Shown piece by piece: positions 1-64,000 of a stretch of 64,000 nt of DNA (positions are counted from its first letter, which is position 1; every line of letters starts with the position of its first letter). The notes below the pieces were generated by a model. It saw nothing but the letters and a program-made list of their open reading frames with translations. It made no database searches and was not told the origin of the DNA. The DNA lies in assembly GCF_023634845.1 (NCBI RefSeq), contig NZ_JAMLJL010000001.1, forward strand, positions 310,001-374,000, in the 5' to 3' direction. The translations under genes and the position numbers were made by a program. The DNA is from Flavobacterium amniphilum (GTDB taxonomy: Bacteria; Bacteroidota; Bacteroidia; Flavobacteriales; Flavobacteriaceae).

Positions 1-1
1 G

Positions 2-1675
2 GTTGGAACATACAGTTATTATGTTCAGGATGCTAACGGATGTATCAGTTTTGTTTCGAATGAAGTTAAAATCGATCAATTACAACCGTTAACGCTTAAT
101 GTTCTTTCTTCTACAGATTCAGTTATTAACTGTTTTGGTGGTAATGATGCAAGCATCCATGTAATGGCATCTGGTGGTATTGGTGGATATCAGTATACAT
201 TAACTGGTCCTGGCGGACCGGTTGGACCACAGACAAACGGTGATTTCCCTAACTTGACTGCGGGTAATTATGTTGTAAGTGTTACTAGTGGTAACTGTAC
301 TCCTGTAACTGTTAATATTACTGTCACTGAGCCTTCACAGCCATTCAACGTAGTGTTTACTCCTAGTGATGCTAGATGTTTCGGAGAGCCAACAGGTACT
401 ATTACTATGGTCTTCTCTGGTTACAGAGGAACAGTCCAATTCAATATCCGTCAACAAGGAACAACAGATCCAGTTGAAACATTTACTGTGACTAACCCTG
501 CTCAGCCATATGTAATCACTGGTTTATATGGAGGTGTTACTTATGTGGTGAATGTTATTGATCAGGATTTTGGATGTAACGTTCAAGCTATAATCACAGT
601 TAATCAACCATTGGCTTCATTAAATGTTAATGTAACTAATTATATGGATGAGGAATGTGCTGAACAGAATCTTGGAAGTATTGATGTTTCAATGATTGGT
701 GGTACTGCTCCTTATGCTGTACATTATGAAGTTGTTTACCCTGGTACAACAACACCGGTAATCGGATCAACAGTTAACTTACCTTTAGGAACTACTACTT
801 ACCAATTTACTGGTCTTAATGGTGGTGTTTACACAGTGTATGTTGTTGATGCTAACGGATGTGCCACTAATATCGATCAAATAATCGGTAGCGGTGATAA
901 CTTTAATCCTGATGTATTGGTTGAAGCGATGTGTTATGATGTTGTTGGTGATCCTGATGGATTGTCAGGTGTAAAAATAACAGTAGTTAATACACTTGAT
1001 CCAAATGGTAACTTCGGTGCTGGTTATACGTTTACTCTTGGAGCTTATCCTCCTCAAACAAGTCCGGTATTCGAATCGACTAATCCGTTTTACGGTGCGG
1101 CTTTACTAGCTGGTGGGACATTCCAAATCAATGTTTTAGGTCCTAACGGTTGTTCGAAAGACACACGTAATTTTACAATTAATCCAGTTATTCCGGTGAG
1201 CGTTACTTTAGTACCTTCACCTACAACTATCAATACAGCAATTGCAACAGCATCAGGCGGAAGTGGAGGATATACTTATACATTCTCTGGTGTAAGTGGT
1301 GATCAAACATCTCCGGGTACATTTGTTTACCTTGAATCTGGTGTGTTGACAGTAGTTGCGACTGACAGTTCTGGATGTAGTGCAACAGCATCTTTACCGG
1401 TAACTTTCATACCATTGTGTATTCCTGATGTGTTTACACCGGATGGAAACGGTAACAATGATACTTGGACTCCTGGTTGTTCAGAGATCTATCCAAACCT
1501 AAAAACTAGAATCTACGATCGTTATGGACGTCAGATTGCTGAGTTGAAAGTTGGTCAGACTTGGGACGGTACATATGAAGGAAATGAATTGCCTTCAGGT
1601 GATTACTGGTACGTGATTAAGATTAATGGTAATGATGATAAAGAGTACGTTGGTCACTTTACATTGTATAGATAA
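2..1675 (+). CDS. Partial T9SS-exported SprB-like adhesin with C-terminal type B sorting domain
   Basis: The 5' end lies outside the window; the frame is open from base 2. The visible part is a string of extracellular repeats of about 80-100 residues, rich in Gly, Thr, Val and Asn. Recurrent motifs such as CFGG, DANGC and LTAGNY resemble the SprB repeat of gliding adhesins. The last 85 or so residues (CIPDVFTPDGNGNNDTW to the terminal FTLYR) match the gliding-motility-associated C-terminal (type B) sorting domain, which directs export by the type IX system and surface attachment. The gene ends 41 bases before an SprF/PorP-like gene, the usual partner of type B substrates. I infer a large surface adhesin; its ligand is unknown. 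Confidence 0.9.
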   Translation, partial: VGTYSYYVQDANGCISFVSNEVKIDQLQPLTLNVLSSTDSVINCFGGNDASIHVMASGGIGGYQYTLTGPGGPVGPQTNGDFPNLTAGNYVVSVTSGNCTPVTVNITVTEPSQPFNVVFTPSDARCFGEPTGTITMVFSGYRGTVQFNIRQQGTTDPVETFTVTNPAQPYVITGLYGGVTYVVNVIDQDFGCNVQAIITVNQPLASLNVNVTNYMDEECAEQNLGSIDVSMIGGTAPYAVHYEVVYPGTTTPVIGSTVNLPLGTTTYQFTGLNGGVYTVYVVDANGCATNIDQIIGSGDNFNPDVLVEAMCYDVVGDPDGLSGVKITVVNTLDPNGNFGAGYTFTLGAYPPQTSPVFESTNPFYGAALLAGGTFQINVLGPNGCSKDTRNFTINPVIPVSVTLVPSPTTINTAIATASGGSGGYTYTFSGVSGDQTSPGTFVYLESGVLTVVATDSSGCSATASLPVTFIPLCIPDVFTPDGNGNNDTWTPGCSEIYPNLKTRIYDRYGRQIAELKVGQTWDGTYEGNELPSGDYWYVIKINGNDDKEYVGHFTLYR

Positions 1676-1716
1676 TATAACTCAGAGCTATGAACTTTAA
1701 ATTTAAAATACCCCAA

Positions 1717-2682
1717 ATGAAAAGACTCTTTATTGCAGTTGTAATGGCTTCATTTTCGAATGGATTTGCTCAAGAGTTAAATTTACCTGCGGCAACTCAA
1801 TATCTAGCAGATAATCCTTATGTGATATCTCCTACTTATGCCGGTATTGGTGACAATTTCAGAACAAGAGTAAATGGTTTCTTCCAATGGGTCGGAATCG
1901 ATGATGCACCGGCAAATCAGGCCTTATATGCAGATTTCAGGATTTTTGACCAATCTGGTGTCGGAATCAACTTGTATAACGATAGTAATGGTAACACGCA
2001 GCAAACGGGAGGTAAAGTCTCGTTTGCTCACCATATTATCCTGGATTATCCTACTAAACAGTATCTATCTTTTGGTATGTCCTTAAATGTGAATAATTTC
2101 AGGATTGATCCAAATTTTAATACTGTCGATCCAAGTGTAACTAACGACCGTTATACATCAAATACGAACTTTGATGCGAGTATACTTTACCGCAGAGGAG
2201 GTTTCTTTGCAGCTTTCAATGCAAGTAACTTGGTTAACAAAGACATCAAGAAATTTGCTACCACTTTGAATGAGCCTAATTTGTTAAGAAATTACCAAAT
2301 ATATACAGGTTATACTTTCAGAGGAAACAGAAGCAGCAGAGTTGAATTTGAACCGTCAGCTTACTTTCAATTATTTGAAAGTGACGGACGTTCATCTACA
2401 GATGTTAATATCAAGGCACGTTGGTTGGATTATCAGAAAACAGGTTATTTCTGGGGTGGTGTCACTTACCGTATGTTGAACGATCAGCCTTTTAAGCCTT
2501 TATCCATCGGACCAATGTTAGGTTTGAAGAAAGGTGGTTTCTATATGGGTTATTCCTATCAGATATTTACCAGTGAAATCCAAGCTTACACTTCAGGAAC
2601 ACATATGATTACCTTAGGATGGGATTTCTTCCAGGGTATCAGCAACTGTCCTTGTACACAAACTGCTGTAGCAGAAGATTAA
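1717..2682 (+). CDS. PorP/SprF family type IX secretion outer-membrane protein
   Basis: About 321 residues. I prefer the ATG at 1717 over the in-frame ATG at 1690 because it places a clean signal peptide (MKRLFIAVVMASFSNGFAQ) at the N-terminus. The mature protein starts with a pattern typical of PorP/SprF proteins (LNLPAATQYLADNPYVISPTYAG) and continues as alternating aromatic and polar strands expected of a beta-barrel. SprF-like proteins are needed for secretion or surface docking of the adhesin encoded beside them. The gene lies directly downstream of the type B adhesin, so the two very likely form one functional unit. The C-terminus carries a CPC motif (SNCPCTQ). Confidence 0.9.
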   Translation: MKRLFIAVVMASFSNGFAQELNLPAATQYLADNPYVISPTYAGIGDNFRTRVNGFFQWVGIDDAPANQALYADFRIFDQSGVGINLYNDSNGNTQQTGGKVSFAHHIILDYPTKQYLSFGMSLNVNNFRIDPNFNTVDPSVTNDRYTSNTNFDASILYRRGGFFAAFNASNLVNKDIKKFATTLNEPNLLRNYQIYTGYTFRGNRSSRVEFEPSAYFQLFESDGRSSTDVNIKARWLDYQKTGYFWGGVTYRMLNDQPFKPLSIGPMLGLKKGGFYMGYSYQIFTSEIQAYTSGTHMITLGWDFFQGISNCPCTQTAVAED

Positions 2683-2706
2683 TAATTTAAACTTTTAAAA
2701 GCCAAA

Positions 2707-3894
2707 ATGAAAACCTTGACTGATTTTAACTTTAGAGACAAAAAAGCCATAATCCGCGTTGATTTTAACGTACCGCTGAATGATAAATTTGAAGTAACGG
2801 ATGCAACCCGTATCGAAGCTGCTAAACCAACTATCGATAAAATTCTTGCTGATGGCGGAAGTGTAATTTTAATGTCGCATTTAGGACGTCCTAAAGGGGT
2901 TCAGGATGAGTTTTCATTAAGACATATAGTTGACAGAACTGCCGAGATTCTCGGCAGGCCTGTTACATTTGCTTCGGATTGTGTTGGTCATATTGCTGAA
3001 AATGCATCCCAAAATTTAAAACAGGGGGAAGTTCTTTTATTGGAAAACCTTCGTTTTTATAAAGAAGAGGAAGCCGGAGATATTGAATTTTCCAAACAAT
3101 TAGCTTCACTTGGTGATATCTATGTGAACGATGCTTTTGGAACGGCTCATAGAGCACATGCTTCTACAACAATTATAGCACAGTTTTTTCCTGAAAGCAG
3201 ATGTTTTGGATTGCTGCTGGCAAAAGAGATTGAGAGTTTGAATAAAGTGCTTAATAATAGCGTCAAACCGGTTACTGCCGTTTTAGGCGGAAGTAAAGTT
3301 TCTTCAAAGATTACCGTAATCGAAAATGTATTGGACAAAATTGACCATATGATTATCGGTGGAGGTATGACTTTTACTTTTATTAAAGCCTTGGGTGGCA
3401 AGATTGGTAATTCGATTTGTGAAGATGATAAATTAGAATTAGCGCTTGATATTCTGGCTAAAGCCAAAGAAAAAAATGTACAAATCCATCTTCCGGTTGA
3501 TGTTGTGGCGGCAAATGCTTTTGCTAACGATGCCGAAACACAGGTCGTGGATGTAAATGCTATTCCGGATGGTTGGCAAGGTCTTGACGCAGGACCAAAA
3601 TCATTGGAACAAATTAAAGATGTAATCTTAAACTCCAAAACTATTCTTTGGAACGGCCCGCTTGGGGTATTTGAAATGGATTCTTTTTCAAATGGTACCA
3701 TTGAATTAGGTAATTTTATTGCAGAAGCTACACAAAAAGGCGCTTTTTCACTTGTGGGTGGTGGTGACAGTGTTGCAGCTGTAAAACAATTCGGATTTGA
3801 ACCTAAAATGAGCTATGTTTCTACTGGCGGAGGTGCAATGTTAGAGATGCTAGAAGGTAAGAATTTACCTGGTATTTCAGCAATAATGTGTTAA
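2707..3894 (+). CDS. pgk: Phosphoglycerate kinase
   Basis: A full-length 395-residue glycolytic enzyme that moves phosphate between 1,3-bisphosphoglycerate and ADP in the cytoplasm. The N-terminal substrate-binding motifs RVDFNVPLN (near residue 20) and SHLGRPKG (near 60), the [11 protein letters not shown] segment (near 145) and the C-terminal nucleotide-binding GGGDSVAAV (near 355) are all present. It begins 24 bases after the SprF-like gene on the same strand, with no terminator seen between them, so co-transcription is possible though functionally unrelated. Confidence 0.98.
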
Positions 3895-3942
3895 TTATCC
3901 GATTTTTAACAACTTTTATCGATGTTTTACGTTTAAACTTAG

Positions 3943-3950
3943 TATGTTTG
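3943..3950 (+). promoter_or_regulatory. Probable -7 box (TATGTTTG) for the LysM transglycosylase gene
   Basis: TATGTTTG fits the Bacteroidota -7 consensus TAnnTTTG and sits about 50 bases before the ATG at 4000. No convincing -33 TTTG is visible. Confidence 0.5.
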
Positions 3951-3999
3951 CATTCGTAACACAATTAACTGATTCATAATCACTTACAAAAATAAGCTT

Positions 4000-6021
4000 A
4001 TGATTAAAAAGATTATTGCCTTAGCCTTGCTTGTTCTTTTACCGGTTTATAACGGTTTTTCACAAGAAGTTTCACAAAAGGATTCAATTGTGAAACCGGT
4101 AATTAAATTATCTTACCTTGATTCGATTAAGAAGACTTTCGTAGTTGATGCTACAACTGATTGTATTGAAAGTCAGTATATAAAAGAATTATCTTCTACA
4201 CAGGAAATTTTTGACGGTTTAATAGCCGATATCAAAACCCTGGATTTAAACGCACCGGTTGATTATGAATTACCAACTGAGCTTTTCAAAGAAAGATTGC
4301 GTTTAATGGATGAAAAATCTCCATTCAATATTGATTATAATCCACAATTAGAAAACCTTGTAAAGAGTTTTCTTAAAAACCGTAAACGTTCATATGAGCG
4401 TTTAATGGGGTTGTCCCAATTTTATTTTCCCATGTTTGAAGAAGCAATGGCACGTTATGACGTCCCTTTGGAAATCAAATACCTGGCAATTGTTGAATCA
4501 GCTTTAAATTCTAAAGCAGTTTCACGCGTGGGTGCTACCGGTTTATGGCAATTCATGTATGAAACAGGGAAACAGTACGGACTAAAAATTGATTCGTATG
4601 TTGATGAGCGTAGTGATGCATATAAAGCTTCGGATGCTGCTGCACGTTATATGGCTGGTATGTATAAAATCTTCGGAGATTGGGAATTGGTACTTGCTTC
4701 TTATAATTCAGGTGCAGGAAATGTTTCAAAAGCAATCCGCCGTTCAGGAGGTCACCAGAATTTCTGGAACATCAAAAACAAACTACCAAGAGAAACGCAA
4801 GGTTATGTGCCGGCTTTCTTAGCAACCATGTATATTTTCGAATACCACAAAGAACATGGAATCGTTCCGCAAAAACCGGTTGCTAATCATTTTGAAACTG
4901 ATACCATTGCTGTAAAAAGAAAAATATCATTTAAGCAATTATCAGATTTATTGGATATACCAACTTCTGATATCGAATTCCTGAATCCGTCATACAAAAT
5001 GAAAGTCGTTCCATACGTAACGGGGAAAACTAATTTTGTGACTTTACCGAAGAAGAAAATTGCCATTTTCGCTTCTAATGAAAACAAATTGTATGCTTAT
5101 GTGGATTATGAGGAAAGCAAACGTGAAAAACGTTTTGTGCCAACGCCTAAGGTTAAAACCAGAATCGTCCGCGATACTCTAACACAAAATCCTCTTGAAG
5201 AAGCGGTGGCATCAAATGAAAAGTCAAATCTTCGTACCAAATACCATACAGTTAAACGAGGAGATAATCTTGCCGTGATTGCCAGCAAATACGGTGTAAG
5301 TATGAAAGAGGTTAAAGATTGGAATAACTTACGATCTTCAAATCTTCAGGCAGGAAGAAAATTAAAAATTAAAGTTAGTGATGATTTGGTTGTTAAAGAA
5401 GAGGCAATTGCCGAGAAAGCAACTGATAAAAAATCACTTAAAGTTAAAGAAACAAATACTGAAGCGGTTATTAAAAATACTTCAGCTGTTGCAGAACACA
5501 CTGTTGAACCAGGAGAAACTCTGGTGACAATTGCTAAAAAACACAAGATGTATGTAGCCGATTTGAAGAAATTCAACAATCTGAAAGACGGTAACATCAA
5601 AGTAGGAGACAAGTTGCGTTTGAAGTATTCTGCTGAACCAATTGTTGCAGAACAAAAAGAAGAAGCAATTGCTGCTGTTCAAAATACTGAAAATGTACAC
5701 GTGGTTAAAAAGGGCGAAAATATTTTCCAGATTGCAAAAATATACAAAGTTGGAGTTGATGAAATTCTTAACTGGAACAACTTGACCACTACAAGTATCA
5801 ATGTGGGCGATCAATTGAAAATCGAAAAAAGCCAGGAAGTTGTTGTCGAGAATACTAAGAAAAAGGTGAACAAATACGAAGAGCAAAAGTTATATGTTGT
5901 CCAAAAAGGAGATTCATTATTTAAAATTTCCCAAAAGCACAACACCACTGTAGCTGAAATCAAAAAGAAAAATAACATAAAAGAAAATGATTTACAGCCT
6001 GGAATGAAGCTGAAAATCTAA
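4000..6021 (+). CDS. Membrane-bound lytic murein transglycosylase D-like protein with four LysM domains
   Basis: 673 residues with an N-terminal signal peptide (MIKKIIALALLVLLPVYNGFSQ). An SLT-type lysozyme fold covers roughly residues 145-270; the catalytic glutamate is in IVESALNSKA at about residue 166, followed by GLWQFM and ASYNSGAGNV. Four LysM peptidoglycan-binding repeats fill the C-terminal third, each starting with a pattern such as YHTVKRGDNLAVIA, HTVEPGETLVTIA, HVVKKGENIFQIA or YVVQKGDSLFKIS. The protein should cut glycan strands in the periplasm during wall growth or recycling. A terminator hairpin follows directly. Confidence 0.95.
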   Translation: MIKKIIALALLVLLPVYNGFSQEVSQKDSIVKPVIKLSYLDSIKKTFVVDATTDCIESQYIKELSSTQEIFDGLIADIKTLDLNAPVDYELPTELFKERLRLMDEKSPFNIDYNPQLENLVKSFLKNRKRSYERLMGLSQFYFPMFEEAMARYDVPLEIKYLAIVESALNSKAVSRVGATGLWQFMYETGKQYGLKIDSYVDERSDAYKASDAAARYMAGMYKIFGDWELVLASYNSGAGNVSKAIRRSGGHQNFWNIKNKLPRETQGYVPAFLATMYIFEYHKEHGIVPQKPVANHFETDTIAVKRKISFKQLSDLLDIPTSDIEFLNPSYKMKVVPYVTGKTNFVTLPKKKIAIFASNENKLYAYVDYEESKREKRFVPTPKVKTRIVRDTLTQNPLEEAVASNEKSNLRTKYHTVKRGDNLAVIASKYGVSMKEVKDWNNLRSSNLQAGRKLKIKVSDDLVVKEEAIAEKATDKKSLKVKETNTEAVIKNTSAVAEHTVEPGETLVTIAKKHKMYVADLKKFNNLKDGNIKVGDKLRLKYSAEPIVAEQKEEAIAAVQNTENVHVVKKGENIFQIAKIYKVGVDEILNWNNLTTTSINVGDQLKIEKSQEVVVENTKKKVNKYEEQKLYVVQKGDSLFKISQKHNTTVAEIKKKNNIKENDLQPGMKLKI

Positions 6022-6026
6022 TAAAC

Positions 6027-6056
6027 AAAGGGAGTCGGAAGATTCCCTTTTTTATT
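6027..6056 (+). terminator. Rho-independent terminator after the LysM transglycosylase gene
   Basis: A 7-bp stem AAAGGGA/TCCCTTT with a 10-base loop, followed by a T-rich run. It lies five bases after the stop codon. Confidence 0.8.
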
Positions 6057-6080
6057 TTAAATTTGTTGGAAACTTCAATT

Positions 6081-6527
6081 ATGAAATTAGAATTCAAAAT
6101 AAAGCGTTTTAAAGAGCTTTCTACAGCCGAGTTGTATCAAATGCTACAATTACGAAGTGAAGTCTTTATAGTGGAGCAAAATTGTGTTTATCAGGATATT
6201 GATGGGAAAGACCAGAAAGCAATTCACGTTTTGGGTTATCTTGGAGATGATTTGGCAGCGTATTGCCGTTTGTTTGATGCTGGAGGATACTTTGATGAAG
6301 CCTCGATAGGAAGGGTAATCGTTTCCCCGAAGCACCGTGATAAGAAATTAGGACATGATTTAATGCAGGTTGCCATAGCCAGCGTTGCAAAGGAATTCAA
6401 CCAAACCAATATTACGATTTCGGCGCAGCAATATTTACAGAAATTTTATGAAGGACATGGATTTGTACAAACTTCAGAAATGTACCTGGAAGATGATATC
6501 CCGCATATAGAAATGAAGAAGCAATAG
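6081..6527 (+). CDS. ElaA-like GNAT N-acetyltransferase
   Basis: 148 residues from the ATG at 6081; an upstream TTG at 6063 is less likely because family members begin close to MKLEFKIKRF. The segment LYQMLQLRSEVFIVEQNCVY is typical of the ElaA subgroup. The acetyl-CoA-binding region is IGRVIVSPKHRDKKLGHDLM, and the final QQYLQKFYEGHGF matches the usual GNAT C-terminal motif. The substrate is unknown. It is convergent with the S41 protease gene, with five bases between the stops. Confidence 0.88.
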   Translation: MKLEFKIKRFKELSTAELYQMLQLRSEVFIVEQNCVYQDIDGKDQKAIHVLGYLGDDLAAYCRLFDAGGYFDEASIGRVIVSPKHRDKKLGHDLMQVAIASVAKEFNQTNITISAQQYLQKFYEGHGFVQTSEMYLEDDIPHIEMKKQ

Positions 6528-6532
6528 GTTAA

Positions 6533-8161
6533 CTATTGCTTCTTCAAAATTTTATTGTATTCGGTAGTATTGGCCAACAACTGTGTGGCTTTTTTAATCT
6601 CCGAATTGCTCTTCAGATAATTTTGATACAAACCTTCCTTGTATTGAAAACGAAGAATCAGTTCATCTTTTAACTGGTTCAGGATTTCAGTTTTGTTTTT
6701 GTCCAATTCGCTTTCTTCGGCTTTCTGAATAGCGGCCATCAATTGATCGTACTGTAATTTTATTGTGGCGTCTAATTTGTCTTTTTTGGCCTGTTCTAAA
6801 GTTTCTTTCAGTAATTGTTCGGTCTTGGTGTCGAAACTGAAGTTTTTGCCTTTTAAATACGCTTTAAAATGGCTAAAATCAGCATCGCCAACTTCCTTGT
6901 AAGTCTGATTTTTTGAAATCCATTGTGTGGCATATTCAAAAATGGCATCATTTCTCAATAAGGCTTCGGTTACGGCACTTTTCTTGCTTTCGTCCAATTC
7001 AACATCGGGTTGGATTCCACCACCATCATAAACGGTACGTCCGGCACGTGTTTTAAACGCATTGTAATTTTTAGCATCGGTTTTTATGGCCTTGCCGTTA
7101 GCATCTTTTTTGGAATAATCCAAAGCCTGGATACATCTTCCGGATGGCGTATAATATCTGGAAATGGTTACTTTAAGTTGTGTTCCATACGTTAGTTCCA
7201 AAGGACGTTGTACCAATCCTTTCCCGAAACTTCTGGAACCAATTACTACTGCACGGTCTAAATCCTGTAATGCACCTGCCACAATTTCACTGGCCGAAGC
7301 ACTTTTCCCGTCCACCAGAATTGCCAAAGGAATGTTGGTATCGATTGGGTTTCTGGTAGTTTTATAGGTATTATTATGCTTTTGTATTTTCGATTTTGTG
7401 GTCACGATCACTTCACCATTTGGTACAAACAAACTACAGATGTTTACGGCTTCACCCAATAATCCACCCGGATTACCTCTCAAATCCAAAATAATCTGTG
7501 TTGCTCCCTGTTCTTTCAGTTTTTCAAGTGCATCTTTGGTTTCCTGCGAAGCTTTGGCATTGAATTGGGTTAAAACAATATAACCGGTTTTATCATCTAC
7601 CTTTCCAAAAAAAGGAACGGCCTTAATATCCACCTCATCCAAAAGAAGCTGTGTCTGCTTTGTTTCGCTGTATCGTTTATATTTGATGTCGATTTTCGTA
7701 TTACGGCTTCCTTTCAGTAATTGGGAGGCGTCATCTTTGAAATCGGATAAAAGGACATCGCCAATCTGGATGATTTCGTCACCGGCTTTCAATCCGGCTT
7801 TATCGGCTGGGTAATTTTTATAAACTTCCCTGACAACCAATCTTCCGTCTTTTCTTGCTATCATGGCTCCAATACCGGTATACTCGCCGGTACTGTTGAT
7901 CTTAAACCGGGCAACATCGCCTTCATTGAAATATACCGTATACGGATCCAGGTCATTCAACATGCTTTTAATGGCTTTATCCATTAAATCTGCCGGATTG
8001 GTCTGATCCACATAATTCATATTCACGGTTTTAAAAAGCGTTGTGAAAATTTCGATCTGTTTGGCAATTTCAAAGAAATCTTCCTTGAAACTGACACCCA
8101 CAAATAAAAAACCACCTGCTAAAACAGGGAGTACATACCTTTTCTTGATTGAAGCTAACAT
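6533..8161 (-). CDS. S41 family C-terminal processing peptidase (CtpA/Prc-like)
   Basis: 542 residues. The N-terminal hydrophobic stretch (YVLPVLAGGFLFVGVSF) is a signal anchor or uncleaved signal peptide. A PDZ domain (about 85-165, with YTGIGAMI and AGLKAGDEIIQIG) precedes the S41 catalytic domain. The catalytic serine is in the DGKSASASEI segment near residue 287, and the lysine is in FGKGLVQ near 313. The tail from about residue 430 is helical and Lys/Glu-rich. Family members trim the C-termini of periplasmic proteins. It starts two bases after the DUF4349 lipoprotein stop, so the two are surely co-transcribed. Confidence 0.94.
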   Translation of the reverse strand: MLASIKKRYVLPVLAGGFLFVGVSFKEDFFEIAKQIEIFTTLFKTVNMNYVDQTNPADLMDKAIKSMLNDLDPYTVYFNEGDVARFKINSTGEYTGIGAMIARKDGRLVVREVYKNYPADKAGLKAGDEIIQIGDVLLSDFKDDASQLLKGSRNTKIDIKYKRYSETKQTQLLLDEVDIKAVPFFGKVDDKTGYIVLTQFNAKASQETKDALEKLKEQGATQIILDLRGNPGGLLGEAVNICSLFVPNGEVIVTTKSKIQKHNNTYKTTRNPIDTNIPLAILVDGKSASASEIVAGALQDLDRAVVIGSRSFGKGLVQRPLELTYGTQLKVTISRYYTPSGRCIQALDYSKKDANGKAIKTDAKNYNAFKTRAGRTVYDGGGIQPDVELDESKKSAVTEALLRNDAIFEYATQWISKNQTYKEVGDADFSHFKAYLKGKNFSFDTKTEQLLKETLEQAKKDKLDATIKLQYDQLMAAIQKAEESELDKNKTEILNQLKDELILRFQYKEGLYQNYLKSNSEIKKATQLLANTTEYNKILKKQ

Positions 8162-8163
8162 AA

Positions 8164-9024
8164 CTATCCTTTTTTCTTGAAGAATCTTCGTTTAATGAAG
8201 ACAAACAGTCCTACGAAAATAAGAATAAAGGGCCAAATACTGATGATACTTAACATAAAATTGGATAAACCGTTGAAACCCTCTTTGATAGAGTTCCAGA
8301 TTTTGCTTCCGAAGGATACTGTGGCACCACTTTCAGAGGCATTGTAAGTATACATTTGAATATTTACTGTACTCATCGAAACACGGTTTTGCATGTATTT
8401 GAGCTGGCCTTCTTTTGCTTCGATTTCTTCACGGATTTCGGCTAATTTTTTTTCGATTTCAAGCATTTCGGAAACCTTAGAAGCTTTTGCCAATAATTGT
8501 AAATAACGTTCCTCCAGTTTCTTTTTGGATTTCATGCGGGATTCAGTATCCACATATTCTTCGGTGACATCCTGTTGGGAAATTTCTTTACGGTCAAAAT
8601 GTTTTACGCCTTTGCCGATATCGGAAATGAATGCGTCAAAATGCTGGCTGGGAATGCGTATGGTTAAATTGCGGTATACTGATTCATCGTTTTTTCCTGA
8701 TTCATCATTTTGGACAATGGCTTTGTATTTGGTAATACCGGTTTTCAGACTTTCGTATGAAGCATTCAAATCAGGAGTCTGAAAACTTAAATCGGCCGTT
8801 TTGATGATTTTGGTCTGCGTTTGTGGTGAAGGGGCACTGACTGCAACTGCGGCTGAGTCTACAGCAACAGCTTCACTGGCAGCAGCTTCTTCACTGTCAT
8901 ATGAGGCAGAGGAAGGCTTTTGTAAATCAACGGCCATTATGGCTTCACTTTTCGATTCTGCATATTCCTCTTTACAGGAAAAAAATGTACTGGCTGCTAA
9001 AAGCAGGATAAATAGTGTACGCAT
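8164..9024 (-). CDS. DUF4349 lipoprotein with C-terminal membrane anchor
   Basis: 286 residues. A lipoprotein signal peptide ends in the lipobox TFFSC. An Ala/Ser/Val-rich linker (about 30-70) follows, then the DUF4349 core, with a long coiled coil (about 155-215, SRMKSKKKLEERYLQLL onward) and a C-terminal transmembrane helix ending in basic residues (FIKRRFFKKKG). Having both a lipid anchor and a membrane helix would tether it at both ends, which fits an envelope scaffold. Its function is not known. It is first in a two-gene unit with the S41 peptidase. Confidence 0.85.
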   Translation of the reverse strand: MRTLFILLLAASTFFSCKEEYAESKSEAIMAVDLQKPSSASYDSEEAAASEAVAVDSAAVAVSAPSPQTQTKIIKTADLSFQTPDLNASYESLKTGITKYKAIVQNDESGKNDESVYRNLTIRIPSQHFDAFISDIGKGVKHFDRKEISQQDVTEEYVDTESRMKSKKKLEERYLQLLAKASKVSEMLEIEKKLAEIREEIEAKEGQLKYMQNRVSMSTVNIQMYTYNASESGATVSFGSKIWNSIKEGFNGLSNFMLSIISIWPFILIFVGLFVFIKRRFFKKKG

Positions 9025-9120
9025 AAGATATAGAATTTATAAGGTTTAAGTTACAAAATTCTATATCAAAAACTTAGCCAAAAAATATGGGGTCTTTGTA
9101 TTCTTTAGCTAATTTATTTT

Positions 9121-9867
9121 TTAATAGTTTAATTTACCCACATGACGCATTACGCGTAAGGTTTTATTTTTACGACGTTCCACATAGTTGGATGAACCCA
9201 CAGCTTTGTATTTTCTGGGACTCGGTAAAATTGCCGCGATCGATGCCGCTTCGTATTTGGTCAGATTATTGGCACTTTTGTGAAACCAGTGTTTACTGGC
9301 TGCTTCGGCTCCATAAACGCCGTCGCCCATTTCAATACTGTTCAGGTAAACTTCCATAATACGTTCTTTCCCCCAAATTAACTCGATTAGAACGGTATAA
9401 TAAGCTTCCAAAGCTTTTCGGATATAACTACGACCTTGCCAAAGGAATACATTTTTAGCGGTTTGTTGTGAAATTGTACTTCCGCCTTTTAATTTTTTAC
9501 CTTTCATGTTGCTACGCATCGCTTTATTCATGGCGCTGAAATCAAAACCGTTATGTTTCAGGAACATACCGTCTTCACTGGCTACAACCGCTTTTTGTAA
9601 ATTCATTGAAATGTCTTCCAAAGGAACCCAGTCATGACTGCAGACCATTTCTTTACCGGCCATTTTCTGTTCTATCGAACGGGCGATCATAAGCGGTGTG
9701 AAAGGAACCGGCACAAATTTGAACAATAAAACAAGTACAATTGAAATGATATTGAACCAGATGAATGCCTTGAACAGAAAACGCTTGACTTTTCCCCAAA
9801 AGGTTGTCGGTTGTGTCTTGGTTTTTGCTTTAGGTTTTGGTTTGGGTGCTGTTTTTTTTGATGCCAT
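9121..9867 (-). CDS. mtgA: Monofunctional biosynthetic peptidoglycan transglycosylase
   Basis: 248 residues, the usual length for a monofunctional GT51 enzyme. A basic cytoplasmic tail (KKTAPKPKPKAKTK) leads into one transmembrane helix (about 35-52). GT51 motifs follow: ASEDGMFLKHNGFD (catalytic Glu near residue 97), KGGSTISQQTAKNVFLW (near 126) and KERIMEVYLNSIEMGDGVYG. There is no transpeptidase domain. It polymerises lipid II glycan chains outside the inner membrane. It is the last gene of a three-gene leftward run and starts two bases after the oxidoreductase stop. Confidence 0.94.
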   Translation of the reverse strand: MASKKTAPKPKPKAKTKTQPTTFWGKVKRFLFKAFIWFNIISIVLVLLFKFVPVPFTPLMIARSIEQKMAGKEMVCSHDWVPLEDISMNLQKAVVASEDGMFLKHNGFDFSAMNKAMRSNMKGKKLKGGSTISQQTAKNVFLWQGRSYIRKALEAYYTVLIELIWGKERIMEVYLNSIEMGDGVYGAEAASKHWFHKSANNLTKYEAASIAAILPSPRKYKAVGSSNYVERRKNKTLRVMRHVGKLNY

Positions 9868-9869
9868 TA

Positions 9870-10982
9870 CTATACTAAATCTGCTAATTCCTGTCCGATT
9901 AAACTTCCTATTGCGACTCCCATTCCTCCCATGCGGACACCACAGTATACATTTTCCGAAAGTGGTTTGACAATGGGTTTTTTATGGGCACCAACTCCCA
10001 TAATACCGCTCCATCGGTGGGCAATGGTGAAATCTGTGGATGGCAAAATTACAGTTTTTAATAATTCTTCGAGTTTATTTTGGATTAATTCTGTCTGGTC
10101 AAGAATTGTGGTGGTTTCACCTTCAAAATCTAAATTCCTTCCGCCTCCGAACAATATTCTGTCGTTTATGTTTCTGAAATAATAGTAACCTCTGTCCAGA
10201 TGGAATGTTCCTTTGATGTCTAAACCCGGAATGGGTTCTGTGATTAAAACCTGTGCCCGTGCCGGTTTAACTTCGCCATGAGTCAATTCTCCTGCAAATC
10301 CATTGGTGGCAAACAATAATTTTTTTGTTTTAAAACTGAAGTCATTGACCTGGATTTCAACTTCACTTCCAGAATCGGTAAAGTGGGTTACATTTTGCTG
10401 GTTTAGAATCTGTACACCATGCATTTGTGCTTTTTTCAATAACGCCTGCATCATGTTTCCGGTGTCGATCTGTGCTTCAAACGGATTGAAAATGGTATAT
10501 TCTTTTATGTTTTTAAATCCGAAACGGTCTACGTTCTTTTCAAAAACATCGGCTTTGAATAACGGACGTAAAATATCATTGATAAAGGGTAGTTTCTGAA
10601 TACATTCGTTATAAGTGCTGTCGTCGCTTTCCAAAAATAATTCGTAACCGCCATATGGTTTTAGGTCGATTGCTTCATCACCCAAATTTTTACGGAGTAA
10701 TTGTAAACCCGACCATCTTTTTTTGACTAGTTCTATAACTTCTTCTTCGGTGTGTGATTTCAAATCATCAATGATTTCAGATAAACTTCCAAAGCAGGCA
10801 AAACCGGCATTTTTTGTGCTCGCGCCTTCAGGCAAAATTCCTTTTTCAAGTATTAAAACCTTGGCATTCGGAAACCTTTCTTTAAGTGCTATCGCGGTAT
10901 GTAGACCCACAATGCCACTACCCACAATAGTATAATCAACATTGGTAAACCAATTTTTTAACTCCCAGTAACTTAAATTCAT
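9870..10982 (-). CDS. FAD-dependent oxidoreductase of the DAO family
   Basis: 370 residues. The N-terminal Rossmann motif is VDYTIVGSGIVGLHTAIAL with the acidic residue at LILEKG, and the C-terminal end (YCGVRMGGMGVAIGS) closes the FAD site as in D-amino-acid-oxidase-fold enzymes. The sequence GASTKNAGFACFGS resembles glycine/D-amino-acid oxidase relatives of the PuuB/SolA type. The substrate cannot be read from the sequence. Its ATG overlaps the histidine kinase stop by ATGA, so translation is probably coupled. Confidence 0.88.
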   Translation of the reverse strand: MNLSYWELKNWFTNVDYTIVGSGIVGLHTAIALKERFPNAKVLILEKGILPEGASTKNAGFACFGSLSEIIDDLKSHTEEEVIELVKKRWSGLQLLRKNLGDEAIDLKPYGGYELFLESDDSTYNECIQKLPFINDILRPLFKADVFEKNVDRFGFKNIKEYTIFNPFEAQIDTGNMMQALLKKAQMHGVQILNQQNVTHFTDSGSEVEIQVNDFSFKTKKLLFATNGFAGELTHGEVKPARAQVLITEPIPGLDIKGTFHLDRGYYYFRNINDRILFGGGRNLDFEGETTTILDQTELIQNKLEELLKTVILPSTDFTIAHRWSGIMGVGAHKKPIVKPLSENVYCGVRMGGMGVAIGSLIGQELADLV

Positions 10983-12124
10983 CTTCTAAATGTAATTTGA
11001 AATGTTGTTCCTTTTCCGATTTCTGAATGCAAAACCTTAATTTTTCCTTTATGATATTCTTCTACAATACGCTTGGTTAAGGAAAGACCGAGTCCCCAAC
11101 CTCGTTTTTTGGTTGTGAAACCGGGTTCGAATATGGTCCGAAACTGATTTTTTGGAATTCCTTTTCCGGAATCTGTGACTTTAATTTTGGCTGTTTTTCC
11201 GTCGTCTTCGATCCTAATGTCAATTTTACCACGGCCTCTCATCGCATCTATGGCATTTTTAACCAGATTTTCGATTGTCCATCCATGTAGAGTGTGATTC
11301 ACACGTATTGGGATTTCATAATCGGGAGCGGTAAAAGTAAATTCGACCTGACCGGCAAAACGTGATTGCAAATAGTCGTAAGAATGTCTTGTTTCCTGAA
11401 CCAAATCTTTGATTTCGAGTATGGGTTCAGAACCAATTTTGGAGAATCTGTCGGTTATATGCTGTAAGCGATCGATGTCTTTTTCGATTTCTTCAACCAT
11501 TACAGGATCAATATTGTCGGCTTTCATGATTTCCAGCCAACCGATCAATGATGATAACGGTGTTCCGATTTGGTGAGCCGTTTCTTTCGCCATACCCGCC
11601 CAAAGTTTATTTTCGGTAGAGACTTTACTGGCTTTGTAGTAGTTGTAGACCAATCCTCCGAAAAGCAAAATAATGAGCAACAAGGCGATCGGGTAATATT
11701 TTAATTTGGTCAGCAAAGGGGAATTGGCATAATACAGATATCTGAATTTACCTTTATCATACTCAATTTCAATTTTGTTATTAGAACCTTTATAAATTGC
11801 TAAAAGCCTTCTTATTTTTTTCGGATCATTGATGATTTCATCATCAATGTTACTGGCACCCAGAATGCTGTCGTTTGCATCTGTCAGGATATTTGGGATG
11901 GTACTATTGTTTGTGATAATCTGTAAGGGTAAGTCAACATCGGTATTGTCACTGGCATTTTGCAGTGTTTTTTGTGCCGTTGCCCAAAGCTCCATTTTGT
12001 TACGCTCTTCGTTTTTGAATATTTGGAAGAAGGTATAGGTATTCCACAAAATCAGCACAGTGATTAGGAAAGAAGCGAGTATGAGGATCCAGCGCGTGGT
12101 GTTACTTCTGTCTGAAAAATTCAT
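10979..12124 (-). CDS. Membrane sensor histidine kinase without an adjacent response regulator
   Basis: 381 residues from the ATG at 12124; a longer reading from 12190 would run through the divergent promoter. Two transmembrane helices (about 11-32 and 140-162) flank an extracytoplasmic sensor of roughly 105 residues. The phospho-acceptor histidine is in AKETAHQIGTPLSSLIG near residue 181. The HATPase part has ENLVKNAIDAM, DSGKGIP and the G2 box KKRGWGLGLSLTKRIVEEYH. No receiver gene is nearby, so it is an orphan kinase here. It begins a three-gene leftward unit with the oxidoreductase and mtgA. Confidence 0.92.
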   Translation of the reverse strand: MNFSDRSNTTRWILILASFLITVLILWNTYTFFQIFKNEERNKMELWATAQKTLQNASDNTDVDLPLQIITNNSTIPNILTDANDSILGASNIDDEIINDPKKIRRLLAIYKGSNNKIEIEYDKGKFRYLYYANSPLLTKLKYYPIALLLIILLFGGLVYNYYKASKVSTENKLWAGMAKETAHQIGTPLSSLIGWLEIMKADNIDPVMVEEIEKDIDRLQHITDRFSKIGSEPILEIKDLVQETRHSYDYLQSRFAGQVEFTFTAPDYEIPIRVNHTLHGWTIENLVKNAIDAMRGRGKIDIRIEDDGKTAKIKVTDSGKGIPKNQFRTIFEPGFTTKKRGWGLGLSLTKRIVEEYHKGKIKVLHSEIGKGTTFQITFRR

Positions 12125-12165
12125 AGAATCAATTGAGTGGTTAAATATAGTAAAAATGCAATTGC

Positions 12166-12173
12166 TATCTTTG
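12166..12173 (+). promoter_or_regulatory. Probable -7 box (TATCTTTG) for the SH3-like secreted protein gene
   Basis: TATCTTTG matches TAnnTTTG and lies 16 bases before the ATG at 12190, implying a very short leader. Confidence 0.5.
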
Positions 12174-12189
12174 TAAAAAACCAGTATCA

Positions 12190-13068
12190 ATGAAAATAAA
12201 ACTTATGTTCTTTTTTCTGTTGTGCCAATGTTTAAGCTATTCACAGGAGGAATTTAATCATAGTGGCTATTGGCCACAAGAAAATGAAGAAACTATTGTC
12301 GGGGTTAAAAATTGTTACATACGAAGCGAACCAAGTACTTCCGGATTGCTTTTGGATTCACTTCAAATGGGAAGTAAAGTTAAAATTCTTAGGACTACCG
12401 AAAATCTCCAAAAAATTAAAGGGATTAATACGAATTGGGCTGAAATACAATATAGAACATCAAGAGGAGATTTGAAGTTGGGTTATATCTGGAAAGGATT
12501 TTTGGCATTGGGTTTTGTATCTGTTGGAGAAGAAAGGTATTTGACTACTATTGCTAAAATAACACAAAAGACAAACAAAGATAATTACACCGAAAATATT
12601 TTCCATATCGCTACAACTGTACTCAATCCTGAAAATGAAGTTCTAGCCGAAAAGGTTATTACAAAGAATGTTATTGAGAGCCGTTATTTCCAAAGCAAAG
12701 CAATAGGCGGTTTGGGTATGGACAATCTGAGTAATATTTACCGTATCAGTTTTAACGGAGAGGCATGTGGCGTGCCGAGTTATTACTTTTATTTTGGATG
12801 GAATGGCAAAGAATTAATTGAATTGCCTGAGAAAATGGAAGTAGGAGATGCCGGTGTGTTTTACCATTCGGAAACGTTTTTGTTTCCCAAAGAACCGGGA
12901 GGAAAGCCAAATTTTATATTCAAAGACATTGAAGATGCTGAAGCAGTCGATGATACTTCGGAGCTGTATGATATTTCAAAATCAAAGGAAACCTATACTT
13001 GGGACGGTAAAAAGGCAACTTTAATCAAAACCCAGAAATTTAAAAAGTTCAGAAAAACGTTAGATTAA
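12190..13068 (+). CDS. Secreted SH3-like domain protein, unknown function
   Basis: 292 residues with a signal peptide (MKIKLMFFFLLCQCLSYSQ). Residues 35-105 look like a bacterial SH3 domain (VKNCYIRSEPSTSGLLLDSL, then KVKILRTTENLQKIKG and WAEIQYRTSRGDLKLGYIWKGFL). The remainder is a beta-rich region I cannot assign, ending in a basic tail. Similar proteins in Bacteroidota are annotated only as SH3-domain proteins. It stands alone, divergent from the histidine kinase. Confidence 0.75.
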   Translation: MKIKLMFFFLLCQCLSYSQEEFNHSGYWPQENEETIVGVKNCYIRSEPSTSGLLLDSLQMGSKVKILRTTENLQKIKGINTNWAEIQYRTSRGDLKLGYIWKGFLALGFVSVGEERYLTTIAKITQKTNKDNYTENIFHIATTVLNPENEVLAEKVITKNVIESRYFQSKAIGGLGMDNLSNIYRISFNGEACGVPSYYFYFGWNGKELIELPEKMEVGDAGVFYHSETFLFPKEPGGKPNFIFKDIEDAEAVDDTSELYDISKSKETYTWDGKKATLIKTQKFKKFRKTLD

Positions 13069-13097
13069 TAATCTTTCCGATAACAAAATCGTTTTCT

Positions 13098-13105
13098 TAC
13101 TTTTG
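13098..13105 (+). promoter_or_regulatory. Probable -7 box (TACTTTTG) for the flavin reductase gene
   Basis: TACTTTTG fits TAnnTTTG and lies about 18 bases before the ATG at 13123. Confidence 0.5.
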
Positions 13106-13122
13106 TTCAAAATCTGATTTAA

Positions 13123-13998
13123 ATGAAAAGTTTTTCACCAAAAGATATACCAACACCTCAATTACAAGGTTATTTGCAAGGTGCCATTGCGCCAAGACCA
13201 ATCGCTTTTGCCAGTACGATGGACGAACAGGGAAGACCCAATTTGTCACCTTTCAGTTTTTTCAATGTATTTAGTGCAAATCCTCCAATTTTGGTTTTTT
13301 CTCCGGCCAGAAGAGTGAGGGGAAACACAACCAAGCACACTTTGGAAAATGCAATTGCAACAAAAGAAGTAGTGATCAATGTAGTGAATTATGATATTGT
13401 TCAGCAAATGTCACTATCAAGTACCGAATATGCCGAAGGTGTCAACGAATTCGAAAAGTCAGGTTTAACCGCAATTCCTTCAGATGTTGTAAAACCGTTT
13501 CGTGTAGCCGAATCACCTGTGCAATTTGAATGTAAAGTGAATGAAATTATACATTTGGGAACTGAAGGCGGTGCCGGAAACCTGATTATCTGCGAAGTGG
13601 TGCGTGTACACGTGAATGAAGATGTTTTGGATGAAAACGGTGTGATTGACCAACATAAAATTGATTTGGTTTCACGTCTGGGCGGAAATTGGTATTCGCG
13701 TTCGAACCAAGGTTTGTTTGAAGTGCCAAAACCCTTGGTAACACTGGGTGTAGGGGTAGATTCTATACCAGAGTTTATTAAGAAAAGCAGCGATTTCAAC
13801 GGAAATGATTTAGGTATGTTAGGGAACATAGAAGCATTGCCAACTGAAGAAGAAATTGCTATCTTTGTCCAGGAAAATTTTACCGTGAAAGCGGTTTTGA
13901 GTGCTGATGACCGACAGAAAGTCAATCAGTTAGCTAAAGAATATTTAAACAAACAAGATATACTTTCCGCATGGAAAGTATTATTGGCAAAGCAATAA
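13123..13998 (+). CDS. Flavin reductase-like FMN-binding split-barrel protein
   Basis: 291 residues. The split-barrel fold is indicated by LQGAIAPRPIAFASTMDEQG near the start and by NLSPFSFFNVFSANPPILVFSP, the classic flavin reductase/DIM6 pattern, with GNTTKHTLENA binding flavin. The C-terminal 80 residues, after the FMN domain, are helical. The physiological electron acceptor is unknown. The DUF3127 gene begins 12 bases downstream. Confidence 0.85.
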   Translation: MKSFSPKDIPTPQLQGYLQGAIAPRPIAFASTMDEQGRPNLSPFSFFNVFSANPPILVFSPARRVRGNTTKHTLENAIATKEVVINVVNYDIVQQMSLSSTEYAEGVNEFEKSGLTAIPSDVVKPFRVAESPVQFECKVNEIIHLGTEGGAGNLIICEVVRVHVNEDVLDENGVIDQHKIDLVSRLGGNWYSRSNQGLFEVPKPLVTLGVGVDSIPEFIKKSSDFNGNDLGMLGNIEALPTEEEIAIFVQENFTVKAVLSADDRQKVNQLAKEYLNKQDILSAWKVLLAKQ

Positions 13999-14009
13999 AT
14001 TTAGAGAAT

Positions 14010-14387
14010 ATGGAAGTAACAGGAAGAATTAAAGTAATTAACCCTACACAGGACGTTAGCGCATCATTCAAGAAAAGAGAGTTAGTGGTTACAACTGATG
14101 AGCAGTATCCACAGCACATTATGATTGAATTTACTCAGGCAAAAGTGGATGATTTGAATAACTTCCAAGTAGGTGAGCAGGTTAAAGTTTCTATTAATTT
14201 AAGAGGTCGCGAGTGGACAAACCCTCAAGGTGAAACTAAATATTTCAACTCAATTCAAGGTTGGAGAATCGAGCGTTTACAGCAAGAAGCACCGGCTGCG
14301 CAACAAATGCCTCCAATGCCGGCTGCACAGGCTTTTGAACCGGCTACATCTTTCAATGAAGAAGAGCACGATGATCTTCCTTTCTAA
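14010..14387 (+). CDS. DUF3127 OB-fold protein with an SSB-like acidic tail
   Basis: 125 residues from the ATG at 14010, giving MEVTGRIKVI, where DUF3127 proteins begin; an upstream in-frame ATG at 13971 lies inside the flavin reductase gene. The domain (about 1-90) is predicted to be an OB fold. A Pro/Ala/Gln-rich linker follows, and the protein ends in EEEHDDLPF, closely resembling the acidic C-terminal tip that single-stranded DNA-binding proteins use to recruit partners. I infer a nucleic-acid-binding protein; no activity is established. A strong hairpin follows the gene. Confidence 0.8.
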   Translation: MEVTGRIKVINPTQDVSASFKKRELVVTTDEQYPQHIMIEFTQAKVDDLNNFQVGEQVKVSINLRGREWTNPQGETKYFNSIQGWRIERLQQEAPAAQQMPPMPAAQAFEPATSFNEEEHDDLPF

Positions 14388-14420
14388 TAAGAATTAAAAG
14401 GAATTACAAGAAATAGTTTC

Positions 14421-14474
14421 AAATCCCAAATTTCAATTGATTGTGCTTTTGCATAAAATTGAAATTTGGGATTT
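14421..14474 (+). terminator. Strong inverted repeat between the DUF3127 gene and aat
   Basis: A perfect 18-bp stem: AAATCCCAAATTTCAATT at 14421-14438 pairs with its complement at 14457-14474. The U-run is weak. A related stem occurs at 33658-33709. Confidence 0.65.
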
Positions 14475-14494
14475 TGCATTTATAGATTTAGAAT

Positions 14495-15136
14495 ATGTAC
14501 CTAATCGATAAGGAATTATATTTCCCGCCAGTAGAACAAACTTCAAAAGAAGGCGTATTGGCCGTTGGAGGCGATTTGTCTCCTGAAAGACTGCTTTTGG
14601 CTTATAAAAGTGGAATTTTCCCTTGGTTTGATGACGGTGATCCCATAATGTGGTGGTGTCCGGCTGACCGCATGGTGTTGTTTCCGGAAGAATTCAAGCC
14701 CTCAAAAAATATGCGGAACCTCATCAATAAAGGAGTTTTTAAAGTGACCATGAACAAATGTTTCAAGCAGGTCATGGAAAATTGCCAACAGGTTTACCGT
14801 CCGGATCAATACGGAACCTGGATCACAGATGAAATGATTGATTCGTATACTTTCCTGCATGAAATAGGACGGGCAAAATCAGTGGAAGTCTGGTTGAACC
14901 ATGAACTGGTTGGCGGATTATACGGCGTGGATATGGAACACGTTTTTTGTGGAGAAAGTATGTTTTCGAAAGTGAGTAATGCTTCAAAAGTGGCATTTGC
15001 GTATTTGGTACAATATTTAAAGACCAATAACTATAAATTGCTTGATTGTCAGGTTTATAATGATCATTTGGCCAGTTTGGGATGCCGTGAAATTGACCGG
15101 GAAGATTTTTTGGATATTCTGAAAGAACAATCCTAA
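14495..15136 (+). CDS. aat: Leucyl/phenylalanyl-tRNA-protein transferase
   Basis: 213 residues, full length. Family signatures are FPPVEQTSKEGVLAVGGDLS at the start, AYKSGIFPWFDDGDPIMWWCPADR (about 36-60), LVGGLYGVDMEHVFCGESMFS (about 140-160) and DCQVYNDHLASLG near the end. It adds Leu or Phe to proteins with N-terminal Arg or Lys, marking them for ClpAP-type degradation. Its stop overlaps the convergent VF530 gene by four bases. Confidence 0.96.
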   Translation: MYLIDKELYFPPVEQTSKEGVLAVGGDLSPERLLLAYKSGIFPWFDDGDPIMWWCPADRMVLFPEEFKPSKNMRNLINKGVFKVTMNKCFKQVMENCQQVYRPDQYGTWITDEMIDSYTFLHEIGRAKSVEVWLNHELVGGLYGVDMEHVFCGESMFSKVSNASKVAFAYLVQYLKTNNYKLLDCQVYNDHLASLGCREIDREDFLDILKEQS

Positions 15137-15351
15137 GCGTTTAATTTCGGTAAGGTTTTGATATATAATTCTTCTACTTTTTTTCTGGCCCAATCGGTTT
15201 TTCTCAAAAAAGTCAGGCTGGATTTTACCGACGGGTTTACTTTAAAGCAATTGATCGGAATGAGTTCTTCCAAAGTGTCAAAGCCATAAAAATCAACCAA
15301 AGTTTCAACGATGGTTTTTAATGTAACGCCATGTAGCGGATCTTTACTCAT
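15133..15351 (-). CDS. VF530 family (DUF2132) small DNA-binding-like protein
   Basis: 72 residues from the ATG at 15351 (MSKDPLHGVTLKTIVETLVD); a longer form from 15375 is possible. The motifs KDPLHGVTL, YGFDTLEELIPINCF, NPSVKSSLTFLRKTDWARKKVE are diagnostic of VF530 proteins, which are small helical proteins thought to bind DNA. The role is unknown. It follows thiF with 29 bases between and may be transcribed at the end of the thiamine operon. Confidence 0.88.
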   Translation of the reverse strand: MSKDPLHGVTLKTIVETLVDFYGFDTLEELIPINCFKVNPSVKSSLTFLRKTDWARKKVEELYIKTLPKLNA

Positions 15352-15380
15352 ATCAATTGGTTTACCTGTATGCAAAGGTA

Positions 15381-16091
15381 TTAAAATTTCAACTTGGTGA
15401 ATTGCCAGTTCAGTGTAGAAAAAAGTACCAATTCGTTTTCAAGTACGGGCAAGTCCATAATTAACTTCAATGTTTCCTGTGCCATCATCGTTCCGATAAT
15501 TCCGGGGAATGTGCCTAAAACACCATTTAAACTGCAATTTGGGACATTTTCGGGGTTGGGTGCTAGTGGAAATATATCACGGAGATTTTTGGAGCCTTTA
15601 TGGTTAAAAACAGCCATCTGTCCTTCAAACTTCAAAATACTTCCGTAAACCAAAGGTTTGTCGAGTTTGACGCAAGTATCATTTACTAAATAACGTGTTG
15701 TAAAATTATCACAACCATCAACGATTACATCAAAGCCGGATAGAATCTTTTCTGCATTATCAATCGTTAGCTTTTCATTAAAAACAGGGTAGTTTACATT
15801 CGGATTCAAACGTTGTAAAGTTGTTTTAGCACATTCGGCTTTTGAGAACCCAACAGATTCTTCGGAATATAAAACCTGACGGTGTAAATTGTGCAGTTCC
15901 ACTTTGTCAAAATCAATAATTCCGATGGTGCCAACTCCCGAAGTAGCCAGATATTGTAAAACAGGACAACCCAATCCGCCGGCTCCTATGACCAGTACTT
16001 TGGTATTCTTTAGTTTTAGTTGGCCGGATTCACCCACTTCAGGCAAAAGCATAGGTTTTCCGTAACGTAAGATATCAGTTATTGTCAGCAT
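15381..16091 (-). CDS. thiF: ThiF/MoeB-type adenylyltransferase (sulfur-carrier activating)
   Basis: 236 residues. The nucleotide-binding motif VLVIGAGGLGCPVLQYLA and IIDFDKVELHNLHRQVLY, followed by GFSKAECAKTTLQRLNP, identify the E1-like ThiF/MoeB/HesA family. It lacks the C-terminal rhodanese domain of some MoeB/MoeZ forms. The position directly after thiH supports activation of the ThiS C-terminal glycine for thiazole synthesis. A usual pair of zinc CxxC motifs is not evident. Confidence 0.88.
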   Translation of the reverse strand: MLTITDILRYGKPMLLPEVGESGQLKLKNTKVLVIGAGGLGCPVLQYLATSGVGTIGIIDFDKVELHNLHRQVLYSEESVGFSKAECAKTTLQRLNPNVNYPVFNEKLTIDNAEKILSGFDVIVDGCDNFTTRYLVNDTCVKLDKPLVYGSILKFEGQMAVFNHKGSKNLRDIFPLAPNPENVPNCSLNGVLGTFPGIIGTMMAQETLKLIMDLPVLENELVLFSTLNWQFTKLKF

Positions 16092-16142
16092 TGTGTTTTT
16101 TTAATTAAGTTTTTTGGAATTTTGATATTGGAATTAAAACTA

Positions 16143-17255
16143 TCACATGTATATTTTGTCCCAGTCTTTCCAAACCGGTTCGTATCCTTTTTTTGTTATT
16201 ATTTCTGCAATTTCACTTGCCGACCGTTCGTCACTGGTCTCAAATTGCTCCAATGATTGTGGATCTACAACATAACCGCCCGGATTGGTTTTGGAACCGG
16301 CACTCATTGATGTTACTCCGATTGGTATGATATTGTCACGGAATTTTTCATTTTCACGGGTTGAAATTGAAATCTCCAAGTCCTCATTCCATAAGCGGTA
16401 AGCACAAATCAATTGTAGTAAATCGCGGTCTTCCATGATGAAGTTAGGCTCGATGATGCCTTCTGCCGGGCGTAATCGTGGAAATGAAACAGAATATTTA
16501 CTTTGCCAATAGGTTTTCTGTAAATAATCCAGATGCAAGGCATTGAAGAAACTGTCCGTACGCCAGTCTTCCAAGCCCAACAAAACGCCCAGTCCAATTT
16601 TATGGATGCCGGCTTTACCGATGCGGTCCGGAGTTTCAAGACGGTAATCAAAATTGGATTTTTTTCCCTTCGGATGGTATTGTTTATACACATCACGGTG
16701 ATAGGTTTCCTGATAAACCAAAACAGTATGGACTCCGACTTGATGCAATTCCTCATACTCTTCCTTTGAAAGAGGTTGTACTTCCACAGAAATATTCGCA
16801 AAATCATTTTTAATCTGTGCCACTGCTTTTAGGAAATAGTTGATGTTAACGGTATAATTGGCTTCGCCGGTTACGAGAAGCACATGGTCAAATCCTGCCT
16901 TTTTAAGTTCAGCCACTTCCAGTTCGATTTCTTTATCGGTCAGGGTTTTGCGTTTGATTTTATTATCAAGGCTGAAACCGCAGTACGTACATATATTTTG
17001 GCATTCATTGCTCAAATACATCGGTGCATACATCTGTATCGTTTTACCGAAGCGCTTTTTGGTCAGTTGATGACTTTGCTGTGCCATTTGTTCCAAATAG
17101 GGTTGTGCAGCCGGTGAAATAAGTGCTATAAAATCATTTAAATCTCTTTTGCGTTTAGTTAACGCTAATTCAATTTCTTTTGAAGTTGTACTGTAAATCA
17201 GGGTTTGAACTTCATCCCAATTGTGTTTTTCAAAAACCGATGCAAAAGTGTTCAT
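16143..17255 (-). CDS. thiH: 2-iminoacetate synthase ThiH (radical SAM)
   Basis: 370 residues. The radical-SAM cluster motif is CQNICTYCGF (Cx3Cx2C, near residue 85). Further signatures are VLLVTGEANYTVN, YQETYHRDVYKQYHPKGKKS and LRPAEG. The enzyme cleaves tyrosine to dehydroglycine (2-iminoacetate) and p-cresol, supplying the C2-N3 part of the thiamine thiazole. It starts two bases after the thiG stop. Confidence 0.96.
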   Translation of the reverse strand: MNTFASVFEKHNWDEVQTLIYSTTSKEIELALTKRKRDLNDFIALISPAAQPYLEQMAQQSHQLTKKRFGKTIQMYAPMYLSNECQNICTYCGFSLDNKIKRKTLTDKEIELEVAELKKAGFDHVLLVTGEANYTVNINYFLKAVAQIKNDFANISVEVQPLSKEEYEELHQVGVHTVLVYQETYHRDVYKQYHPKGKKSNFDYRLETPDRIGKAGIHKIGLGVLLGLEDWRTDSFFNALHLDYLQKTYWQSKYSVSFPRLRPAEGIIEPNFIMEDRDLLQLICAYRLWNEDLEISISTRENEKFRDNIIPIGVTSMSAGSKTNPGGYVVDPQSLEQFETSDERSASEIAEIITKKGYEPVWKDWDKIYM

Positions 17256-17257
17256 GT

Positions 17258-18028
17258 TTAGTCGTTTAAAAAGGCTGTTAACGGGCTTGAGGCAATCGCT
17301 CGGTTGATGGTTTGCGCCAATTGTGCTTCATAGGCTTTTCTGCCTGAAACGACAGCTTCTTTAAAAGCTTCTGCCATTAATTTAGGGTTTCCGGCAACAG
17401 CAATGGCAGTATTGACCAAAACGGCGTCGGCACCCATTTCCATGGCGCGGGCTGCATGGGATGGCGCACCGATTCCTGCATCAACGATCACAGGAACCTT
17501 ACTTTGTTCAATAATAATTTCCAGAAAGTCTTCGGTTTTTAATCCTTTATTGCTTCCGATGGGTGATCCCAAAGGCATAACCGCAGCGGTTCCGGCATCT
17601 TCTAACCGTTTGCACAAAACAGGATCAGCGTGAATGTAGGGTAAGATGATAAAGCCAAGTTTGGCTAATTCTTCAGTAGCTTTCAGTGTTTCGATAGGAT
17701 CGGGTAGGAGATATTTTGGATCGGGATGGATTTCCAGTTTGAGCCAATTGGTTTCCAAGGCTTCCCGGGCCAATTGTGCTGCAAAAATAGCTTCTTTGGC
17801 ATTCCGGGCACCCGAAGTATTGGGTAATAAATTGATATGCGGATGGTTGATGTGCGATAAGATGGCGTCGGTTTCTGTTTCTAAATCGATGCGTTTTAAT
17901 GCAACGGTTACCAATTCGCTTCCGGAGGCCAGAATTGCTTCTTCCATTTGTAGGTTGGAACCGAATTTTCCTGTTCCTAAAAATAAACGGGAATTGAATT
18001 CTTTATCGGCGAGTTTTAATGTTGTCAT
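17258..18028 (-). CDS. thiG: Thiazole synthase ThiG
   Basis: 256 residues, full length for this TIM-barrel enzyme. [21 protein letters not shown] opens the protein, the Schiff-base lysine is in the VTVALKRID segment (near residue 44), and [20 protein letters not shown] plus [12 protein letters not shown] form the phosphate-binding end. It makes the thiazole phosphate carboxylate from DXP, ThiS-thiocarboxylate and dehydroglycine. Its start overlaps the thiE end by 26 bases. Confidence 0.97.
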
Positions 18029-18638
18029 ATAATTTTGAGTTGAGTTGTGGCACTAGTTGTGGGTTTTGTGTCAGTAATCCTGAAACGGCAACGCCGTAAA
18101 CACCTGTTTTTACAATGGGTCTTACATCTTCTAATTGGATTCCTCCAATGGCGAAAATTGGGGTTTTGATTCTTTTTGAAGTCAGCTTTGAAGCCACTTT
18201 CTCATAACCTTCCAATCCTAATACCGGACTGAGATTATCTTTAGTTGTGGTGAACTGGAACGGACCCAAACCTATGTAATCACATTTTTCTTCAACCCTT
18301 TGTAAAACATCTTCCAGTGTGTTGGCGGTTCCCCCGATTATTTTATCCCCGCCAAGAATTTCCCTGGCTGTTTTTATATTCATGTCGGTTAGTCCCAGAT
18401 GAATACCGTCTGCGTTGATTTCATAAGCGATATCGACATGGTCATTGATGATAAATGTCGCCGAATAAGTGTCACAAAGCAGTTTTACTGTATCGGCGAG
18501 TTCCAGGAATTCATCTTTACGGGCATTTTTAAAACGTAATTGTATCCAGTCGCAGCCATGGTCTAAAGCCTGTCGGATGTTATAAGTCTGCTCTTCAAAG
18601 CAGTTTCCCTGTGATATGTATTGTAATTTGCTAAGCAT
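18003..18638 (-). CDS. thiE: Thiamine-phosphate synthase ThiE
   Basis: 211 residues. The TIM-barrel signatures [31 protein letters not shown] and [14 protein letters not shown] match ThiE, with pyrophosphate-binding [13 protein letters not shown]. It couples HMP-PP to thiazole phosphate to form thiamine phosphate. Eight bases overlap the thiD end. This is the canonical copy; the shorter paralogue beyond thiD lacks several of these motifs. Confidence 0.92.
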
Positions 18639-19386
18639 GATGGTACCCCAATAGTGTGTTGTTTGTGTTTAAATAGTTTTCAATGTATTGTTTTGATTGT
18701 TGACAGGCCTTTTCAATAGAAAGGCCCAATGCAAGATTAGATGCTATGGCTGAAGACAGTACACAACCTGAACCGTGCTTCTGTTCAATGAAACTGACTG
18801 TCGGTTTTAATGTTGTTGTTTTATTTCCGGAATAGAGGTAATCTGTGCCTTTTTCGGTGGGATGGTGCCCGCCTTTGAGTAAGATGGCAGAGTATTTTGA
18901 CAATTCGGTTGTCATTTCTTCAATGGAAGAATGATTCGGATTTAACTGTCTGATTTCATCATAATTTGGCGTAATCAGAGTGGTTTCTTTTAAAATATCA
19001 ATTAAAACCGATTGATTTTCAACGGTTGCAAATTCAAATTCCGTAGTTGATTTTAGAACCGTATCCCAAACGATTTTGACTTCAGCGGAATGATTCCGGA
19101 CTTGTTTGATAATGTATTTCAAGTAATCCAATGAAGGGACGATGCCAATTTTAACCGCTTTGATAGTGTAGGTACCAAAGAGTTTATCTATCGAATGCAG
19201 TACAAAGTCTAAATCGGTCCATTGTATGCTATAGAATGCGTCTTCCGTCTGAATGGTATTACCGGTGAGAATACCCAAACCATACACCCGATGCTGTTCG
19301 AATGTTTTGATATCGGCCAATATACCTGCGCCTCCCGAAGGATCAAATCCGGCGATGCTTAAAACGAATGGACGGTTTGCTGACAT
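18631..19386 (-). CDS. thiD: Hydroxymethylpyrimidine (phosphate) kinase ThiD
   Basis: 251 residues of the ribokinase fold. FVLSIAGFDPSGGAGILADIKT opens the protein, LITPNYDEIRQL lies in the middle, LLKGGHHP (near 170) and the catalytic KHGSGCVLSSAIASNLALG (near 210) close the active site. It phosphorylates HMP and HMP-P. Its start overlaps the upstream TenI-like gene by 28 bases. Confidence 0.95.
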   Translation of the reverse strand: MSANRPFVLSIAGFDPSGGAGILADIKTFEQHRVYGLGILTGNTIQTEDAFYSIQWTDLDFVLHSIDKLFGTYTIKAVKIGIVPSLDYLKYIIKQVRNHSAEVKIVWDTVLKSTTEFEFATVENQSVLIDILKETTLITPNYDEIRQLNPNHSSIEEMTTELSKYSAILLKGGHHPTEKGTDYLYSGNKTTTLKPTVSFIEQKHGSGCVLSSAIASNLALGLSIEKACQQSKQYIENYLNTNNTLLGYHHA

Positions 19387-19925
19387 AGTTTAAAGTTTTC
19401 CAGTGGATTTGTACTGTTCCAGATAGTTCCCAAGAGCGCTACCTCATCGAAACCGGCTTTTAATGTTTTTGTTATGTTTTGCTGTGATATTCCGCCCAAA
19501 GCCACCAGTTTTGTGTTGAAATTGGTCCGTTCTTTTACTGACTCCAGAAGATTAATTTCCGAATGGTAACCCGGTTTTGAAATACTGGGATAGACCGGAC
19601 TCAAAAAAGCGTAGCCATAATTGTTTTCCAAAGCATTGAATTCGGCAATTGAATGTGTTGAAGCGGAAAGGGCGAAATTTGCCTTTTCAATTTCTGCTTC
19701 CGGATTGTGTAAGCGGTTTATTCCGAAGGAACCTGACAGATGATGGTGGCTGTGTAAAACCAGCTGACTGTTGAAATCACTTCCGATGGCTGTTAATAAC
19801 GAAATCATTTCCGCTTCTGAATAGTCAGGTTTGCGGATATGTAGTAACTCCAATCCACTTTCAAAAAGGGAACGGATGATGCTTATTTCATTGTGAACAG
19901 CCACCGGATTTGTGATTACTATCAT
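19359..19925 (-). CDS. ThiE-related TenI-like protein (short paralogue)
   Basis: 188 residues of the thiamine-phosphate synthase/TenI barrel: LLHIRKPDYSEAE near the start, FLSPVYPSISKPGYHS in the middle and LVALGGISQQNITKTLKAGF at the end. The ThiE substrate motif INDHVD-ADGIHLG is replaced by LHSHHHLSGSFGINRLHN, so the synthase activity is probably lost. TenI proteins act as thiazole tautomerases, and the placement between thiC and thiD supports that, but this is inference. Confidence 0.78.
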   Translation of the reverse strand: MIVITNPVAVHNEISIIRSLFESGLELLHIRKPDYSEAEMISLLTAIGSDFNSQLVLHSHHHLSGSFGINRLHNPEAEIEKANFALSASTHSIAEFNALENNYGYAFLSPVYPSISKPGYHSEINLLESVKERTNFNTKLVALGGISQQNITKTLKAGFDEVALLGTIWNSTNPLENFKLCQQTVHSF

Positions 19926-20011
19926 TTTAATGATGAGTTATGAATTATAAGTTATGAGTGATTAGTTAGAGAAAACTACCTCTTGAATTCTTTCTTTTTC
20001 TTGTCTCATAT

Positions 20012-21844
<1,833 letters not shown>

Positions 21845-21889
21845 TTATGAGTTATGAATGATAAGTTATAAGTTCTTAAAAGTGATGGT

Positions 21890-22045
21890 TTCTGCCCGGG
21901 ATGGAAGCGGATAGCCCGTAAAGGCAAGAGCCGTAAAAAACAGGTTTTGAAAGCGGCGACCGGAGGAAGCGGCTTGCAAGGCCATGTTTTGAGGCTTTTG
22001 ACTGCGGACTTGCAGCGGACAGCCCGGAAGGCAGCCTTATTATCC
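21890..22045. repeat. GC-rich intergenic element between thiS and thiC
   Basis: This block is far richer in G+C than its surroundings and is bounded by related copies of AGCGGATAGCCCG (21906-21918) and AGCGGACAGCCCGG (22016 onward), plus internal AAGCGGC repeats near 21950 and 21968. On the operon mRNA it reads GGGCTGTCCGCT ... GGGCTATCCGCT. The pattern resembles dispersed intergenic elements I have seen in flavobacterial genomes. No coding potential is evident. Confidence 0.6.
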
Positions 22046-22246
22046 GCCTTGCGTGGCTGTGATGATGAGAATATCGTCGGTTTCGGAGAGGGAAGTGGTA
22101 TCCCATTCTTTTTTAGGAATCACCGAATTGTTGATGGCAAGGGCAATACCGTTTTGTTTGTTGGGGAATTCAAGGTCAAGTAATGCCTGAACAGTGAGCG
22201 TTGCTGCGTCGAATTGTTTCTGTTGGTTGTTGATTTTCAGTTCCAT
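22040..22246 (-). CDS. thiS: Thiamine sulfur-carrier protein ThiS
   Basis: 68 residues from the ATG at 22246 (MELKINNQQKQFD); a longer frame to 22300 reaches into the leader. The ubiquitin-like fold is indicated by NNSVIPKKEWDTTSLSETDD, and the protein ends in ITATQGG, the Gly-Gly tail that ThiF adenylates and that becomes the thiocarboxylate sulfur donor for ThiG. It is the first gene after the TPP riboswitch. Confidence 0.92.
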   Translation of the reverse strand: MELKINNQQKQFDAATLTVQALLDLEFPNKQNGIALAINNSVIPKKEWDTTSLSETDDILIITATQGG

Positions 22247-22325
22247 TCCTGTTGGTTTTAGTATGTAACAATACTTTAGGAATGGCTGCAATGCGTGCAT
22301 GAATGCACTGTATATGAAGTCATCT

Positions 22326-22405
22326 TACTTTTCCCTACGCTAGTATTAACCAGATCAGGTTCAGAGGGTAAAATCTCAGCCTGCATGATGCAGACACCCC
22401 TAAAG
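22326..22405 (-). promoter_or_regulatory. TPP riboswitch (THI element) controlling the thiamine operon
   Basis: Read on the minus strand, the element contains the conserved blocks GGGGTGTCTGCATCATGCAG, CTGAGA, ACCCTCTGAACCTGATCTGG and TTAATACTAGCGTAGGGAA in the correct order. These are the near-invariant P2-P5 sequences of the THI box. It sits about 80 bases upstream of thiS and should turn the operon down when thiamine pyrophosphate is plentiful. Confidence 0.95.
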
Positions 22406-22410
22406 CGAGA

Positions 22411-22418
22411 CAAATGTA
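22411..22418 (-). promoter_or_regulatory. Probable -7 box (TACATTTG) of the thiamine operon
   Basis: On the minus strand TACATTTG matches TAnnTTTG and lies immediately upstream of the riboswitch, so transcription would start at its 5' edge. Confidence 0.6.
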
Positions 22419-22430
22419 GGATTTTTTATT

Positions 22431-22470
22431 AAAAGATTGAAGGATTGAAAGATTAAAAGATTGAAGGAGT
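22431..22470. repeat. GATTGAAA/GATTAAAA short direct repeats
   Basis: Four imperfect copies of an 8-10 base unit (AAGATTGAA, GGATTGAAA, GATTAAAA, GATTGAAGG). A similar run is at 62206-62237. It lies in the 435-base gap between thiS and tag. Confidence 0.7.
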
Positions 22471-22569
22471 TTATGGTTTGTGGTTTATTGTTGTTGGGAT
22501 TATCTTCAATTCCTGATAATCTTATACTTGAATATTATAGTACCTTTGCCCGTGAGTATAGTACTAAAA

Positions 22570-22613
22570 GAGTGCTACAACAGTGCTACAACAGTGCTAT
22601 ATCTACGCTATAT
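22570..22613. repeat. 11-bp tandem repeat array (four units)
   Basis: Units AGTGCTACAAC, AGTGCTACAAC, AGTGCTATATC, TACGCTATATC follow one another without spacing, preceded by AGTACTAAAAG and followed by TCTTAC. The same framework, with ACTATATC units, is found at 62542-62575. A TACCTTTG box at 22541-22548 could promote a transcript through it. Confidence 0.8.
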
Positions 22614-22681
22614 CTCTTACTTTGATCAATGGTTCAAAAACATTAATATAATGGATGAATTTTAGCACTGTTGAGTGTTTA

Positions 22682-23239
22682 TTATTTTCTTTTCCAGCAG
22701 TCTTCGATGTGGTCGTTCACCATACCTGTAGCCTGCATGTGGGCATAAACGACGGTGGAACCCACGAATTTGAATCCGCGTTTTTTCAGATCCTTGCTCA
22801 GTTTGTCTGATATTTCGGTGGTAGCGGGTACATCTTTCAGGGCTTTGGGATTGTTGTCGATGGGTTTACCGTTTACAAAGTCCCAGATGTATTTGGAAAA
22901 GGTTCCGAATTCTTCCTGGACTTTCATAAAAGCCTGCGCATTAGTTACGGTAGCTTTGATTTTTAGTCCGTTACGTATAATTCCGGCATCTTCTTTTAAG
23001 GCGTCCATTTTAGCCTCATCGTAAGCCGCTACTTTTTTGTAATCGAAGTTATCAAAAGCCTTACGGAAGTTTTCCCGTTTGGCTAAAATGGTGTACCAGC
23101 TTAGTCCGGCCTGAAAGGTTTCCAATACTAAAAATTCAAAGATTGCTGCATCATCATATATGGGATTTCCCCATTCATTATCGTGATAATCACGGTATAA
23201 ATCATCTTTTTCACACCAGCCACAACGTATTTTTTCCAT
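22682..23239 (-). CDS. tag: DNA-3-methyladenine glycosylase I
   Basis: 185 residues. Zinc-binding and substrate residues typical of Tag are present: RCGWCEKDDLYRDYHDNEWG at the start, FEFLVLETFQAGLSWYTIL (about 30-48) and the C-terminal HMQATGMVNDHIEDCW. It removes 3-methyladenine from alkylated DNA. It stands alone between an intergenic repeat region and the divergent thioredoxin-like gene. Confidence 0.96.
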   Translation of the reverse strand: MEKIRCGWCEKDDLYRDYHDNEWGNPIYDDAAIFEFLVLETFQAGLSWYTILAKRENFRKAFDNFDYKKVAAYDEAKMDALKEDAGIIRNGLKIKATVTNAQAFMKVQEEFGTFSKYIWDFVNGKPIDNNPKALKDVPATTEISDKLSKDLKKRGFKFVGSTVVYAHMQATGMVNDHIEDCWKRK

Positions 23240-23306
23240 TTTTTATAGTTTTTAGTAGAGTTTGAATTTTGAATTAGTCGTAAATTTACACTAAATTTTT
23301 AATGAA

Positions 23307-23930
23307 ATGAAAACTGAAATTGCACACAGCTTTTTGAACAGCCACAGCTATCCGGAGTACCGTAAAATTGTTTCGGATCTTTTAGCGGCAGGCCAATCAT
23401 CAGGAAATGAACAGACTGAAGAATTATTACACTACAGCAAATTGAATGAAGTGAGGATGAACCGTTTGGACAAAACGATTCATGTTGATGAAAATGTAAT
23501 CAGGAAAATACAAGCCTTAAAAAAGGAATACATCTGGCTGACTTTAACGGAAGGATGGTGTGGTGATGCGGCACAAATTGTTCCGGTATTGTTCAAGATA
23601 GCTTCGGTAAGCGATAAAATCACGCTGAAATTGGTTTTCAGGGACGAGAATGAAGCCCTGATGAATCTTTTCCTGACAAACGGCAGCAAATCGGTTCCCA
23701 AAGTAATTGTCCTGGATGCCAAGACACACGATGTAAAAGCAACCTGGGGTCCAAGACCGGAAGGTGCGACACACCTCATCAAAAGCTATAAGGCACAATA
23801 CGGAGTGGTGGATGAAACGGCAAAGACCGAACTGCAAATGTGGTACCTGAACGACAAAGGTTTAAGTATCCAGAATGAATTAGCCGATTTAATGGAGCAT
23901 TTGGAGCATCTGATCTACCAGAAATTATAG
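23307..23930 (+). CDS. Thioredoxin-family protein with a single active-site cysteine
   Basis: 207 residues. The thioredoxin fold is marked by YIWLTLTEGWCGDAAQIVPV (near residue 75-95), NGSKSVPKVIVLD and the aromatic-rich tail. The usual CxxC is replaced by WCGDA, with one Cys, as in a widespread Bacteroidota group annotated as thioredoxin family. A disulfide reductase role is therefore doubtful; peroxide or thiol sensing is possible. It is convergent with the following gene. Confidence 0.82.
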   Translation: MKTEIAHSFLNSHSYPEYRKIVSDLLAAGQSSGNEQTEELLHYSKLNEVRMNRLDKTIHVDENVIRKIQALKKEYIWLTLTEGWCGDAAQIVPVLFKIASVSDKITLKLVFRDENEALMNLFLTNGSKSVPKVIVLDAKTHDVKATWGPRPEGATHLIKSYKAQYGVVDETAKTELQMWYLNDKGLSIQNELADLMEHLEHLIYQKL

Positions 23931-23949
23931 ATAGCCGGATTAAAGCCTA

Positions 23950-24564
23950 TTAAAATACTTTGAGAGAACCGCCGATATTGAACAGTAAGGTGTCCTGAAC
24001 ATTGTGCAGGTGGAATCTATAGGATGAAACTTCCACGAATATGGAAAAATCGGTATTCTCGTTATCTGTTTCCAGTCCCAAAGCGTATCTTTGATACAAT
24101 CCCTGCATATTACCCCTTCCTATAGCAAATCCATGTCCGATACCTGTTTGCAAAATCAAACGCATGTCTTCACTAACAGACGGGTTGAGACTCACGTTTC
24201 CATAAACCGGAACCGCCACCAAACGCTCGTTAGCTTTCCAGTCGAAACCGGTATGTGCACTTACGGATACCCATTTGTCTTTGTGGGCACCAATACCATA
24301 TTTGAATCCGATACCGTTTAGGGTAAACCAAGGGCGTGATTCGTTGTAAGACGTACTTGGGTCGTCTGCTTTGGTATTTCCGATGATGGACGTATTGAGG
24401 TCGAATTTATGAAAGAAACGTTCGCTGTTCTGTCCCGAATCGTATGTTTCTTTTTCGTTTTTAGGCTTGTAATGTTCGACTGTAGTGTATGTTGTTTGCG
24501 GTTTTTGGGCAAAAACAGTTGCAGTAGCGATTAAAAAAAGGGCAAAGAGGACTTTATTTTTCAT
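23950..24564 (-). CDS. Secreted or outer-membrane protein of unknown function
   Basis: 204 residues with a signal peptide (MKNKVLFALFLIATATVFAQ). Most of the mature part alternates polar and hydrophobic residues with many aromatics, suggesting a small beta-barrel or transporter-like outer-membrane protein (FKYGIGAHKDKWVSVSAHTG; LILQTGIGHGFAIGRGN; the end INIGGSLKVF-like). I cannot name a family. Its start overlaps the end of truB by 11 bases, so it is translated from the truB transcript. Confidence 0.7.
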   Translation of the reverse strand: MKNKVLFALFLIATATVFAQKPQTTYTTVEHYKPKNEKETYDSGQNSERFFHKFDLNTSIIGNTKADDPSTSYNESRPWFTLNGIGFKYGIGAHKDKWVSVSAHTGFDWKANERLVAVPVYGNVSLNPSVSEDMRLILQTGIGHGFAIGRGNMQGLYQRYALGLETDNENTDFSIFVEVSSYRFHLHNVQDTLLFNIGGSLKVF

Positions 24565-25273
24565 TTTTAGGGATTAAGGCGTCAAATTGTTCCGGAGTTA
24601 AGGCATTTTCAACTGAATAATCCCCAATTTTTGTCCGTCGTAAAGCTGTGAGGTGGCCACCTGATTTTAAAGCCAGTCCGAAATCATATGCCAGCGAACG
24701 GATGTATGTCCCTTTGCTGCATTGCACGCGGAAATCGATTTCAGGTAAGGCAATACGGGTAATTTCAAACTCGTGTATCGTTGTTTTTCTGGCTGCTATT
24801 TCTACTTCTTCACCGGCACGGGCATGTTCATATAACCGTTTTCCGTCTTTTTTAATTGCTGAAAAAACAGGAGGTTTCTGGTCGATTTCCCCTACGAATT
24901 GTTTGACTGTTTCGTGAATCAGTTCTTCAGAGATATGATCCGTAGGGAAGGTTGCGTGAATTGCTGTTTCCAAATCATAAGACGGAGTAGTGGCGCCCAC
25001 ATGGATGGTTCCGGTATATTCTTTGGTTTGCGCCTGTATTTCGGTGATTTTTTTAGTGAATTTACCCGTACACACAATCAATAAGCCCGATGCCAACGGA
25101 TCGAGTGTACCCGCATGACCGATTTTGAACTTCTTCGGAAGGCCTAAACGGTTTTTCAGCATGTATTTTAATTTGTTTACTGCCTGAAAAGAACTCCATG
25201 TCAGCGGTTTGTCAATCAGTAAAACCTGTCCGGTTAATATATTTTCGGTTGTGAATTGGTTTATATCCTGCAT
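24554..25273 (-). CDS. truB: tRNA pseudouridine(55) synthase
   Basis: 239 residues from the ATG at 25273, two bases before the upstream stop; an upstream ATG at 25306 would overlap that gene. GQVLLIDKPLTWSSFQAVN is the conserved opening, the catalytic aspartate is in GHAGTLDPLASGLLIV, and CSKGTYIRSLAYDFG closes the active site. It makes pseudouridine 55 in the T-loop of tRNAs. It is part of the leftward run from ftsX through uppP. Confidence 0.96.
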   Translation of the reverse strand: MQDINQFTTENILTGQVLLIDKPLTWSSFQAVNKLKYMLKNRLGLPKKFKIGHAGTLDPLASGLLIVCTGKFTKKITEIQAQTKEYTGTIHVGATTPSYDLETAIHATFPTDHISEELIHETVKQFVGEIDQKPPVFSAIKKDGKRLYEHARAGEEVEIAARKTTIHEFEITRIALPEIDFRVQCSKGTYIRSLAYDFGLALKSGGHLTALRRTKIGDYSVENALTPEQFDALIPKNEK

Positions 25274-25274
25274 T

Positions 25275-26012
25275 TTAGTGTTCCGGTTTGAATTTTCGGT
25301 CTGCAAATTTATAAAAAAGAAATGGGCCGAAGGCAGCTGCGAGATGTTTAAGCGAGTGTCCGCTAATCATTTCATTCGTAATTTGGTATACCGCTGTATC
25401 ATAGCCTTCCAGGAATTTGGCCACTGCATAGGAAACAATGATCAGCCAGAAATACTTTTTATAGCGTTGTTCTTTTTTGGAAAGAAACAAGATCAGCAGA
25501 ATGACTAAAATGGGTAAAAACTGGATGAGGGCATAGAAGCGTAAATCATCTGTGAGTATCCAATAAGCGATTGAAAGTAACCCCGTTATAAGCATTGGGT
25601 ATAACAGTCTCTTTCCTGCACTTGCATTGATAAATTCACCGATGATGACCGATAAGAACGACATAAAAGAAATTGTCATGGGCAAGCGGTCCCAGATTAA
25701 AGTGGTATTATCCGGATTGTAATGGTAATACCCCGAACCAAATCCGGTTAAAAGAATCCCGGTAAAAAACCAAATGTAATTTGTCTTCAGGCTAAAATCT
25801 TTGATGGAAACTATTTTAACCAATCCGAGGATTCCGATGATGATAAACGGCACATTGGAGATTACATTCCAGAAATTCGGAACCGAAAAAAGGGTAACGC
25901 TGTCTGAAAACTGATGGTAATTTTGGTCCTGTGTAATGGGCTTTAGAAAAAAAGCAGCCATAACCGCTATAATTGAAACAGCATACAAAACGACCAGTTG
26001 TTGTTTTGTCAT
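25275..26012 (-). CDS. Alkaline-ceramidase-like membrane hydrolase
   Basis: 245 residues with about seven transmembrane helices. The motif GFGSGYYHYNPDNTTLIWDRLPM (SxxYH, then an Asp) and the late GHSLKHLAAAFGPF (HxxxH) match the metal-binding and catalytic residues of the alkaline ceramidase/CREST superfamily. Bacteroidota make sphingolipids, so amide hydrolysis of a ceramide-like lipid is plausible, but the substrate is inferred only from the family. It sits seven bases after uppP and two before truB. Confidence 0.8.
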   Translation of the reverse strand: MTKQQLVVLYAVSIIAVMAAFFLKPITQDQNYHQFSDSVTLFSVPNFWNVISNVPFIIIGILGLVKIVSIKDFSLKTNYIWFFTGILLTGFGSGYYHYNPDNTTLIWDRLPMTISFMSFLSVIIGEFINASAGKRLLYPMLITGLLSIAYWILTDDLRFYALIQFLPILVILLILFLSKKEQRYKKYFWLIIVSYAVAKFLEGYDTAVYQITNEMISGHSLKHLAAAFGPFLFYKFADRKFKPEH

Positions 26013-26019
26013 TTGGGTT

Positions 26020-26829
26020 TTATTTGTGTAAAGAAAAATAAGCCAGTAATGCGATACCCGCTACAATACGGTACCAGCCCCAAGGTTTAAAACCATACTG
26101 TTTGATAATCCCGATAAAGAATTTTATGGCTAAAACGGCAACTAAAAAAGCAACGATATTACCGATGACAAACATCATGATGGTTTCGTTTGACTGTACA
26201 ATCAATTCGTACCCTTTCATCTGGCTGTGTTCGTAGGTTTTCAGAAATACCGAATAACAGGTAACCGCTAACATGGTAGGAACGGCAAGAAAGAATGAGA
26301 ATTCAGCTGCAACGTGACGGGATAATCCCTGTTGCATTCCGCCAATGATAGAGGCTGCACTGCGGCTTGTTCCCGGCATCATGGCCAGGCATTGCCAGAA
26401 ACCGATTGTAACCGCTTTTTTAACGGTGATATCTTCTTCAGAAGTAACGGTAGGATTTTGAAAAAAGCGGTCCACAAACAATAAGACAACACCGCCAATG
26501 ATCAATACGATGGCAATTGGAATTGGATTTCCCAATACCGCTTCGATTTTGTCGTCAAATAGCTTACCAAGGACAAGAGCGGGTACGACGGCACAGGCTA
26601 ATTTGATGAAGAATGTCATTTTGGAAAAATCAAAAAACTTCTTCCAGTATAAAACCACAACGGCCAATATGGCTCCAAACTGAATGGAAACCTGGAATAA
26701 TTTTACAAAATCATCTTCCTGGATGCCAAAATAGGAACTTGTGAAAATCATGTGTCCGGTTGAAGAAACCGGTAAGTATTCGGTTAAACCTTCAACAATG
26801 GCAATAAGTATAGCTTGCAGTAAATCCAT
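26020..26829 (-). CDS. uppP: Undecaprenyl-diphosphate phosphatase
   Basis: 269 residues, multi-pass inner-membrane protein. The two family motifs are present: EGLTEYLPVSSTGH (residues 14-27) and MPGTSRSAASIIGG (near 150). It recycles the lipid carrier of peptidoglycan synthesis and confers bacitracin tolerance. Transcribed leftward with the ceramidase-like gene and truB. Confidence 0.97.
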   Translation of the reverse strand: MDLLQAILIAIVEGLTEYLPVSSTGHMIFTSSYFGIQEDDFVKLFQVSIQFGAILAVVVLYWKKFFDFSKMTFFIKLACAVVPALVLGKLFDDKIEAVLGNPIPIAIVLIIGGVVLLFVDRFFQNPTVTSEEDITVKKAVTIGFWQCLAMMPGTSRSAASIIGGMQQGLSRHVAAEFSFFLAVPTMLAVTCYSVFLKTYEHSQMKGYELIVQSNETIMMFVIGNIVAFLVAVLAIKFFIGIIKQYGFKPWGWYRIVAGIALLAYFSLHK

Positions 26830-26903
26830 TTCTTTGTCAGTAATTGCATTAAGCAGCCACGGTTACCATCGAAATATTGAAAAAACTGTGACTGGAAGGA
26901 ATA

Positions 26904-27137
26904 TTATTTTAAAGGTTTTTTGAAAATGGAAAAAATAACGATTCCAAAACCAATTAAGACAACTGTTGGTGCCAGTCTGATTCTTCTGAAATTGAAAATC
27001 TCAGGATTGAATACTTTGGGATCGTCGCTTCCGCCACCGGCCATCAGGACAAAGCCTAAAACAATGACAGCCAAACCTATTAAAAGAAATTTATAGTTTT
27101 CCTTACCAAAAAGGAATTCTTGTTTTTTATCGTCCAT
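26904..27137 (-). CDS. DUF3098 small membrane protein
   Basis: 77 residues from the ATG at 27137 (MDDKKQEFLFGKENYKFLLI). It has two transmembrane helices separated by a short loop containing MAGGGSDDPKVFNPEIFNFRR, the typical DUF3098 pattern. The gene follows ftsX on the same strand, an arrangement common in Flavobacteriaceae and suggestive of a link to cell division or envelope work; the function is not known. Confidence 0.88.
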   Translation of the reverse strand: MDDKKQEFLFGKENYKFLLIGLAVIVLGFVLMAGGGSDDPKVFNPEIFNFRRIRLAPTVVLIGFGIVIFSIFKKPLK

Positions 27138-27209
27138 CTGATATGAATTATGTTGTTTCCGGGAGCTACAGGCAAAGTTAGCTGAGGTTCCCGGAGTCAT
27201 TTTCTGTTT

Positions 27210-28085
27210 TTAATATAAATCGTCAGTTCTCAGGTTTAGGAAACGCTGTGTAGCAAAGTGAGTACTCAACCAAGTGATTAAAACACCAATACCGAATACA
27301 CCCAACAGGATTACCGTTATTGAAAACTTGTCGTCTAAAATCCCTAAATTCGGGAAGTTAGAGTCTACATACAATAAAACCCCTAATAAGGCGATGATGG
27401 CAATACCTCCACCGATCATTCCTAATTTAACGCTTCTCCAGATGAACGGTTTTCTGATAAATGCTTTCGTAGCACCCACCATCTGCATGGTTTTGATGAT
27501 GAAACGATTGGCATAAATCGATAAACGCAGTGAACTGTTAATCAATAAAACTGCAATTACAGTTAAGAAACCACTGATGATCAAGATCCACATACTGGCC
27601 TTTTTCACGTTTTCATTCACCAGTTTTACCAATTCCTTATCGTAAATGATATCTGAGATTAATTTATTTTCCCTTAGTTTATTTTCGATTTTAAGGATAC
27701 TGTCGCTTTCCACATAAGCCGCTTTGATGTGAATGTCAAACGAGTTTTGTAGTGGATTTACCCCTAAGAATTCCATAAAATCCTCCCCGATGATATCGGA
27801 GTGGGTTTTAGCTGCCTGGTCTTTTGAAACGAAATCAACCGTTTTGGCAAATTTTGCCGCTTTCAGGCTGTCACCGAATTTCTGTAAAGTGGTATCCTGA
27901 GCTTCGTCTTTGAAATAAACCGACATGGCAATACCTTCTTTGAAATCATTTGACAGTTTCCTTGAGTTTACAACAAATAAAGCCAGTAAACCCAACATAA
28001 AAAGTACTAAGAAGACACTCAATACCACCGAAAAATAAGACGTAATTAACCTGCGTTTTTGAAATTTTTCAAAAGATGAACTCAT
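27210..28085 (-). CDS. ftsX: Cell division protein FtsX
   Basis: 291 residues. One N-terminal transmembrane helix, a periplasmic domain (about 50-165) and three further helices form the FtsX/ABC3 permease fold. Conserved stretches include MSVYFKDEAQDTTL and NRFIIKTMQMVGATKAFIRKPF. With FtsE it regulates peptidoglycan hydrolases at the septum; ftsE is not in this window. It starts the leftward run. Confidence 0.94.
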   Translation of the reverse strand: MSSSFEKFQKRRLITSYFSVVLSVFLVLFMLGLLALFVVNSRKLSNDFKEGIAMSVYFKDEAQDTTLQKFGDSLKAAKFAKTVDFVSKDQAAKTHSDIIGEDFMEFLGVNPLQNSFDIHIKAAYVESDSILKIENKLRENKLISDIIYDKELVKLVNENVKKASMWILIISGFLTVIAVLLINSSLRLSIYANRFIIKTMQMVGATKAFIRKPFIWRSVKLGMIGGGIAIIALLGVLLYVDSNFPNLGILDDKFSITVILLGVFGIGVLITWLSTHFATQRFLNLRTDDLY

Positions 28086-28160
28086 ACAACATAAATTATT
28101 TGGGGTAAAAATAACAAAGAATTTCTTTATATGAAGTTAATAACGTCCAAAGTTTCGAGA

Positions 28161-28177
28161 TTCTTATAATAAATGTA
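28161..28177 (+). repeat. 17-base direct repeat upstream of fumC
   Basis: TTCTTATAATAAATGTA occurs here and again at 29667-29683 before leuS; similarity extends about 14 bases upstream. Both copies lie in promoter regions. Confidence 0.75.
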
Positions 28178-28233
28178 CTTTTATATGAAGTTTTATATCC
28201 GGAAAATTAAAAAACAAGCAATACAAACGAAAA

Positions 28234-29619
28234 ATGGAATACAGAATTGAAAAAGATACCATGGGTGAAGTACAGGTTCCTGCCGATAAATATTGGGGAG
28301 CCCAAACCGAACGGTCGAGAAATAATTTCAAAATAGGAAATCCGGCTTCGATGCCAAAGGAAATAATTGAAGGTTTTGCCTATCTCAAAAAAGCGGCGGC
28401 TTATGCCAATTGCGATTTAGGCGTACTTCCGATTGAAAAAAGAGATGCCATCAGCGCTGTTTGTGACGAAATCCTTGCGGGTAAACTGGATGATCAGTTT
28501 CCGTTAGTTATCTGGCAAACCGGTTCGGGAACACAAAGTAACATGAACGTCAATGAAGTGATAGCCAACCGTGCCCAGGTTCTGGCCGGTCATCAAATAG
28601 GCGAAGGAGAGCAATTTATCAAAGCCAATGACGATGTGAACAAATCCCAGTCATCCAATGATACTTTCCCGACCGGCATGCACATAGCGGCCTATAAAAT
28701 GATTCTGGAAACGACTATTCCCGGAGTTGAAAAGCTTTGGGATACACTGCAGGCAAAAGCCGATGTGTTTAAGAACATAGTGAAAATCGGCCGTACGCAT
28801 TTGATGGATGCCACTCCGCTGACACTCGGACAGGAGATTTCAGGGTATGCAGCCCAATTGGATTACGGATTGAAAGCCCTTAAAAACACCTTGCCCCATC
28901 TTTCTGAAATTGCCTTGGGCGGAACGGCTGTGGGAACCGGACTGAATACTCCGGAAGGTTACGATGTAAAAGTTGCCGGATATATTTCTGAATTTACAGG
29001 CCATCCTTTTGTAACGGCACCCAATAAGTTTGAAGCTTTGGCTTCACATGATGCCATAGTCGAATCGCATGGTGCATTGAAGCAACTGGCTGTCAGTTTA
29101 AATAAAATTGCGAATGATATCCGTATGTTGGCATCGGGTCCACGCTCCGGAATAGGCGAGATTTTAATCCCCGAAAATGAACCAGGATCTTCGATCATGC
29201 CAGGGAAAGTCAACCCAACTCAATGCGAGGCACTGACGATGGTATGTGCTCAGGTGATGGGGAATGACGTGGCCATTTCGGTTGGCGGCATGCAGGGACA
29301 TTATGAGCTCAATGTGTTCAAACCGGTCATGGCGGCCAATTTCCTGCAATCGGCAAGGTTATTGGGTGATGCCTGCGTATCGTTTGATGAACATTGTGCA
29401 CAGGGAATTGAACCCAATCATGCCCGGATTAAAGAACTGGTTGATAATTCGCTGATGCTGGTGACGGCACTGAATACCAAAATCGGTTATTACAAAGCTG
29501 CCGAAATTGCACAGACCGCCCATAAAAACGGGACAACACTGAAAGAAGAAGCCATTCGTCTCGGTTATGTATCGGCGGAAGATTTTGATGCCTGGGTAAA
29601 ACCGGAAGACATGGTGTAA
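28234..29619 (+). CDS. fumC: Class II fumarate hydratase
   Basis: 461 residues. Signatures are [20 protein letters not shown] (near 100-120), [18 protein letters not shown] and the C-terminal [15 protein letters not shown] loop. It interconverts fumarate and malate in the TCA cycle. The gene stands alone and is flanked on both sides by copies of a 17-base sequence (see 28161-28177 and 29667-29683). Confidence 0.98.
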
Positions 29620-29666
29620 ATCAGTTGATTGTCTTACACAAACTTAATGCCTTCAAAATTTCCAGT

Positions 29667-29689
29667 TTCTTATAATAAATGTAAATTTG
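29667..29689 (+). promoter_or_regulatory. Repeat copy overlapping a probable leuS -7 box
   Basis: The second copy of TTCTTATAATAAATGTA runs into TAAATTTG (29682-29689), a TAnnTTTG match. The leader down to the leuS ATG at 29773 then contains an AGTTCA/TGAACT hairpin and direct repeats of ACAAACCATAAACT. Confidence 0.5.
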
Positions 29690-29772
29690 CGGCAAAAATA
29701 ATGTTGATTGTTTAGGGTTTTTAGTTCATTGTGTTGAACTACAAACCACAAACCATAAACTACAAACCATAA

Positions 29773-32595
29773 ATGAAATACTTTCACGAACAAATCGAAG
29801 CCAAATGGCAAAAGTACTGGGCAGATAAACAAACATTTGCTGCCAAGAATGATTCTGATCAACCCAAATACTACGTATTGGATATGTTTCCATATCCTTC
29901 AGGAGCGGGATTACATGTGGGGCACCCACTGGGGTACATCGCTTCCGATATCGTAGCGCGTTACAAAAGACATCAGGGATTTAATGTTTTGCATCCGCAA
30001 GGGTATGATTCATTCGGTTTGCCGGCTGAACAGTATGCGATCCAAACAGGTCAGCATCCGGAAAAAACTACCAAAGAAAACATTGCCCGTTACCGTGAAC
30101 AATTGGATAAAATCGGTTTTTCATTTGACTGGAGCCGTGAAGTACGTACCTCAAATCCGGATTATTATAAGCATACCCAATGGATTTTCATCCAGTTGTT
30201 CGAATCATGGTATAACAACAATACAGACAAAGCAGAAGATATTTCGACTTTGACGGCTATTTTCGAAAAAGACGGGAATGCTACCGTGAATGCAGTTTGT
30301 GACGATAACATTTCAATATTTACTGCTGCTGAATGGAACGGTTTTTCTTCAGAAGAAAAGCAAAGAATCCTATTGCAATACCGTTTGACGTATTTGGCAG
30401 AAACTGAGGTAAACTGGTGTCCGGCATTGGGAACGGTTTTAGCGAATGACGAAATCGTAAACGGAGTTTCTGAACGTGGAGGCCATCCGGTGATCCGTAA
30501 AAAAATGACCCAATGGTCGATGCGCATTTCGGCGTATGCTGAACGTTTATTGCAAGGTCTGGATACGATTGACTGGACCGAATCACTGAAAGAATCACAG
30601 CGTAACTGGATCGGTAAGTCGGTTGGTGCGAGTGTAACTTTCAATCTGAAAGACCACAATGAAACCATTGAAGTGTTTACGACACGTCCTGATACCATTT
30701 TCGGTGTAACGTTTATGACGTTGGCACCGGAGCATGATTTGGTAGCCAATATCACGACTGCTGACCAAAAACAAGCCGTTGAAGCTTATGTTGAAGCAAC
30801 GGCAAAACGTTCGGAGCGTGAGCGTATGGCCGATGTGAAAACCATTTCAGGAGTCTTCACCGGAGCGTATGCCGAGCATCCGTTCACGAAAGAAGCCATT
30901 CCGGTTTGGATTGGTGATTACGTATTGGCCGGTTATGGAACAGGTGCTGTTATGGCGGTTCCGTGCGGTGACGAACGTGATTATGCATTCGCGAAGCATT
31001 TCAATATCACGATTAAAAATATTTTTGAAGGTGTGGATGTTTCCGAAGTCGCTTTTGATGATAAGAACACGACCATTATAGCCAATTCCGATTTCCTGAA
31101 CGGATTGAATTACAAAGAAGCGACGGCTAAAATCATTGCCGAATTGGAAAACATCGGGCAAGGAAAAGGGAAAACAAACTACCGTTTGCGTGATGCGGTT
31201 TTCTCGCGCCAGCGTTATTGGGGTGAGCCGTTCCCGGTGTATTATGTGAACGGAATGCCACAAATGATTGCCAAAGAACATTTACCGGTTGTATTGCCGG
31301 AAGTGGAGAAATACTTGCCAACCGAAGACGGACAGCCGCCATTAGGAAATGCTTCCGTTTGGGCTTGGGATACGGTAAACAATACTGTTGTTTCCAATGA
31401 TCTGATCGATGAAAAGACTGTTTTTGCTTTGGAATTGAACACCATGCCGGGTTGGGCGGGAAGCTCATGGTACTGGATGCGTTATATGGATGCACACAAT
31501 GCTGATTATTTTGCTTCAGCCGATGCGTTGAAATACTGGGAAAATGTGGATTTATACATTGGCGGAAGCGAGCATGCAACGGGTCACTTGTTGTATTCGC
31601 GTTTCTGGAATAAATTCTTAAAAGACAGAGGTTTTGCACCTACGGAAGAGCCGTTCAAGAAACTGATCAACCAAGGGATGATTTTGGGGAATAGTGCGTT
31701 TGTTTACAGAACGGAAGATTCTAAAAAATTAATTTCTAAAGGATTGATTGCTGGTGAAAAAGTACATGCAATTCATGCAGATTTATCGGTAATTAATGAC
31801 ATTACAAACGAATTGGATATTGAAAAGTTCAAAGCTAATCCGTTGTATTCAGATTATATCAATGCTGAGTTTGTATTGGAAAACGGAAAATACATTGTTG
31901 GCCGTGAAGTGGAAAAAATGTCCAAGTCAAAATACAACGTAGTAAATCCAGACGACATCTGTAACGATTATGGTGCCGATACCTTACGTTTATACGAAAT
32001 GTTCCTTGGACCGCTTGAGCAGGCAAAACCATGGAACACGGCAGGTATTACCGGAGTTTCAGGATTTTTGAAAAAACTATGGCGTTTGTATTTTGACGAT
32101 AACGGTTTGATTGTTAAAGACGAAGAACCAACTGCTGATATGTACAAATCGTTGCATAAAACCATCAAAAAAGTAACCGAAGACATTGAGAACTTCTCGT
32201 TCAATACATCAGTATCACAGTTTATGATCTGTGTGAACGAGCTGGCACAGCAGAAGTGTAACCACAGGGCTATTTTAGAGCCTTTGGCCATAGTGGTTTC
32301 GCCTTATGCGCCGCACATTGCTGAAGAACTATGGAGTGCTTTGGGGTATGAAGGTTCGATTTCGACCGTAGTGTTTCCTAAATTTGAAGCCAAATACTTA
32401 GTGGAATCTGAAAAGGAATATCCGGTATCTTTTAACGGTAAGATGCGTTTCACGATCAAATTGCCTTTGGATTTAACAGCTGTACAGATTGAAGAAATCG
32501 TAATGGCTGATGAGAGAACCCAAAACCAATTACAGGGTAGAAAACCAAATAAGGTGATTATTGTTCCCGGAAAGATTATCAATTTAGTGGGATAA
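29773..32595 (+). CDS. leuS: Leucyl-tRNA synthetase
   Basis: 940 residues. The HIGH motif appears as GAGLHVGHPLGY (near 48) and KMSKS as EKMSKSKYNVVNP (near 720). The editing domain CP1 contains TTRPDTIFGVTFMTLAPEHD and the ASSWYW-like active-site stretch GWAGSSWYWMRY. The anticodon-binding domain follows. Length is at the high end, with an insertion of about 60 residues before KMSKS as in other Bacteroidota. A clear terminator follows. Confidence 0.98.
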   Translation: MKYFHEQIEAKWQKYWADKQTFAAKNDSDQPKYYVLDMFPYPSGAGLHVGHPLGYIASDIVARYKRHQGFNVLHPQGYDSFGLPAEQYAIQTGQHPEKTTKENIARYREQLDKIGFSFDWSREVRTSNPDYYKHTQWIFIQLFESWYNNNTDKAEDISTLTAIFEKDGNATVNAVCDDNISIFTAAEWNGFSSEEKQRILLQYRLTYLAETEVNWCPALGTVLANDEIVNGVSERGGHPVIRKKMTQWSMRISAYAERLLQGLDTIDWTESLKESQRNWIGKSVGASVTFNLKDHNETIEVFTTRPDTIFGVTFMTLAPEHDLVANITTADQKQAVEAYVEATAKRSERERMADVKTISGVFTGAYAEHPFTKEAIPVWIGDYVLAGYGTGAVMAVPCGDERDYAFAKHFNITIKNIFEGVDVSEVAFDDKNTTIIANSDFLNGLNYKEATAKIIAELENIGQGKGKTNYRLRDAVFSRQRYWGEPFPVYYVNGMPQMIAKEHLPVVLPEVEKYLPTEDGQPPLGNASVWAWDTVNNTVVSNDLIDEKTVFALELNTMPGWAGSSWYWMRYMDAHNADYFASADALKYWENVDLYIGGSEHATGHLLYSRFWNKFLKDRGFAPTEEPFKKLINQGMILGNSAFVYRTEDSKKLISKGLIAGEKVHAIHADLSVINDITNELDIEKFKANPLYSDYINAEFVLENGKYIVGREVEKMSKSKYNVVNPDDICNDYGADTLRLYEMFLGPLEQAKPWNTAGITGVSGFLKKLWRLYFDDNGLIVKDEEPTADMYKSLHKTIKKVTEDIENFSFNTSVSQFMICVNELAQQKCNHRAILEPLAIVVSPYAPHIAEELWSALGYEGSISTVVFPKFEAKYLVESEKEYPVSFNGKMRFTIKLPLDLTAVQIEEIVMADERTQNQLQGRKPNKVIIVPGKIINLVG

Positions 32596-32611
32596 TATCT
32601 TTATACATAAA

Positions 32612-32646
32612 AAAAAAGGCAGTTCTAACAGCTGCCTTTTTTTATT
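32612..32646 (+). terminator. Rho-independent terminator after leuS
   Basis: Stem AAAGGCAG/CTGCCTTT (32615-32622 with 32632-32639), followed by a run of Ts. Confidence 0.85.
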
Positions 32647-32940
32647 ATACTATTTCGATTTTTGTTTTTTGGATTTGTTTCTTGGTCAAATCCCTTAGTT
32701 CGTTGGACTTCTCCCCCTGAGGGAGTAATTTCTTTTGATTTTTTCCATATATATTCTTTTTAATTGATTTCTGAAGTCAAGTTACACAGGATAATTCTTT
32801 CCTGTGAAAAATGGACTACAAACGACGTTTTGTCGTATACAAACTAAAATTGTGTTAAATCTAAAGGACAAAATGTCATTTTTTAATAACTTGGTTACTA
32901 GTTTGTTGCGGTTTTAATGTCTAATTTAAAATTTGAAAAG
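32647..32940. other. Intergenic stretch without a gene
   Basis: The gap between the leuS terminator and the YugP-like gene is AT-rich. It contains no ORF of note. Apart from a CTCCCCCTGAGGGAG palindrome near 32711-32725 I see no structured element. Confidence 0.5.
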
Positions 32941-33639
32941 ATGTTAGGATATTATATATTAATCGGAGGAATCGCATTGGTAAGTTGGTTAGTCAGTAGA
33001 CAGCTGCAAAGTAAATTTGACCATTATTCCAAAGTTGCTTTGCGAAACGGTATGAGTGGTGCCGAAATAGCCGAAAAGATGCTGAGCGACCATGGTATTT
33101 ATGATGTGAAAGTAATTTCAACCCCTGGAAGATTAACGGACCATTACAATCCGGCGGATAAAACCGTTAATTTATCAGAAGCGGTTTACAACCAGAGAAA
33201 TGCGGCTGCAGCGGCTGTAGCTGCACATGAATGCGGACACGCCGTACAACATGCCAAAGCGTACAGCTGGCTGACCATGCGTTCACAATTAGTGCCGCTG
33301 GTAGGGATTTCTTCCACGTTGTCACAATGGCTGATTATGGGTGGTTTGATATTGGGAATTGCAGCTAAAGGATTATCATTCGGTTATATTATAGCTGTCA
33401 TCGGATTGATCATGATGGGAATTGCAACGGCTTTTTCACTGATTACATTACCGGTAGAGTATGATGCGAGTAACAGGGCATTGGCCTGGCTGAAAAATAA
33501 AAACATGCTGGGTCAGGAAGAGTATGCCGGAGCCGAAGATGCTTTGAAATGGGCCGCGAGAACCTATTTGGTAGCTGCAATAGGAGCGGTTGCTTCCATG
33601 TTGTACTGGGCCATGCAGGTTTTCGGGCGCAGAGAATAA
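32941..33639 (+). CDS. YugP-type neutral zinc metallopeptidase
   Basis: 232 residues from the ATG at 32941 (MLGYYILIGGIALVSW); an ATG at 32917 is also in frame. The metal motif is AAHECGHAVQHAKAYSWL (HExxH, near residue 98). The N-terminus and three C-terminal stretches are transmembrane. The whole matches the family of putative neutral zinc metallopeptidases. The substrate is unknown. A terminator-like stem follows. Confidence 0.9.
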   Translation: MLGYYILIGGIALVSWLVSRQLQSKFDHYSKVALRNGMSGAEIAEKMLSDHGIYDVKVISTPGRLTDHYNPADKTVNLSEAVYNQRNAAAAAVAAHECGHAVQHAKAYSWLTMRSQLVPLVGISSTLSQWLIMGGLILGIAAKGLSFGYIIAVIGLIMMGIATAFSLITLPVEYDASNRALAWLKNKNMLGQEEYAGAEDALKWAARTYLVAAIGAVASMLYWAMQVFGRRE

Positions 33640-33657
33640 AAATAATTTATAAAATAC

Positions 33658-33709
33658 AAATCCCAAATTCCCGGTCACTTAGTTTGTTGAAGTGCGGAAT
33701 TTGGGATTT
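33658..33709. terminator. Bidirectional terminator between the YugP-like and Lrp genes
   Basis: Stem AAATCCCAAATTCC (33658-33671) pairs with GGAATTTGGGATTT (33696-33709), with an inner CACTT/AAGTG pairing and T-runs on both strands. It lies between convergent genes. Confidence 0.8.
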
Positions 33710-33725
33710 TTTATTGTTCAGTTTT

Positions 33726-34196
33726 TTATAACTGTATTTGTCTTTCAATTTGCTGGTCAAGGGAGATGAAGGTTTCGGTTCTGGAAACGCCTTCGATTGC
33801 CTGAATTTTAGTGTTCAGTAAATTCATTAAATGTTCGTTGTCACGGCAGATGATTTTGATTAGAATACTCCAGTTTCCGGTAGTGTAATGACATTCCAGC
33901 ACTTCCGGTATTTTTTTTAGTTCCCTTACTGCTTCCGGATTCCGGGCCGCTTTGTCCAGATAGATTCCTACAAAAGCCATTGTACTGTATCCTAAAACCT
34001 TATTGTTTACGGTAAATTTTGAACCCGAAATCACTTTGGCTTCTTCTAATTTCCGTAGCCGTTGATGAATTGCCGCACCGGAAATTCCGATCTTATTGGC
34101 GATCTGTAAAATCGGCTTGCGGGCATCTTCCATCAGGTAGCGAAGAATTTCTTTGTCTATACCATCAATTTCTATTTGTAGGTGATTTATTTTCAT
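33726..34196 (-). CDS. Lrp/AsnC family transcriptional regulator
   Basis: 156 residues. A winged helix-turn-helix (about 10-62, with RKPILQIANKIGISGAAIHQRLRKLE) precedes the RAM/AsnC effector domain (about 80-150: STMAFVGIYLDKAARN; VLECHYTTGNWSILIKI; IEGVSRTETFISLDQQ). It should bind DNA as an oligomer and sense an amino acid or related ligand. Targets are unknown. Its first 11 codons are nearly repeated in a small frame just upstream. Confidence 0.93.
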   Translation of the reverse strand: MKINHLQIEIDGIDKEILRYLMEDARKPILQIANKIGISGAAIHQRLRKLEEAKVISGSKFTVNNKVLGYSTMAFVGIYLDKAARNPEAVRELKKIPEVLECHYTTGNWSILIKIICRDNEHLMNLLNTKIQAIEGVSRTETFISLDQQIERQIQL

Positions 34197-34254
34197 TGGA
34201 ATAAATTAAAAAACAATTTTATAATTAAATATTTACCGAATGTCCACTGGACAT

Positions 34255-34350
34255 TTATTTCGCTATCGCTTCATACAATTCGATTTTCAATCTCGGGTTT
34301 CCTCTTAATATCAAATCGTCAATTTCAATTTGTAAGTGGTTTATTTTCAT
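34255..34350 (-). pseudogene. 31-codon frame duplicating the Lrp N-terminus
   Basis: This short frame encodes MKINHLQIEIDDLILRG and continues to AIAK before a stop. Its first 11 residues are identical to those of the Lrp gene that starts 59 bases after it, and the DNA over those codons differs at only about five third positions. The rest is unrelated to Lrp. It could be a remnant of a second gene, or a small gene family with a shared N-terminus. Confidence 0.4.
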
Positions 34351-34510
34351 GACTCAAAATTTGACAGATAAATGTACAAAATTACTCCGGATTATAAGTA
34401 AAGTGTTTGTTTTAGTTACAAATGACAGTATTTCTTTCATGAAACAATAAAAACGACTTCTTAACGTTTCATTATCAACCTACTATGTTTAATCCTCAAA
34501 TTGAAAAGGA

Positions 34511-35119
34511 ATGGATAAATTACGAAAAACACTGTTACTGGTGGTTGCTTTGATAGGAATCACTAAGGCTGGCGCCCAAGAACAAAACTCACTTTCAAAT
34601 AATATAGGAACGCAGTTTGATTACATTTTAATGAAATCGGAAAGCTACCGGGATTTGAAAATTGTCAAGAAGAAATGGATTGAAAATCTTAAGGAAAATG
34701 TGTTGGGTTCGATTTCCAGAACCGAATCTGAATTGGTAAGTTCCAAATCGGTTTTGAATCAGCAGAAATCACAAATCAGTGCACTGCAAACAAAGCTTCA
34801 GCAAACCAATGCCGAGCTTTCGGTTTATACGAATTCAGGACCAACGGTTACTTTTTTGGGAATCAGTTTCAATCAGAAACTATTCAGTACGATATTTACG
34901 GTATTGTTGTTGGGATCGATTGGAGCAGTTGCTTTTTTTGCCTTCAGATTCAGGAAGTCGAATGCTGTTACCCAACATTCGAAAAGTGTTTTAGCTGAAT
35001 TGGAAGAAGAATACCAAGATTACAAAAGGAAATCGATTGAAAGAGAACAAAAGATAAGCCGTCAGTTACAGGACGAGCTCAACAAGCAAAAGCTGGGGAA
35101 CGCCATAAAGCCTTCCTAA
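34511..35119 (+). CDS. Coiled-coil protein with signal peptide and one transmembrane helix
   Basis: 202 residues. A signal peptide (MDKLRKTLLLVVALIGITKAGAQ) leads into a periplasmic coiled coil (about 45-105, Ser/Gln/Leu-rich), a transmembrane helix (about 122-145) and a charged cytoplasmic coiled coil (ELEEEYQDYKRKSIEREQK). Such a layout suits a structural or signalling linker across the membrane. I do not recognise the family. A terminator follows at once. Confidence 0.72.
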   Translation: MDKLRKTLLLVVALIGITKAGAQEQNSLSNNIGTQFDYILMKSESYRDLKIVKKKWIENLKENVLGSISRTESELVSSKSVLNQQKSQISALQTKLQQTNAELSVYTNSGPTVTFLGISFNQKLFSTIFTVLLLGSIGAVAFFAFRFRKSNAVTQHSKSVLAELEEEYQDYKRKSIEREQKISRQLQDELNKQKLGNAIKPS

Positions 35120-35121
35120 GA

Positions 35122-35158
35122 AAAAAAGCCTGTTACAATTATCTGTAACAGGCTTTTT
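35122..35158. terminator. Bidirectional terminator
   Basis: A 13-bp stem AAAGCCTGTTACA/TGTAACAGGCTTT with a six-base loop and T-runs on both sides, between convergent genes. Confidence 0.88.
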
Positions 35159-35164
35159 GATTTA

Positions 35165-36517
35165 TTAGTTATATCCTTTGTATTGGACTTCTTTTTCCTG
35201 GAATATTACACCGTATTCTTCCAATTCTTTAAGAATAGGTTCGTACACTTCTTTCCTGACCGGTAGTTGAACCCCCGGGGTTTTGATATTGCCGTTTAAG
35301 ATTTGTAAAGTAGCCATGGCAACCGGTAAACCTACGGTTTTAGCCATTGCGGTATACGTTTGGTCGTCACCGATACAAACCATGGTAGCATCAATCTGTT
35401 TCTTTTCACCATTAAGGATGTAACCGAACTTGTGGTACATCACAATCATGTCTTTATCGTTAGGCTGTAAAGTCCAGGCATCGGTAAGAATTTTTTCCAG
35501 CGCCTGAGCCGGTGTTGCATTTTTCAAGCCGATGATTTTATCCGGATTGAAAATATCCAATTCGACCAATTTGTCCCACATGACATCGTCCTGATCGATT
35601 TTAAGTTGGTGGCGTAATTTGATTTCCACCGAATCAGTAGTATGGTAAGGCAGGAATAAATTGATGAATTCACGGTAACTCATGTGTTCTGAGTCATCGA
35701 TTACATAAGTGTCATCGGTCATTCCCAATTGCACAAACATATCCCATGCTTTTGAATAACCCACACGGCGGATGGTTCCGCGGTAAACGGTTAAAGCATC
35801 ATCCAATCCGTAAACACTTCGGTATTTTAAGGAGTCACGGTTGGCATAGCCTTCAAAACGTCCGTAGCCTTCCACTTCAAGGAATTCGGTTCTTCTGAAT
35901 AATTTGTTGTAGGGAATGTATTTGTAGGTACCTTCCTGAATGAATTTGGCTGCGCCACCCTGTCCGGCCAAGACAACGTTACGTGGTGCCCAGGTGAATT
36001 TATAATTCCATAAGTTGTTGTCAGATTCCGGAGCAACTAATCCGCCACAGAACGATTCAAATAAAATTACTTCACCTCCCTGTTCGCGGATTTCATCCAA
36101 TACTTTCATGGCACTCATGTGGTCGATTCCCGGATCCAGTCCCACTTCATTCATGAACACCAATCCGTTTTCTTTTGCTGCCGCATCCAGATTTTGCATA
36201 GCTTCACTGATGTAAGAAGCTGTTACCATATGTTTTTTGAATGTGATGCAATCTTTGGCAACCTCAACATGCATATGAGCCGGAAGCATTGAAATAACGA
36301 TATCGGCTTTTTGGATTTCAGCCTGACGTTTTACTTCGTTATTAATATCCAAAGCAATTGCAGTCGAATTTTTATGGCCGTTTGTTTTTCTTAAAGCCAA
36401 TTCCTGTGATAAATCACCAATGGTCAGGTGCAGGTTTTCGGTTTCAGATTTCTCTAAAAGATATTTTATAAGTGAAGAAGCCGAGCGGCCTGCTCCAATA
36501 ATTAATATGTTTTTCAT
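35165..36517 (-). CDS. Saccharopine dehydrogenase-like oxidoreductase
   Basis: 450 residues from the ATG at 36517 (MKNILIIGAGRSASSLIKYL); 12 more codons upstream are possible but spoil the N-terminal Rossmann start. The NAD(P) motif GAGRSASS, the DIVISMLPAHMHVEVAKDCI strand and NEVGLDPGIDHMSAMKVLDE match saccharopine dehydrogenase / LYS9-like enzymes. In Bacteroidota such genes are usually annotated for lysine metabolism; the true substrate is not certain. Confidence 0.85.
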   Translation of the reverse strand: MKNILIIGAGRSASSLIKYLLEKSETENLHLTIGDLSQELALRKTNGHKNSTAIALDINNEVKRQAEIQKADIVISMLPAHMHVEVAKDCITFKKHMVTASYISEAMQNLDAAAKENGLVFMNEVGLDPGIDHMSAMKVLDEIREQGGEVILFESFCGGLVAPESDNNLWNYKFTWAPRNVVLAGQGGAAKFIQEGTYKYIPYNKLFRRTEFLEVEGYGRFEGYANRDSLKYRSVYGLDDALTVYRGTIRRVGYSKAWDMFVQLGMTDDTYVIDDSEHMSYREFINLFLPYHTTDSVEIKLRHQLKIDQDDVMWDKLVELDIFNPDKIIGLKNATPAQALEKILTDAWTLQPNDKDMIVMYHKFGYILNGEKKQIDATMVCIGDDQTYTAMAKTVGLPVAMATLQILNGNIKTPGVQLPVRKEVYEPILKELEEYGVIFQEKEVQYKGYN

Positions 36518-36612
36518 GGTTGGTTGCGGTAAAAAATCACACAAAAGTAGCAAAATGTTATATTTATGAAAGGATTATGGGAGGAAATGCAAAAAAATTA
36601 ACGATCGTGTCG

Positions 36613-36620
36613 TATTTTTG
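36613..36620 (+). promoter_or_regulatory. Probable -7 box (TATTTTTG) for the DUF423 gene
   Basis: TATTTTTG fits TAnnTTTG, 14 bases before the ATG at 36634. Confidence 0.45.
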
Positions 36621-36633
36621 AAGAAAAATTTCA

Positions 36634-37020
36634 ATGGAAAAAAAGATTGTTTTAACCGCTTTGGTTTTTGGATTTGTTTCGATTGTCCTGGGTGCCTTCG
36701 GGGCGCATGCTTTAAAGAAAGTACTGAATGCAGATCAATTGAACTCTTTTGAAGTAGGCGTGCGGTATATGATGTATCACGCGTTGTTTTTATTATTTTT
36801 AAGTACTACCCATTATATTTTACCCGAGCAAAAGGGAATAATTTATTACCTGACGGTATTTGGAGTTTTGTTTTTTTCTGTTTCTATTTTCTTACTTTCA
36901 ACAAGTTCGGCAACAGGATTGAATTTCAGATTTTTAGGTCCGATCACCCCGATTGGCGGATTATTGCTAATTATTTCGTGGTCAATGCTTTTCTATTACA
37001 TTATCACAAAAAAGGCGTAA
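36634..37020 (+). CDS. DUF423 small integral membrane protein
   Basis: 128 residues with four transmembrane helices. The opening VLTALVFGFVSIVLGAFGAH and FEVGVRYMMYHALFLL are diagnostic of DUF423 (YgdD-like). The function is unknown. It is 68 bases upstream of pckA, which has its own promoter box. Confidence 0.9.
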   Translation: MEKKIVLTALVFGFVSIVLGAFGAHALKKVLNADQLNSFEVGVRYMMYHALFLLFLSTTHYILPEQKGIIYYLTVFGVLFFSVSIFLLSTSSATGLNFRFLGPITPIGGLLLIISWSMLFYYIITKKA

Positions 37021-37046
37021 TCTGTTAAGCATTAAAAATAAATTTA

Positions 37047-37054
37047 TACTTTTG
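37047..37054 (+). promoter_or_regulatory. Probable -7 box (TACTTTTG) for pckA
   Basis: TACTTTTG fits TAnnTTTG and lies 35 bases before the pckA ATG. Confidence 0.5.
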
Positions 37055-37088
37055 CGCAAATATTATAGTGCAACACAACTAGAAATTT

Positions 37089-38714
37089 ATGGAAACATAC
37101 ACCCCAACTACGAAAACGATTTCGTTAGAAAAGTACGGAATCAAAGGCGTTAAAGAAATTGTATATAATCCTTCATACGAGCTATTATATCAGGAAGAGC
37201 TAAATCCTAACTTGGAAGGATTTGAAAAAGGACAGTTAACCGAGCTTGGTGCTGTGAATGTTATGACCGGAGAATTTACAGGTCGTTCCCCAAAAGATAA
37301 ATACATTGTTAAAGATGCTGTGACAGAAAACACAATCTGGTGGACTTCTGAAAAAGCAGTAAACGATAACAAGCCAATTTCCACTGATACGTGGAATGCC
37401 TTAAAAGAAAATACAGTTTCACAATTATCAGACAAAAGACTTTTTGTGGTTGATACCTTCTGTGGAGCTAATGAAAATACCCGTTTGAAAGTCCGTTTCA
37501 TTGTTGAGGTTGCCTGGCAGGCGCACTTCGTGAAAAACATGTTCATCCGTCCTACAGATGCTGAATTGGCAACTTATGGTGAACCTGATTTCGTGGTTAT
37601 GAATGCTTCGAAGAAAGGATTTGCAGATTTTAAAAATCACGGATTAAATTCGGAAGTATACATTGCGTTCAACTTAACTGAGAAAATCCAGTTGATTGGC
37701 GGTACTTGGTACGGTGGAGAGATGAAAAAAGGATTGTTCTCAATGATGAACTATTACTTACCGTTACAGGGAATGGCTTCCATGCACTGTTCTGCCAATA
37801 AAGGAAAAGACGGTGATGTGGCTGTATTCTTCGGATTATCAGGAACAGGAAAAACCACTTTATCAACTGATCCTAAGCGTGAATTGATTGGTGATGATGA
37901 GCACGGATGGGACAATGACGGTGTTTTCAACTTTGAAGGCGGATGTTATGCTAAAACAATTGATTTAAGCAAAGAAAACGAGCCGGATATTTTCGGAGCT
38001 ATCAAAAAAGATGCATTATTAGAAAATGTAACTGTTGATGCTAACGGTAAAATTGATTTCAAAGATGGTTCGGTAACACAAAATACTCGTGTTTCTTATC
38101 CAATCAACCATATTAAAAACATTGTAACTCCGGTTTCTAAAGCAGGACATGCTACTAAAGTGATCTTCTTAACAGCAGATGCTTTTGGAGTGATGCCTCC
38201 GGTTTCCAAACTGACTCCAGAACAGACTAAATATTACTTCTTGTCAGGATTCACGGCTAAATTAGCCGGAACAGAAAGAGGAGTAACGCAGCCGGAACCT
38301 ACATTTTCAGCTTGTTTCGGAAAAGCATTCTTATCATTACATCCTACGAAATACGGTGAGGAGTTAGTAAAGAAAATGGAAGAGCATAAAGCTACGGCTT
38401 ATATGGTTAATACAGGTTGGAATGGTACAGGTAAGCGTATTTCCATCAAAGATACAAGAGCTATTATCGATGCTATTTTAGATGGTTCTATTGAGAATGC
38501 AGAAACTACTGTGGTGCCGGTATTCAATTTCAATGTGCCAACTGCATTGCCAAATGTTGACACCAACATTTTAGATCCGAGAAATACATATGCAGATGCT
38601 TCAGAATGGGCAACCAAAGCAGAAGACTTAGCTGGAAGATTTATTAAAAACTTCGTTCAATATACTGACAATGAAGAAGGTCAAAGCTTAGTAAAAGCTG
38701 GGCCACAATTATAA
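37089..38714 (+). CDS. pckA: Phosphoenolpyruvate carboxykinase (ATP)
   Basis: 541 residues. The kinase P-loop is [15 protein letters not shown] (near residue 250), preceded by [19 protein letters not shown] and followed by [20 protein letters not shown], all hallmarks of the ATP-dependent enzyme. It converts oxaloacetate to phosphoenolpyruvate in gluconeogenesis. It ends in a strong terminator shared with the convergent rnpA. Confidence 0.98.
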
Positions 38715-38731
38715 TACGGTTATAATTATTT

Positions 38732-38766
38732 TAAAAAGGGTTATCTGAACAGATAACCCTTTTTTA
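38732..38766. terminator. Bidirectional terminator between pckA and rnpA
   Basis: Stem AAAGGGTTATCT/AGATAACCCTTT (38735-38746 with 38751-38762), four-base loop, T-run on the + strand. Its end overlaps the rnpA stop. Confidence 0.88.
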
Positions 38767-39141
38767 TTTCTCCTGAATTGCCTTTACGAACTTTTCAAAT
38801 AGTTGTACTGTTTTCTCTTCGATTTCTTTATACGCCAAACGGTCTTTAGTCTGGTAAAAGAACATGATGGCATAGGGTTGGTCTAAATGATCCAGCAGAA
38901 GGTGTTTATTGAGTCTGTATGTTTCGCGTAAGACGCGTTTGTAATAATTCCGGTCGACAGCCTTCTTGAAGTGTTTTTTGGACACAGAAACCCCTATTTT
39001 GATTTTTTCGCCTTCTTCAAGTGTTGTTGGGACAAAAACCAAACGCAACGGATACTTTGATACTGATTTCCCTTCCGAAAAAAGTAAATCGATCGTTGTT
39101 TTGCTTTTCAGCTTTTCATGTTTGGGATAGGTGTTCTTCAT
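38764..39141 (-). CDS. rnpA: Ribonuclease P protein component
   Basis: 125 residues, basic. The RNR motif is AVDRNYYKRVLRETYRLNKH (near residue 60), preceded by KIGVSVSKKHFKKA, as in bacterial RnpA. It assists the RNase P RNA in 5' trimming of tRNAs. rpmH is not next to it, unlike in many bacteria. Confidence 0.93.
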   Translation of the reverse strand: MKNTYPKHEKLKSKTTIDLLFSEGKSVSKYPLRLVFVPTTLEEGEKIKIGVSVSKKHFKKAVDRNYYKRVLRETYRLNKHLLLDHLDQPYAIMFFYQTKDRLAYKEIEEKTVQLFEKFVKAIQEK

Positions 39142-39239
39142 CAGGGCAAAGGTAAATATTCATTTGAAAACTTTTTCATTCAAAAAAAGTAATACCAAAC
39201 TTTAAATTTTTATTTTCGTAGCACAAAAAAATGGAAATT

Positions 39240-39845
39240 ATGAAAAAAATAGTACTTGGAGTGTTGGTAATTTTTATGTCAACGACAGTTTCTGCACAAA
39301 AGAAGGAAGCTATCTATAAGAAGTTAGCTGAAAAATCTTGTGATTGCGCGATGAAAAAAGGTGCTCCGAATATTGGAGAAGCAGAATTAGGACTTTGTTT
39401 GTTTGAAGCTATCAATACATTGGATGCCAAAGAAATGAAAGTACTTGGTGTCAATAAGGATAACATCATGGAGTCACTTGAAACTATTGCCGAGCCTATC
39501 GGAATCCAAATGGCATTGACCTGTCCAAAGGTTTTTGAAGGAATGATGGCCAAAGATGAAGCCGCTTTGCAAAATGGCGGAGCTGCTAAAGAAACATTTA
39601 CGAATTCAGGTGTTGTTGAAGGACTGACTGTTAATGAATTCAAGAGTATTAAGATAAAAGATGCCAGTAATACGGTTCAGGAGTTTATCTGGTTAACCCA
39701 ATTTGAAGGAGATTCTTTATTGATCAACGGAAAAGTGGTGAAAGGAGACAAGATTGAAGTTGTTTTTACCGAAGAGCAATTTTTTGATGCCAAGACCAAT
39801 GCTTACAAGGCTTTTAATATTATCAAGTCTATAAAATTATTATAA
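39240..39845 (+). CDS. Secreted protein of unknown function
   Basis: 201 residues from the ATG at 39240, giving a signal peptide (MKKIVLGVLVIFMSTTVSAQ); three codons more are possible upstream. The first half has CDCAMKKGAPN and a CPKVFEG segment, so up to four cysteines may form disulfides in the periplasm. I do not recognise a domain. It ends in a perfect palindromic terminator. Confidence 0.7.
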   Translation: MKKIVLGVLVIFMSTTVSAQKKEAIYKKLAEKSCDCAMKKGAPNIGEAELGLCLFEAINTLDAKEMKVLGVNKDNIMESLETIAEPIGIQMALTCPKVFEGMMAKDEAALQNGGAAKETFTNSGVVEGLTVNEFKSIKIKDASNTVQEFIWLTQFEGDSLLINGKVVKGDKIEVVFTEEQFFDAKTNAYKAFNIIKSIKLL

Positions 39846-39875
39846 AAATAAGAGGTTCATATGAACCTCTTATTT
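39846..39875. terminator. Perfect 30-bp palindromic terminator
   Basis: AAATAAGAGGTTCAT followed by its exact complement ATGAACCTCTTATTT, then T-rich sequence. It serves the convergent secreted-protein and patatin genes and overlaps the patatin stop. Confidence 0.88.
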
Positions 39876-40910
39876 GTTTTTAACCAGTTTGCGGGCAATT
39901 TCATTGAGTTGTTCCCTGTTGTTGTCGATGTAGAAAAGACCAGCCTGGATCAGCTCATAGATATTCTTTTTTGAAGTGTCGTCCATTTCGGAAGAAGCAT
40001 TCTTGAGTTGGGGCATGATGCGGTAATAATTCTTTCTGTTCCGTGGGCCAAGGGTGTGGTACATCTTGTCCAGGTAATAATCGACCGTTTCGGCATTTGC
40101 GGTGAGCAAAATATCGATTAAAGGCGAAACCCATTTTATTTTTCCGGCATTTTCAAACTCCTTGAACGAGTAAGGTTTTAAAACCTGGCCGGTTCCTATG
40201 GAGACGATAATCATGTCTTTGATGCTGGGGTAGTCAGGTTTCTGGCTTTCCTGGATCTTTTTGGAAAACGGGATCTTACGCGCTTCTGCATAAGCACACA
40301 TGGCAGGATTATTAGCGTAAACACCGCCGTCAACCAAGGTGTATTCCTGGTTGTATAGCGATTTGACTTTAGCCGGTTCAAAGAACGTGGGTGCTGCACT
40401 TGTGGCCCGGCATACATCCTTCATGTAGAAGTTTTCCAGCGGAGCCTGTGCTTCGTGGCTACAAAAGAATTTAGCCTTGCGTGAGCTGATGTCGTATGAC
40501 GTGATTAAACACGGTTTTATAAGGTTTTTAAGTTCCAGTTTACCGAATACCTCATCCAGTTGTTTTTCGAGGTTCTTTTGGCTGATTTTCTCGTTGAATA
40601 AACCAAAAGGATTAATCAGGCGTTCCCAGAAGCTTACATTAAAGATTGAGTCGCCTTTTTCGGCGTAGAGTTCCAAAGCTTCCAGTACCGAGTACTTGGC
40701 TTTTTGGGGATCGTTTCCCGGGTAGAGGATCAGGGCAGTTATGAGTCCGCCTGTGCTGGATCCTGCAACCAGGTCGAAATAGTCACCGATTTTAGCATCG
40801 GGATGGTCAATTTTCTGGAGTTGTTCCTCAATGTATTTAAGGATAACGCATGTGATAATTCCCCTGATACCACCGCCGTCCAGGCTTAATATTCTGATTT
40901 TTTTAGTCAT
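39870..40910 (-). CDS. Patatin-like phospholipase
   Basis: 346 residues. The oxyanion motif DGGGIRGIITCVIL (residues 11-24), the catalytic serine in LVAGSSTGGLITALIL (near 53) and the aspartate in LVDGGVYANNPAMCAY (near 195) are all intact. There is no signal peptide, so it probably acts on membrane lipids from the cytoplasm. It is last in a four-gene leftward unit with gaps of 2, 3 and 15 bases. No cyclic-nucleotide synthase gene is near, so a CBASS effector role is not supported. Confidence 0.92.
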   Translation of the reverse strand: MTKKIRILSLDGGGIRGIITCVILKYIEEQLQKIDHPDAKIGDYFDLVAGSSTGGLITALILYPGNDPQKAKYSVLEALELYAEKGDSIFNVSFWERLINPFGLFNEKISQKNLEKQLDEVFGKLELKNLIKPCLITSYDISSRKAKFFCSHEAQAPLENFYMKDVCRATSAAPTFFEPAKVKSLYNQEYTLVDGGVYANNPAMCAYAEARKIPFSKKIQESQKPDYPSIKDMIIVSIGTGQVLKPYSFKEFENAGKIKWVSPLIDILLTANAETVDYYLDKMYHTLGPRNRKNYYRIMPQLKNASSEMDDTSKKNIYELIQAGLFYIDNNREQLNEIARKLVKNK

Positions 40911-40912
40911 GT

Positions 40913-41233
40913 TTAAATTCGTATGAGAATTGTTTTCAGTATGATTTTCAAGATACTGTTCTGCAATTCGTTTATTTTAGTTTGATTGAGTCCGGCATCT
41001 TTCAATACCTGGAGTGTTATTAATTCCCTCTGGCTGATGACCAGCCATTCCACCTCATCCAGAGAGAGCATTCCTTCCTGGTACAAAATGTGCCATTTAT
41101 TTAGTTTTTCATCGGAAAGTTTTAAATAATTATTGATTTCTTCTTCAATTTTTGGAGGAAAAGTTAGATGATTTTCATCAAATAGCGCAATAATATTTGT
41201 TTTAATTTCGGAAATAAAAGGAGGTGTCTGCAT
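40913..41233 (-). CDS. Small helical protein of unknown function
   Basis: 106 residues, predicted all-helical, with no membrane segment or signal peptide and no motif I recognise. It lies two bases from the patatin gene and three from the lipoprotein gene, so its expression is tied to theirs. Confidence 0.7.
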   Translation of the reverse strand: MQTPPFISEIKTNIIALFDENHLTFPPKIEEEINNYLKLSDEKLNKWHILYQEGMLSLDEVEWLVISQRELITLQVLKDAGLNQTKINELQNSILKIILKTILIRI

Positions 41234-41236
41234 GGC

Positions 41237-41650
41237 TTATTTTTGTTTAGCGGTTTCGAGAATGATGATTTGGTCAAAGGCTTCATTGAATTGTTTCGCT
41301 GATTCTCCGGCAAAGGAAGGATTCAGTTTGTTGTTTTGTTTCCAGAGCGAAAGGAACTTCGGAAGTAATGTTTGTTCGTTTCCGGCGATTTTGGACCACA
41401 TCATGACCGTGACTTCATTATTTGGTTTGTTCTTTTCATAGTCAAGATGCGAGTTGAGTTCGTTGATCAGGAGATTCGCTTCTTCCTGATGATTTGTGTA
41501 AGCGTTTGTGGAAAGTAAAGCCAAAGTATTTGTCTTTGCTTTCAGTTCGATGGCTTTTTGATGTGAGTAACTGTCATAGGTTGTGATTTTAATTACCTGA
41601 CAAGACGTTAGCAGTAAAAATACCGCAGTGAATTTGAATAGTGTTTTCAT
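41237..41650 (-). CDS. Small lipoprotein of unknown function
   Basis: 137 residues. The N-terminus MKTLFKFTAVFLLLTSC ends in a lipobox cysteine. The mature part is helical (KAIELKAKTNTLALLSTNAY; ANLLINELNSHLDYEKNKPN) with no family I can name. It is in the middle of the patatin-M15 unit. Confidence 0.75.
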   Translation of the reverse strand: MKTLFKFTAVFLLLTSCQVIKITTYDSYSHQKAIELKAKTNTLALLSTNAYTNHQEEANLLINELNSHLDYEKNKPNNEVTVMMWSKIAGNEQTLLPKFLSLWKQNNKLNPSFAGESAKQFNEAFDQIIILETAKQK

Positions 41651-41665
41651 GGTATGATTTTTTTC

Positions 41666-42142
41666 TTATAATTGTATATAGCCTGTTTTACCGATGGGGT
41701 GTTTTTTTAACACCCTCCAATCGGAATAACCCTTCTTTTCGAAGTGCGAAAGATCTTTGAATGTTTTCCAGTTTCCTCCCCAGATCCAACCGTGGGAAGC
41801 GAATATCCGGACACATTCGTACCAGTCGGCGATTTGATCATTGTCCCAGTCTTTAGCCGTATCCCAGGAAGCTTCCTTACCGTTGATGATTAGGCAGATG
41901 TCGACTGCGAGTCCGTAATTATGAACGGATTGGCCGCCTTTTGCATTGGTAACTTTCTTTCCCGGTTTTGTTCTTCCCAAGGTATAAAGTGCATCCTGTT
42001 CTTTGAATGTGCGGAGACCTTCGGTGACGCGAACCTGTGCTTTTCCCGTAAGCTCATGGTTGCATTTTGAGATGATTTTGGTTACTTCATCCCTTACGGA
42101 AGGATGAAGTTTTGCGATTCGTTCTGTAGTGTATTTGTCCAT
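41666..42142 (-). CDS. M15 family peptidase (endolysin-like)
   Basis: 158 residues from the ATG at 42142. The metal-binding residues are in GGQSVHNYGLAVDICLI (His and Asp, near residue 75) and LSHFEKKGY (His, near 140), with the opening VRVTEGLRTFKEQDALYTLG. This matches the VanY/L-alanyl-D-glutamate peptidase group that includes phage endolysins. There is no signal peptide, which fits an endolysin or an effector delivered by another route. It starts the four-gene unit. Confidence 0.88.
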   Translation of the reverse strand: MDKYTTERIAKLHPSVRDEVTKIISKCNHELTGKAQVRVTEGLRTFKEQDALYTLGRTKPGKKVTNAKGGQSVHNYGLAVDICLIINGKEASWDTAKDWDNDQIADWYECVRIFASHGWIWGGNWKTFKDLSHFEKKGYSDWRVLKKHPIGKTGYIQL

Positions 42143-42235
42143 TTTCTTCGTATTGTTTGTATGGTACAAATATACAAGAAAATAATCTTAATTGCAAGTA
42201 ATTATTGGATTATATTCATCTATTAAGTGAATTAA

Positions 42236-42300
42236 TTCTTAGTAATGAGTGATTAGTGACGAGTAATTAGTGATTAGCTCTTAGCCCATAGTGCTTAGTG
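42236..42300. repeat. Low-complexity GTGATTAGT-type direct repeats
   Basis: Imperfect copies of AATGAGTGATTAGTGACG and AATTAGTGATTAG. Related sequence is seen at 19926-19967 before the TenI-like gene and at 21838-21875 before thiC. Confidence 0.6.
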
Positions 42301-42318
42301 GGCTCATATTTAAAAATA

Positions 42319-42595
42319 TAGCTTCCACAATAAAATATATTGGCTCCACAATAGTTTATAGAGGCTCCACAATAGATGATATTCATTCTGCAATAGTTCA
42401 TAGAGGCTCCACAATAGATGATATTGGTTCTGCAATAGTTCATGGAGGCTCCACAATAGACGATATTCATTCTGCAATAGTTCATAGAGGCTCCACAATA
42501 GATGATATTGGTTCTGCAATAGTTTACAGAGGCTCCACAATAGATGATATTGGCTCCACAATAGTTCATAGAGGCTCCACAATAGTTGATATTTA
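42319..42595. repeat. Tandem array of 13 units of 21 bp
   Basis: Each unit is an 11-base core, CTCCACAATAG or TTCTGCAATAG, plus a 10-base spacer (ATGATATTGG/CA type or TTCATAGAGG type). The two core-spacer combinations mostly alternate, giving a 42-bp higher-order period. All units keep exactly 21 bp. Because 21 is divisible by three, frames stay open on both strands, but start codons and composition do not support a real protein. Confidence 0.92.
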
Positions 42596-42692
42596 CTTTT
42601 TACTATTTTGTTTTTGTAAAGTAAATGGTTTAATTACAGTGTTTTATGCGTAAATTTATGATTCGTTTTTGTTTCACTTAATTTTTTGCATC

Positions 42693-42989
42693 ATGTTTAT
42701 AGTCCGGGAAATTTTTTATTTGCAGTTTGGCCGTTTCAAAGATGCCAAAGCCTTAGTGGATGAAGCCACTAAAACAGGATTGATCACATTGCCTTCAGGC
42801 GGAAGAGTCCTTACCGATTTTACTGGGGAAGGGTATCGTTTTATACTGGAAATGCCTTATGAAACGCTGGCGGCTTTCGAAACCGATCTGACAAAGGAAA
42901 TGAGCGCAACGGCCTGGAAGGATTGGTATGAAAAATTCAAACCGCTGGTACGGCATTCGGAACGGGAGATTTTGAAGCAGATATCCTGA
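42693..42989 (+). CDS. Small protein with NIPSNAP-like appearance, unknown
   Basis: 98 residues from the ATG at 42693 (MFIVREIFYLQFGRFKDAKA). The pattern of a first strand, a helix, a strand with GYRFILEMPYE and a helix ending in a Trp-rich WKDWYEKF resembles dimeric alpha-beta barrel (NIPSNAP/ABM) proteins. The function is not known. It is alone on the plus strand between the 21-bp array and the toxin region. Confidence 0.65.
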   Translation: MFIVREIFYLQFGRFKDAKALVDEATKTGLITLPSGGRVLTDFTGEGYRFILEMPYETLAAFETDLTKEMSATAWKDWYEKFKPLVRHSEREILKQIS

Positions 42990-43029
42990 TATAAAAACCC
43001 TGCAATTGATGTTGAAGGTTTTTTTTTCT

Positions 43030-43140
43030 TTATGGGCACGTATTCCTACGGCAGTTCGGCTAAAGCCTCGTGTGCAAATCCGCGCTATCTGGTTCTTCGT
43101 CAGTTCGATTAAAACCGCGTATCAAATCCGCGCTATTGGG
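43030..43140. repeat. Two GC-rich palindromic repeat copies
   Basis: Two adjacent copies (about 43033-43084 and 43085-43140) share CAGTTCG-GCTAAAGCC/GATTAAAACC followed by CAAATCCGCGCTAT. A third, partly inverted copy lies at 43733-43792. Together they bracket the orphan toxin-tip/immunity pair. The unit reads like imperfect hairpins. Confidence 0.75.
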
Positions 43141-43553
43141 TTTGTGTTAAAATTGTGATAATCATTATCTGGAAATAGATTTATGTCTTCTTTTGTGAAT
43201 AAATACCAACCATCTGCTTGTATTTCAACATTGCAAACAATAATTTCTGAATGAATTTTTAAAAATTCTTTTAAAAATGGGATAGTTAGAATGTCGTCTG
43301 ACCAACAAGAGATCATTCCATTAATGCTATATCCGTCTTTTAGATCACCAATGAGTTTTTTGTATTCATCAGTAGTTGTGCTATGTAGATAAATGGTTTT
43401 GTAAGAGCCATCATTTTCCTGAACTGAGGCAGTGACTGTATCTTTATCCCTGCCTTCAATAAGATTGAGTGTTTTTATGGTTTTTAGAAAAGAATCGTTT
43501 AGTTCTTTTTTTTCTATAAAGTGATTAGATAATAGATAAACTGCATATTTCAT
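43122..43553 (-). CDS. Putative immunity protein of the orphan toxin tip
   Basis: 143 residues, acidic and without signal peptide or membrane segment. I recognise no family. Its ATG overlaps the stop of the preceding toxin-tip frame (TAATG), the arrangement seen between polymorphic toxin C-termini and their immunity genes, and the pair lies between repeats. I infer an immunity role from context only. Its end runs into the second GC-rich repeat copy. Confidence 0.65.
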   Translation of the reverse strand: MKYAVYLLSNHFIEKKELNDSFLKTIKTLNLIEGRDKDTVTASVQENDGSYKTIYLHSTTTDEYKKLIGDLKDGYSINGMISCWSDDILTIPFLKEFLKIHSEIIVCNVEIQADGWYLFTKEDINLFPDNDYHNFNTNPIARI

Positions 43554-43747
43554 TATTTTAATTTTTTTAATTGTTTATAATCTGATAATATTGTTACCCC
43601 CATTTCTTTTATTTCTTGAAAAATTGGGTTTGTTTTTTCTAAGCCATCAGTTAGCTCTTCAAAAACTAAAATTACTTTTTTATTGCTTACATTGATATAT
43701 TCGGGATTAAGAGGATTAGTATACCTTCTAACCCCGATAGCGCGGAT
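43553..43747 (-). pseudogene. Orphan toxin C-terminal fragment
   Basis: An open frame of about 64 codons with no start codon. It reads GVRRYTNPLNPEYINVSNKK, then VILVFEELTDGLEKTNP, and ends QLKKLK just where the immunity-like gene begins. It begins inside the GC-rich repeat at about 43736, with an in-frame stop at 43748-43750. This looks like the last part of a toxin module cut off from its delivery protein. The toxin family is not identified. Confidence 0.6.
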
Positions 43748-43792
43748 TTACTTCGTCAGTTCGCTTCGCTCGTGTGCAATCCGTGCTGAAAG
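43733..43792. repeat. Third GC-rich palindromic repeat copy
   Basis: GATAGCGCGGATTTACTTCG, then CAGTTCG and CTCGTGTGCAATCCGTGCT. The outer AGCGCGGATT and AATCCGTGCT can pair. Its left part is the inverse of the copies at 43030-43140. Confidence 0.75.
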
Positions 43793-43827
43793 AGGTAAAC
43801 AAATCTAATAAAATTGCTTTTTAAAAA

Positions 43828-43858
43828 TAAAACCACAACGGTATTGTTGTGGTTTAAA
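43828..43858 (-). terminator. Terminator hairpin of the immunity-toxin unit
   Basis: Stem AAACCACAAC/GTTGTGGTTT (43830-43839 with 43846-43855). Read leftward it is followed by a T-rich tract. Confidence 0.75.
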
Positions 43859-43874
43859 ATCAATATTATGTTTT

Positions 43875-43904
43875 TAAGCACGAGCGTCCTACTCTCGCCA
43901 ACAG
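43875..43904 (-). pseudogene. Possible 3' fragment of a 5S rRNA gene
   Basis: On the minus strand GGCGAGAGTAGGACG followed by CTCGTGCTT resembles the 3' arm of bacterial 5S rRNA (the GCGAGAGTAGG loop-E strand and helix I). No other part of a 5S gene is present. It is immediately followed by the terminator at 43828-43858. The match is by recall of the consensus and needs a search. Confidence 0.35.
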
Positions 43905-43906
43905 GT

Positions 43907-44329
43907 TTATTCTTCTTCTGTAATACTTAAATAAAGGGGTTTGTTTTCCTCTAAACATTCTTCACAAACTTGATAAGCTTTAAATAGTTTATTGATTACG
44001 TTATCTTGTAAATTTTCTCCAACAATATTTAACTTTATTTCTTTACCCAAGAAAATGATTGTTGGTCTTCCATGTTGTTCAGATTTCCTATCTATTAAAA
44101 GTTCATTTATTTTATTTTCAAGCATTTCTTTTAATAATAAAATTTGTTCTTTTGATAAAAGAAAATCTTTTATGGGTAGATTATCTAATTTTTCTTTGAA
44201 AAAATCTAGTCCAAAACCTTCAGTGAAGCCAATGTCCTCCCAACTTGAAGCTTTAAATGTTTCATTTTTAATCCACTCATCAGCAGATTTATCATAATAT
44301 GGGGTATTGCTTGTTAATAGTTTTTTCAT
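43907..44329 (-). CDS. Putative immunity protein for the 877-aa toxin
   Basis: 140 residues, acidic, no signal peptide, no family I recognise. It starts two bases after the stop of the 877-residue protein and shares that protein's AT-rich 3' composition. Position and size fit a cognate immunity gene. Its C-terminus (CEECLEENKPLYLSITEEE) is strongly acidic. Confidence 0.65.
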   Translation of the reverse strand: MKKLLTSNTPYYDKSADEWIKNETFKASSWEDIGFTEGFGLDFFKEKLDNLPIKDFLLSKEQILLLKEMLENKINELLIDRKSEQHGRPTIIFLGKEIKLNIVGENLQDNVINKLFKAYQVCEECLEENKPLYLSITEEE

Positions 44330-44331
44330 CT

Positions 44332-46965
44332 TTATTTTTTTATATAATTTAACATTATTTCGTCCCTTGTTATATTTAGAGGATTAAATCTAACTCGAAT
44401 ATATCCATTTTTTTTTGCCCATTTTCCTGAAAAAGTTTCAAAAGCAGCCTCTTCGTAGGTCATTTTTTTAATATCAACAGCATCCCAAAATTGATTTAAA
44501 AGTAATGATTTTCCTCCATAATCAGAATAGGATTCAGATTTTTGCCAAATATCCAATGTTCCATCTGGATTTCCGTATTTTTTATTTCTGTTAAAATATG
44601 CCAGAGCATCATCTAACATTATTTCACCTAAACCTGAAAGCTTATCCGTTATAGATTTCGGAATGTTGAAATCTGCATAAAGTAGATTTTCTCCTTTTTC
44701 TATTGGAAGGCGTCTGATTTTTCCAAATGATTCATCTAATAATGAGATTGAGCAATTGATTTCTTCTTCGTTGACACCTCTTGAGAGCTTATAAATTAAT
44801 TTTTTTCTATCTGGCACTCTGGACAGCTTTCCAACTCTATTTCCAAATTCATCTATTAGAGTGAAATACATTTTAACGCCTTTAGTTGGAGGAAGTCCTG
44901 AGGTGTTCACATCCTCAATTCTAATTTTCTTTCTTCTATTTAGTATGTTTTCACAAACTTCTTCAAAACGTTTCTCATTAGATAAATTTTTAATCAAATC
45001 TTTAGCAGCTTTTCCAAAATTTTGTGGCTTTGCCTGAACAATCGCTTCTCCTTTATAGATTAAGGCTACCTGTTCTTCTATCTTGTCACCTGTTTGAACA
45101 TCACCACTCACTAAAATTACACTTTTTTTGAAAAGTTCATCCACTTTAAATTTGTCTAAGTTTCCACCCGTTGCCAAAACAATTTCAGAATTATCCCGTA
45201 ATGCTTTAACGGTATTTTGGGTAAAACCGGAAATATTCACTTCCAAAAAAGCTTTTAACAGCATTGCCCGAGTAAAGTTGATGTAATTGTAATTTTTTAC
45301 TTTTACAGCAAGTTTTATGACACCATTTGCTGTTCTGTATAAGGATTGGACAAGCTGCGGTGCACTTACTATAGCCGTTGCCATCCCGCCAATCAAATAG
45401 ATTTTCTCCCAGGTTTCCAGTAATTCTTTTCCTTCTTTAGTTTTTTCAAGCTCTTCAACAACCGTTTGAACGGCTATGTCTGTAGTGGCTAAACCAATAT
45501 CGGCAATGGCCAGTGCAAGGGCGCCAGGGTTTGCTGTTGTGTAAAGCACTATTATTCCCCCAATCACAGCAAGTATGTCAAACCCGATGCGGATCATTTT
45601 TTCGACTTCGATCCACTCGTCCTGATCAGACAAGGCTTTGATGTAAATGGCAGGTACGAGAAGTGTTTCTTTGTCTTTGCCGTTGCGTATTTCGAGCGTG
45701 ACCAAATCCAATGAATGGTACATGGCGCCATCATCTATTTCTTCAGTTTCGGTATGTGCTGTTTCAACATCTTCTCCCGTGCCGATGCTAACTCCATTGT
45801 CATCGTCTATTACGTTTGGTGAAGTGGTATAATAAGTTGTTTTTTTCAGTTGCTGCAGATAGAACTCATCGTCTTTTTCATCGGAAAATAATGCTGTGAG
45901 GTCTCCGTTGAACTTATAGCCATTGCCATAAATAAACTTCTTGTCCCGTTTGTCTTTGGCACCATAAAATTTATCCTGGACCATGATCGCATTCAATAAT
46001 GAAGCAAACAGCATTTTGTTTTCGATAAGCTGATTTTCAATTACCGAACTTCCATCAAGGCTTTTATAAATGCTTTTAAGCAAAACGTCTTCAGAGAGTA
46101 GGATTTGTAATGCACTTGGGAATTTTGTGAGTAACTCCAACGCTTTGATTAATACTCCGCTTTCGTCATTGAAAATGCCAAAGAAGCCACTGTTGTTGTC
46201 ATATTCAGCCAATAACTTCATGTGATTGAATATTGTATCCATTTGTAACCTGCCGCCATTAAGGAAACTCAAGTTTGAAGGCAATTGTTGATAAAGGAAG
46301 ACCAATGCTTCTATTTGTTTTGTGCTTTCCAGAAGTGACTGGAATTTCATTTTTAAATGGTTTAAGAAATAATCTTGCTTTAAAAACTTCAACATTGCGA
46401 TGAAGTCATTTACGTTTTCAGTTTTAATAATTACTGCGCTGTATTTTTCCTCAAGAGTGTAATCATTTGATATTTCAGGAGTGCCGCTAAAGTCTCTTAT
46501 ATCAAGAGCATCTTTATAGATGAATTCAATTGCGTAGTATGCTTTTTTTTGAACCGGATCGATGTGGATTGTCATTCCCGGTTTTTTAAAAGAAACGTGA
46601 CAGGCTCTTTTGTTCAGTTTGACATCTAAGTTAGCCGCTTTTTCTTTGTTGGTTTTTTCATCGATGTAGGTGAAAGGAACACTTGGCTTAAATTCAACTC
46701 TTCCGTTCAACTTCCCTATAATTGTGTCATTGCCGTGATAAAATGGTCCTTCTCCTCCCAATACTTTTATGGGTAGGTTACGGGTGTATTTTTGATAATG
46801 ATAGAAGACATCATTTGAATCAAGATTATTCCTGATGTCTTCCAGTAGAAGTTTAACATTCAAAGCTTCTTTATGAAAGTCATTTGTATGTGAGAGGCAT
46901 TTGGTTTCCTCTCCATATAGACTATCATATGAAATCTCATCAAAAGATTTATAATTTGTACTCAT
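44332..46965 (-). CDS. Putative polymorphic toxin, 877 aa
   Basis: The first 450 residues are mainly soluble and unassigned; an internal hydrophobic region (about 460-560: FDILAVIGGIIVLYTTANPG; YLIGGMATAIVSAPQLVQSL) looks like the membrane-inserting or pretoxin segment of large secreted toxins. From about residue 660 the DNA becomes more AT-rich and the protein basic; the end (WAKKNGYIRVRFNPLNITRD) reads like a nuclease- or RNase-type tip, but I see no diagnostic catalytic motif. There is no N-terminal signal peptide. A small acidic gene follows within two bases. It lies 54 bases after the 1223-residue gene. Toxin status is inference from architecture and context. Confidence 0.6.
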   Translation of the reverse strand: MSTNYKSFDEISYDSLYGEETKCLSHTNDFHKEALNVKLLLEDIRNNLDSNDVFYHYQKYTRNLPIKVLGGEGPFYHGNDTIIGKLNGRVEFKPSVPFTYIDEKTNKEKAANLDVKLNKRACHVSFKKPGMTIHIDPVQKKAYYAIEFIYKDALDIRDFSGTPEISNDYTLEEKYSAVIIKTENVNDFIAMLKFLKQDYFLNHLKMKFQSLLESTKQIEALVFLYQQLPSNLSFLNGGRLQMDTIFNHMKLLAEYDNNSGFFGIFNDESGVLIKALELLTKFPSALQILLSEDVLLKSIYKSLDGSSVIENQLIENKMLFASLLNAIMVQDKFYGAKDKRDKKFIYGNGYKFNGDLTALFSDEKDDEFYLQQLKKTTYYTTSPNVIDDDNGVSIGTGEDVETAHTETEEIDDGAMYHSLDLVTLEIRNGKDKETLLVPAIYIKALSDQDEWIEVEKMIRIGFDILAVIGGIIVLYTTANPGALALAIADIGLATTDIAVQTVVEELEKTKEGKELLETWEKIYLIGGMATAIVSAPQLVQSLYRTANGVIKLAVKVKNYNYINFTRAMLLKAFLEVNISGFTQNTVKALRDNSEIVLATGGNLDKFKVDELFKKSVILVSGDVQTGDKIEEQVALIYKGEAIVQAKPQNFGKAAKDLIKNLSNEKRFEEVCENILNRRKKIRIEDVNTSGLPPTKGVKMYFTLIDEFGNRVGKLSRVPDRKKLIYKLSRGVNEEEINCSISLLDESFGKIRRLPIEKGENLLYADFNIPKSITDKLSGLGEIMLDDALAYFNRNKKYGNPDGTLDIWQKSESYSDYGGKSLLLNQFWDAVDIKKMTYEEAAFETFSGKWAKKNGYIRVRFNPLNITRDEIMLNYIKK

Positions 46966-46977
46966 AATTCATGTTTT

Positions 46978-47006
46978 AAAAACCCCTGCGATAAACAGGG
47001 GTTTAA
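46978..47006 (-). terminator. Hairpin after the 1223-aa gene
   Basis: Stem AAACCCCTG/CAGGGGTTT (46980-46988 with 46996-47004). A related stem is found after the 1233-aa gene. The T-run is modest, so read-through into the toxin gene is possible. Confidence 0.7.
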
Positions 47007-47019
47007 GGTTATACATTTG

Positions 47020-50000
47020 TTAGGATTCCACCGGAGGGTTTTCATCTCCCGGTTCCGGAATGATAGAAGTTCCTTCATCATCGCCTTCCTGATCTTCGGA
47101 ATTGTCCAATCCCTTTAATGTTACATTGCTGTACATTTTTAACGGATTAGTGGATACTTGTTTTCCGTTTTCATCGAGTACGGGTTGTCCGTCAGAATCG
47201 AAAAGCTTGTAATCGGCACAATCTTCATCGCAAGGCAGGGCTTGTTCCACTTCAAGACCGATACTTCCGGCCTGGATAATCGTTAAGGAAGTTGGCACAC
47301 GGCTTTCCCATGTTTCTTCCACTTCACCTTCCGTTTCACGCAATTCTTCGACAATTGATAGGAACATCGGGTCATCCATGGTAGGTACCTGTCCGCCGTT
47401 CCAGACCTGACCGGTAGCCATGTACCAGTTTACGGCTTCTTCAAACCCCGGACGTACAGTCACGATTATTCTTGCCATTCCGCTTTGAAGGAAAGCACGG
47501 AAGGTTGGATCATCTGTTTCAGATACATTGTACAATTCTGCCCAGTTTTTTCTTTCGCCCCAATAGAATGGATAGAACATATAGCTCATTAAATTCCATT
47601 CGAATGCCTGTTCAAAGAATTTTACTTTGGCTGCATATTTTTCCAACTCTTTTTCGTCATATAAAGCATGAATATCCTGGAGACTGTTACCTGTTAAAAA
47701 GGATGTATAGCCCAGTTTGTTGTGGCTTAGCATGTATTCGATGCAGTTTTTACGTAATACCGTATTTTCAATCTGACGGAAGAAAAGCGGATTGGTTTTG
47801 ACCTTTTGTTCTACCATAGCTTTTTGTTCTGCCAGTTTTGCATTGTATTCTGCCAGCTTTTCTTCATACGCACTGATGATTGCATTGAAAGTCTGTGATT
47901 TCCATTGATTTCTAGCTTCGTCTGTAAGCGCACATTCCACACTGATGTTTACATTACCAACATGATAGTTATAATAATACACAGAGACCGGCACTTCATT
48001 TCTATAATTCGCTATGTCTTCGTAAACCTGATATGGATTAAGAATTCCTCTTAATCTTCCACTTGATGAAATATACTTGTCTCCAAAGAGCACTGCAATT
48101 CCGTGTGGCTGGCTTCCATCGGTATCTTCATGACCTCCAACCAGAGCTTTGGCTCTTTTCGCATAATAACGTTCGTCAATTTTTATGATATCTGTTTTTG
48201 TAGCACTTTCATGTGTTGTGCCTGTTTTTTCAATTGCAATTGATTTTCCCGCATAGATTATTTCAGCAGGCATACTTTCAATTTCAACATTGAGTGCACT
48301 GGCCCAGTAATTTGAATTGTCGGCATTAACTTTTTTATAGTTGGTTAATTCAAATTCACCTTTTGCAGTTCTTGGATCGACTGGTTTCAATAACACTTCC
48401 ATTCCCGGGTCTGTTTTTTTCAATGTTGTTGCCTGGCTATGGAAGGAAGCTGGTTGAGGAATCATGAATTCATACATCAGACGCTTGCCATAGTTGACGA
48501 TTTTATTGCGGTAAATTTTATCAACCCAGCGGTATACACCCGAAACATGGTTCGCGTTTTTGCGGTTGTCAAATCCGTGTTTGCTGTTTTCTTCGAATTC
48601 TTCGATGATTTTCGAAACACGTTCTTCTTTTATTTTTTGAACAACACGGTCCAAGACTCTTTCTGAAATGTCTTTCGCATGTGTTACTGCCTGCAGATCT
48701 GATTCTTCAGATGATGTATTGTATGCAAATTCAGAACCTACTGAGCCACTTATTCCGGCTTGCTGGTTTGACCAATTTTGTTGACCATGCATGCCGTAAG
48801 AAGTTTGGGCGCTCAATATCGAGTTTACTTCCTGATTCATCTCAAAACGGTCTGTTGAGGTGGTATCGGTTAGTTTTTCAGATTCTTTTTCAGAGCTGGT
48901 TGTGAGTGTGTTTTCAGAACGGCGTAAACGACGGGTTGACTTTTCTTTGTATTCGCTGGCCATCACATTTTCGATATGGGATACTTCACCTGGGACATAG
49001 CAGCAAATTTCCTGTTCTACCTTACGGTAATCTGCTATTCCTGTTCGTTTTACACCAAAGCCGCTTGGAATATAGTCAATCACACTACCGTCTTCAGATT
49101 GGTTTGCAAACTGTTCATAATCTATGGGGTTGAAGAGATCTTTCATTGGAACGTTTTTGTAGGTACCGTTTCCTTTAATGATGTACGTTACTTGGCCATC
49201 TGATATAGTGTTTTCACCAACCTTGAATTTTTCTGATTTTTTCCATGCATTTCCTTCAAAATTGATTTGTCTTCCGTTATCCAATGTTAAGGAGCCTCTA
49301 ATGTTAAGTTCTGGTCTGTCGGTTAGGTCAAGTCCTTCGTTGTATATTTTGACACATAGTTTATTGTTTTCAATTGATTGTGTATAATCTACTCCGTTTA
49401 CTTCTGTGTCATCATCATAGAGTACCCTGTATTTTGCCCATACAATATTTGCGTCTTGGAAGCTATCTCCAAAAACAAGTGTCAAGGGGTCCGGGTTGTT
49501 AGTGTGTACGGCTCCAATGGTGAAGAAATTTACTTCAGACGTTGTGTTTTCCTGAGGCAATACAATTCCTCCTGAACTGAATACCTCTTCCACGGCTGGC
49601 GTAGTCTCGGATATTATTGTTGTTGCAATTGCTATTTGATTATCATAGTATGCAATTAGCTCGTCGAAAGTCTCAAGAGTATTTTCCTCAGCAATGACCA
49701 TTATGGCGTCAAGGTTATCTGCGTTTATTTTGTCGCTTGCAGCAGTAGAAGTTAATTCTGCTGGTTTTTCAAATTCGAATTTTGGAACTTCCAAATCGCT
49801 GTATTCAATATAGCTTCTCTCAACACCGGTATCGGTTTCTGTATAGGCCTTTATTTCTTTTGTTGCATTGGAATATGCTTCTTCGATATCTTCCTCATAG
49901 GTTTTTTTTGCATTGTCTAATTCAAGTTTGTAATTTTTATTGTAAGTTGATTTAGCCTTTTTCAATTGAGCGATAACATCTCTGAAATACTTGATTTTAT

Positions 50001-50691
50001 CCTTACCCAGTACTGAATAAAGTTGTTTGTCAAGTTTTTCTGTTTTGATTCTTAATGACTTAGTGAATATTTTGAGCATTTCTTTTTTAGCTGAGGTGTC
50101 TTCTTTTTCAAACAGCTCCTTTGGGATTATTACACGGGCCAGAGCCAGCTCTTTCACCAGTTCATCTGTTGGAGTTGGATAATCAGCAAGTATGTTCAGG
50201 AAGTTGTTTGCAACAAGAATGGAGAGAATAGCATCCCTTACTTCACCTGATTTGTATGTAATGATTTGATAGAAAAGGTTTTCCCATAATTGGTTCAAAC
50301 TTTCATTACTTTCCCTCAAAACTCCCATAGGGATACTGCCACCGTTATATTGGCTTAATTTTTCGGCGGTTATGCTATTGCGATTGGCAGTTAACCAAAC
50401 AGCAAAATCATAATTTGCTTTATAAACTGGTCCAGTTGTTGTATATAAGTCTTCTCTTTTTTTGATAGCACTTAGTGCAAAAGTAGCCGCTGCATCTGTT
50501 AAGCTTTTAGCTTTAGTTTTACCAATTGCGATGTTAGTTGCGGCTTCGAAGAAGACATTGTGAATTGGATCAACACCAACTGTTAGGTCTGGATAAGCTA
50601 CAAATGATTTTTCAATTTTATCCTCATGGATTAATTCTGGAGCTCGCATGGTTACGAACTTGAATAACGTGTTTTTAATTTCTGTACTCAT
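47020..50691 (-). CDS. Giant protein of unrecognised family, copy A (1223 aa)
   Basis: A very large cytoplasmic-type protein without signal peptide or membrane helix. The N-terminal 330 residues include coiled-coil stretches; the centre (about 545-745) has YIPSGFGVKRTGIADYRKVE, CCYVPGEVSHIENVMASEYK and NANHVSGVYRWVDKIYRNK; the C-terminal third has NPLFFRQIENTVLRKNCIEY, then FRAFLQSGMARIIVTVRPGF and a CDEDC motif. These blocks are shared with copy B, while residues about 760-900 are quite different. I do not know the function. It is part of a 4-kb duplication with its own promoter. Confidence 0.85.
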   Translation of the reverse strand: MSTEIKNTLFKFVTMRAPELIHEDKIEKSFVAYPDLTVGVDPIHNVFFEAATNIAIGKTKAKSLTDAAATFALSAIKKREDLYTTTGPVYKANYDFAVWLTANRNSITAEKLSQYNGGSIPMGVLRESNESLNQLWENLFYQIITYKSGEVRDAILSILVANNFLNILADYPTPTDELVKELALARVIIPKELFEKEDTSAKKEMLKIFTKSLRIKTEKLDKQLYSVLGKDKIKYFRDVIAQLKKAKSTYNKNYKLELDNAKKTYEEDIEEAYSNATKEIKAYTETDTGVERSYIEYSDLEVPKFEFEKPAELTSTAASDKINADNLDAIMVIAEENTLETFDELIAYYDNQIAIATTIISETTPAVEEVFSSGGIVLPQENTTSEVNFFTIGAVHTNNPDPLTLVFGDSFQDANIVWAKYRVLYDDDTEVNGVDYTQSIENNKLCVKIYNEGLDLTDRPELNIRGSLTLDNGRQINFEGNAWKKSEKFKVGENTISDGQVTYIIKGNGTYKNVPMKDLFNPIDYEQFANQSEDGSVIDYIPSGFGVKRTGIADYRKVEQEICCYVPGEVSHIENVMASEYKEKSTRRLRRSENTLTTSSEKESEKLTDTTSTDRFEMNQEVNSILSAQTSYGMHGQQNWSNQQAGISGSVGSEFAYNTSSEESDLQAVTHAKDISERVLDRVVQKIKEERVSKIIEEFEENSKHGFDNRKNANHVSGVYRWVDKIYRNKIVNYGKRLMYEFMIPQPASFHSQATTLKKTDPGMEVLLKPVDPRTAKGEFELTNYKKVNADNSNYWASALNVEIESMPAEIIYAGKSIAIEKTGTTHESATKTDIIKIDERYYAKRAKALVGGHEDTDGSQPHGIAVLFGDKYISSSGRLRGILNPYQVYEDIANYRNEVPVSVYYYNYHVGNVNISVECALTDEARNQWKSQTFNAIISAYEEKLAEYNAKLAEQKAMVEQKVKTNPLFFRQIENTVLRKNCIEYMLSHNKLGYTSFLTGNSLQDIHALYDEKELEKYAAKVKFFEQAFEWNLMSYMFYPFYWGERKNWAELYNVSETDDPTFRAFLQSGMARIIVTVRPGFEEAVNWYMATGQVWNGGQVPTMDDPMFLSIVEELRETEGEVEETWESRVPTSLTIIQAGSIGLEVEQALPCDEDCADYKLFDSDGQPVLDENGKQVSTNPLKMYSNVTLKGLDNSEDQEGDDEGTSIIPEPGDENPPVES

Positions 50692-50752
50692 GTTTTTATT
50701 TTTTTATTTTTTAACTGAATGTTTTGATGCGTTGCGCGGTTGCATCAATATG

Positions 50753-50766
50753 AAGAATATATTCTT
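50753..50766. promoter_or_regulatory. Perfect 14-bp palindrome in the leader of giant copy A
   Basis: AAGAATATATTCTT is an exact palindrome in the 5' leader, about 60 bases from the ATG. It also occurs at 54830-54843 before copy B. It may be an operator or an RNA hairpin. Confidence 0.7.
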
Positions 50767-50796
50767 GTAAAATTGCCTTTCGGAATAATTACAATG

Positions 50797-50828
50797 CAAA
50801 TATATAAGATTATTATCTAATAAGCAAA
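50797..50828 (-). promoter_or_regulatory. Promoter of giant copy A
   Basis: On the minus strand TTTG (50825-50828), 20 bases, then TATATTTG (50797-50804) fits the Bacteroidota -33/-7 promoter closely. The leader to the ATG is about 100 bases. Confidence 0.75.
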
Positions 50829-50886
50829 TATAATGAAGAAAAAAATCATTCAAAAGATGAAATTTTTCTTCTTTTTGGGTTTTGTA

Positions 50887-50920
50887 AGAAATAAGTCTTT
50901 TGTATAGAGAGAATGGTTGT
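50887..50920. repeat. Relic of the repressor-side promoter region
   Basis: AGAAATAAGTCTTTTGTATA here parallels AGAAATAAAGCTTGTATATA at 54964, at the same 4077-base offset as the palindromes. The similarity fades after about 50915. No repressor gene follows here. Confidence 0.65.
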
Positions 50921-51025
50921 GTGTTTTGTTTTGGACTGAAGAAAAGGCATGAGGTGATTTGTGAAACTTGAACTATTATCAGTAGTTTGTCAGGAATATT
51001 TTAAAGCTTTTGATTGTGAGTAATA

Positions 51026-51056
51026 AAAAACCCCTGCGTTTCAGGCAGGGGTTTCA
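51026..51056 (-). terminator. Terminator after the 1233-aa gene
   Basis: Stem AAACCCCTGC/GCAGGGGTTT (51028-51037 with 51045-51054) followed leftward by TTTTTTATTA. Confidence 0.85.
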
Positions 51057-51069
51057 GGTTATTTATTTG

Positions 51070-54000
51070 TTACGATTCTCCTGAAGGAGTATTGTCCCCG
51101 GGATTAGGAATAATAGGGTTGTCCCCGTTTTCATTATCATCGGTATTGTCCAATCCCTGTAGCTTTACATTGTTGTACAGTTTTAAAGGGTTTGTTGATA
51201 CCTGTTTGCCATTTTCGTCCAATACCGGTTGACCGTCAGAATCGAAAAGCTTGTAATCTGCACAGTCTTCGTCGCATGGTAAAGCCTGTACGACTTCCAG
51301 GCCAACACTTCCGGCCTGGATGATGGTTAACGAAGTAGGGACGCGGGTTTCCCATGTTTCTTCCACTTCACCTTCTGTCTCGCGTAATTCATCAACAATG
51401 GAAACAAATAACGGGTCGTCAATAGTGGGTACCTGACCTCCATTCCAGATTTGTCCTGTGGTCATATACCAGTTTACCGCTTCTTCAAAACCGGGCCTAG
51501 CGGTTACAATTACCCTTGCCATACCACTTTGCAGGAACGCACGGAAAATTGGGTCGTCAGATTCTGTTTCGTTGTACAGTTCTGACCATTTTTCTTTGCT
51601 TGCCCAGTAGAACGGATAAAAGTTATAACTCATCAGGCTCCATTCGAAAGCCTGCTCGAAGAACTTTACTTTTGCAGCATATTCTTCAAGTTTCGGATCG
51701 TCATAAGCAATACTGAAGTCCTTCACTGTGTTGAATTTTAGCAACTTAAGTGTGTCATCTCCAACAGCTTCATGACTTGCGAGATATTCGATACAGTTTT
51801 TACGTAAAACGGTATTTTCAATCTGACGGAAGAACATTGGATTAGTTCTGATTTTTTCTTGTTGCATTGCTTTGATTTCAGCCATTTTTGCGTTGTATTC
51901 GGCTAACTTATCTTCATATGCTTGGATGATTGTATTGAAAGTTTCAATTTGCCATTGTTGTTTTGCCTCTTTTGTTAAGCTGCATTTTGCTACAAAATCA
52001 TAGTTGAACAAACCAATGTCCCATCCGGTTAACAGCATGGTAAGTTTCTTGGTAATGTTGTAATCAAATGTACTGAAATCAATGTGCTTCCATTCGGTCT
52101 GATGACCAATGTATTCGATTTTTGTTCCAATCTGGATTGAGGCTCCCATGCTGTTCCATGTGGCTGAATGACTACCGTTTTTCAGGCGGATGGTTCCTTT
52201 TAAGGAATCGACTTTGTAATTTTCCGGTATTTCAATTTCCAGTGAGCTGATTTTTGTCCATCGGCCGTCGTTTTCCCATTGGAAATCTGCTTTTACTTTT
52301 GAAACATCAATTGTTGTTGGGTATTTCTCAACGGCAGCGTTGTATAAGGATGCCCAATGTGTGTAATTTGTTTCGGTTAATTTTGAAAAGTCAGGAATTG
52401 CCAGTAGTGGATTGCTGAACGTTCTTGGGTCAACGGGTTTGATTAGTTTTTCAAAGCCGGTAGCATCTTTCTTTTCAGACTGTGCCAGTTTATGAAACAT
52501 TGCGGGTTGTGGAATCATGAATTCATACATTAGACGCTTACCGTAATTCATCACTTTGTTTCGGTATATTTTATCAACCCAACGGTAAACACCCGAAACA
52601 TGATTGGCATTTTTACGATTGTCGTAACCATGTTTGTTGTTTTCTTCAAACTCTTCAATGATTTTTGAAACACGTTCTTCTTTTATCTTCTGAACGACAC
52701 GGTCCAAAGCTCTTTCGGTCACATCTTTTGCATGTGTAACTGCTTGATTGTTTGATTCCTCTGATGAGGTATTGTAAGCAAAGTCACCTGAAACGCTAAG
52801 CTTATATGCGCCATCTGCCCATGACGAATCGAACGATGCTTGGGCGCCTACATGCATATCCTCTGTTAATACCGAGCTAACTTCCTGGTTCATCTCAAAA
52901 CGGTCAGTTGTTGTCGAATCAGTAAGCTTTTCAATTTCCTTTTCATTACTTGTTGTGGTAGTGTTTTCAGTGCGTCTCATTCTGCGGGTCGCCTTTTCTT
53001 TATATTCACTTGCCATTACGTTTTCAATATGCGAAACTTCACCCGGGACATAACAACATACTTCCTGTTCTACTTTTCGGTAATCTGCGATACCTAACCT
53101 TTTGATTCCGTGTCCTGATGGAATATAAGTGATTACATTGCCATCGGTACTTTGTGTAGATCCCTGGTTGTCTTCTGGTAGATTACCTTCAGGATCCAAC
53201 TCAATCATTTTTATTTGGTATGTACCTTTTCCTCTTAACATCATTGTGGGGATTGTGCTGTCTGTAAGTGCAATTTTGCCTACGGTAAAAGGGGATTCTG
53301 TGATTGAAATTTCTCCGGCAAATGCGATTGTTCTTCCGTCATGAAGCATTAATTTGCCTTCGATAGACATATTTGACACATCGAAAAGATTCAGGCCTTC
53401 CCGGAAAATTTTTACAGATAACTTATTGCTAATCATGGCATCTGCATACGTAGTTCCGGTTTTTATTGTGTTATCTGGGAAAATCAATTTGTATTGTGCA
53501 CTTACAACATCAAATCCTTGTTGAGCATTGTCAAACAACAATGTCAGTTGGGTTTTAGTGTTTGTTGTGGCATAGGTTGAACCTATGGTAAAAATATTAC
53601 CAAGAGATGAATTTGCGGTCGGAAGGAAAACATCACCGACATTAGTTATTGTTTGTGTCAGATTTGTGTTTTCGAAAACTGCCTGTGTAGCAGTTTTTAC
53701 CAATTTCTGATAATGACTGATAACATCACCGAACGTTTCATACCCATTTGATGTGATTGTGTCTGTGATTTGTGAATTTAAATCTGATGCAGTTGTTTTA
53801 TTGATTGTATCAGTATAAACCGCTAATTCTTTTGGTCTCTCATATTCAAAAGGAGGAATTTCAAGATTTGTATATTCTTTGATAGTTCTTACGAACTTTG
53901 TAACAGGATCAGTCATCGTTTTTTCCTTGAAATCCGCTTCTTCGTATAAGTTGGCTACTTCTTGATCATATGTGCTTCTTGCGTCATCATATTGACTTTT

Positions 54001-54771
54001 ATTAAGTTGTCTGTACTGAATTTCTGTTTGTTTTAGCTCTGCAATAATAGAGTTATAAGTTTCAATTTTGTCCTCACAAAGTATTAAATCCATTTCTTTG
54101 TCAAGCATTTTTGTGTTTAGCGGAACATTGGATAAAGCTGTTTTTAAAGCTTCTTTTTTTGCTGAAGTATCCTCTTTTTCGAAGAGAACTTTAGGGATGA
54201 TCACTCTTGCTTGAGCTAACTTCCTTACATCTTCAAGAGTCAAGCTTGCTGTGGTTGAATAATTTCTCAGAAAGAAGTTTGCAACAAGAACGGAAAGGAT
54301 TGCATCACGCAGATAACTGGATTTGAAAGTGATGATTTGGTAAAAAAGGTTTTCCCATAAAGTGTTTAAGATTTCAGGATTTTCAATTGGAGTTAATGAT
54401 TCTAATGGAAAATCAGCGTTCGTAATTCGTATGTCTACATCGGTTTTTTTTAGCCTTGTACGGTTTGCGGTCAACCATACTGCAAAATCATAAAATTCTT
54501 TCGAAACGTATTCTGCTAAGTATAGGTTTTCCTTTGTTTTAATTGCATTCTGTGTGAAACCGTTGGCTGCATCTGCCAATGCTTTTGCTTTAGTTTTTCC
54601 GGATGGAACATTTTCTGCAATTTCTAAAAATACATTGGTTAACGGGCTTCCTTCCGTGCTTAGAAGATTTGGATAATTAACAAAAGATTTTACTACCTGG
54701 TCTTTTTCCAATACTTCAGGTGTTCTCATTGTAACAAATCGAAACAATGTGTTTTTAATTTCTGTACTCAT
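51070..54771 (-). CDS. Giant protein of unrecognised family, copy B (1233 aa)
   Basis: Paralogue of copy A with the same block order: MSTEIKNTLFRFVTMRTPEV at the start, LWENLFYQIITFKSSYLRDA (near 135), CCYVPGEVSHIENVMASEYK in the centre, NANHVSGVYRWVDKIYRNK, then NPMFFRQIENTVLRKNCIEY and the final CDEDCADYKLFDSDGQPVLD. The region of about 780-930 differs from copy A. No signal peptide, transmembrane helix or enzyme motif is seen. A CI/LexA-type repressor gene is divergent from it across 253 bases. I do not recognise the family. Confidence 0.85.
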   Translation of the reverse strand: MSTEIKNTLFRFVTMRTPEVLEKDQVVKSFVNYPNLLSTEGSPLTNVFLEIAENVPSGKTKAKALADAANGFTQNAIKTKENLYLAEYVSKEFYDFAVWLTANRTRLKKTDVDIRITNADFPLESLTPIENPEILNTLWENLFYQIITFKSSYLRDAILSVLVANFFLRNYSTTASLTLEDVRKLAQARVIIPKVLFEKEDTSAKKEALKTALSNVPLNTKMLDKEMDLILCEDKIETYNSIIAELKQTEIQYRQLNKSQYDDARSTYDQEVANLYEEADFKEKTMTDPVTKFVRTIKEYTNLEIPPFEYERPKELAVYTDTINKTTASDLNSQITDTITSNGYETFGDVISHYQKLVKTATQAVFENTNLTQTITNVGDVFLPTANSSLGNIFTIGSTYATTNTKTQLTLLFDNAQQGFDVVSAQYKLIFPDNTIKTGTTYADAMISNKLSVKIFREGLNLFDVSNMSIEGKLMLHDGRTIAFAGEISITESPFTVGKIALTDSTIPTMMLRGKGTYQIKMIELDPEGNLPEDNQGSTQSTDGNVITYIPSGHGIKRLGIADYRKVEQEVCCYVPGEVSHIENVMASEYKEKATRRMRRTENTTTTSNEKEIEKLTDSTTTDRFEMNQEVSSVLTEDMHVGAQASFDSSWADGAYKLSVSGDFAYNTSSEESNNQAVTHAKDVTERALDRVVQKIKEERVSKIIEEFEENNKHGYDNRKNANHVSGVYRWVDKIYRNKVMNYGKRLMYEFMIPQPAMFHKLAQSEKKDATGFEKLIKPVDPRTFSNPLLAIPDFSKLTETNYTHWASLYNAAVEKYPTTIDVSKVKADFQWENDGRWTKISSLEIEIPENYKVDSLKGTIRLKNGSHSATWNSMGASIQIGTKIEYIGHQTEWKHIDFSTFDYNITKKLTMLLTGWDIGLFNYDFVAKCSLTKEAKQQWQIETFNTIIQAYEDKLAEYNAKMAEIKAMQQEKIRTNPMFFRQIENTVLRKNCIEYLASHEAVGDDTLKLLKFNTVKDFSIAYDDPKLEEYAAKVKFFEQAFEWSLMSYNFYPFYWASKEKWSELYNETESDDPIFRAFLQSGMARVIVTARPGFEEAVNWYMTTGQIWNGGQVPTIDDPLFVSIVDELRETEGEVEETWETRVPTSLTIIQAGSVGLEVVQALPCDEDCADYKLFDSDGQPVLDENGKQVSTNPLKLYNNVKLQGLDNTDDNENGDNPIIPNPGDNTPSGES

Positions 54772-54829
54772 AAAGTTTTTATTTTTTAAATGTTATTGTA
54801 TTGATGAGTTGCGCGGCTACATCAAAGTG

Positions 54830-54843
54830 AAGAATATATTCTT
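54830..54843. promoter_or_regulatory. Perfect 14-bp palindrome in the leader of giant copy B
   Basis: AAGAATATATTCTT again, with GTTGCGCGGCTACATCAA next to it as in copy A. It lies between the giant's ATG and its promoter, downstream of the predicted start. Confidence 0.7.
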
Positions 54844-54872
54844 GTAAAAATGCTTTCTGAATAATTACAATA

Positions 54873-54904
54873 CAAATATATAAGAATATAATCTAATAAA
54901 CAAA
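54873..54904 (-). promoter_or_regulatory. Promoter of giant copy B
   Basis: TTTG (54901-54904), 20 bases, TATATTTG (54873-54880) on the minus strand; identical layout to copy A. Confidence 0.75.
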
Positions 54905-54996
54905 TAAAATGAAGAAAAAAATCAAATAAAAGAAGAAATAATTCTCAAATAATTAATTTTATTAGAAATAAAGCTTGTATATAAAGAAAATATTCA

Positions 54997-55004
54997 TACT
55001 TTTG
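54997..55004 (+). promoter_or_regulatory. Probable -7 box (TACTTTTG) of the S24 repressor gene
   Basis: TACTTTTG fits TAnnTTTG, with a TTG at 54975-54977 at about the right distance for a -33 element. Confidence 0.55.
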
Positions 55005-55024
55005 GCCTTATTAAATTGATTATC

Positions 55025-55723
55025 ATGGTTTCTGAACGATTAGGATTGTATATGGAGGCAAAAGGACTTAGCTATTATGCATTTGAAAATAGTCTAAATG
55101 CCGGGAGGGGTAGTATCTCCAAAGCAGTAAAAGAAGGAAAGAGTATAGGGTCCAATATGTTGGAAAATATTCTTTCAATGTATACAGATTTAAACCCAAC
55201 CTGGTTGTTGACAGGTGAAGGGCAAATGTTTGTAACGGAAGATGAACCGGTTGCCAATGCGAGTATGGATACCTACAGGCTTAAAACCGATCATGATATG
55301 GAGAGCCAACAAATTCCTTTGTATGATATTGAAGCGGTGGCCGGATTGGTTCCCTTGTTTAAGGATTCCAAAGCGCAAGAGCCGTTGGATCATATTTCAA
55401 TACCCCATTTACCGAAATGTGACGGAGCTGTTTATGTAACGGGAGACAGTATGTATCCTTTACTGAAAAGCGGTGATATTGTTTTGTATAAACAAGTGAA
55501 TGATGTGCAGAATGAGATTTTTTGGGGAGAAATGTATTTGTTGAGTATTGATATGGGAGGTGAAGAGTATGTGACGGTCAAATACATTCAAAAATCGGAA
55601 AAAGATGGATATGTACGCCTTGTGAGCCAGAACAAACACCATCAGGATAAAGACGTTGAAATGTCAAAAATAAGGGCGTTGGCTTTGGTGAAAGCCAGCA
55701 TAAGAATAAATTCAATGAACTAA
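55025..55723 (+). CDS. S24-family CI/LexA-type repressor
   Basis: 232 residues from the ATG at 55025. The N-terminal helix-turn-helix is of the phage CI type (YYAFENSLNAGRGSISKAVK, about 15-40; LNPTWLLTGEG, near 60). The C-terminal S24 peptidase domain has the nucleophile in VTGDSMYPLLKSGDIVLYK (near 145) and the lysine in YVTVKYIQKSE (near 185). Such repressors can cleave themselves on DNA damage. It is divergent from giant copy B and the likeliest controller of it. Confidence 0.92.
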   Translation: MVSERLGLYMEAKGLSYYAFENSLNAGRGSISKAVKEGKSIGSNMLENILSMYTDLNPTWLLTGEGQMFVTEDEPVANASMDTYRLKTDHDMESQQIPLYDIEAVAGLVPLFKDSKAQEPLDHISIPHLPKCDGAVYVTGDSMYPLLKSGDIVLYKQVNDVQNEIFWGEMYLLSIDMGGEEYVTVKYIQKSEKDGYVRLVSQNKHHQDKDVEMSKIRALALVKASIRINSMN

Positions 55724-55745
55724 GAGCCGCAAGGCTCTTTTTTTA
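55723..55745 (+). terminator. Terminator after the repressor gene
   Basis: Stem AGAGCC/GGCTCT with loop GCAA and a run of seven or more Ts, overlapping the stop codon. Confidence 0.88.
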
Positions 55746-55871
55746 TAGGAAGTATTTTATAAATGCCTTTGTTTATTGCCACATTTAATTCTAACTTCAC
55801 CCTACACATCCGGAATTACCGATGGTTTCAATTCTGTTAGTTAAGATGTTGAAAATGTTTGTCTTGTAAAA

Positions 55872-56669
55872 ATGTACGAGCTTGTAAAAGAGGAATATTT
55901 AGGAAATACCAAACGGAGTTACCATAACGCCCAAGGGATTTCCGTGGTTGAAACCGAGTATAAGCAAAAAGTATTTGAAGGCTGGCATTCCCATGAAAAT
56001 GCCCATATTACCCTTTTTATGAAAGGCGGAACCCTTGAAAAAAGGAAAAATACCTATCATACGGTTTCACCCGGGAAATTGCTTTTCTACCATAGTGATG
56101 AACTGCATTTGAATTATGAAACCCAATTTCCTTCCAATAATATCAATATTGAGATAGAACCGGCTATCCTTACTGAATACAATTTTACCGAATCCATGTT
56201 TGAGCAGGCTGTTATTGATAACAACAAAGCCAAGTTCCTGATTTTGAAAATGTATAAGGAATGTTTGGTGAATGATCATTTTACCAATGATACCATCAGT
56301 ATGTTGTTTAGTCAGCTATCCGGGCAATTAGACCGTAAAGAACGGGCGTTGCATTTCCCGCAATGGATTAAGCATTTGTATGAATTACTTAATGACTGTT
56401 GGGACGAAAATCCCGGTCTTCATGATCTTGCCGGTGAACTCAATGTAAATCATATTACTATTTCCAAGCATTTCCCTAAGTATTTCGGATGCACACTGGG
56501 TGAATATATGAGACGTCTGAAGATTGACCATTCCATTGGGTTGATCCGAGAGCACGGACAGAGCCTGACGGAAGTGGCTTTGCAGTGTGGTTTTGCTGAT
56601 CAAAGTCATTTTATCCGGATATTTAAGGAACAAACCGGATTCCTTCCGAAGCAGTTCCAGAAAATGTAA
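55872..56669 (+). CDS. AraC family transcriptional regulator
   Basis: 265 residues. An N-terminal cupin-like sensor (about 15-95, with WHSHENAHITLFMKGG) is followed by a C-terminal double helix-turn-helix (about 170-262: HDLAGELNVNHITISKHFPK; GCTLGEYMRRLKIDHSIGLI; LTEVALQCGFADQSHFIRIF; TGFLPKQFQ). The ligand is unknown. The CPBP gene starts 88 bases downstream and may be its target. Confidence 0.93.
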   Translation: MYELVKEEYLGNTKRSYHNAQGISVVETEYKQKVFEGWHSHENAHITLFMKGGTLEKRKNTYHTVSPGKLLFYHSDELHLNYETQFPSNNINIEIEPAILTEYNFTESMFEQAVIDNNKAKFLILKMYKECLVNDHFTNDTISMLFSQLSGQLDRKERALHFPQWIKHLYELLNDCWDENPGLHDLAGELNVNHITISKHFPKYFGCTLGEYMRRLKIDHSIGLIREHGQSLTEVALQCGFADQSHFIRIFKEQTGFLPKQFQKM

Positions 56670-56718
56670 AGAATGCCTGAAGGCAAATTTCATTCTATTT
56701 TTTAATGAACCGGTGTCA

Positions 56719-56726
56719 TAACTTTG
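56719..56726 (+). promoter_or_regulatory. Probable -7 box (TAACTTTG) of the CPBP gene
   Basis: TAACTTTG matches TAnnTTTG, about 32 bases before the ATG at 56758. Confidence 0.5.
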
Positions 56727-56757
56727 TTCTATCAATTAATCATTAAATGAACAGAGT

Positions 56758-57654
56758 ATGGAAACTAAAAGTAACAAACAGAAAATCATCCATAACCCTA
56801 TTGTGAAGATCATTCTGGGGTTGGTAGTATGCGTAGGAACGGTTGTCATCGGACAGGAGATTGCGGCAAAGTTATTGGAAATGACACCTTTGGAAAAAGA
56901 CTATAGAAACCTGATTAAAGGAATTATTGTTTCGGTTCTGGCCATCGGCAGTTATAAAATCTTCTTTAGGTTTTATGAAAAGAGAGAAATCAGTGAATTG
57001 TCGCTAAACGGACTGGCCAAAAATATTCTCTTTGGAACATTGATTGGTGTGGCGCTCCAGAGTTTAACGATCTTGGTTATTTACATTGCCGGTGGGTTTA
57101 AAGTCCTTTCGGTTAATCCGGTATCGTTTATCATTATTCCGTTGACGGTTGCTTTTACGGTTGGGGTTTTTGAAGAAATCCTTGTCCGTGGTATTATTTT
57201 CAGGATTATGGAAGAGAAGCTGGGCAGTTATATCGCTTTGATTATTTCAGCTTTATTGTTTGGTGCGCTTCATTTGCCGAATCCGGGAAGTACATTCGTA
57301 TCAGCATTATGTATTGCTGTTGAAGCAGGTATTTTATTGGGAGCTGCCTATATATACAAAAGAAACTTATGGTTCCCGATAGCGATCCATTTTGCCTGGA
57401 ACTTCATGCAGTCGGGTGTTTTTGGAGCGGCTACATCAGGAAATGAAAATACAACCAGTTTGTTGAATTCTAAAATTGAAGGAGCAGAGTTGATCACGGG
57501 CGGACAGTTTGGTCCGGAAGGTACCATTCAGGCATTTGTATTTTGCTTGACTGCAGGGTTAATTTTGATGATCTTGAACCATAGACAAAATAAGTTGGTA
57601 AAACCCTATTGGAAAAAGCAAAAAGAGCAAACAGCCGGAGTGGTTACGGCTTAG
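56758..57654 (+). CDS. CPBP family intramembrane glutamic endopeptidase
   Basis: 298 residues, about eight transmembrane helices. The CPBP/Abi motifs are present: GVFEEILVRGIIFRIME (EExxxR, near residue 140), ALLFGALHLPNPGST (His) and PIAIHFAWNFMQSG (HxxxN). These residues form the active site of CAAX-protease-like enzymes. In bacteria the family takes part in prenyl-protein cleavage or bacteriocin immunity; the role here is not known. A terminator follows. Confidence 0.92.
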   Translation: METKSNKQKIIHNPIVKIILGLVVCVGTVVIGQEIAAKLLEMTPLEKDYRNLIKGIIVSVLAIGSYKIFFRFYEKREISELSLNGLAKNILFGTLIGVALQSLTILVIYIAGGFKVLSVNPVSFIIIPLTVAFTVGVFEEILVRGIIFRIMEEKLGSYIALIISALLFGALHLPNPGSTFVSALCIAVEAGILLGAAYIYKRNLWFPIAIHFAWNFMQSGVFGAATSGNENTTSLLNSKIEGAELITGGQFGPEGTIQAFVFCLTAGLILMILNHRQNKLVKPYWKKQKEQTAGVVTA

Positions 57655-57679
57655 ATTTGTTTGGTTAAACAGTTGATTA

Positions 57680-57712
57680 AAAAAAGCGAACCGTAAGGTT
57701 CGCCTTTTTGTT
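57680..57712. terminator. Bidirectional terminator
   Basis: Stem GCGAACC/GGTTCGC (57684-57690 with 57695-57701), loop GTAA, with A- and T-runs on either side, between convergent genes. Confidence 0.85.
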
Positions 57713-59581
57713 TTATTTTTTATAGACATTGTTGGTTCTGTTTACATCGGCCATTATTTCTAAAGGATCGATTACAATTGCTTTGATAGTGTTTTTATCT
57801 TTCGCAATTACAAATTCGTAAGTAGGATACGCCCAATCCCATCCATCCAGAACCGTTCTTTTGATATTGGCAAACGGATTAGGTTTTGTCCAGCGCATCA
57901 ACGTGTTCGGGATGTAGAAGCTTTCGGTTGTGCCGTCTTCATATACTACCGCAATATCCAAAGGCATTGGCGTTCTTCCGATTCTTTCCAAAATCACTTT
58001 GGTGGTTCCGGCTTCCGAATAAACACTTTTAAGGTTATAATCGATAGTGTTGGTGGTTTTGGTCCACTCAGTTAAAAACCAGTCTAAATTAGCTCCGGAA
58101 ACCCTTTCTGCGACGTTTCTGATGTCGTTAGGGTTTGGGTGGGTGAATTTAAACTCACTGAAGTAACGTTTTAAAGTCTTCATTAAGTTTTCGGTACCGA
58201 TGAGGTATTCCAACTGCGTCAGGAATAAATTCCCTTTGCTGTAGGCCTGAATACTGTACGGACGGTTTTCGTCGTAGCGGTCTGCGTGTGTGCCTTGTGG
58301 TTGTTCCTTCCCTGATTTTACCAAGCTTAAATAACCGGCATAAGAATCAGCATGTGGGTTAGCGACTTTCTTTTCGGCGATTTCGTTCATTCCGTAATTC
58401 TCCAGCCAAGTGGTGAAACCTTCGTCCATCCAGCTGTGTTTTGCTTCATTGGTTGCCAATACATGCTGGAACCATGAGTGTGCCATTTCATGTGCTGTTA
58501 CACCCAATAATCCTTCGAATTCACCGGTACCTACAATAAGAGTACACATGGCATATTCCATACCGCCGTCACCTCCCTGAATCACAGAATACTGGTCGTA
58601 AGGATATTTACCTACTGTTCTGTTGTATAACTCCATCAGCTGGGCTGTTTTAGGTTGTAGTTTTTTCCAGTTTTCGATGATTGCCGGTTCGTTCTGGTAT
58701 AAGAAATGCAGGGTTGTCCCGAAATTGGTTTTGTACACATCGTGGATGTATTCTTTGTCAGCAGCCCATGTGAAATCATGTACTTTCGGTGCTACGAAGT
58801 GCCATGTTAAGGTTTTCTGTTTCTTTGGGATGATAACTTTAGTTCCTTCATCCTGGTAGTTGTATCCAATTTGGTTACCGTTTTGAAGATAACCCGTACC
58901 ACCTAAAATATAGTTCTTATCGATGGTGATCTTTACGTCAAAATTGCCCCATACACCGTGGAATTCACGTGCGATATAAGGGTCAGCTTGCCAACCGTCG
59001 ATATCGTATTCGGCCATTTTGGGGTACCATTGCGCCATTGACAATTCGATGCCTTCTTTGTTGTTTCTTCCCGAGCGGCGTATTTGAACTGGAACCTGTC
59101 CGTCAAAATCCATGGTGAAAGTTGTGGAAGCTTTCGGTAACAGAGGTGTTGCCAGATCCACTTCAAGGATGGTGCTGACTCTCTTGTTTGTAACAGCCAC
59201 GCCATCCTGTTTTAAATTGGCCACATACAGATAACCGATTTCATTTGGTTTTAAAGCCGAAATCCTACTTTCCTTAACTTCTTTGTCACCCACTTTAACG
59301 CGGTTTACCATTCTTCCATCAGGATCTTTAATGGCTTTTAGCCTTGCATCCATTGGGCTGTTAGGCTGGAAAGCATTGTTGTATAGATGAAAGAAAACCC
59401 TTTTTAGTGTGTCAGGAGAGTTATTGGTGTAGACCAACGTTTGTTTTCCTTTGTACTGGTAGGTTTTCACATCCATGTTCACCTCCATTTTATAATCGGC
59501 GGCTTGTTGCCAGTAGCCCGGGTTAGGGTTGTTTTGGGCAGAAATTCCGAGAGGCAGTAGTAGTAATAAAAGTTTTTTCAT
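57713..59581 (-). CDS. M1 family aminopeptidase
   Basis: 622 residues from the ATG at 59581, which gives a signal peptide (MKKLLLLLLPLGISAQ); an upstream in-frame ATG at 59629 would add 16 residues. The zinc motif HEMAHSWFQH (HExxH, near residue 363) is followed 18 residues later by the third ligand in WMDEGFTTWLENY, and GGDGGMEYAMCT is the usual GxMEN-like exopeptidase motif in altered form. It is secreted, with no T9SS C-terminal domain. It is 59 bases after the S8 peptidase. Confidence 0.92.
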   Translation of the reverse strand: MKKLLLLLLPLGISAQNNPNPGYWQQAADYKMEVNMDVKTYQYKGKQTLVYTNNSPDTLKRVFFHLYNNAFQPNSPMDARLKAIKDPDGRMVNRVKVGDKEVKESRISALKPNEIGYLYVANLKQDGVAVTNKRVSTILEVDLATPLLPKASTTFTMDFDGQVPVQIRRSGRNNKEGIELSMAQWYPKMAEYDIDGWQADPYIAREFHGVWGNFDVKITIDKNYILGGTGYLQNGNQIGYNYQDEGTKVIIPKKQKTLTWHFVAPKVHDFTWAADKEYIHDVYKTNFGTTLHFLYQNEPAIIENWKKLQPKTAQLMELYNRTVGKYPYDQYSVIQGGDGGMEYAMCTLIVGTGEFEGLLGVTAHEMAHSWFQHVLATNEAKHSWMDEGFTTWLENYGMNEIAEKKVANPHADSYAGYLSLVKSGKEQPQGTHADRYDENRPYSIQAYSKGNLFLTQLEYLIGTENLMKTLKRYFSEFKFTHPNPNDIRNVAERVSGANLDWFLTEWTKTTNTIDYNLKSVYSEAGTTKVILERIGRTPMPLDIAVVYEDGTTESFYIPNTLMRWTKPNPFANIKRTVLDGWDWAYPTYEFVIAKDKNTIKAIVIDPLEIMADVNRTNNVYKK

Positions 59582-59640
59582 GCGTATAAAAATAAAAAGG
59601 AAGGGATTTTTACCCTTCCCCAATATCAATAAATCTTTAA

Positions 59641-61248
59641 TTATTTCTTGGCCATTTTATCAGCCATTTGTAAAGCATTCAAAGCGTTAACGATTTTACC
59701 TGTTTTACTGATTTGCGGTAACGTTGTTTGTCCGCCGTTTTCACCTGCCAGTGTAAATGAAGTTGTTAACGGAGTTCCTGAATCCATTATGATGTGTTTT
59801 ACCTGAGAAGCTGTCAATGACGGGTAGTATGCTCTGATTAAAGCAGCCACACCGGCAACGTTAGGAGCTGCCATTGAAGTTCCCTGTAAATATTCATATG
59901 TATTTTTAGGCGTTGTAGCGTAAATCTTCACACCCGGAGCGAAAATATCCACATTTTCCTTACCGAAGTTAGAGAAGTTGGCCATTAAAGAAGAACCATA
60001 TTCATAGTTCAATGCACCGATTGTTAATACGTTATCAGCATATTCCGGGTTTTTACCGTCAGCATCGTTAGGGAAATTAGGTGCTACATCGATGTCTTTA
60101 GCATCGTTACCGGCAGCATGGATGAACAATACATCTTTTGAAGCGGCATATTTGATGGCGTCCTGAACCCATTGTTTGTTAGGAGAGTAGCTTTTACCGA
60201 AACTACCGTTGATTACTTTTGCACCGTTGTCAACCGCATAACGGATTGCTAATGCGATATCCTTATCATACTCGTCACCGTTTGGTACAGCGCGGCATGA
60301 CATGATTTTAACCAAGTCGGAAGCAACACCGTCACCACCTAAATTGTTGTTGCGCACCTGTGCGATGATACCTGCTACGTGTGTACCGTGTTTAGCACTT
60401 TCTTTTTTAGGGCCTATTACATTGTTGTTCCCGTATTTTGTATCGTTCAGGTCATTAGGGTTGTCGCCTACTACCTTTCTTCCGTCGAATTCAAGGTTGA
60501 GGTTGTAGTTAACCTGGTCGTACACATATTCTTTGAACTCGTTGATTTCCTTGTCGAAAGCCGCTTTGTCACCCCCAATGTTTGACATTACCTGCGTCAT
60601 GATGTTTTGCGCCTGTAATAATCCCTGATCAGTAGTCTTGATGGCTTTCACTTCGGCAACGGTATAGTTTTCCTTACCGATTAGTTTGGTTACGGCATCG
60701 GCAGCAGCCAGGATCATGTCCAACTGTTGTTTTTGCGGAGCCAGTTCAGCCTCTTTGGATTTTAATTCGGCCAATGCATTTTCGTATTGAACAGAACCGT
60801 CGTTTCCTTTTTTAACGATGCGGGTTAATTCCAACTGTTCGTTGTCAGAATCCCCAAGAAAGTTCCATCCGTTGATATCATCGATATAACCATTGTTATC
60901 GTCATCTTTTTTGTTGCCTGCTATTTCTTTTGGGTTTACCCAGATGTTGGCTTTTAAATCTTCGTGTTCGATATCGATACCGCTATCCACAACACCAACG
61001 ATTATTTTGTTGGCTTTCTTTCCTTTCAGGAAGTTGTAGGCCAAATCAACACTCATCCCCGGTACAGTATCTTTACCCAAATCCAAATGACTCCAACGCT
61101 CCAATTGTTTCTCTGTCAGTTTGGTTGTTTTTAAAGGCATTGCATCTATTTTCGCAGGGTCAACGCTAACAATTGCTTTTGGTGCTCCACAGCCTACCAA
61201 AGCCAAAGCGAAAAGACCTGAGATATAAAATGGTTTAAAGTTTTTCAT
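59641..61248 (-). CDS. S8 family subtilisin-like serine protease, lipoprotein
   Basis: 535 residues. The N-terminus ends in a lipobox (LALVGCGAPKA). The catalytic triad is Asp in VGVVDSGIDIEHEDL (near 87), His in KHGTHVAGIIAQV (near 286) and Ser in QGTSMAAPNVAGVAALI (near 454). Between Asp and His lies an insert of about 130 residues rich in Lys, Glu and Gln that may form a coiled coil. No T9SS domain is visible. It precedes the M1 gene on the same strand, so the two may act together in peptide degradation. Confidence 0.94.
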   Translation of the reverse strand: MKNFKPFYISGLFALALVGCGAPKAIVSVDPAKIDAMPLKTTKLTEKQLERWSHLDLGKDTVPGMSVDLAYNFLKGKKANKIIVGVVDSGIDIEHEDLKANIWVNPKEIAGNKKDDDNNGYIDDINGWNFLGDSDNEQLELTRIVKKGNDGSVQYENALAELKSKEAELAPQKQQLDMILAAADAVTKLIGKENYTVAEVKAIKTTDQGLLQAQNIMTQVMSNIGGDKAAFDKEINEFKEYVYDQVNYNLNLEFDGRKVVGDNPNDLNDTKYGNNNVIGPKKESAKHGTHVAGIIAQVRNNNLGGDGVASDLVKIMSCRAVPNGDEYDKDIALAIRYAVDNGAKVINGSFGKSYSPNKQWVQDAIKYAASKDVLFIHAAGNDAKDIDVAPNFPNDADGKNPEYADNVLTIGALNYEYGSSLMANFSNFGKENVDIFAPGVKIYATTPKNTYEYLQGTSMAAPNVAGVAALIRAYYPSLTASQVKHIIMDSGTPLTTSFTLAGENGGQTTLPQISKTGKIVNALNALQMADKMAKK

Positions 61249-61310
61249 GATATGAAATTAAAATTTTGATAAAAGTCTGAATTTTTCGAGTAAATGTAAT
61301 GAATTTAACA

Positions 61311-62171
61311 TTAGATTAATATATCCTCACAGCGGAAAACTTCTTTGAGGCGTACGCCGTTTTCGGTTTGTTCGACGGTGATGATCTGGTTGTGGGCATC
61401 GTGTTCCAGCCATAAATAGTAATTATTGGCAGCAGCAGCATCCAGGAATTTAGCTTTTTCCGGAAGGGTTAAAAGCGGTCTGGTGTCGTACCCCATCACG
61501 TACGGCAACGGAAGATGTCCGGCGGTAGGCAGTAAATCAGCCATGAAGACGATGGTTTTGTCTTGGTATTCGATGTGTGGGATCATCATTTTTTCGGTGT
61601 GGCCGTCGACGTAGAAAATGCCAAAATCCAATTCGGTTGAAATTCCAAAGTCACTTTGAGGGCGGTTTATAAACTTTAACTGGCCACTTTCCTGCATCGG
61701 GAGGATGTTTTCGGCCAGAAATGATGCCTTTTCACGGGCATTGGGTTTAACGGCCCAATCCCAGTGGTTGTCATTGGTCCAGAAAGTTGCCTTTGGGAAA
61801 GCAGTCTCGTAACCGGTGCGGTCTTTGTTCCATATCACACTTCCTCCACAGTGGTCAAAGTGCAGGTGGGTCATGAAGACATCGGTGATGTCATTGCGGT
61901 GGAAACCGTATTTAGCCAGTGACTTATCGAGAGAGTTGTCGCCCCAAAGGGAGTAGTATCCAAAGAATTTATCGGATTGTTTGTCGCCCATTCCGGTATC
62001 AATCAGGATGAGGCGGTTGCCTTCTTCGATAAGCATGCATCGGGCTGCGATGTCGATGAGGTTGTTGTTGTCAGGGGGATTGGTTTTGCTCCAAATGGTT
62101 CTGGGTACTACGCCAAACATGGCGCCCCCGTCCAGTTTAAAGTTCCCGGCTTCGATAGGATATAGTTTCAT
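61311..62171 (-). CDS. MBL-fold metallohydrolase
   Basis: 286 residues from the ATG at 62171. The metal motif is FMTHLHFDHCGGSV (HxHxDH, near residue 105), followed by DGHTEKMMIPHIEYQD and LEHDAHNQIITV. No signal peptide. The family includes lactonases, thiolesterases and other hydrolases; the substrate is not known. It stands alone beyond a 484-base intergenic region. Confidence 0.88.
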   Translation of the reverse strand: MKLYPIEAGNFKLDGGAMFGVVPRTIWSKTNPPDNNNLIDIAARCMLIEEGNRLILIDTGMGDKQSDKFFGYYSLWGDNSLDKSLAKYGFHRNDITDVFMTHLHFDHCGGSVIWNKDRTGYETAFPKATFWTNDNHWDWAVKPNAREKASFLAENILPMQESGQLKFINRPQSDFGISTELDFGIFYVDGHTEKMMIPHIEYQDKTIVFMADLLPTAGHLPLPYVMGYDTRPLLTLPEKAKFLDAAAANNYYLWLEHDAHNQIITVEQTENGVRLKEVFRCEDILI

Positions 62172-62205
62172 AGTTTTTATAATGGTACACAAATTTAGGA
62201 TTATT

Positions 62206-62265
62206 ATTGAAAGATTGAAAGATTAAAAAGATTGTTCGATTATCCGATTATTAGATAGTTGGATT
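62206..62265. repeat. GATTGAAA-type direct repeats, second locus
   Basis: ATTGAAAGATTGAAAGATTA, AAAAGATTG and then GATTATCCGATTATTAGATAG. The first part matches the run at 22431-22470. Confidence 0.65.
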
Positions 62266-62348
62266 GTTTTTAGTTCTTTATGAGTGAGCTAAAGTTCTAA
62301 GAAGTATAACAGTTAAATGATGTATTAATCTAATTACGGTTTTTAATG

Positions 62349-62421
62349 TAGTATACACGACATATACACGCTATATACACGCTATATATACGCTATATAT
62401 GCGCTATATATGCGCTATATA
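62349..62421. repeat. 11-bp tandem repeat array, type CGCTATATA (about six units)
   Basis: Units ATATACACGCT, ATATACACGCT, ATATATACGCT, ATATATGCGCT, ATATATGCGCT follow GTATACACGAC. All have the same 11-base spacing. Confidence 0.85.
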
Positions 62422-62529
62422 TAAATAGTTGAAGAGTAGTGATGTTGAAAGTTGTAAAGTTCTTTATGAAGTGAGTATAACAATATAGAGTCTGATAATA
62501 GGATGATCTAACAATCCTGTTGCAGGTTA

Positions 62530-62578
62530 ATGTGCTAAAAGAGTACTATATCAGTACTATATCGGTACTATATCTCTG
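62530..62578. repeat. 11-bp tandem repeat array, type AGTACTATATC (three units)
   Basis: TGTGCTAAAAG is followed by AGTACTATATC, AGTACTATATC, GGTACTATATC and then TCTGAC. The same sequence framework occurs at 22559-22620 (AGTACTAAAAG, AGTGCTACAAC units, TCTTAC). Confidence 0.85.
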
Positions 62579-62676
62579 ACTTATTAAATAGTCAGACCTT
62601 AGGTTCTTTGGGTTTTAGCATTAATTTTCACTAAGTTTGGTGAGGAGTAAAGTTAATTGTAAGCAGAACCATTTGA

Positions 62677-62937
62677 ATGAAGAAAATGATAGTTGCATTT
62701 TTTCTGACTGTATTGATTGTAATGGCAATCTTTTCTATCTGTGTTTTTATTGACCGTTTGGGGATGCCGTTTAATGCGGAAGGGCATTATTTTGATGAAA
62801 GTTCAGGGGTAACCTATCAGGAGCAATCGGTATCGGTTTATGGGGTTTTGTCTGCATTGCTTGTATTGCTTACGTTGGTAACGGGATTATTTGCCGGGAA
62901 ATATTTGGTGACTGAGAATTCCAATCTTACTGAATAA
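62677..62937 (+). CDS. Small two-helix membrane protein, unknown
   Basis: 86 residues with two transmembrane helices (about 5-25 and 52-75) and a short, acidic periplasmic loop (YFDESSGVTYQEQSV). No family recognised. It is 32 bases before the DKNYY-like gene. Confidence 0.65.
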   Translation: MKKMIVAFFLTVLIVMAIFSICVFIDRLGMPFNAEGHYFDESSGVTYQEQSVSVYGVLSALLVLLTLVTGLFAGKYLVTENSNLTE

Positions 62938-62969
62938 ATTGTACAGCAAATTATTGTGATATCATCAAA

Positions 62970-63551
62970 ATGAAGTCCATGAAAAACATAAGCCTGATCA
63001 TATTACTGTTTTTAGTTTCCCTGACCGTACTTGGACAGACAACTGAAAAACATTATTCTTCCTGTGGCAGTAAAGAAAACCGATGTGCCTGTGTGGTTGA
63101 GTACGCGTTGAAGGACAGTGTGCAATTGACCCATATTAAAAATCAGTTTTACAGAAGCAGTTCCGGCCATTTATATGAGAAAACGGATGCTGCTACCCGG
63201 GATGGGAAGGATTTTATCGCTTATTTTGCCGGTTGTATTTCGCAGGAAGTCGACCCGTTCAGTTTTGTTGAACTTGACGGGTGGTTTGCCAAGGACCGGA
63301 ACAATGTGTATTACTTCAGGCCGGTGAGTGGCGGAATGCAAATTGTCAAACTGGAAAAAGCCGATACCAAAACCTTCCGGATCTTTGAAGGGATTTATAT
63401 TTTGGGCATTGACAAGAACTATCTTTATAACGAAACCGATATTGTGAAGGAAATTGATGTGCGGAATTATAAAGTCTGCAAGAATGAAACTGATGATGGA
63501 CGAACCGTAAAGATTACGAGTGGAAAAGAAACAGTTGAGTTTACGTATTGA
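62970..63551 (+). CDS. Secreted DKNYY-like protein
   Basis: 193 residues with a signal peptide (NISLIILLFLVSLTVLGQ; starts at 62970 or 62979 are both possible). The mature part contains FAKDRNNVYYFRPV and ILGIDKNYLYNETD, the DKNYY repeat type, and several cysteines (CGSKENRCACV). The function is unknown. Confidence 0.72.
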   Translation: MKSMKNISLIILLFLVSLTVLGQTTEKHYSSCGSKENRCACVVEYALKDSVQLTHIKNQFYRSSSGHLYEKTDAATRDGKDFIAYFAGCISQEVDPFSFVELDGWFAKDRNNVYYFRPVSGGMQIVKLEKADTKTFRIFEGIYILGIDKNYLYNETDIVKEIDVRNYKVCKNETDDGRTVKITSGKETVEFTY

Positions 63552-63570
63552 ATTCCTATCCGATTGTAAT

Positions 63571-63607
63571 TAAAACCCGATAGATTATACAATTTATCGG
63601 GTTTTAA
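63571..63607. terminator. Bidirectional terminator near the right end
   Basis: Stem TTAAAACCCGATA/TATCGGGTTTTAA (63571-63583 with 63595-63607) between convergent genes. Confidence 0.87.
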
Positions 63608-63609
63608 TT

Positions 63610-64000
63610 TTAAGCTGTTTGTGTTGTTTCTGTTCTGAATTTTCTCCCTGGAACGATTTTACCTTCTTTTTTGGCCCGGTAATAGAAATAGATACCGATG
63701 CCCAATAGAGTTGTCACGGTGAAAATGGAGTTTTCGACCCCGACTGCACCCCCGTTAAAAATTTCCGGTCCGCCGAATTTAGCCGTGATGATGCGCCCCA
63801 TATCGTTGAGTCCCGTAAGACTTGAACCGTAAAAGAGTTGGGCAAAATTCCATCCTAAATGAAAGAACAGTGGAAGCCACAGCTTTTTAGAGTATACAAA
63901 CAACACCGTCATGGTGAATCCCCATACCAAATCGACGAAGAGACTAAACAGATTGGCATTCGGGTTGAACATGTGCATGGTTTCTAAGAGCATGATAATG
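63610..64000 (-). CDS. Partial CPBP family intramembrane protease
   Basis: The 5' part is beyond the window; the frame is open to the last base. The visible C-terminal part has two or three transmembrane helices and the motif LWLPLFFHLGWNFAQLFYG, which matches the HxxxN motif of CPBP proteases (compare HFAWNFMQ at 57.4 kb). The EExxxR motif must lie outside. Confidence 0.78.
   Translation of the reverse strand, partial: IIMLLETMHMFNPNANLFSLFVDLVWGFTMTVLFVYSKKLWLPLFFHLGWNFAQLFYGSSLTGLNDMGRIITAKFGGPEIFNGGAVGVENSIFTVTTLLGIGIYFYYRAKKEGKIVPGRKFRTETTQTA

What the first reader, a model, noticed from the sequence alone, without database searches (positions are those of the whole stretch)
47020..54771. 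Two giant paralogues (1223 and 1233 aa) of an apparently undescribed family
The two proteins share N-terminal, central (CCYVPGEVSHIENVMASEYK) and C-terminal blocks in the same order, interrupted by regions (around residues 760-930) that look unrelated. They have no signal peptide, transmembrane helix or enzyme motif that I can see. Conserved cysteine pairs (CCY, CDEDC) stand out. Conserved frame plus variable middle is the pattern of proteins under diversifying selection, such as receptor-binding or target-recognition proteins. They sit upstream of toxin-immunity genes.
Basis: partly seen in the sequence, partly recalled or inferred. Interest (0 to 1): 0.75.

Follow-up and report, generated by a model that had tools for sequence, protein, structure and literature searches.

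The report
Carrier proteins for swappable bacterial toxins
Two very large sister proteins of no catalogued family sit directly upstream of a toxin gene and its likely antidote, and in many related bacteria the same kind of protein is followed by different toxins, so it is probably a carrier that binds other bacteria and helps the toxin get in.

Summary
gA (47020-50691) and gB (51070-54771) are tandem paralogues, 53% identical. Pfam and NCBIfam give nothing above cut-off; PADLOC and PDB sequences give nothing. The ~600-aa core also occurs in Actinomycetota, Pseudomonadota, Cyanobacteriota and a haloarchaeon.

In Bacteroidota the giant heads a polymorphic-toxin locus. In 74 of 83 loci a partner of at least 550 aa lies within four same-strand ORFs, with a shared front and exchangeable toxin end (EndoU, WHH, colicin DNase, Tox-MPTase4 and others, in at most 21 of 61 scanned). 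Pairs with similar toxin ends share the next gene in 39 of 78 cases; pairs similar only in front, in 0 of 435. The giants' variable block is one predicted jelly-roll (gB 819-933), exchanged as a module (89% core, 9% jelly-roll identity; also the reverse). A conserved arm holds an alternating hairpin that I read as a pore tip; structure prediction there is weak. M15 endopeptidase and patatin genes in the window suggest release by lysis, but 59 of 83 loci show neither.

Best reading: receptor-binding, possibly pore-forming carrier of interbacterial toxins. Architecture and domain exchange are shown; carrier, pore and release are inferred. The adjacent S24 repressor gene is resident.

The parts
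51070..54771 (-). gB, giant carrier candidate, 1233 aa
   Evidence: ORF; family alignments; AF2 model of residues 1-1195
47020..50691 (-). gA, tandem paralogue, 1223 aa, next to the toxin gene
   Evidence: 52.8% identical to gB
52492..53121 (-). gB residues 551-760: highly conserved arm containing the putative pore hairpin; predicted long beta strands, low confidence
   Evidence: entropy profile; secondary structure; coordinates
52777..52854 (-). gB residues 640-665: candidate membrane-spanning amphipathic beta-hairpin
   Evidence: alternation test; individual tests mixed
51973..52317 (-). gB residues 819-933: hypervariable predicted jelly-roll (candidate receptor-binding domain)
   Evidence: coordinates
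47923..48267 (-). gA residues 809-923: its version of the jelly-roll, 14% identical to that of gB
44332..46965 (-). 877-aa polymorphic toxin protein: front (about 1-670) shared by relatives, end (about 670-877) variable, no Pfam match
45469..45597 (-). hydrophobic segments (residues 457-499) of the 877-aa protein; such internal segments occur in 57 of 74 partners
43907..44329 (-). 140-aa candidate cognate immunity protein; relatives follow the same toxin end in L077, L097, L098
   Evidence: no Pfam match
43122..43553 (-). 143-aa small ORF, unknown; possibly an orphan immunity gene
   Evidence: position only; no Pfam match above cut-off
41666..42169 (-). M15 endopeptidase (endolysin-like) with motifs SxHxxGxAxD and HFE (zinc ligands by recall), no N-terminal hydrophobic segment
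   Evidence: Pfam Peptidase_M15_4 E 5.6e-19
41237..41650 (-). 137-aa lipoprotein-like protein (N-terminal hydrophobic stretch with a lipobox-like Cys) next to M15; relatives in L029, L042, L052
40913..41233 (-). 106-aa protein that travels with the lipoprotein and patatin (L029, L042, L052)
39870..40910 (-). patatin phospholipase, catalytic motifs intact; matches PADLOC's phospholipase effector models (CapV/CBASS type by recall)
   Evidence: Pfam 4.4e-27; PADLOC PDLC00758 E 9.9e-63; motifs in 23 of 23 relatives
50753..50766 (.). 14-bp palindrome about 75 bp upstream of gA (candidate operator)
54830..54843 (.). same palindrome about 72 bp upstream of gB
39142..55015 (.). stretch absent from relative G024, where the RNase P gene and the S24 gene are about 95 bp apart; includes the unrelated-looking 204-aa ORF 39231-39845

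Best explanation
The giants are the carrier (delivery) components of an interbacterial polymorphic-toxin system. Proposed working: (1) giant and toxin protein are made in the cytoplasm without signal peptides; (2) where the M15/patatin module is present, the patatin opens the producer's own inner membrane (taking the place of a holin) and the M15 endopeptidase cuts its wall, so part of the population lyses and releases giant plus toxin; (3) the exchanged jelly-roll (gB 819-933) binds a surface structure on the target cell; (4) the conserved arm (551-760) forms a beta-barrel pore whose tip is the hairpin at 640-665; (5) the toxin protein docks by its conserved front, and its C-terminal enzyme is delivered through or with the pore; (6) the downstream small protein protects sister cells. 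Shown by computation: a conserved giant followed by a partner with interchangeable ends and matched next genes, modular exchange of the jelly-roll, intact catalytic motifs in the lysis-like enzymes, no hydrophobic N-terminus in nearly all giants and partners. Inferred: receptor binding, pore formation, docking, release by lysis. I put about 0.75 on 'giant is the delivery partner of the toxin', 0.5 on 'it works by a beta-barrel pore', and 0.4 on 'release by patatin/M15 lysis' (down from 0.45 on re-reading how many loci lack the module).
For: Neighbourhood: among 83 loci (window, L016, L023-L102, L104; 79 of them the best-matching of 493 confirmed relatives), 74 have a partner of at least 550 aa within four same-strand ORFs, although 7 of the 83 hold under 3 kb after the giant. 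Toxin ends: Pfam on 61 selected partners (E up to 0.01) gives Tox-MPTase4 (6), EndoU (3), WHH (2), Gln_amidase (2), Colicin-DNase (2), and one each of YwqJ deaminase, ADPrib_exo_Tox, ART, Ntox28, CdiA_C_tRNase, Toxin-deaminase. Immunity: Pfam on 129 of 323 small ORFs gives SMI1_KNR4 (14), SUKH_6 (11), SUKH_5 (9), which may overlap, SUKH-3 (4), Imm35 (4), Imm22 (1). Matching: over 65 loci and 2080 pairs, the first downstream ORF is similar in 39 of 78 pairs with similar ends and in 0 of 435 pairs similar only in front; 4 further pairs share that ORF with neither; 0 of 2000 permutations reach 39. The window's own end and 140-aa ORF co-vary with L077, L097 and L098; L025 shares the end but not the ORF. 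Jelly-roll exchange: the 218 pairs with 0.8-0.9 core identity average 0.28 in the jelly-roll (0.09 to 0.90); L042/L078 has 0.57 core but 0.65 jelly-roll. Its model aligns with BcsB domains (Z 9.7, rmsd 2.8 A, 111 aligned), viral capsid jelly-rolls, TNF-like lectins and phage fibre domains. Hairpin: alternation 1.00 and 0.86 at 640-650 and 655-665 against 0.37 and 0.36 in shuffles (82 relatives). N-terminal hydrophobic segment in 2 of 109 giant ORFs (fragments and duplicates included) and 1 of 74 partners. M15 and patatin together in 20 of 83 loci, always within three genes; patatin on the giant's strand in 23 of 23.
Against: No experiment. AF2 is poor exactly where the pore is proposed (block pLDDT 37-55 over residues 581-730; pTM 0.49-0.50), and parts of 687-747 look helical by hydrophobic moment where AF2 draws strand. 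Hairpin alternation is not unique: the top window in the arm is 570-580, and windows starting at 617-621 also score high; beta moments elsewhere are as large. Singly it is significant in 4 of 14 diverse members (gB p 0.02, gA p 0.46), and pooled z-scores are inflated by relatedness. Foldseek rows for binary-toxin translocases (CDTb, iota Ib) are weak (E 8.7e-4 to 1.9e-2, TM at most 0.18) and not the top rows (a Cry protein, the lambda tail fibre). Z 9.7 for the jelly-roll is only modestly above the 7-8 that the tool calls typical without a clear match. At most 21 of 61 partners have a recognised toxin end, the window's own does not, and most of the 129 small ORFs match no immunity family. Neither M15 nor patatin is in 59 of 83 loci; in G064 the pair lies on another contig than the giant, and G088's giant locus shows neither in 17 kb. 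No holin among the ten window proteins. Giant-toxin co-evolution is weak (rho at most 0.18). In other phyla the next ORFs gave no toxin domain.
Confidence: 0.6

Rival explanations
1. The giant is a stand-alone pore-forming bacteriocin with its own receptor-binding domain, and the polymorphic toxin is a separate weapon that shares the locus and release route.
For: No direct evidence that giant and toxin interact; co-evolution is weak. Distant homologues are followed by mutually non-homologous ORFs without recognised toxin domains.
Against: A large partner lies within the next four same-strand ORFs in 74 of 83 loci of varied chromosomal context, and all but 1 of 74 partners lack a hydrophobic N-terminus that could serve their own export.
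Confidence: 0.15
2. The giant is an adaptor, tip or fibre protein of a contractile injection system (eCIS or T6SS) and the toxin is its cargo.
For: The window's genome has a sheath gene about 215 kb away (G000:C1:145969), and G064 has two matches below the cut-off. Jelly-rolls of this sort occur in phage fibres; the lambda tail fibre is the top Foldseek row for the core. One of 48 recurrent neighbour clusters matches phage Tail Collar.
Against: No PF04984 or PF05943 match in G009, G055, G077 or G088, all giant-bearing (the models may miss the divergent Bacteroidetes T6SS). No sheath among the 25 of 72 families listed for 48 recurrent neighbour clusters; the Collar protein is, by motif, a Kordia cluster several kb away.
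Confidence: 0.08
3. The giant is an intracellular scaffold or chaperone that stores the toxin until release, with the jelly-roll binding variable toxin parts rather than target cells.
For: No hydrophobic N-terminus; long helical N-terminal region.
Against: Jelly-roll identity does not track the toxin end (rho -0.005) and has the weakest correlation of the tested segments with the toxin front (0.046). Its fold resembles surface and carbohydrate-binding domains, though a shared fold shows no function.
Confidence: 0.12
4. Chance neighbours: an insertion hotspot collects unrelated genes and there is no functional unit.
For: S24 turned out to be a resident neighbour, and part of the M15/patatin linkage may be too.
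Against: Giant, partner and small downstream ORFs recur in Flavobacterium, Kordia, Aquimarina, Chryseobacterium, Chitinophagaceae and on a plasmid, in different flanks.
Confidence: 0.05

Closest known systems
Polymorphic toxin systems (Zhang et al. 2012, PMC3482391; passages seen)
   Same: Conserved front, exchangeable C-terminal toxin domains of the same catalogue, SUKH and other immunity families
   Different: Pfam recognises no trafficking domain in the partner front, and the toxin is paired with a separate giant protein; the passages I saw describe no such carrier
TANFOR polymorphic toxins of Bacteroidetes (PMC7073777; abstract and section headings seen)
   Same: Bacteroidetes polymorphic toxins with a downstream immunity gene
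   Different: Defined by an N-terminal TANFOR domain and, by its headings, linked with T9SS-secreted proteins; no TANFOR match appeared in my scans
Binary AB toxins with a pore-forming B component (CDTb, iota Ib; anthrax protective antigen named from general knowledge)
   Same: Carrier-plus-enzyme logic; several CDTb/Ib entries among weak Foldseek rows
   Different: No Pfam or PDB sequence match; presumed bacterial targets, given the immunity genes; fold relation unproven
Tc toxins and their T10SS release (PMC10847048; passages seen)
   Same: Large receptor-binding, pore-forming carrier with an enzyme cargo (general knowledge); release by holin, endolysin and spanin lysis (passages)
   Different: No RHS or Tc families in giants or partners. 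Here a patatin sits beside the endopeptidase; that it replaces the holin is my inference
CapV-type CBASS phospholipases (name recalled; PADLOC output says only 'Effector, Phospholipase')
   Same: Window patatin matches PDLC00758, E 9.9e-63
   Different: None of the eight other cassette proteins scanned matches PADLOC, so no cyclase among them

Membership tests
Polymorphic toxin system (locus) | Toxin protein with conserved N-terminus and interchangeable C-terminal toxin domain | tested here: met
   (recognised toxin domain in at most 21 of 61 partners; none in the window's own)
Polymorphic toxin system (locus) | Cognate immunity gene directly downstream, co-varying with the toxin end | tested here: met
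   39 of 78 versus 0 of 435 pairs; SUKH, Imm35, Imm22 among small ORFs
Polymorphic toxin system (locus) | Orphan toxin-end cassettes | tested here: met
   L077 306-aa and L079 118-aa ORFs match only the end part of the 877-aa toxin
Polymorphic toxin system (locus) | Toxicity neutralised by the immunity protein | not testable with these tools
   needs an expression assay
Binary AB toxin B component | Sequence relation to the family (Pfam models, PDB sequences) | tested here: not met
   no such Pfam row up to E 1; family profile finds none in PDB
Binary AB toxin B component | Shared pore-domain fold | tested here: inconclusive
   weak Foldseek rows, low TM, low pLDDT
Tc toxin | TcA, TcB or RHS sequence families | tested here: not met
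   no such Pfam family in gA/gB, nine other, mostly distant giants or 61 partners
Contractile injection systems | Sheath, tube or baseplate genes in the locus | tested here: inconclusive
   no sheath among 25 of 72 families listed for 48 recurrent neighbour clusters, one Tail Collar; sheath families unmatched in 4 of 6 giant genomes
T10SS-like lysis cassette | Peptidoglycan endopeptidase without signal peptide | tested here: met
   M15; no hydrophobic N-terminus, motifs
T10SS-like lysis cassette | Holin | tested here: inconclusive
   none by Pfam among the ten window proteins scanned; one Phage_holin_4_1 among 129 small ORFs of other loci
T10SS-like lysis cassette | Spanins | tested here: inconclusive
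   only a lipoprotein-like protein of unknown role
TANFOR polymorphic toxins | N-terminal TANFOR domain | tested here: inconclusive
   no such row in the partner scans, but whether those libraries hold a TANFOR model was not checked
CBASS | CD-NTase cyclase next to the effector | tested here: not met
   eight other cassette proteins scanned with PADLOC, none matches

The most novel reading that the evidence does not exclude
A previously undescribed class of pore-forming toxin translocators, with a core shared by bacteria and a haloarchaeon, that has become the delivery vehicle of interbacterial polymorphic toxins in Bacteroidota: a counterpart of binary and Tc toxins aimed at other bacteria, with a swappable receptor-binding jelly-roll, swappable enzymes, and in some lineages release by a phospholipase-endopeptidase lysis module in which a patatin stands in for a holin.
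Probability: 0.4. Interest if true: 0.88.

Novelty: new variant of a known kind. Interest (0 to 1): 0.74.

Why it matters
How polymorphic toxins without a recognised export signal reach their victims is an open question (general knowledge). A diffusible carrier whose target-binding domain and enzyme are both exchangeable would be a modular protein antibiotic, and would make delivery testable in Flavobacterium and Chryseobacterium. The jelly-roll swaps would predict target range from sequence. Most partner ends scanned, the window's included, match no known toxin domain, so the loci are a source of new toxin and immunity families. The shared core in a haloarchaeon and four bacterial phyla suggests that the carrier is old or widely transferred.

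Tried and rejected
SOS control by the S24 gene (55016-55723): rejected as part of the cassette. The window's copy keeps GDSM and an A-G site (cleavage role recalled); the Kordia/Aquimarina type lacks the GDSM pattern. It lies immediately upstream and divergent in 23 of 31 loci with both genes. But giant-less relative G024 has RNase P gene, S24, M1 peptidase and subtilase in a row (names), and in Kordia S24 lies several genes from the giant. So it is resident beside an insertion site. It may still regulate the adjacent promoter: a 14-bp palindrome about 70 bp upstream of both giants is exact in L024 and L025, its 10-bp centre in L026 and L067, 6 of 90 upstream regions in all.

Fold search of the giant and its core: only the jelly-roll aligns well; no aerolysin-type or MACPF row is listed, which excludes nothing. 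Phage origin: no tblastn match in 50,697 phage records; three viral-contig loci, L102 and L104 with the Chryseobacterium-type gene order. Co-evolution of giant segments with the toxin front: too weak to point to a docking site. Literature: ten full-text searches; no listed title or abstract start describes this family. The library holds only open-licence PMC papers.

Gene calls are longest non-overlapping ORFs of at least 70 aa. Left out before the counts: short genome-search loci L001-L015, distant loci L017-L022, and L103 (same contig as L022). Loci clipped by contig ends stayed in (7 of 83 have under 3 kb after the giant). Flanks are at most about 10 kb (the window excepted), so absence of M15/patatin means absence from that stretch.
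Full report
What is there. The minus strand of the window from 54771 down to 39870 reads gB (1233 aa), gA (1223 aa), an 877-aa protein, a 140-aa protein, a 143-aa ORF, an M15 endopeptidase, a 137-aa lipoprotein-like protein, a 106-aa protein and a patatin. Between the 143-aa ORF and M15 lie two plus-strand ORFs and one minus-strand ORF of 100-120 aa, two of the three inside a repeat array. In a same-genus genome without giants (G024) the RNase P gene and the S24 gene are about 95 bp apart, so the whole stretch is extra in the window. Among the loci examined only these two have tandem giants.

The giants as a family. gA and gB are 52.8% identical. No Pfam or NCBIfam model passes its cut-off and PADLOC gives none; PHROGs gives weak rows of unknown function; PDB sequences give none for gB and nothing significant for the family profile (best E 0.22). 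The part shared across phyla is roughly gB 540-1160.

Anatomy. AF2 with 82 homologues gives pLDDT 70.7 for gB 1-1195 and 72.1 for 541-1172. Predicted: a helical N-terminus with a long helix (221-278), a strand-rich region at 373-521, a conserved arm at 551-760 drawn as very long strands around a hairpin (642-663), a jelly-roll at 819-933, then a conserved block with long helices. The jelly-roll is the part with the best structural alignments (BcsB domain Z 9.7, rmsd 2.8 A, 111 aligned; viral capsid, TNF-like lectin and phage fibre domains at Z 7-9), only modestly above the tool's background of 7-8. It is also the hypervariable part: gA and gB share 14% there against 77% and 74% on either side. 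Pairs with 0.89 core identity can have 0.09 in the jelly-roll (L076/L084), while L042 and L078 have 0.57 core and 0.65 jelly-roll. That is exchange of a domain, not just drift.

The hairpin. Residues 640-650 and 655-665 alternate hydrophobic and polar residues across the 82 homologues far above shuffles (1.00 and 0.86 against 0.37 and 0.36). The sequences are related, so z-scores overstate this, and another window of the arm (570-580) scores as high. Singly, 4 of 14 diverse members reach p below 0.05, gB among them (0.02) and gA not (0.46). The flanking segments are rich in Thr, Ser and charged residues. This resembles the tip of a beta-barrel pore, but AF2 confidence there is low, and Foldseek rows for binary-toxin translocases are weak and not at the top. 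I treat pore formation as a hypothesis at even odds.

The toxin partner. In 74 of 83 loci a partner of at least 550 aa lies within the next four same-strand ORFs. Pfam on 61 selected partners finds interbacterial toxin domains (Tox-MPTase4, EndoU, WHH, Colicin-DNase, CdiA_C tRNase, deaminases, ADP-ribosyltransferases and others) in at most 21; other rows are mostly unspecific. Of 129 scanned small ORFs (of 323), up to 14 match a single SUKH model, and a few match Imm35, Imm22 or toxin domains. The decisive test: similar ends go with similar next genes in 39 of 78 pairs, similar fronts with different ends in 0 of 435. The window's toxin end recurs in L077, L097 and L098 with relatives of the 140-aa protein (in L025 without), and free-standing copies of end parts exist in L077 and L079. 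In the other phyla the giant is also followed by another ORF of 360-750 aa in the cases looked at, but these are not similar to one another (two near-identical Sinorhizobium copies apart) and those scanned gave no toxin domain. The toxin link is thus established for Bacteroidota only.

Release. A hydrophobic N-terminus is present in 2 of 109 giant ORFs and 1 of 74 partners. M15 and patatin occur together in 20 of 83 loci, patatin alone in 3, M15 alone in 1, neither in 59; the patatin is on the giant's strand in 23 of 23, upstream in 17 and downstream in 6. Catalytic motifs are present in 23 of 23 patatins; the M15 motif SxHxxGxAxD in 20 of 21 and HFE in 18 of 21. The patatin matches PADLOC's phospholipase effectors (E 9.9e-63), which I recall as CapV/CBASS type. 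A patatin also follows the giant in Natronorubrum. Among 60 related genomes, strong patatin matches are in G000, G064 and G077, which carry giants, and in G066, which had none; G063 has a weak match; G009 has a giant but no patatin. Against a strict link, in G064 the M15-patatin pair is on a different contig from the giant. T10SS work shows that a large toxin can leave the cell by holin-endolysin-spanin lysis (PMC10847048, passages); here a phospholipase might do the holin's job, which is inference.

What it is not. No evidence ties it to a contractile system: sheath families are unmatched in 4 of 6 giant genomes (a divergent Bacteroidetes T6SS could escape), and recurrent neighbours show no sheath in the part of the list displayed. 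It is not a Tc or binary-toxin member by sequence. The S24 gene is not part of it.

Verdict. A carrier candidate of no catalogued family in a known kind of conflict system. The architecture is solid, the mechanism is a reasoned guess, and the experiments are simple.

Noticed in passing
42282-42617: Minisatellite of 42-bp (2 x 21) units, 6.4 copies, 88% match, between the 143-aa ORF and the M15 gene; open on both strands (100-120 aa ORFs) but probably not a gene.
   Followed up: no
50699-50869 and 54776-54945: Non-coding DNA upstream of both giants is 80-87% alike, with an identical 14-bp palindrome about 70 bp before each start; each giant seems to have its own promoter.
   Followed up: partly
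43124-43143 and 43730-43749: 20-bp inverted repeat (90% complementary) around the 143-aa ORF, with a third direct copy at 43075; possibly a REP-like element.
   Followed up: no
L003, L048, L056, L061, L064, L066 and others (cluster c5, 21 loci): A 91-138 aa protein encoded directly after the giant, before the toxin, in Chryseobacterium, Kordia and other loci, absent from the window; candidate adaptor.
   Followed up: no
L006, L063, L077, L091, L102, L104: In some loci a protein of about 520 aa (cluster c34) lies between giant and toxin.
   Followed up: no
48724-48801 (gA residues 631-656): The hairpin of gA is more polar and less regular than that of gB; the two giants may not be equivalent.
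   Followed up: no
48463-48651 (gA residues 681-743) and 52516-52704 (gB 690-752): Sub-threshold match to PF22227 (DNA_pol3_gamma_R_C, 22.8 bits, cut-off 26) inside the conserved arm of both paralogues; perhaps that Pfam family holds distant relatives.
   Followed up: no
G000:C1:145969-146328: A contractile-sheath gene (PF04984 over cut-off) elsewhere in the same genome.
   Followed up: no
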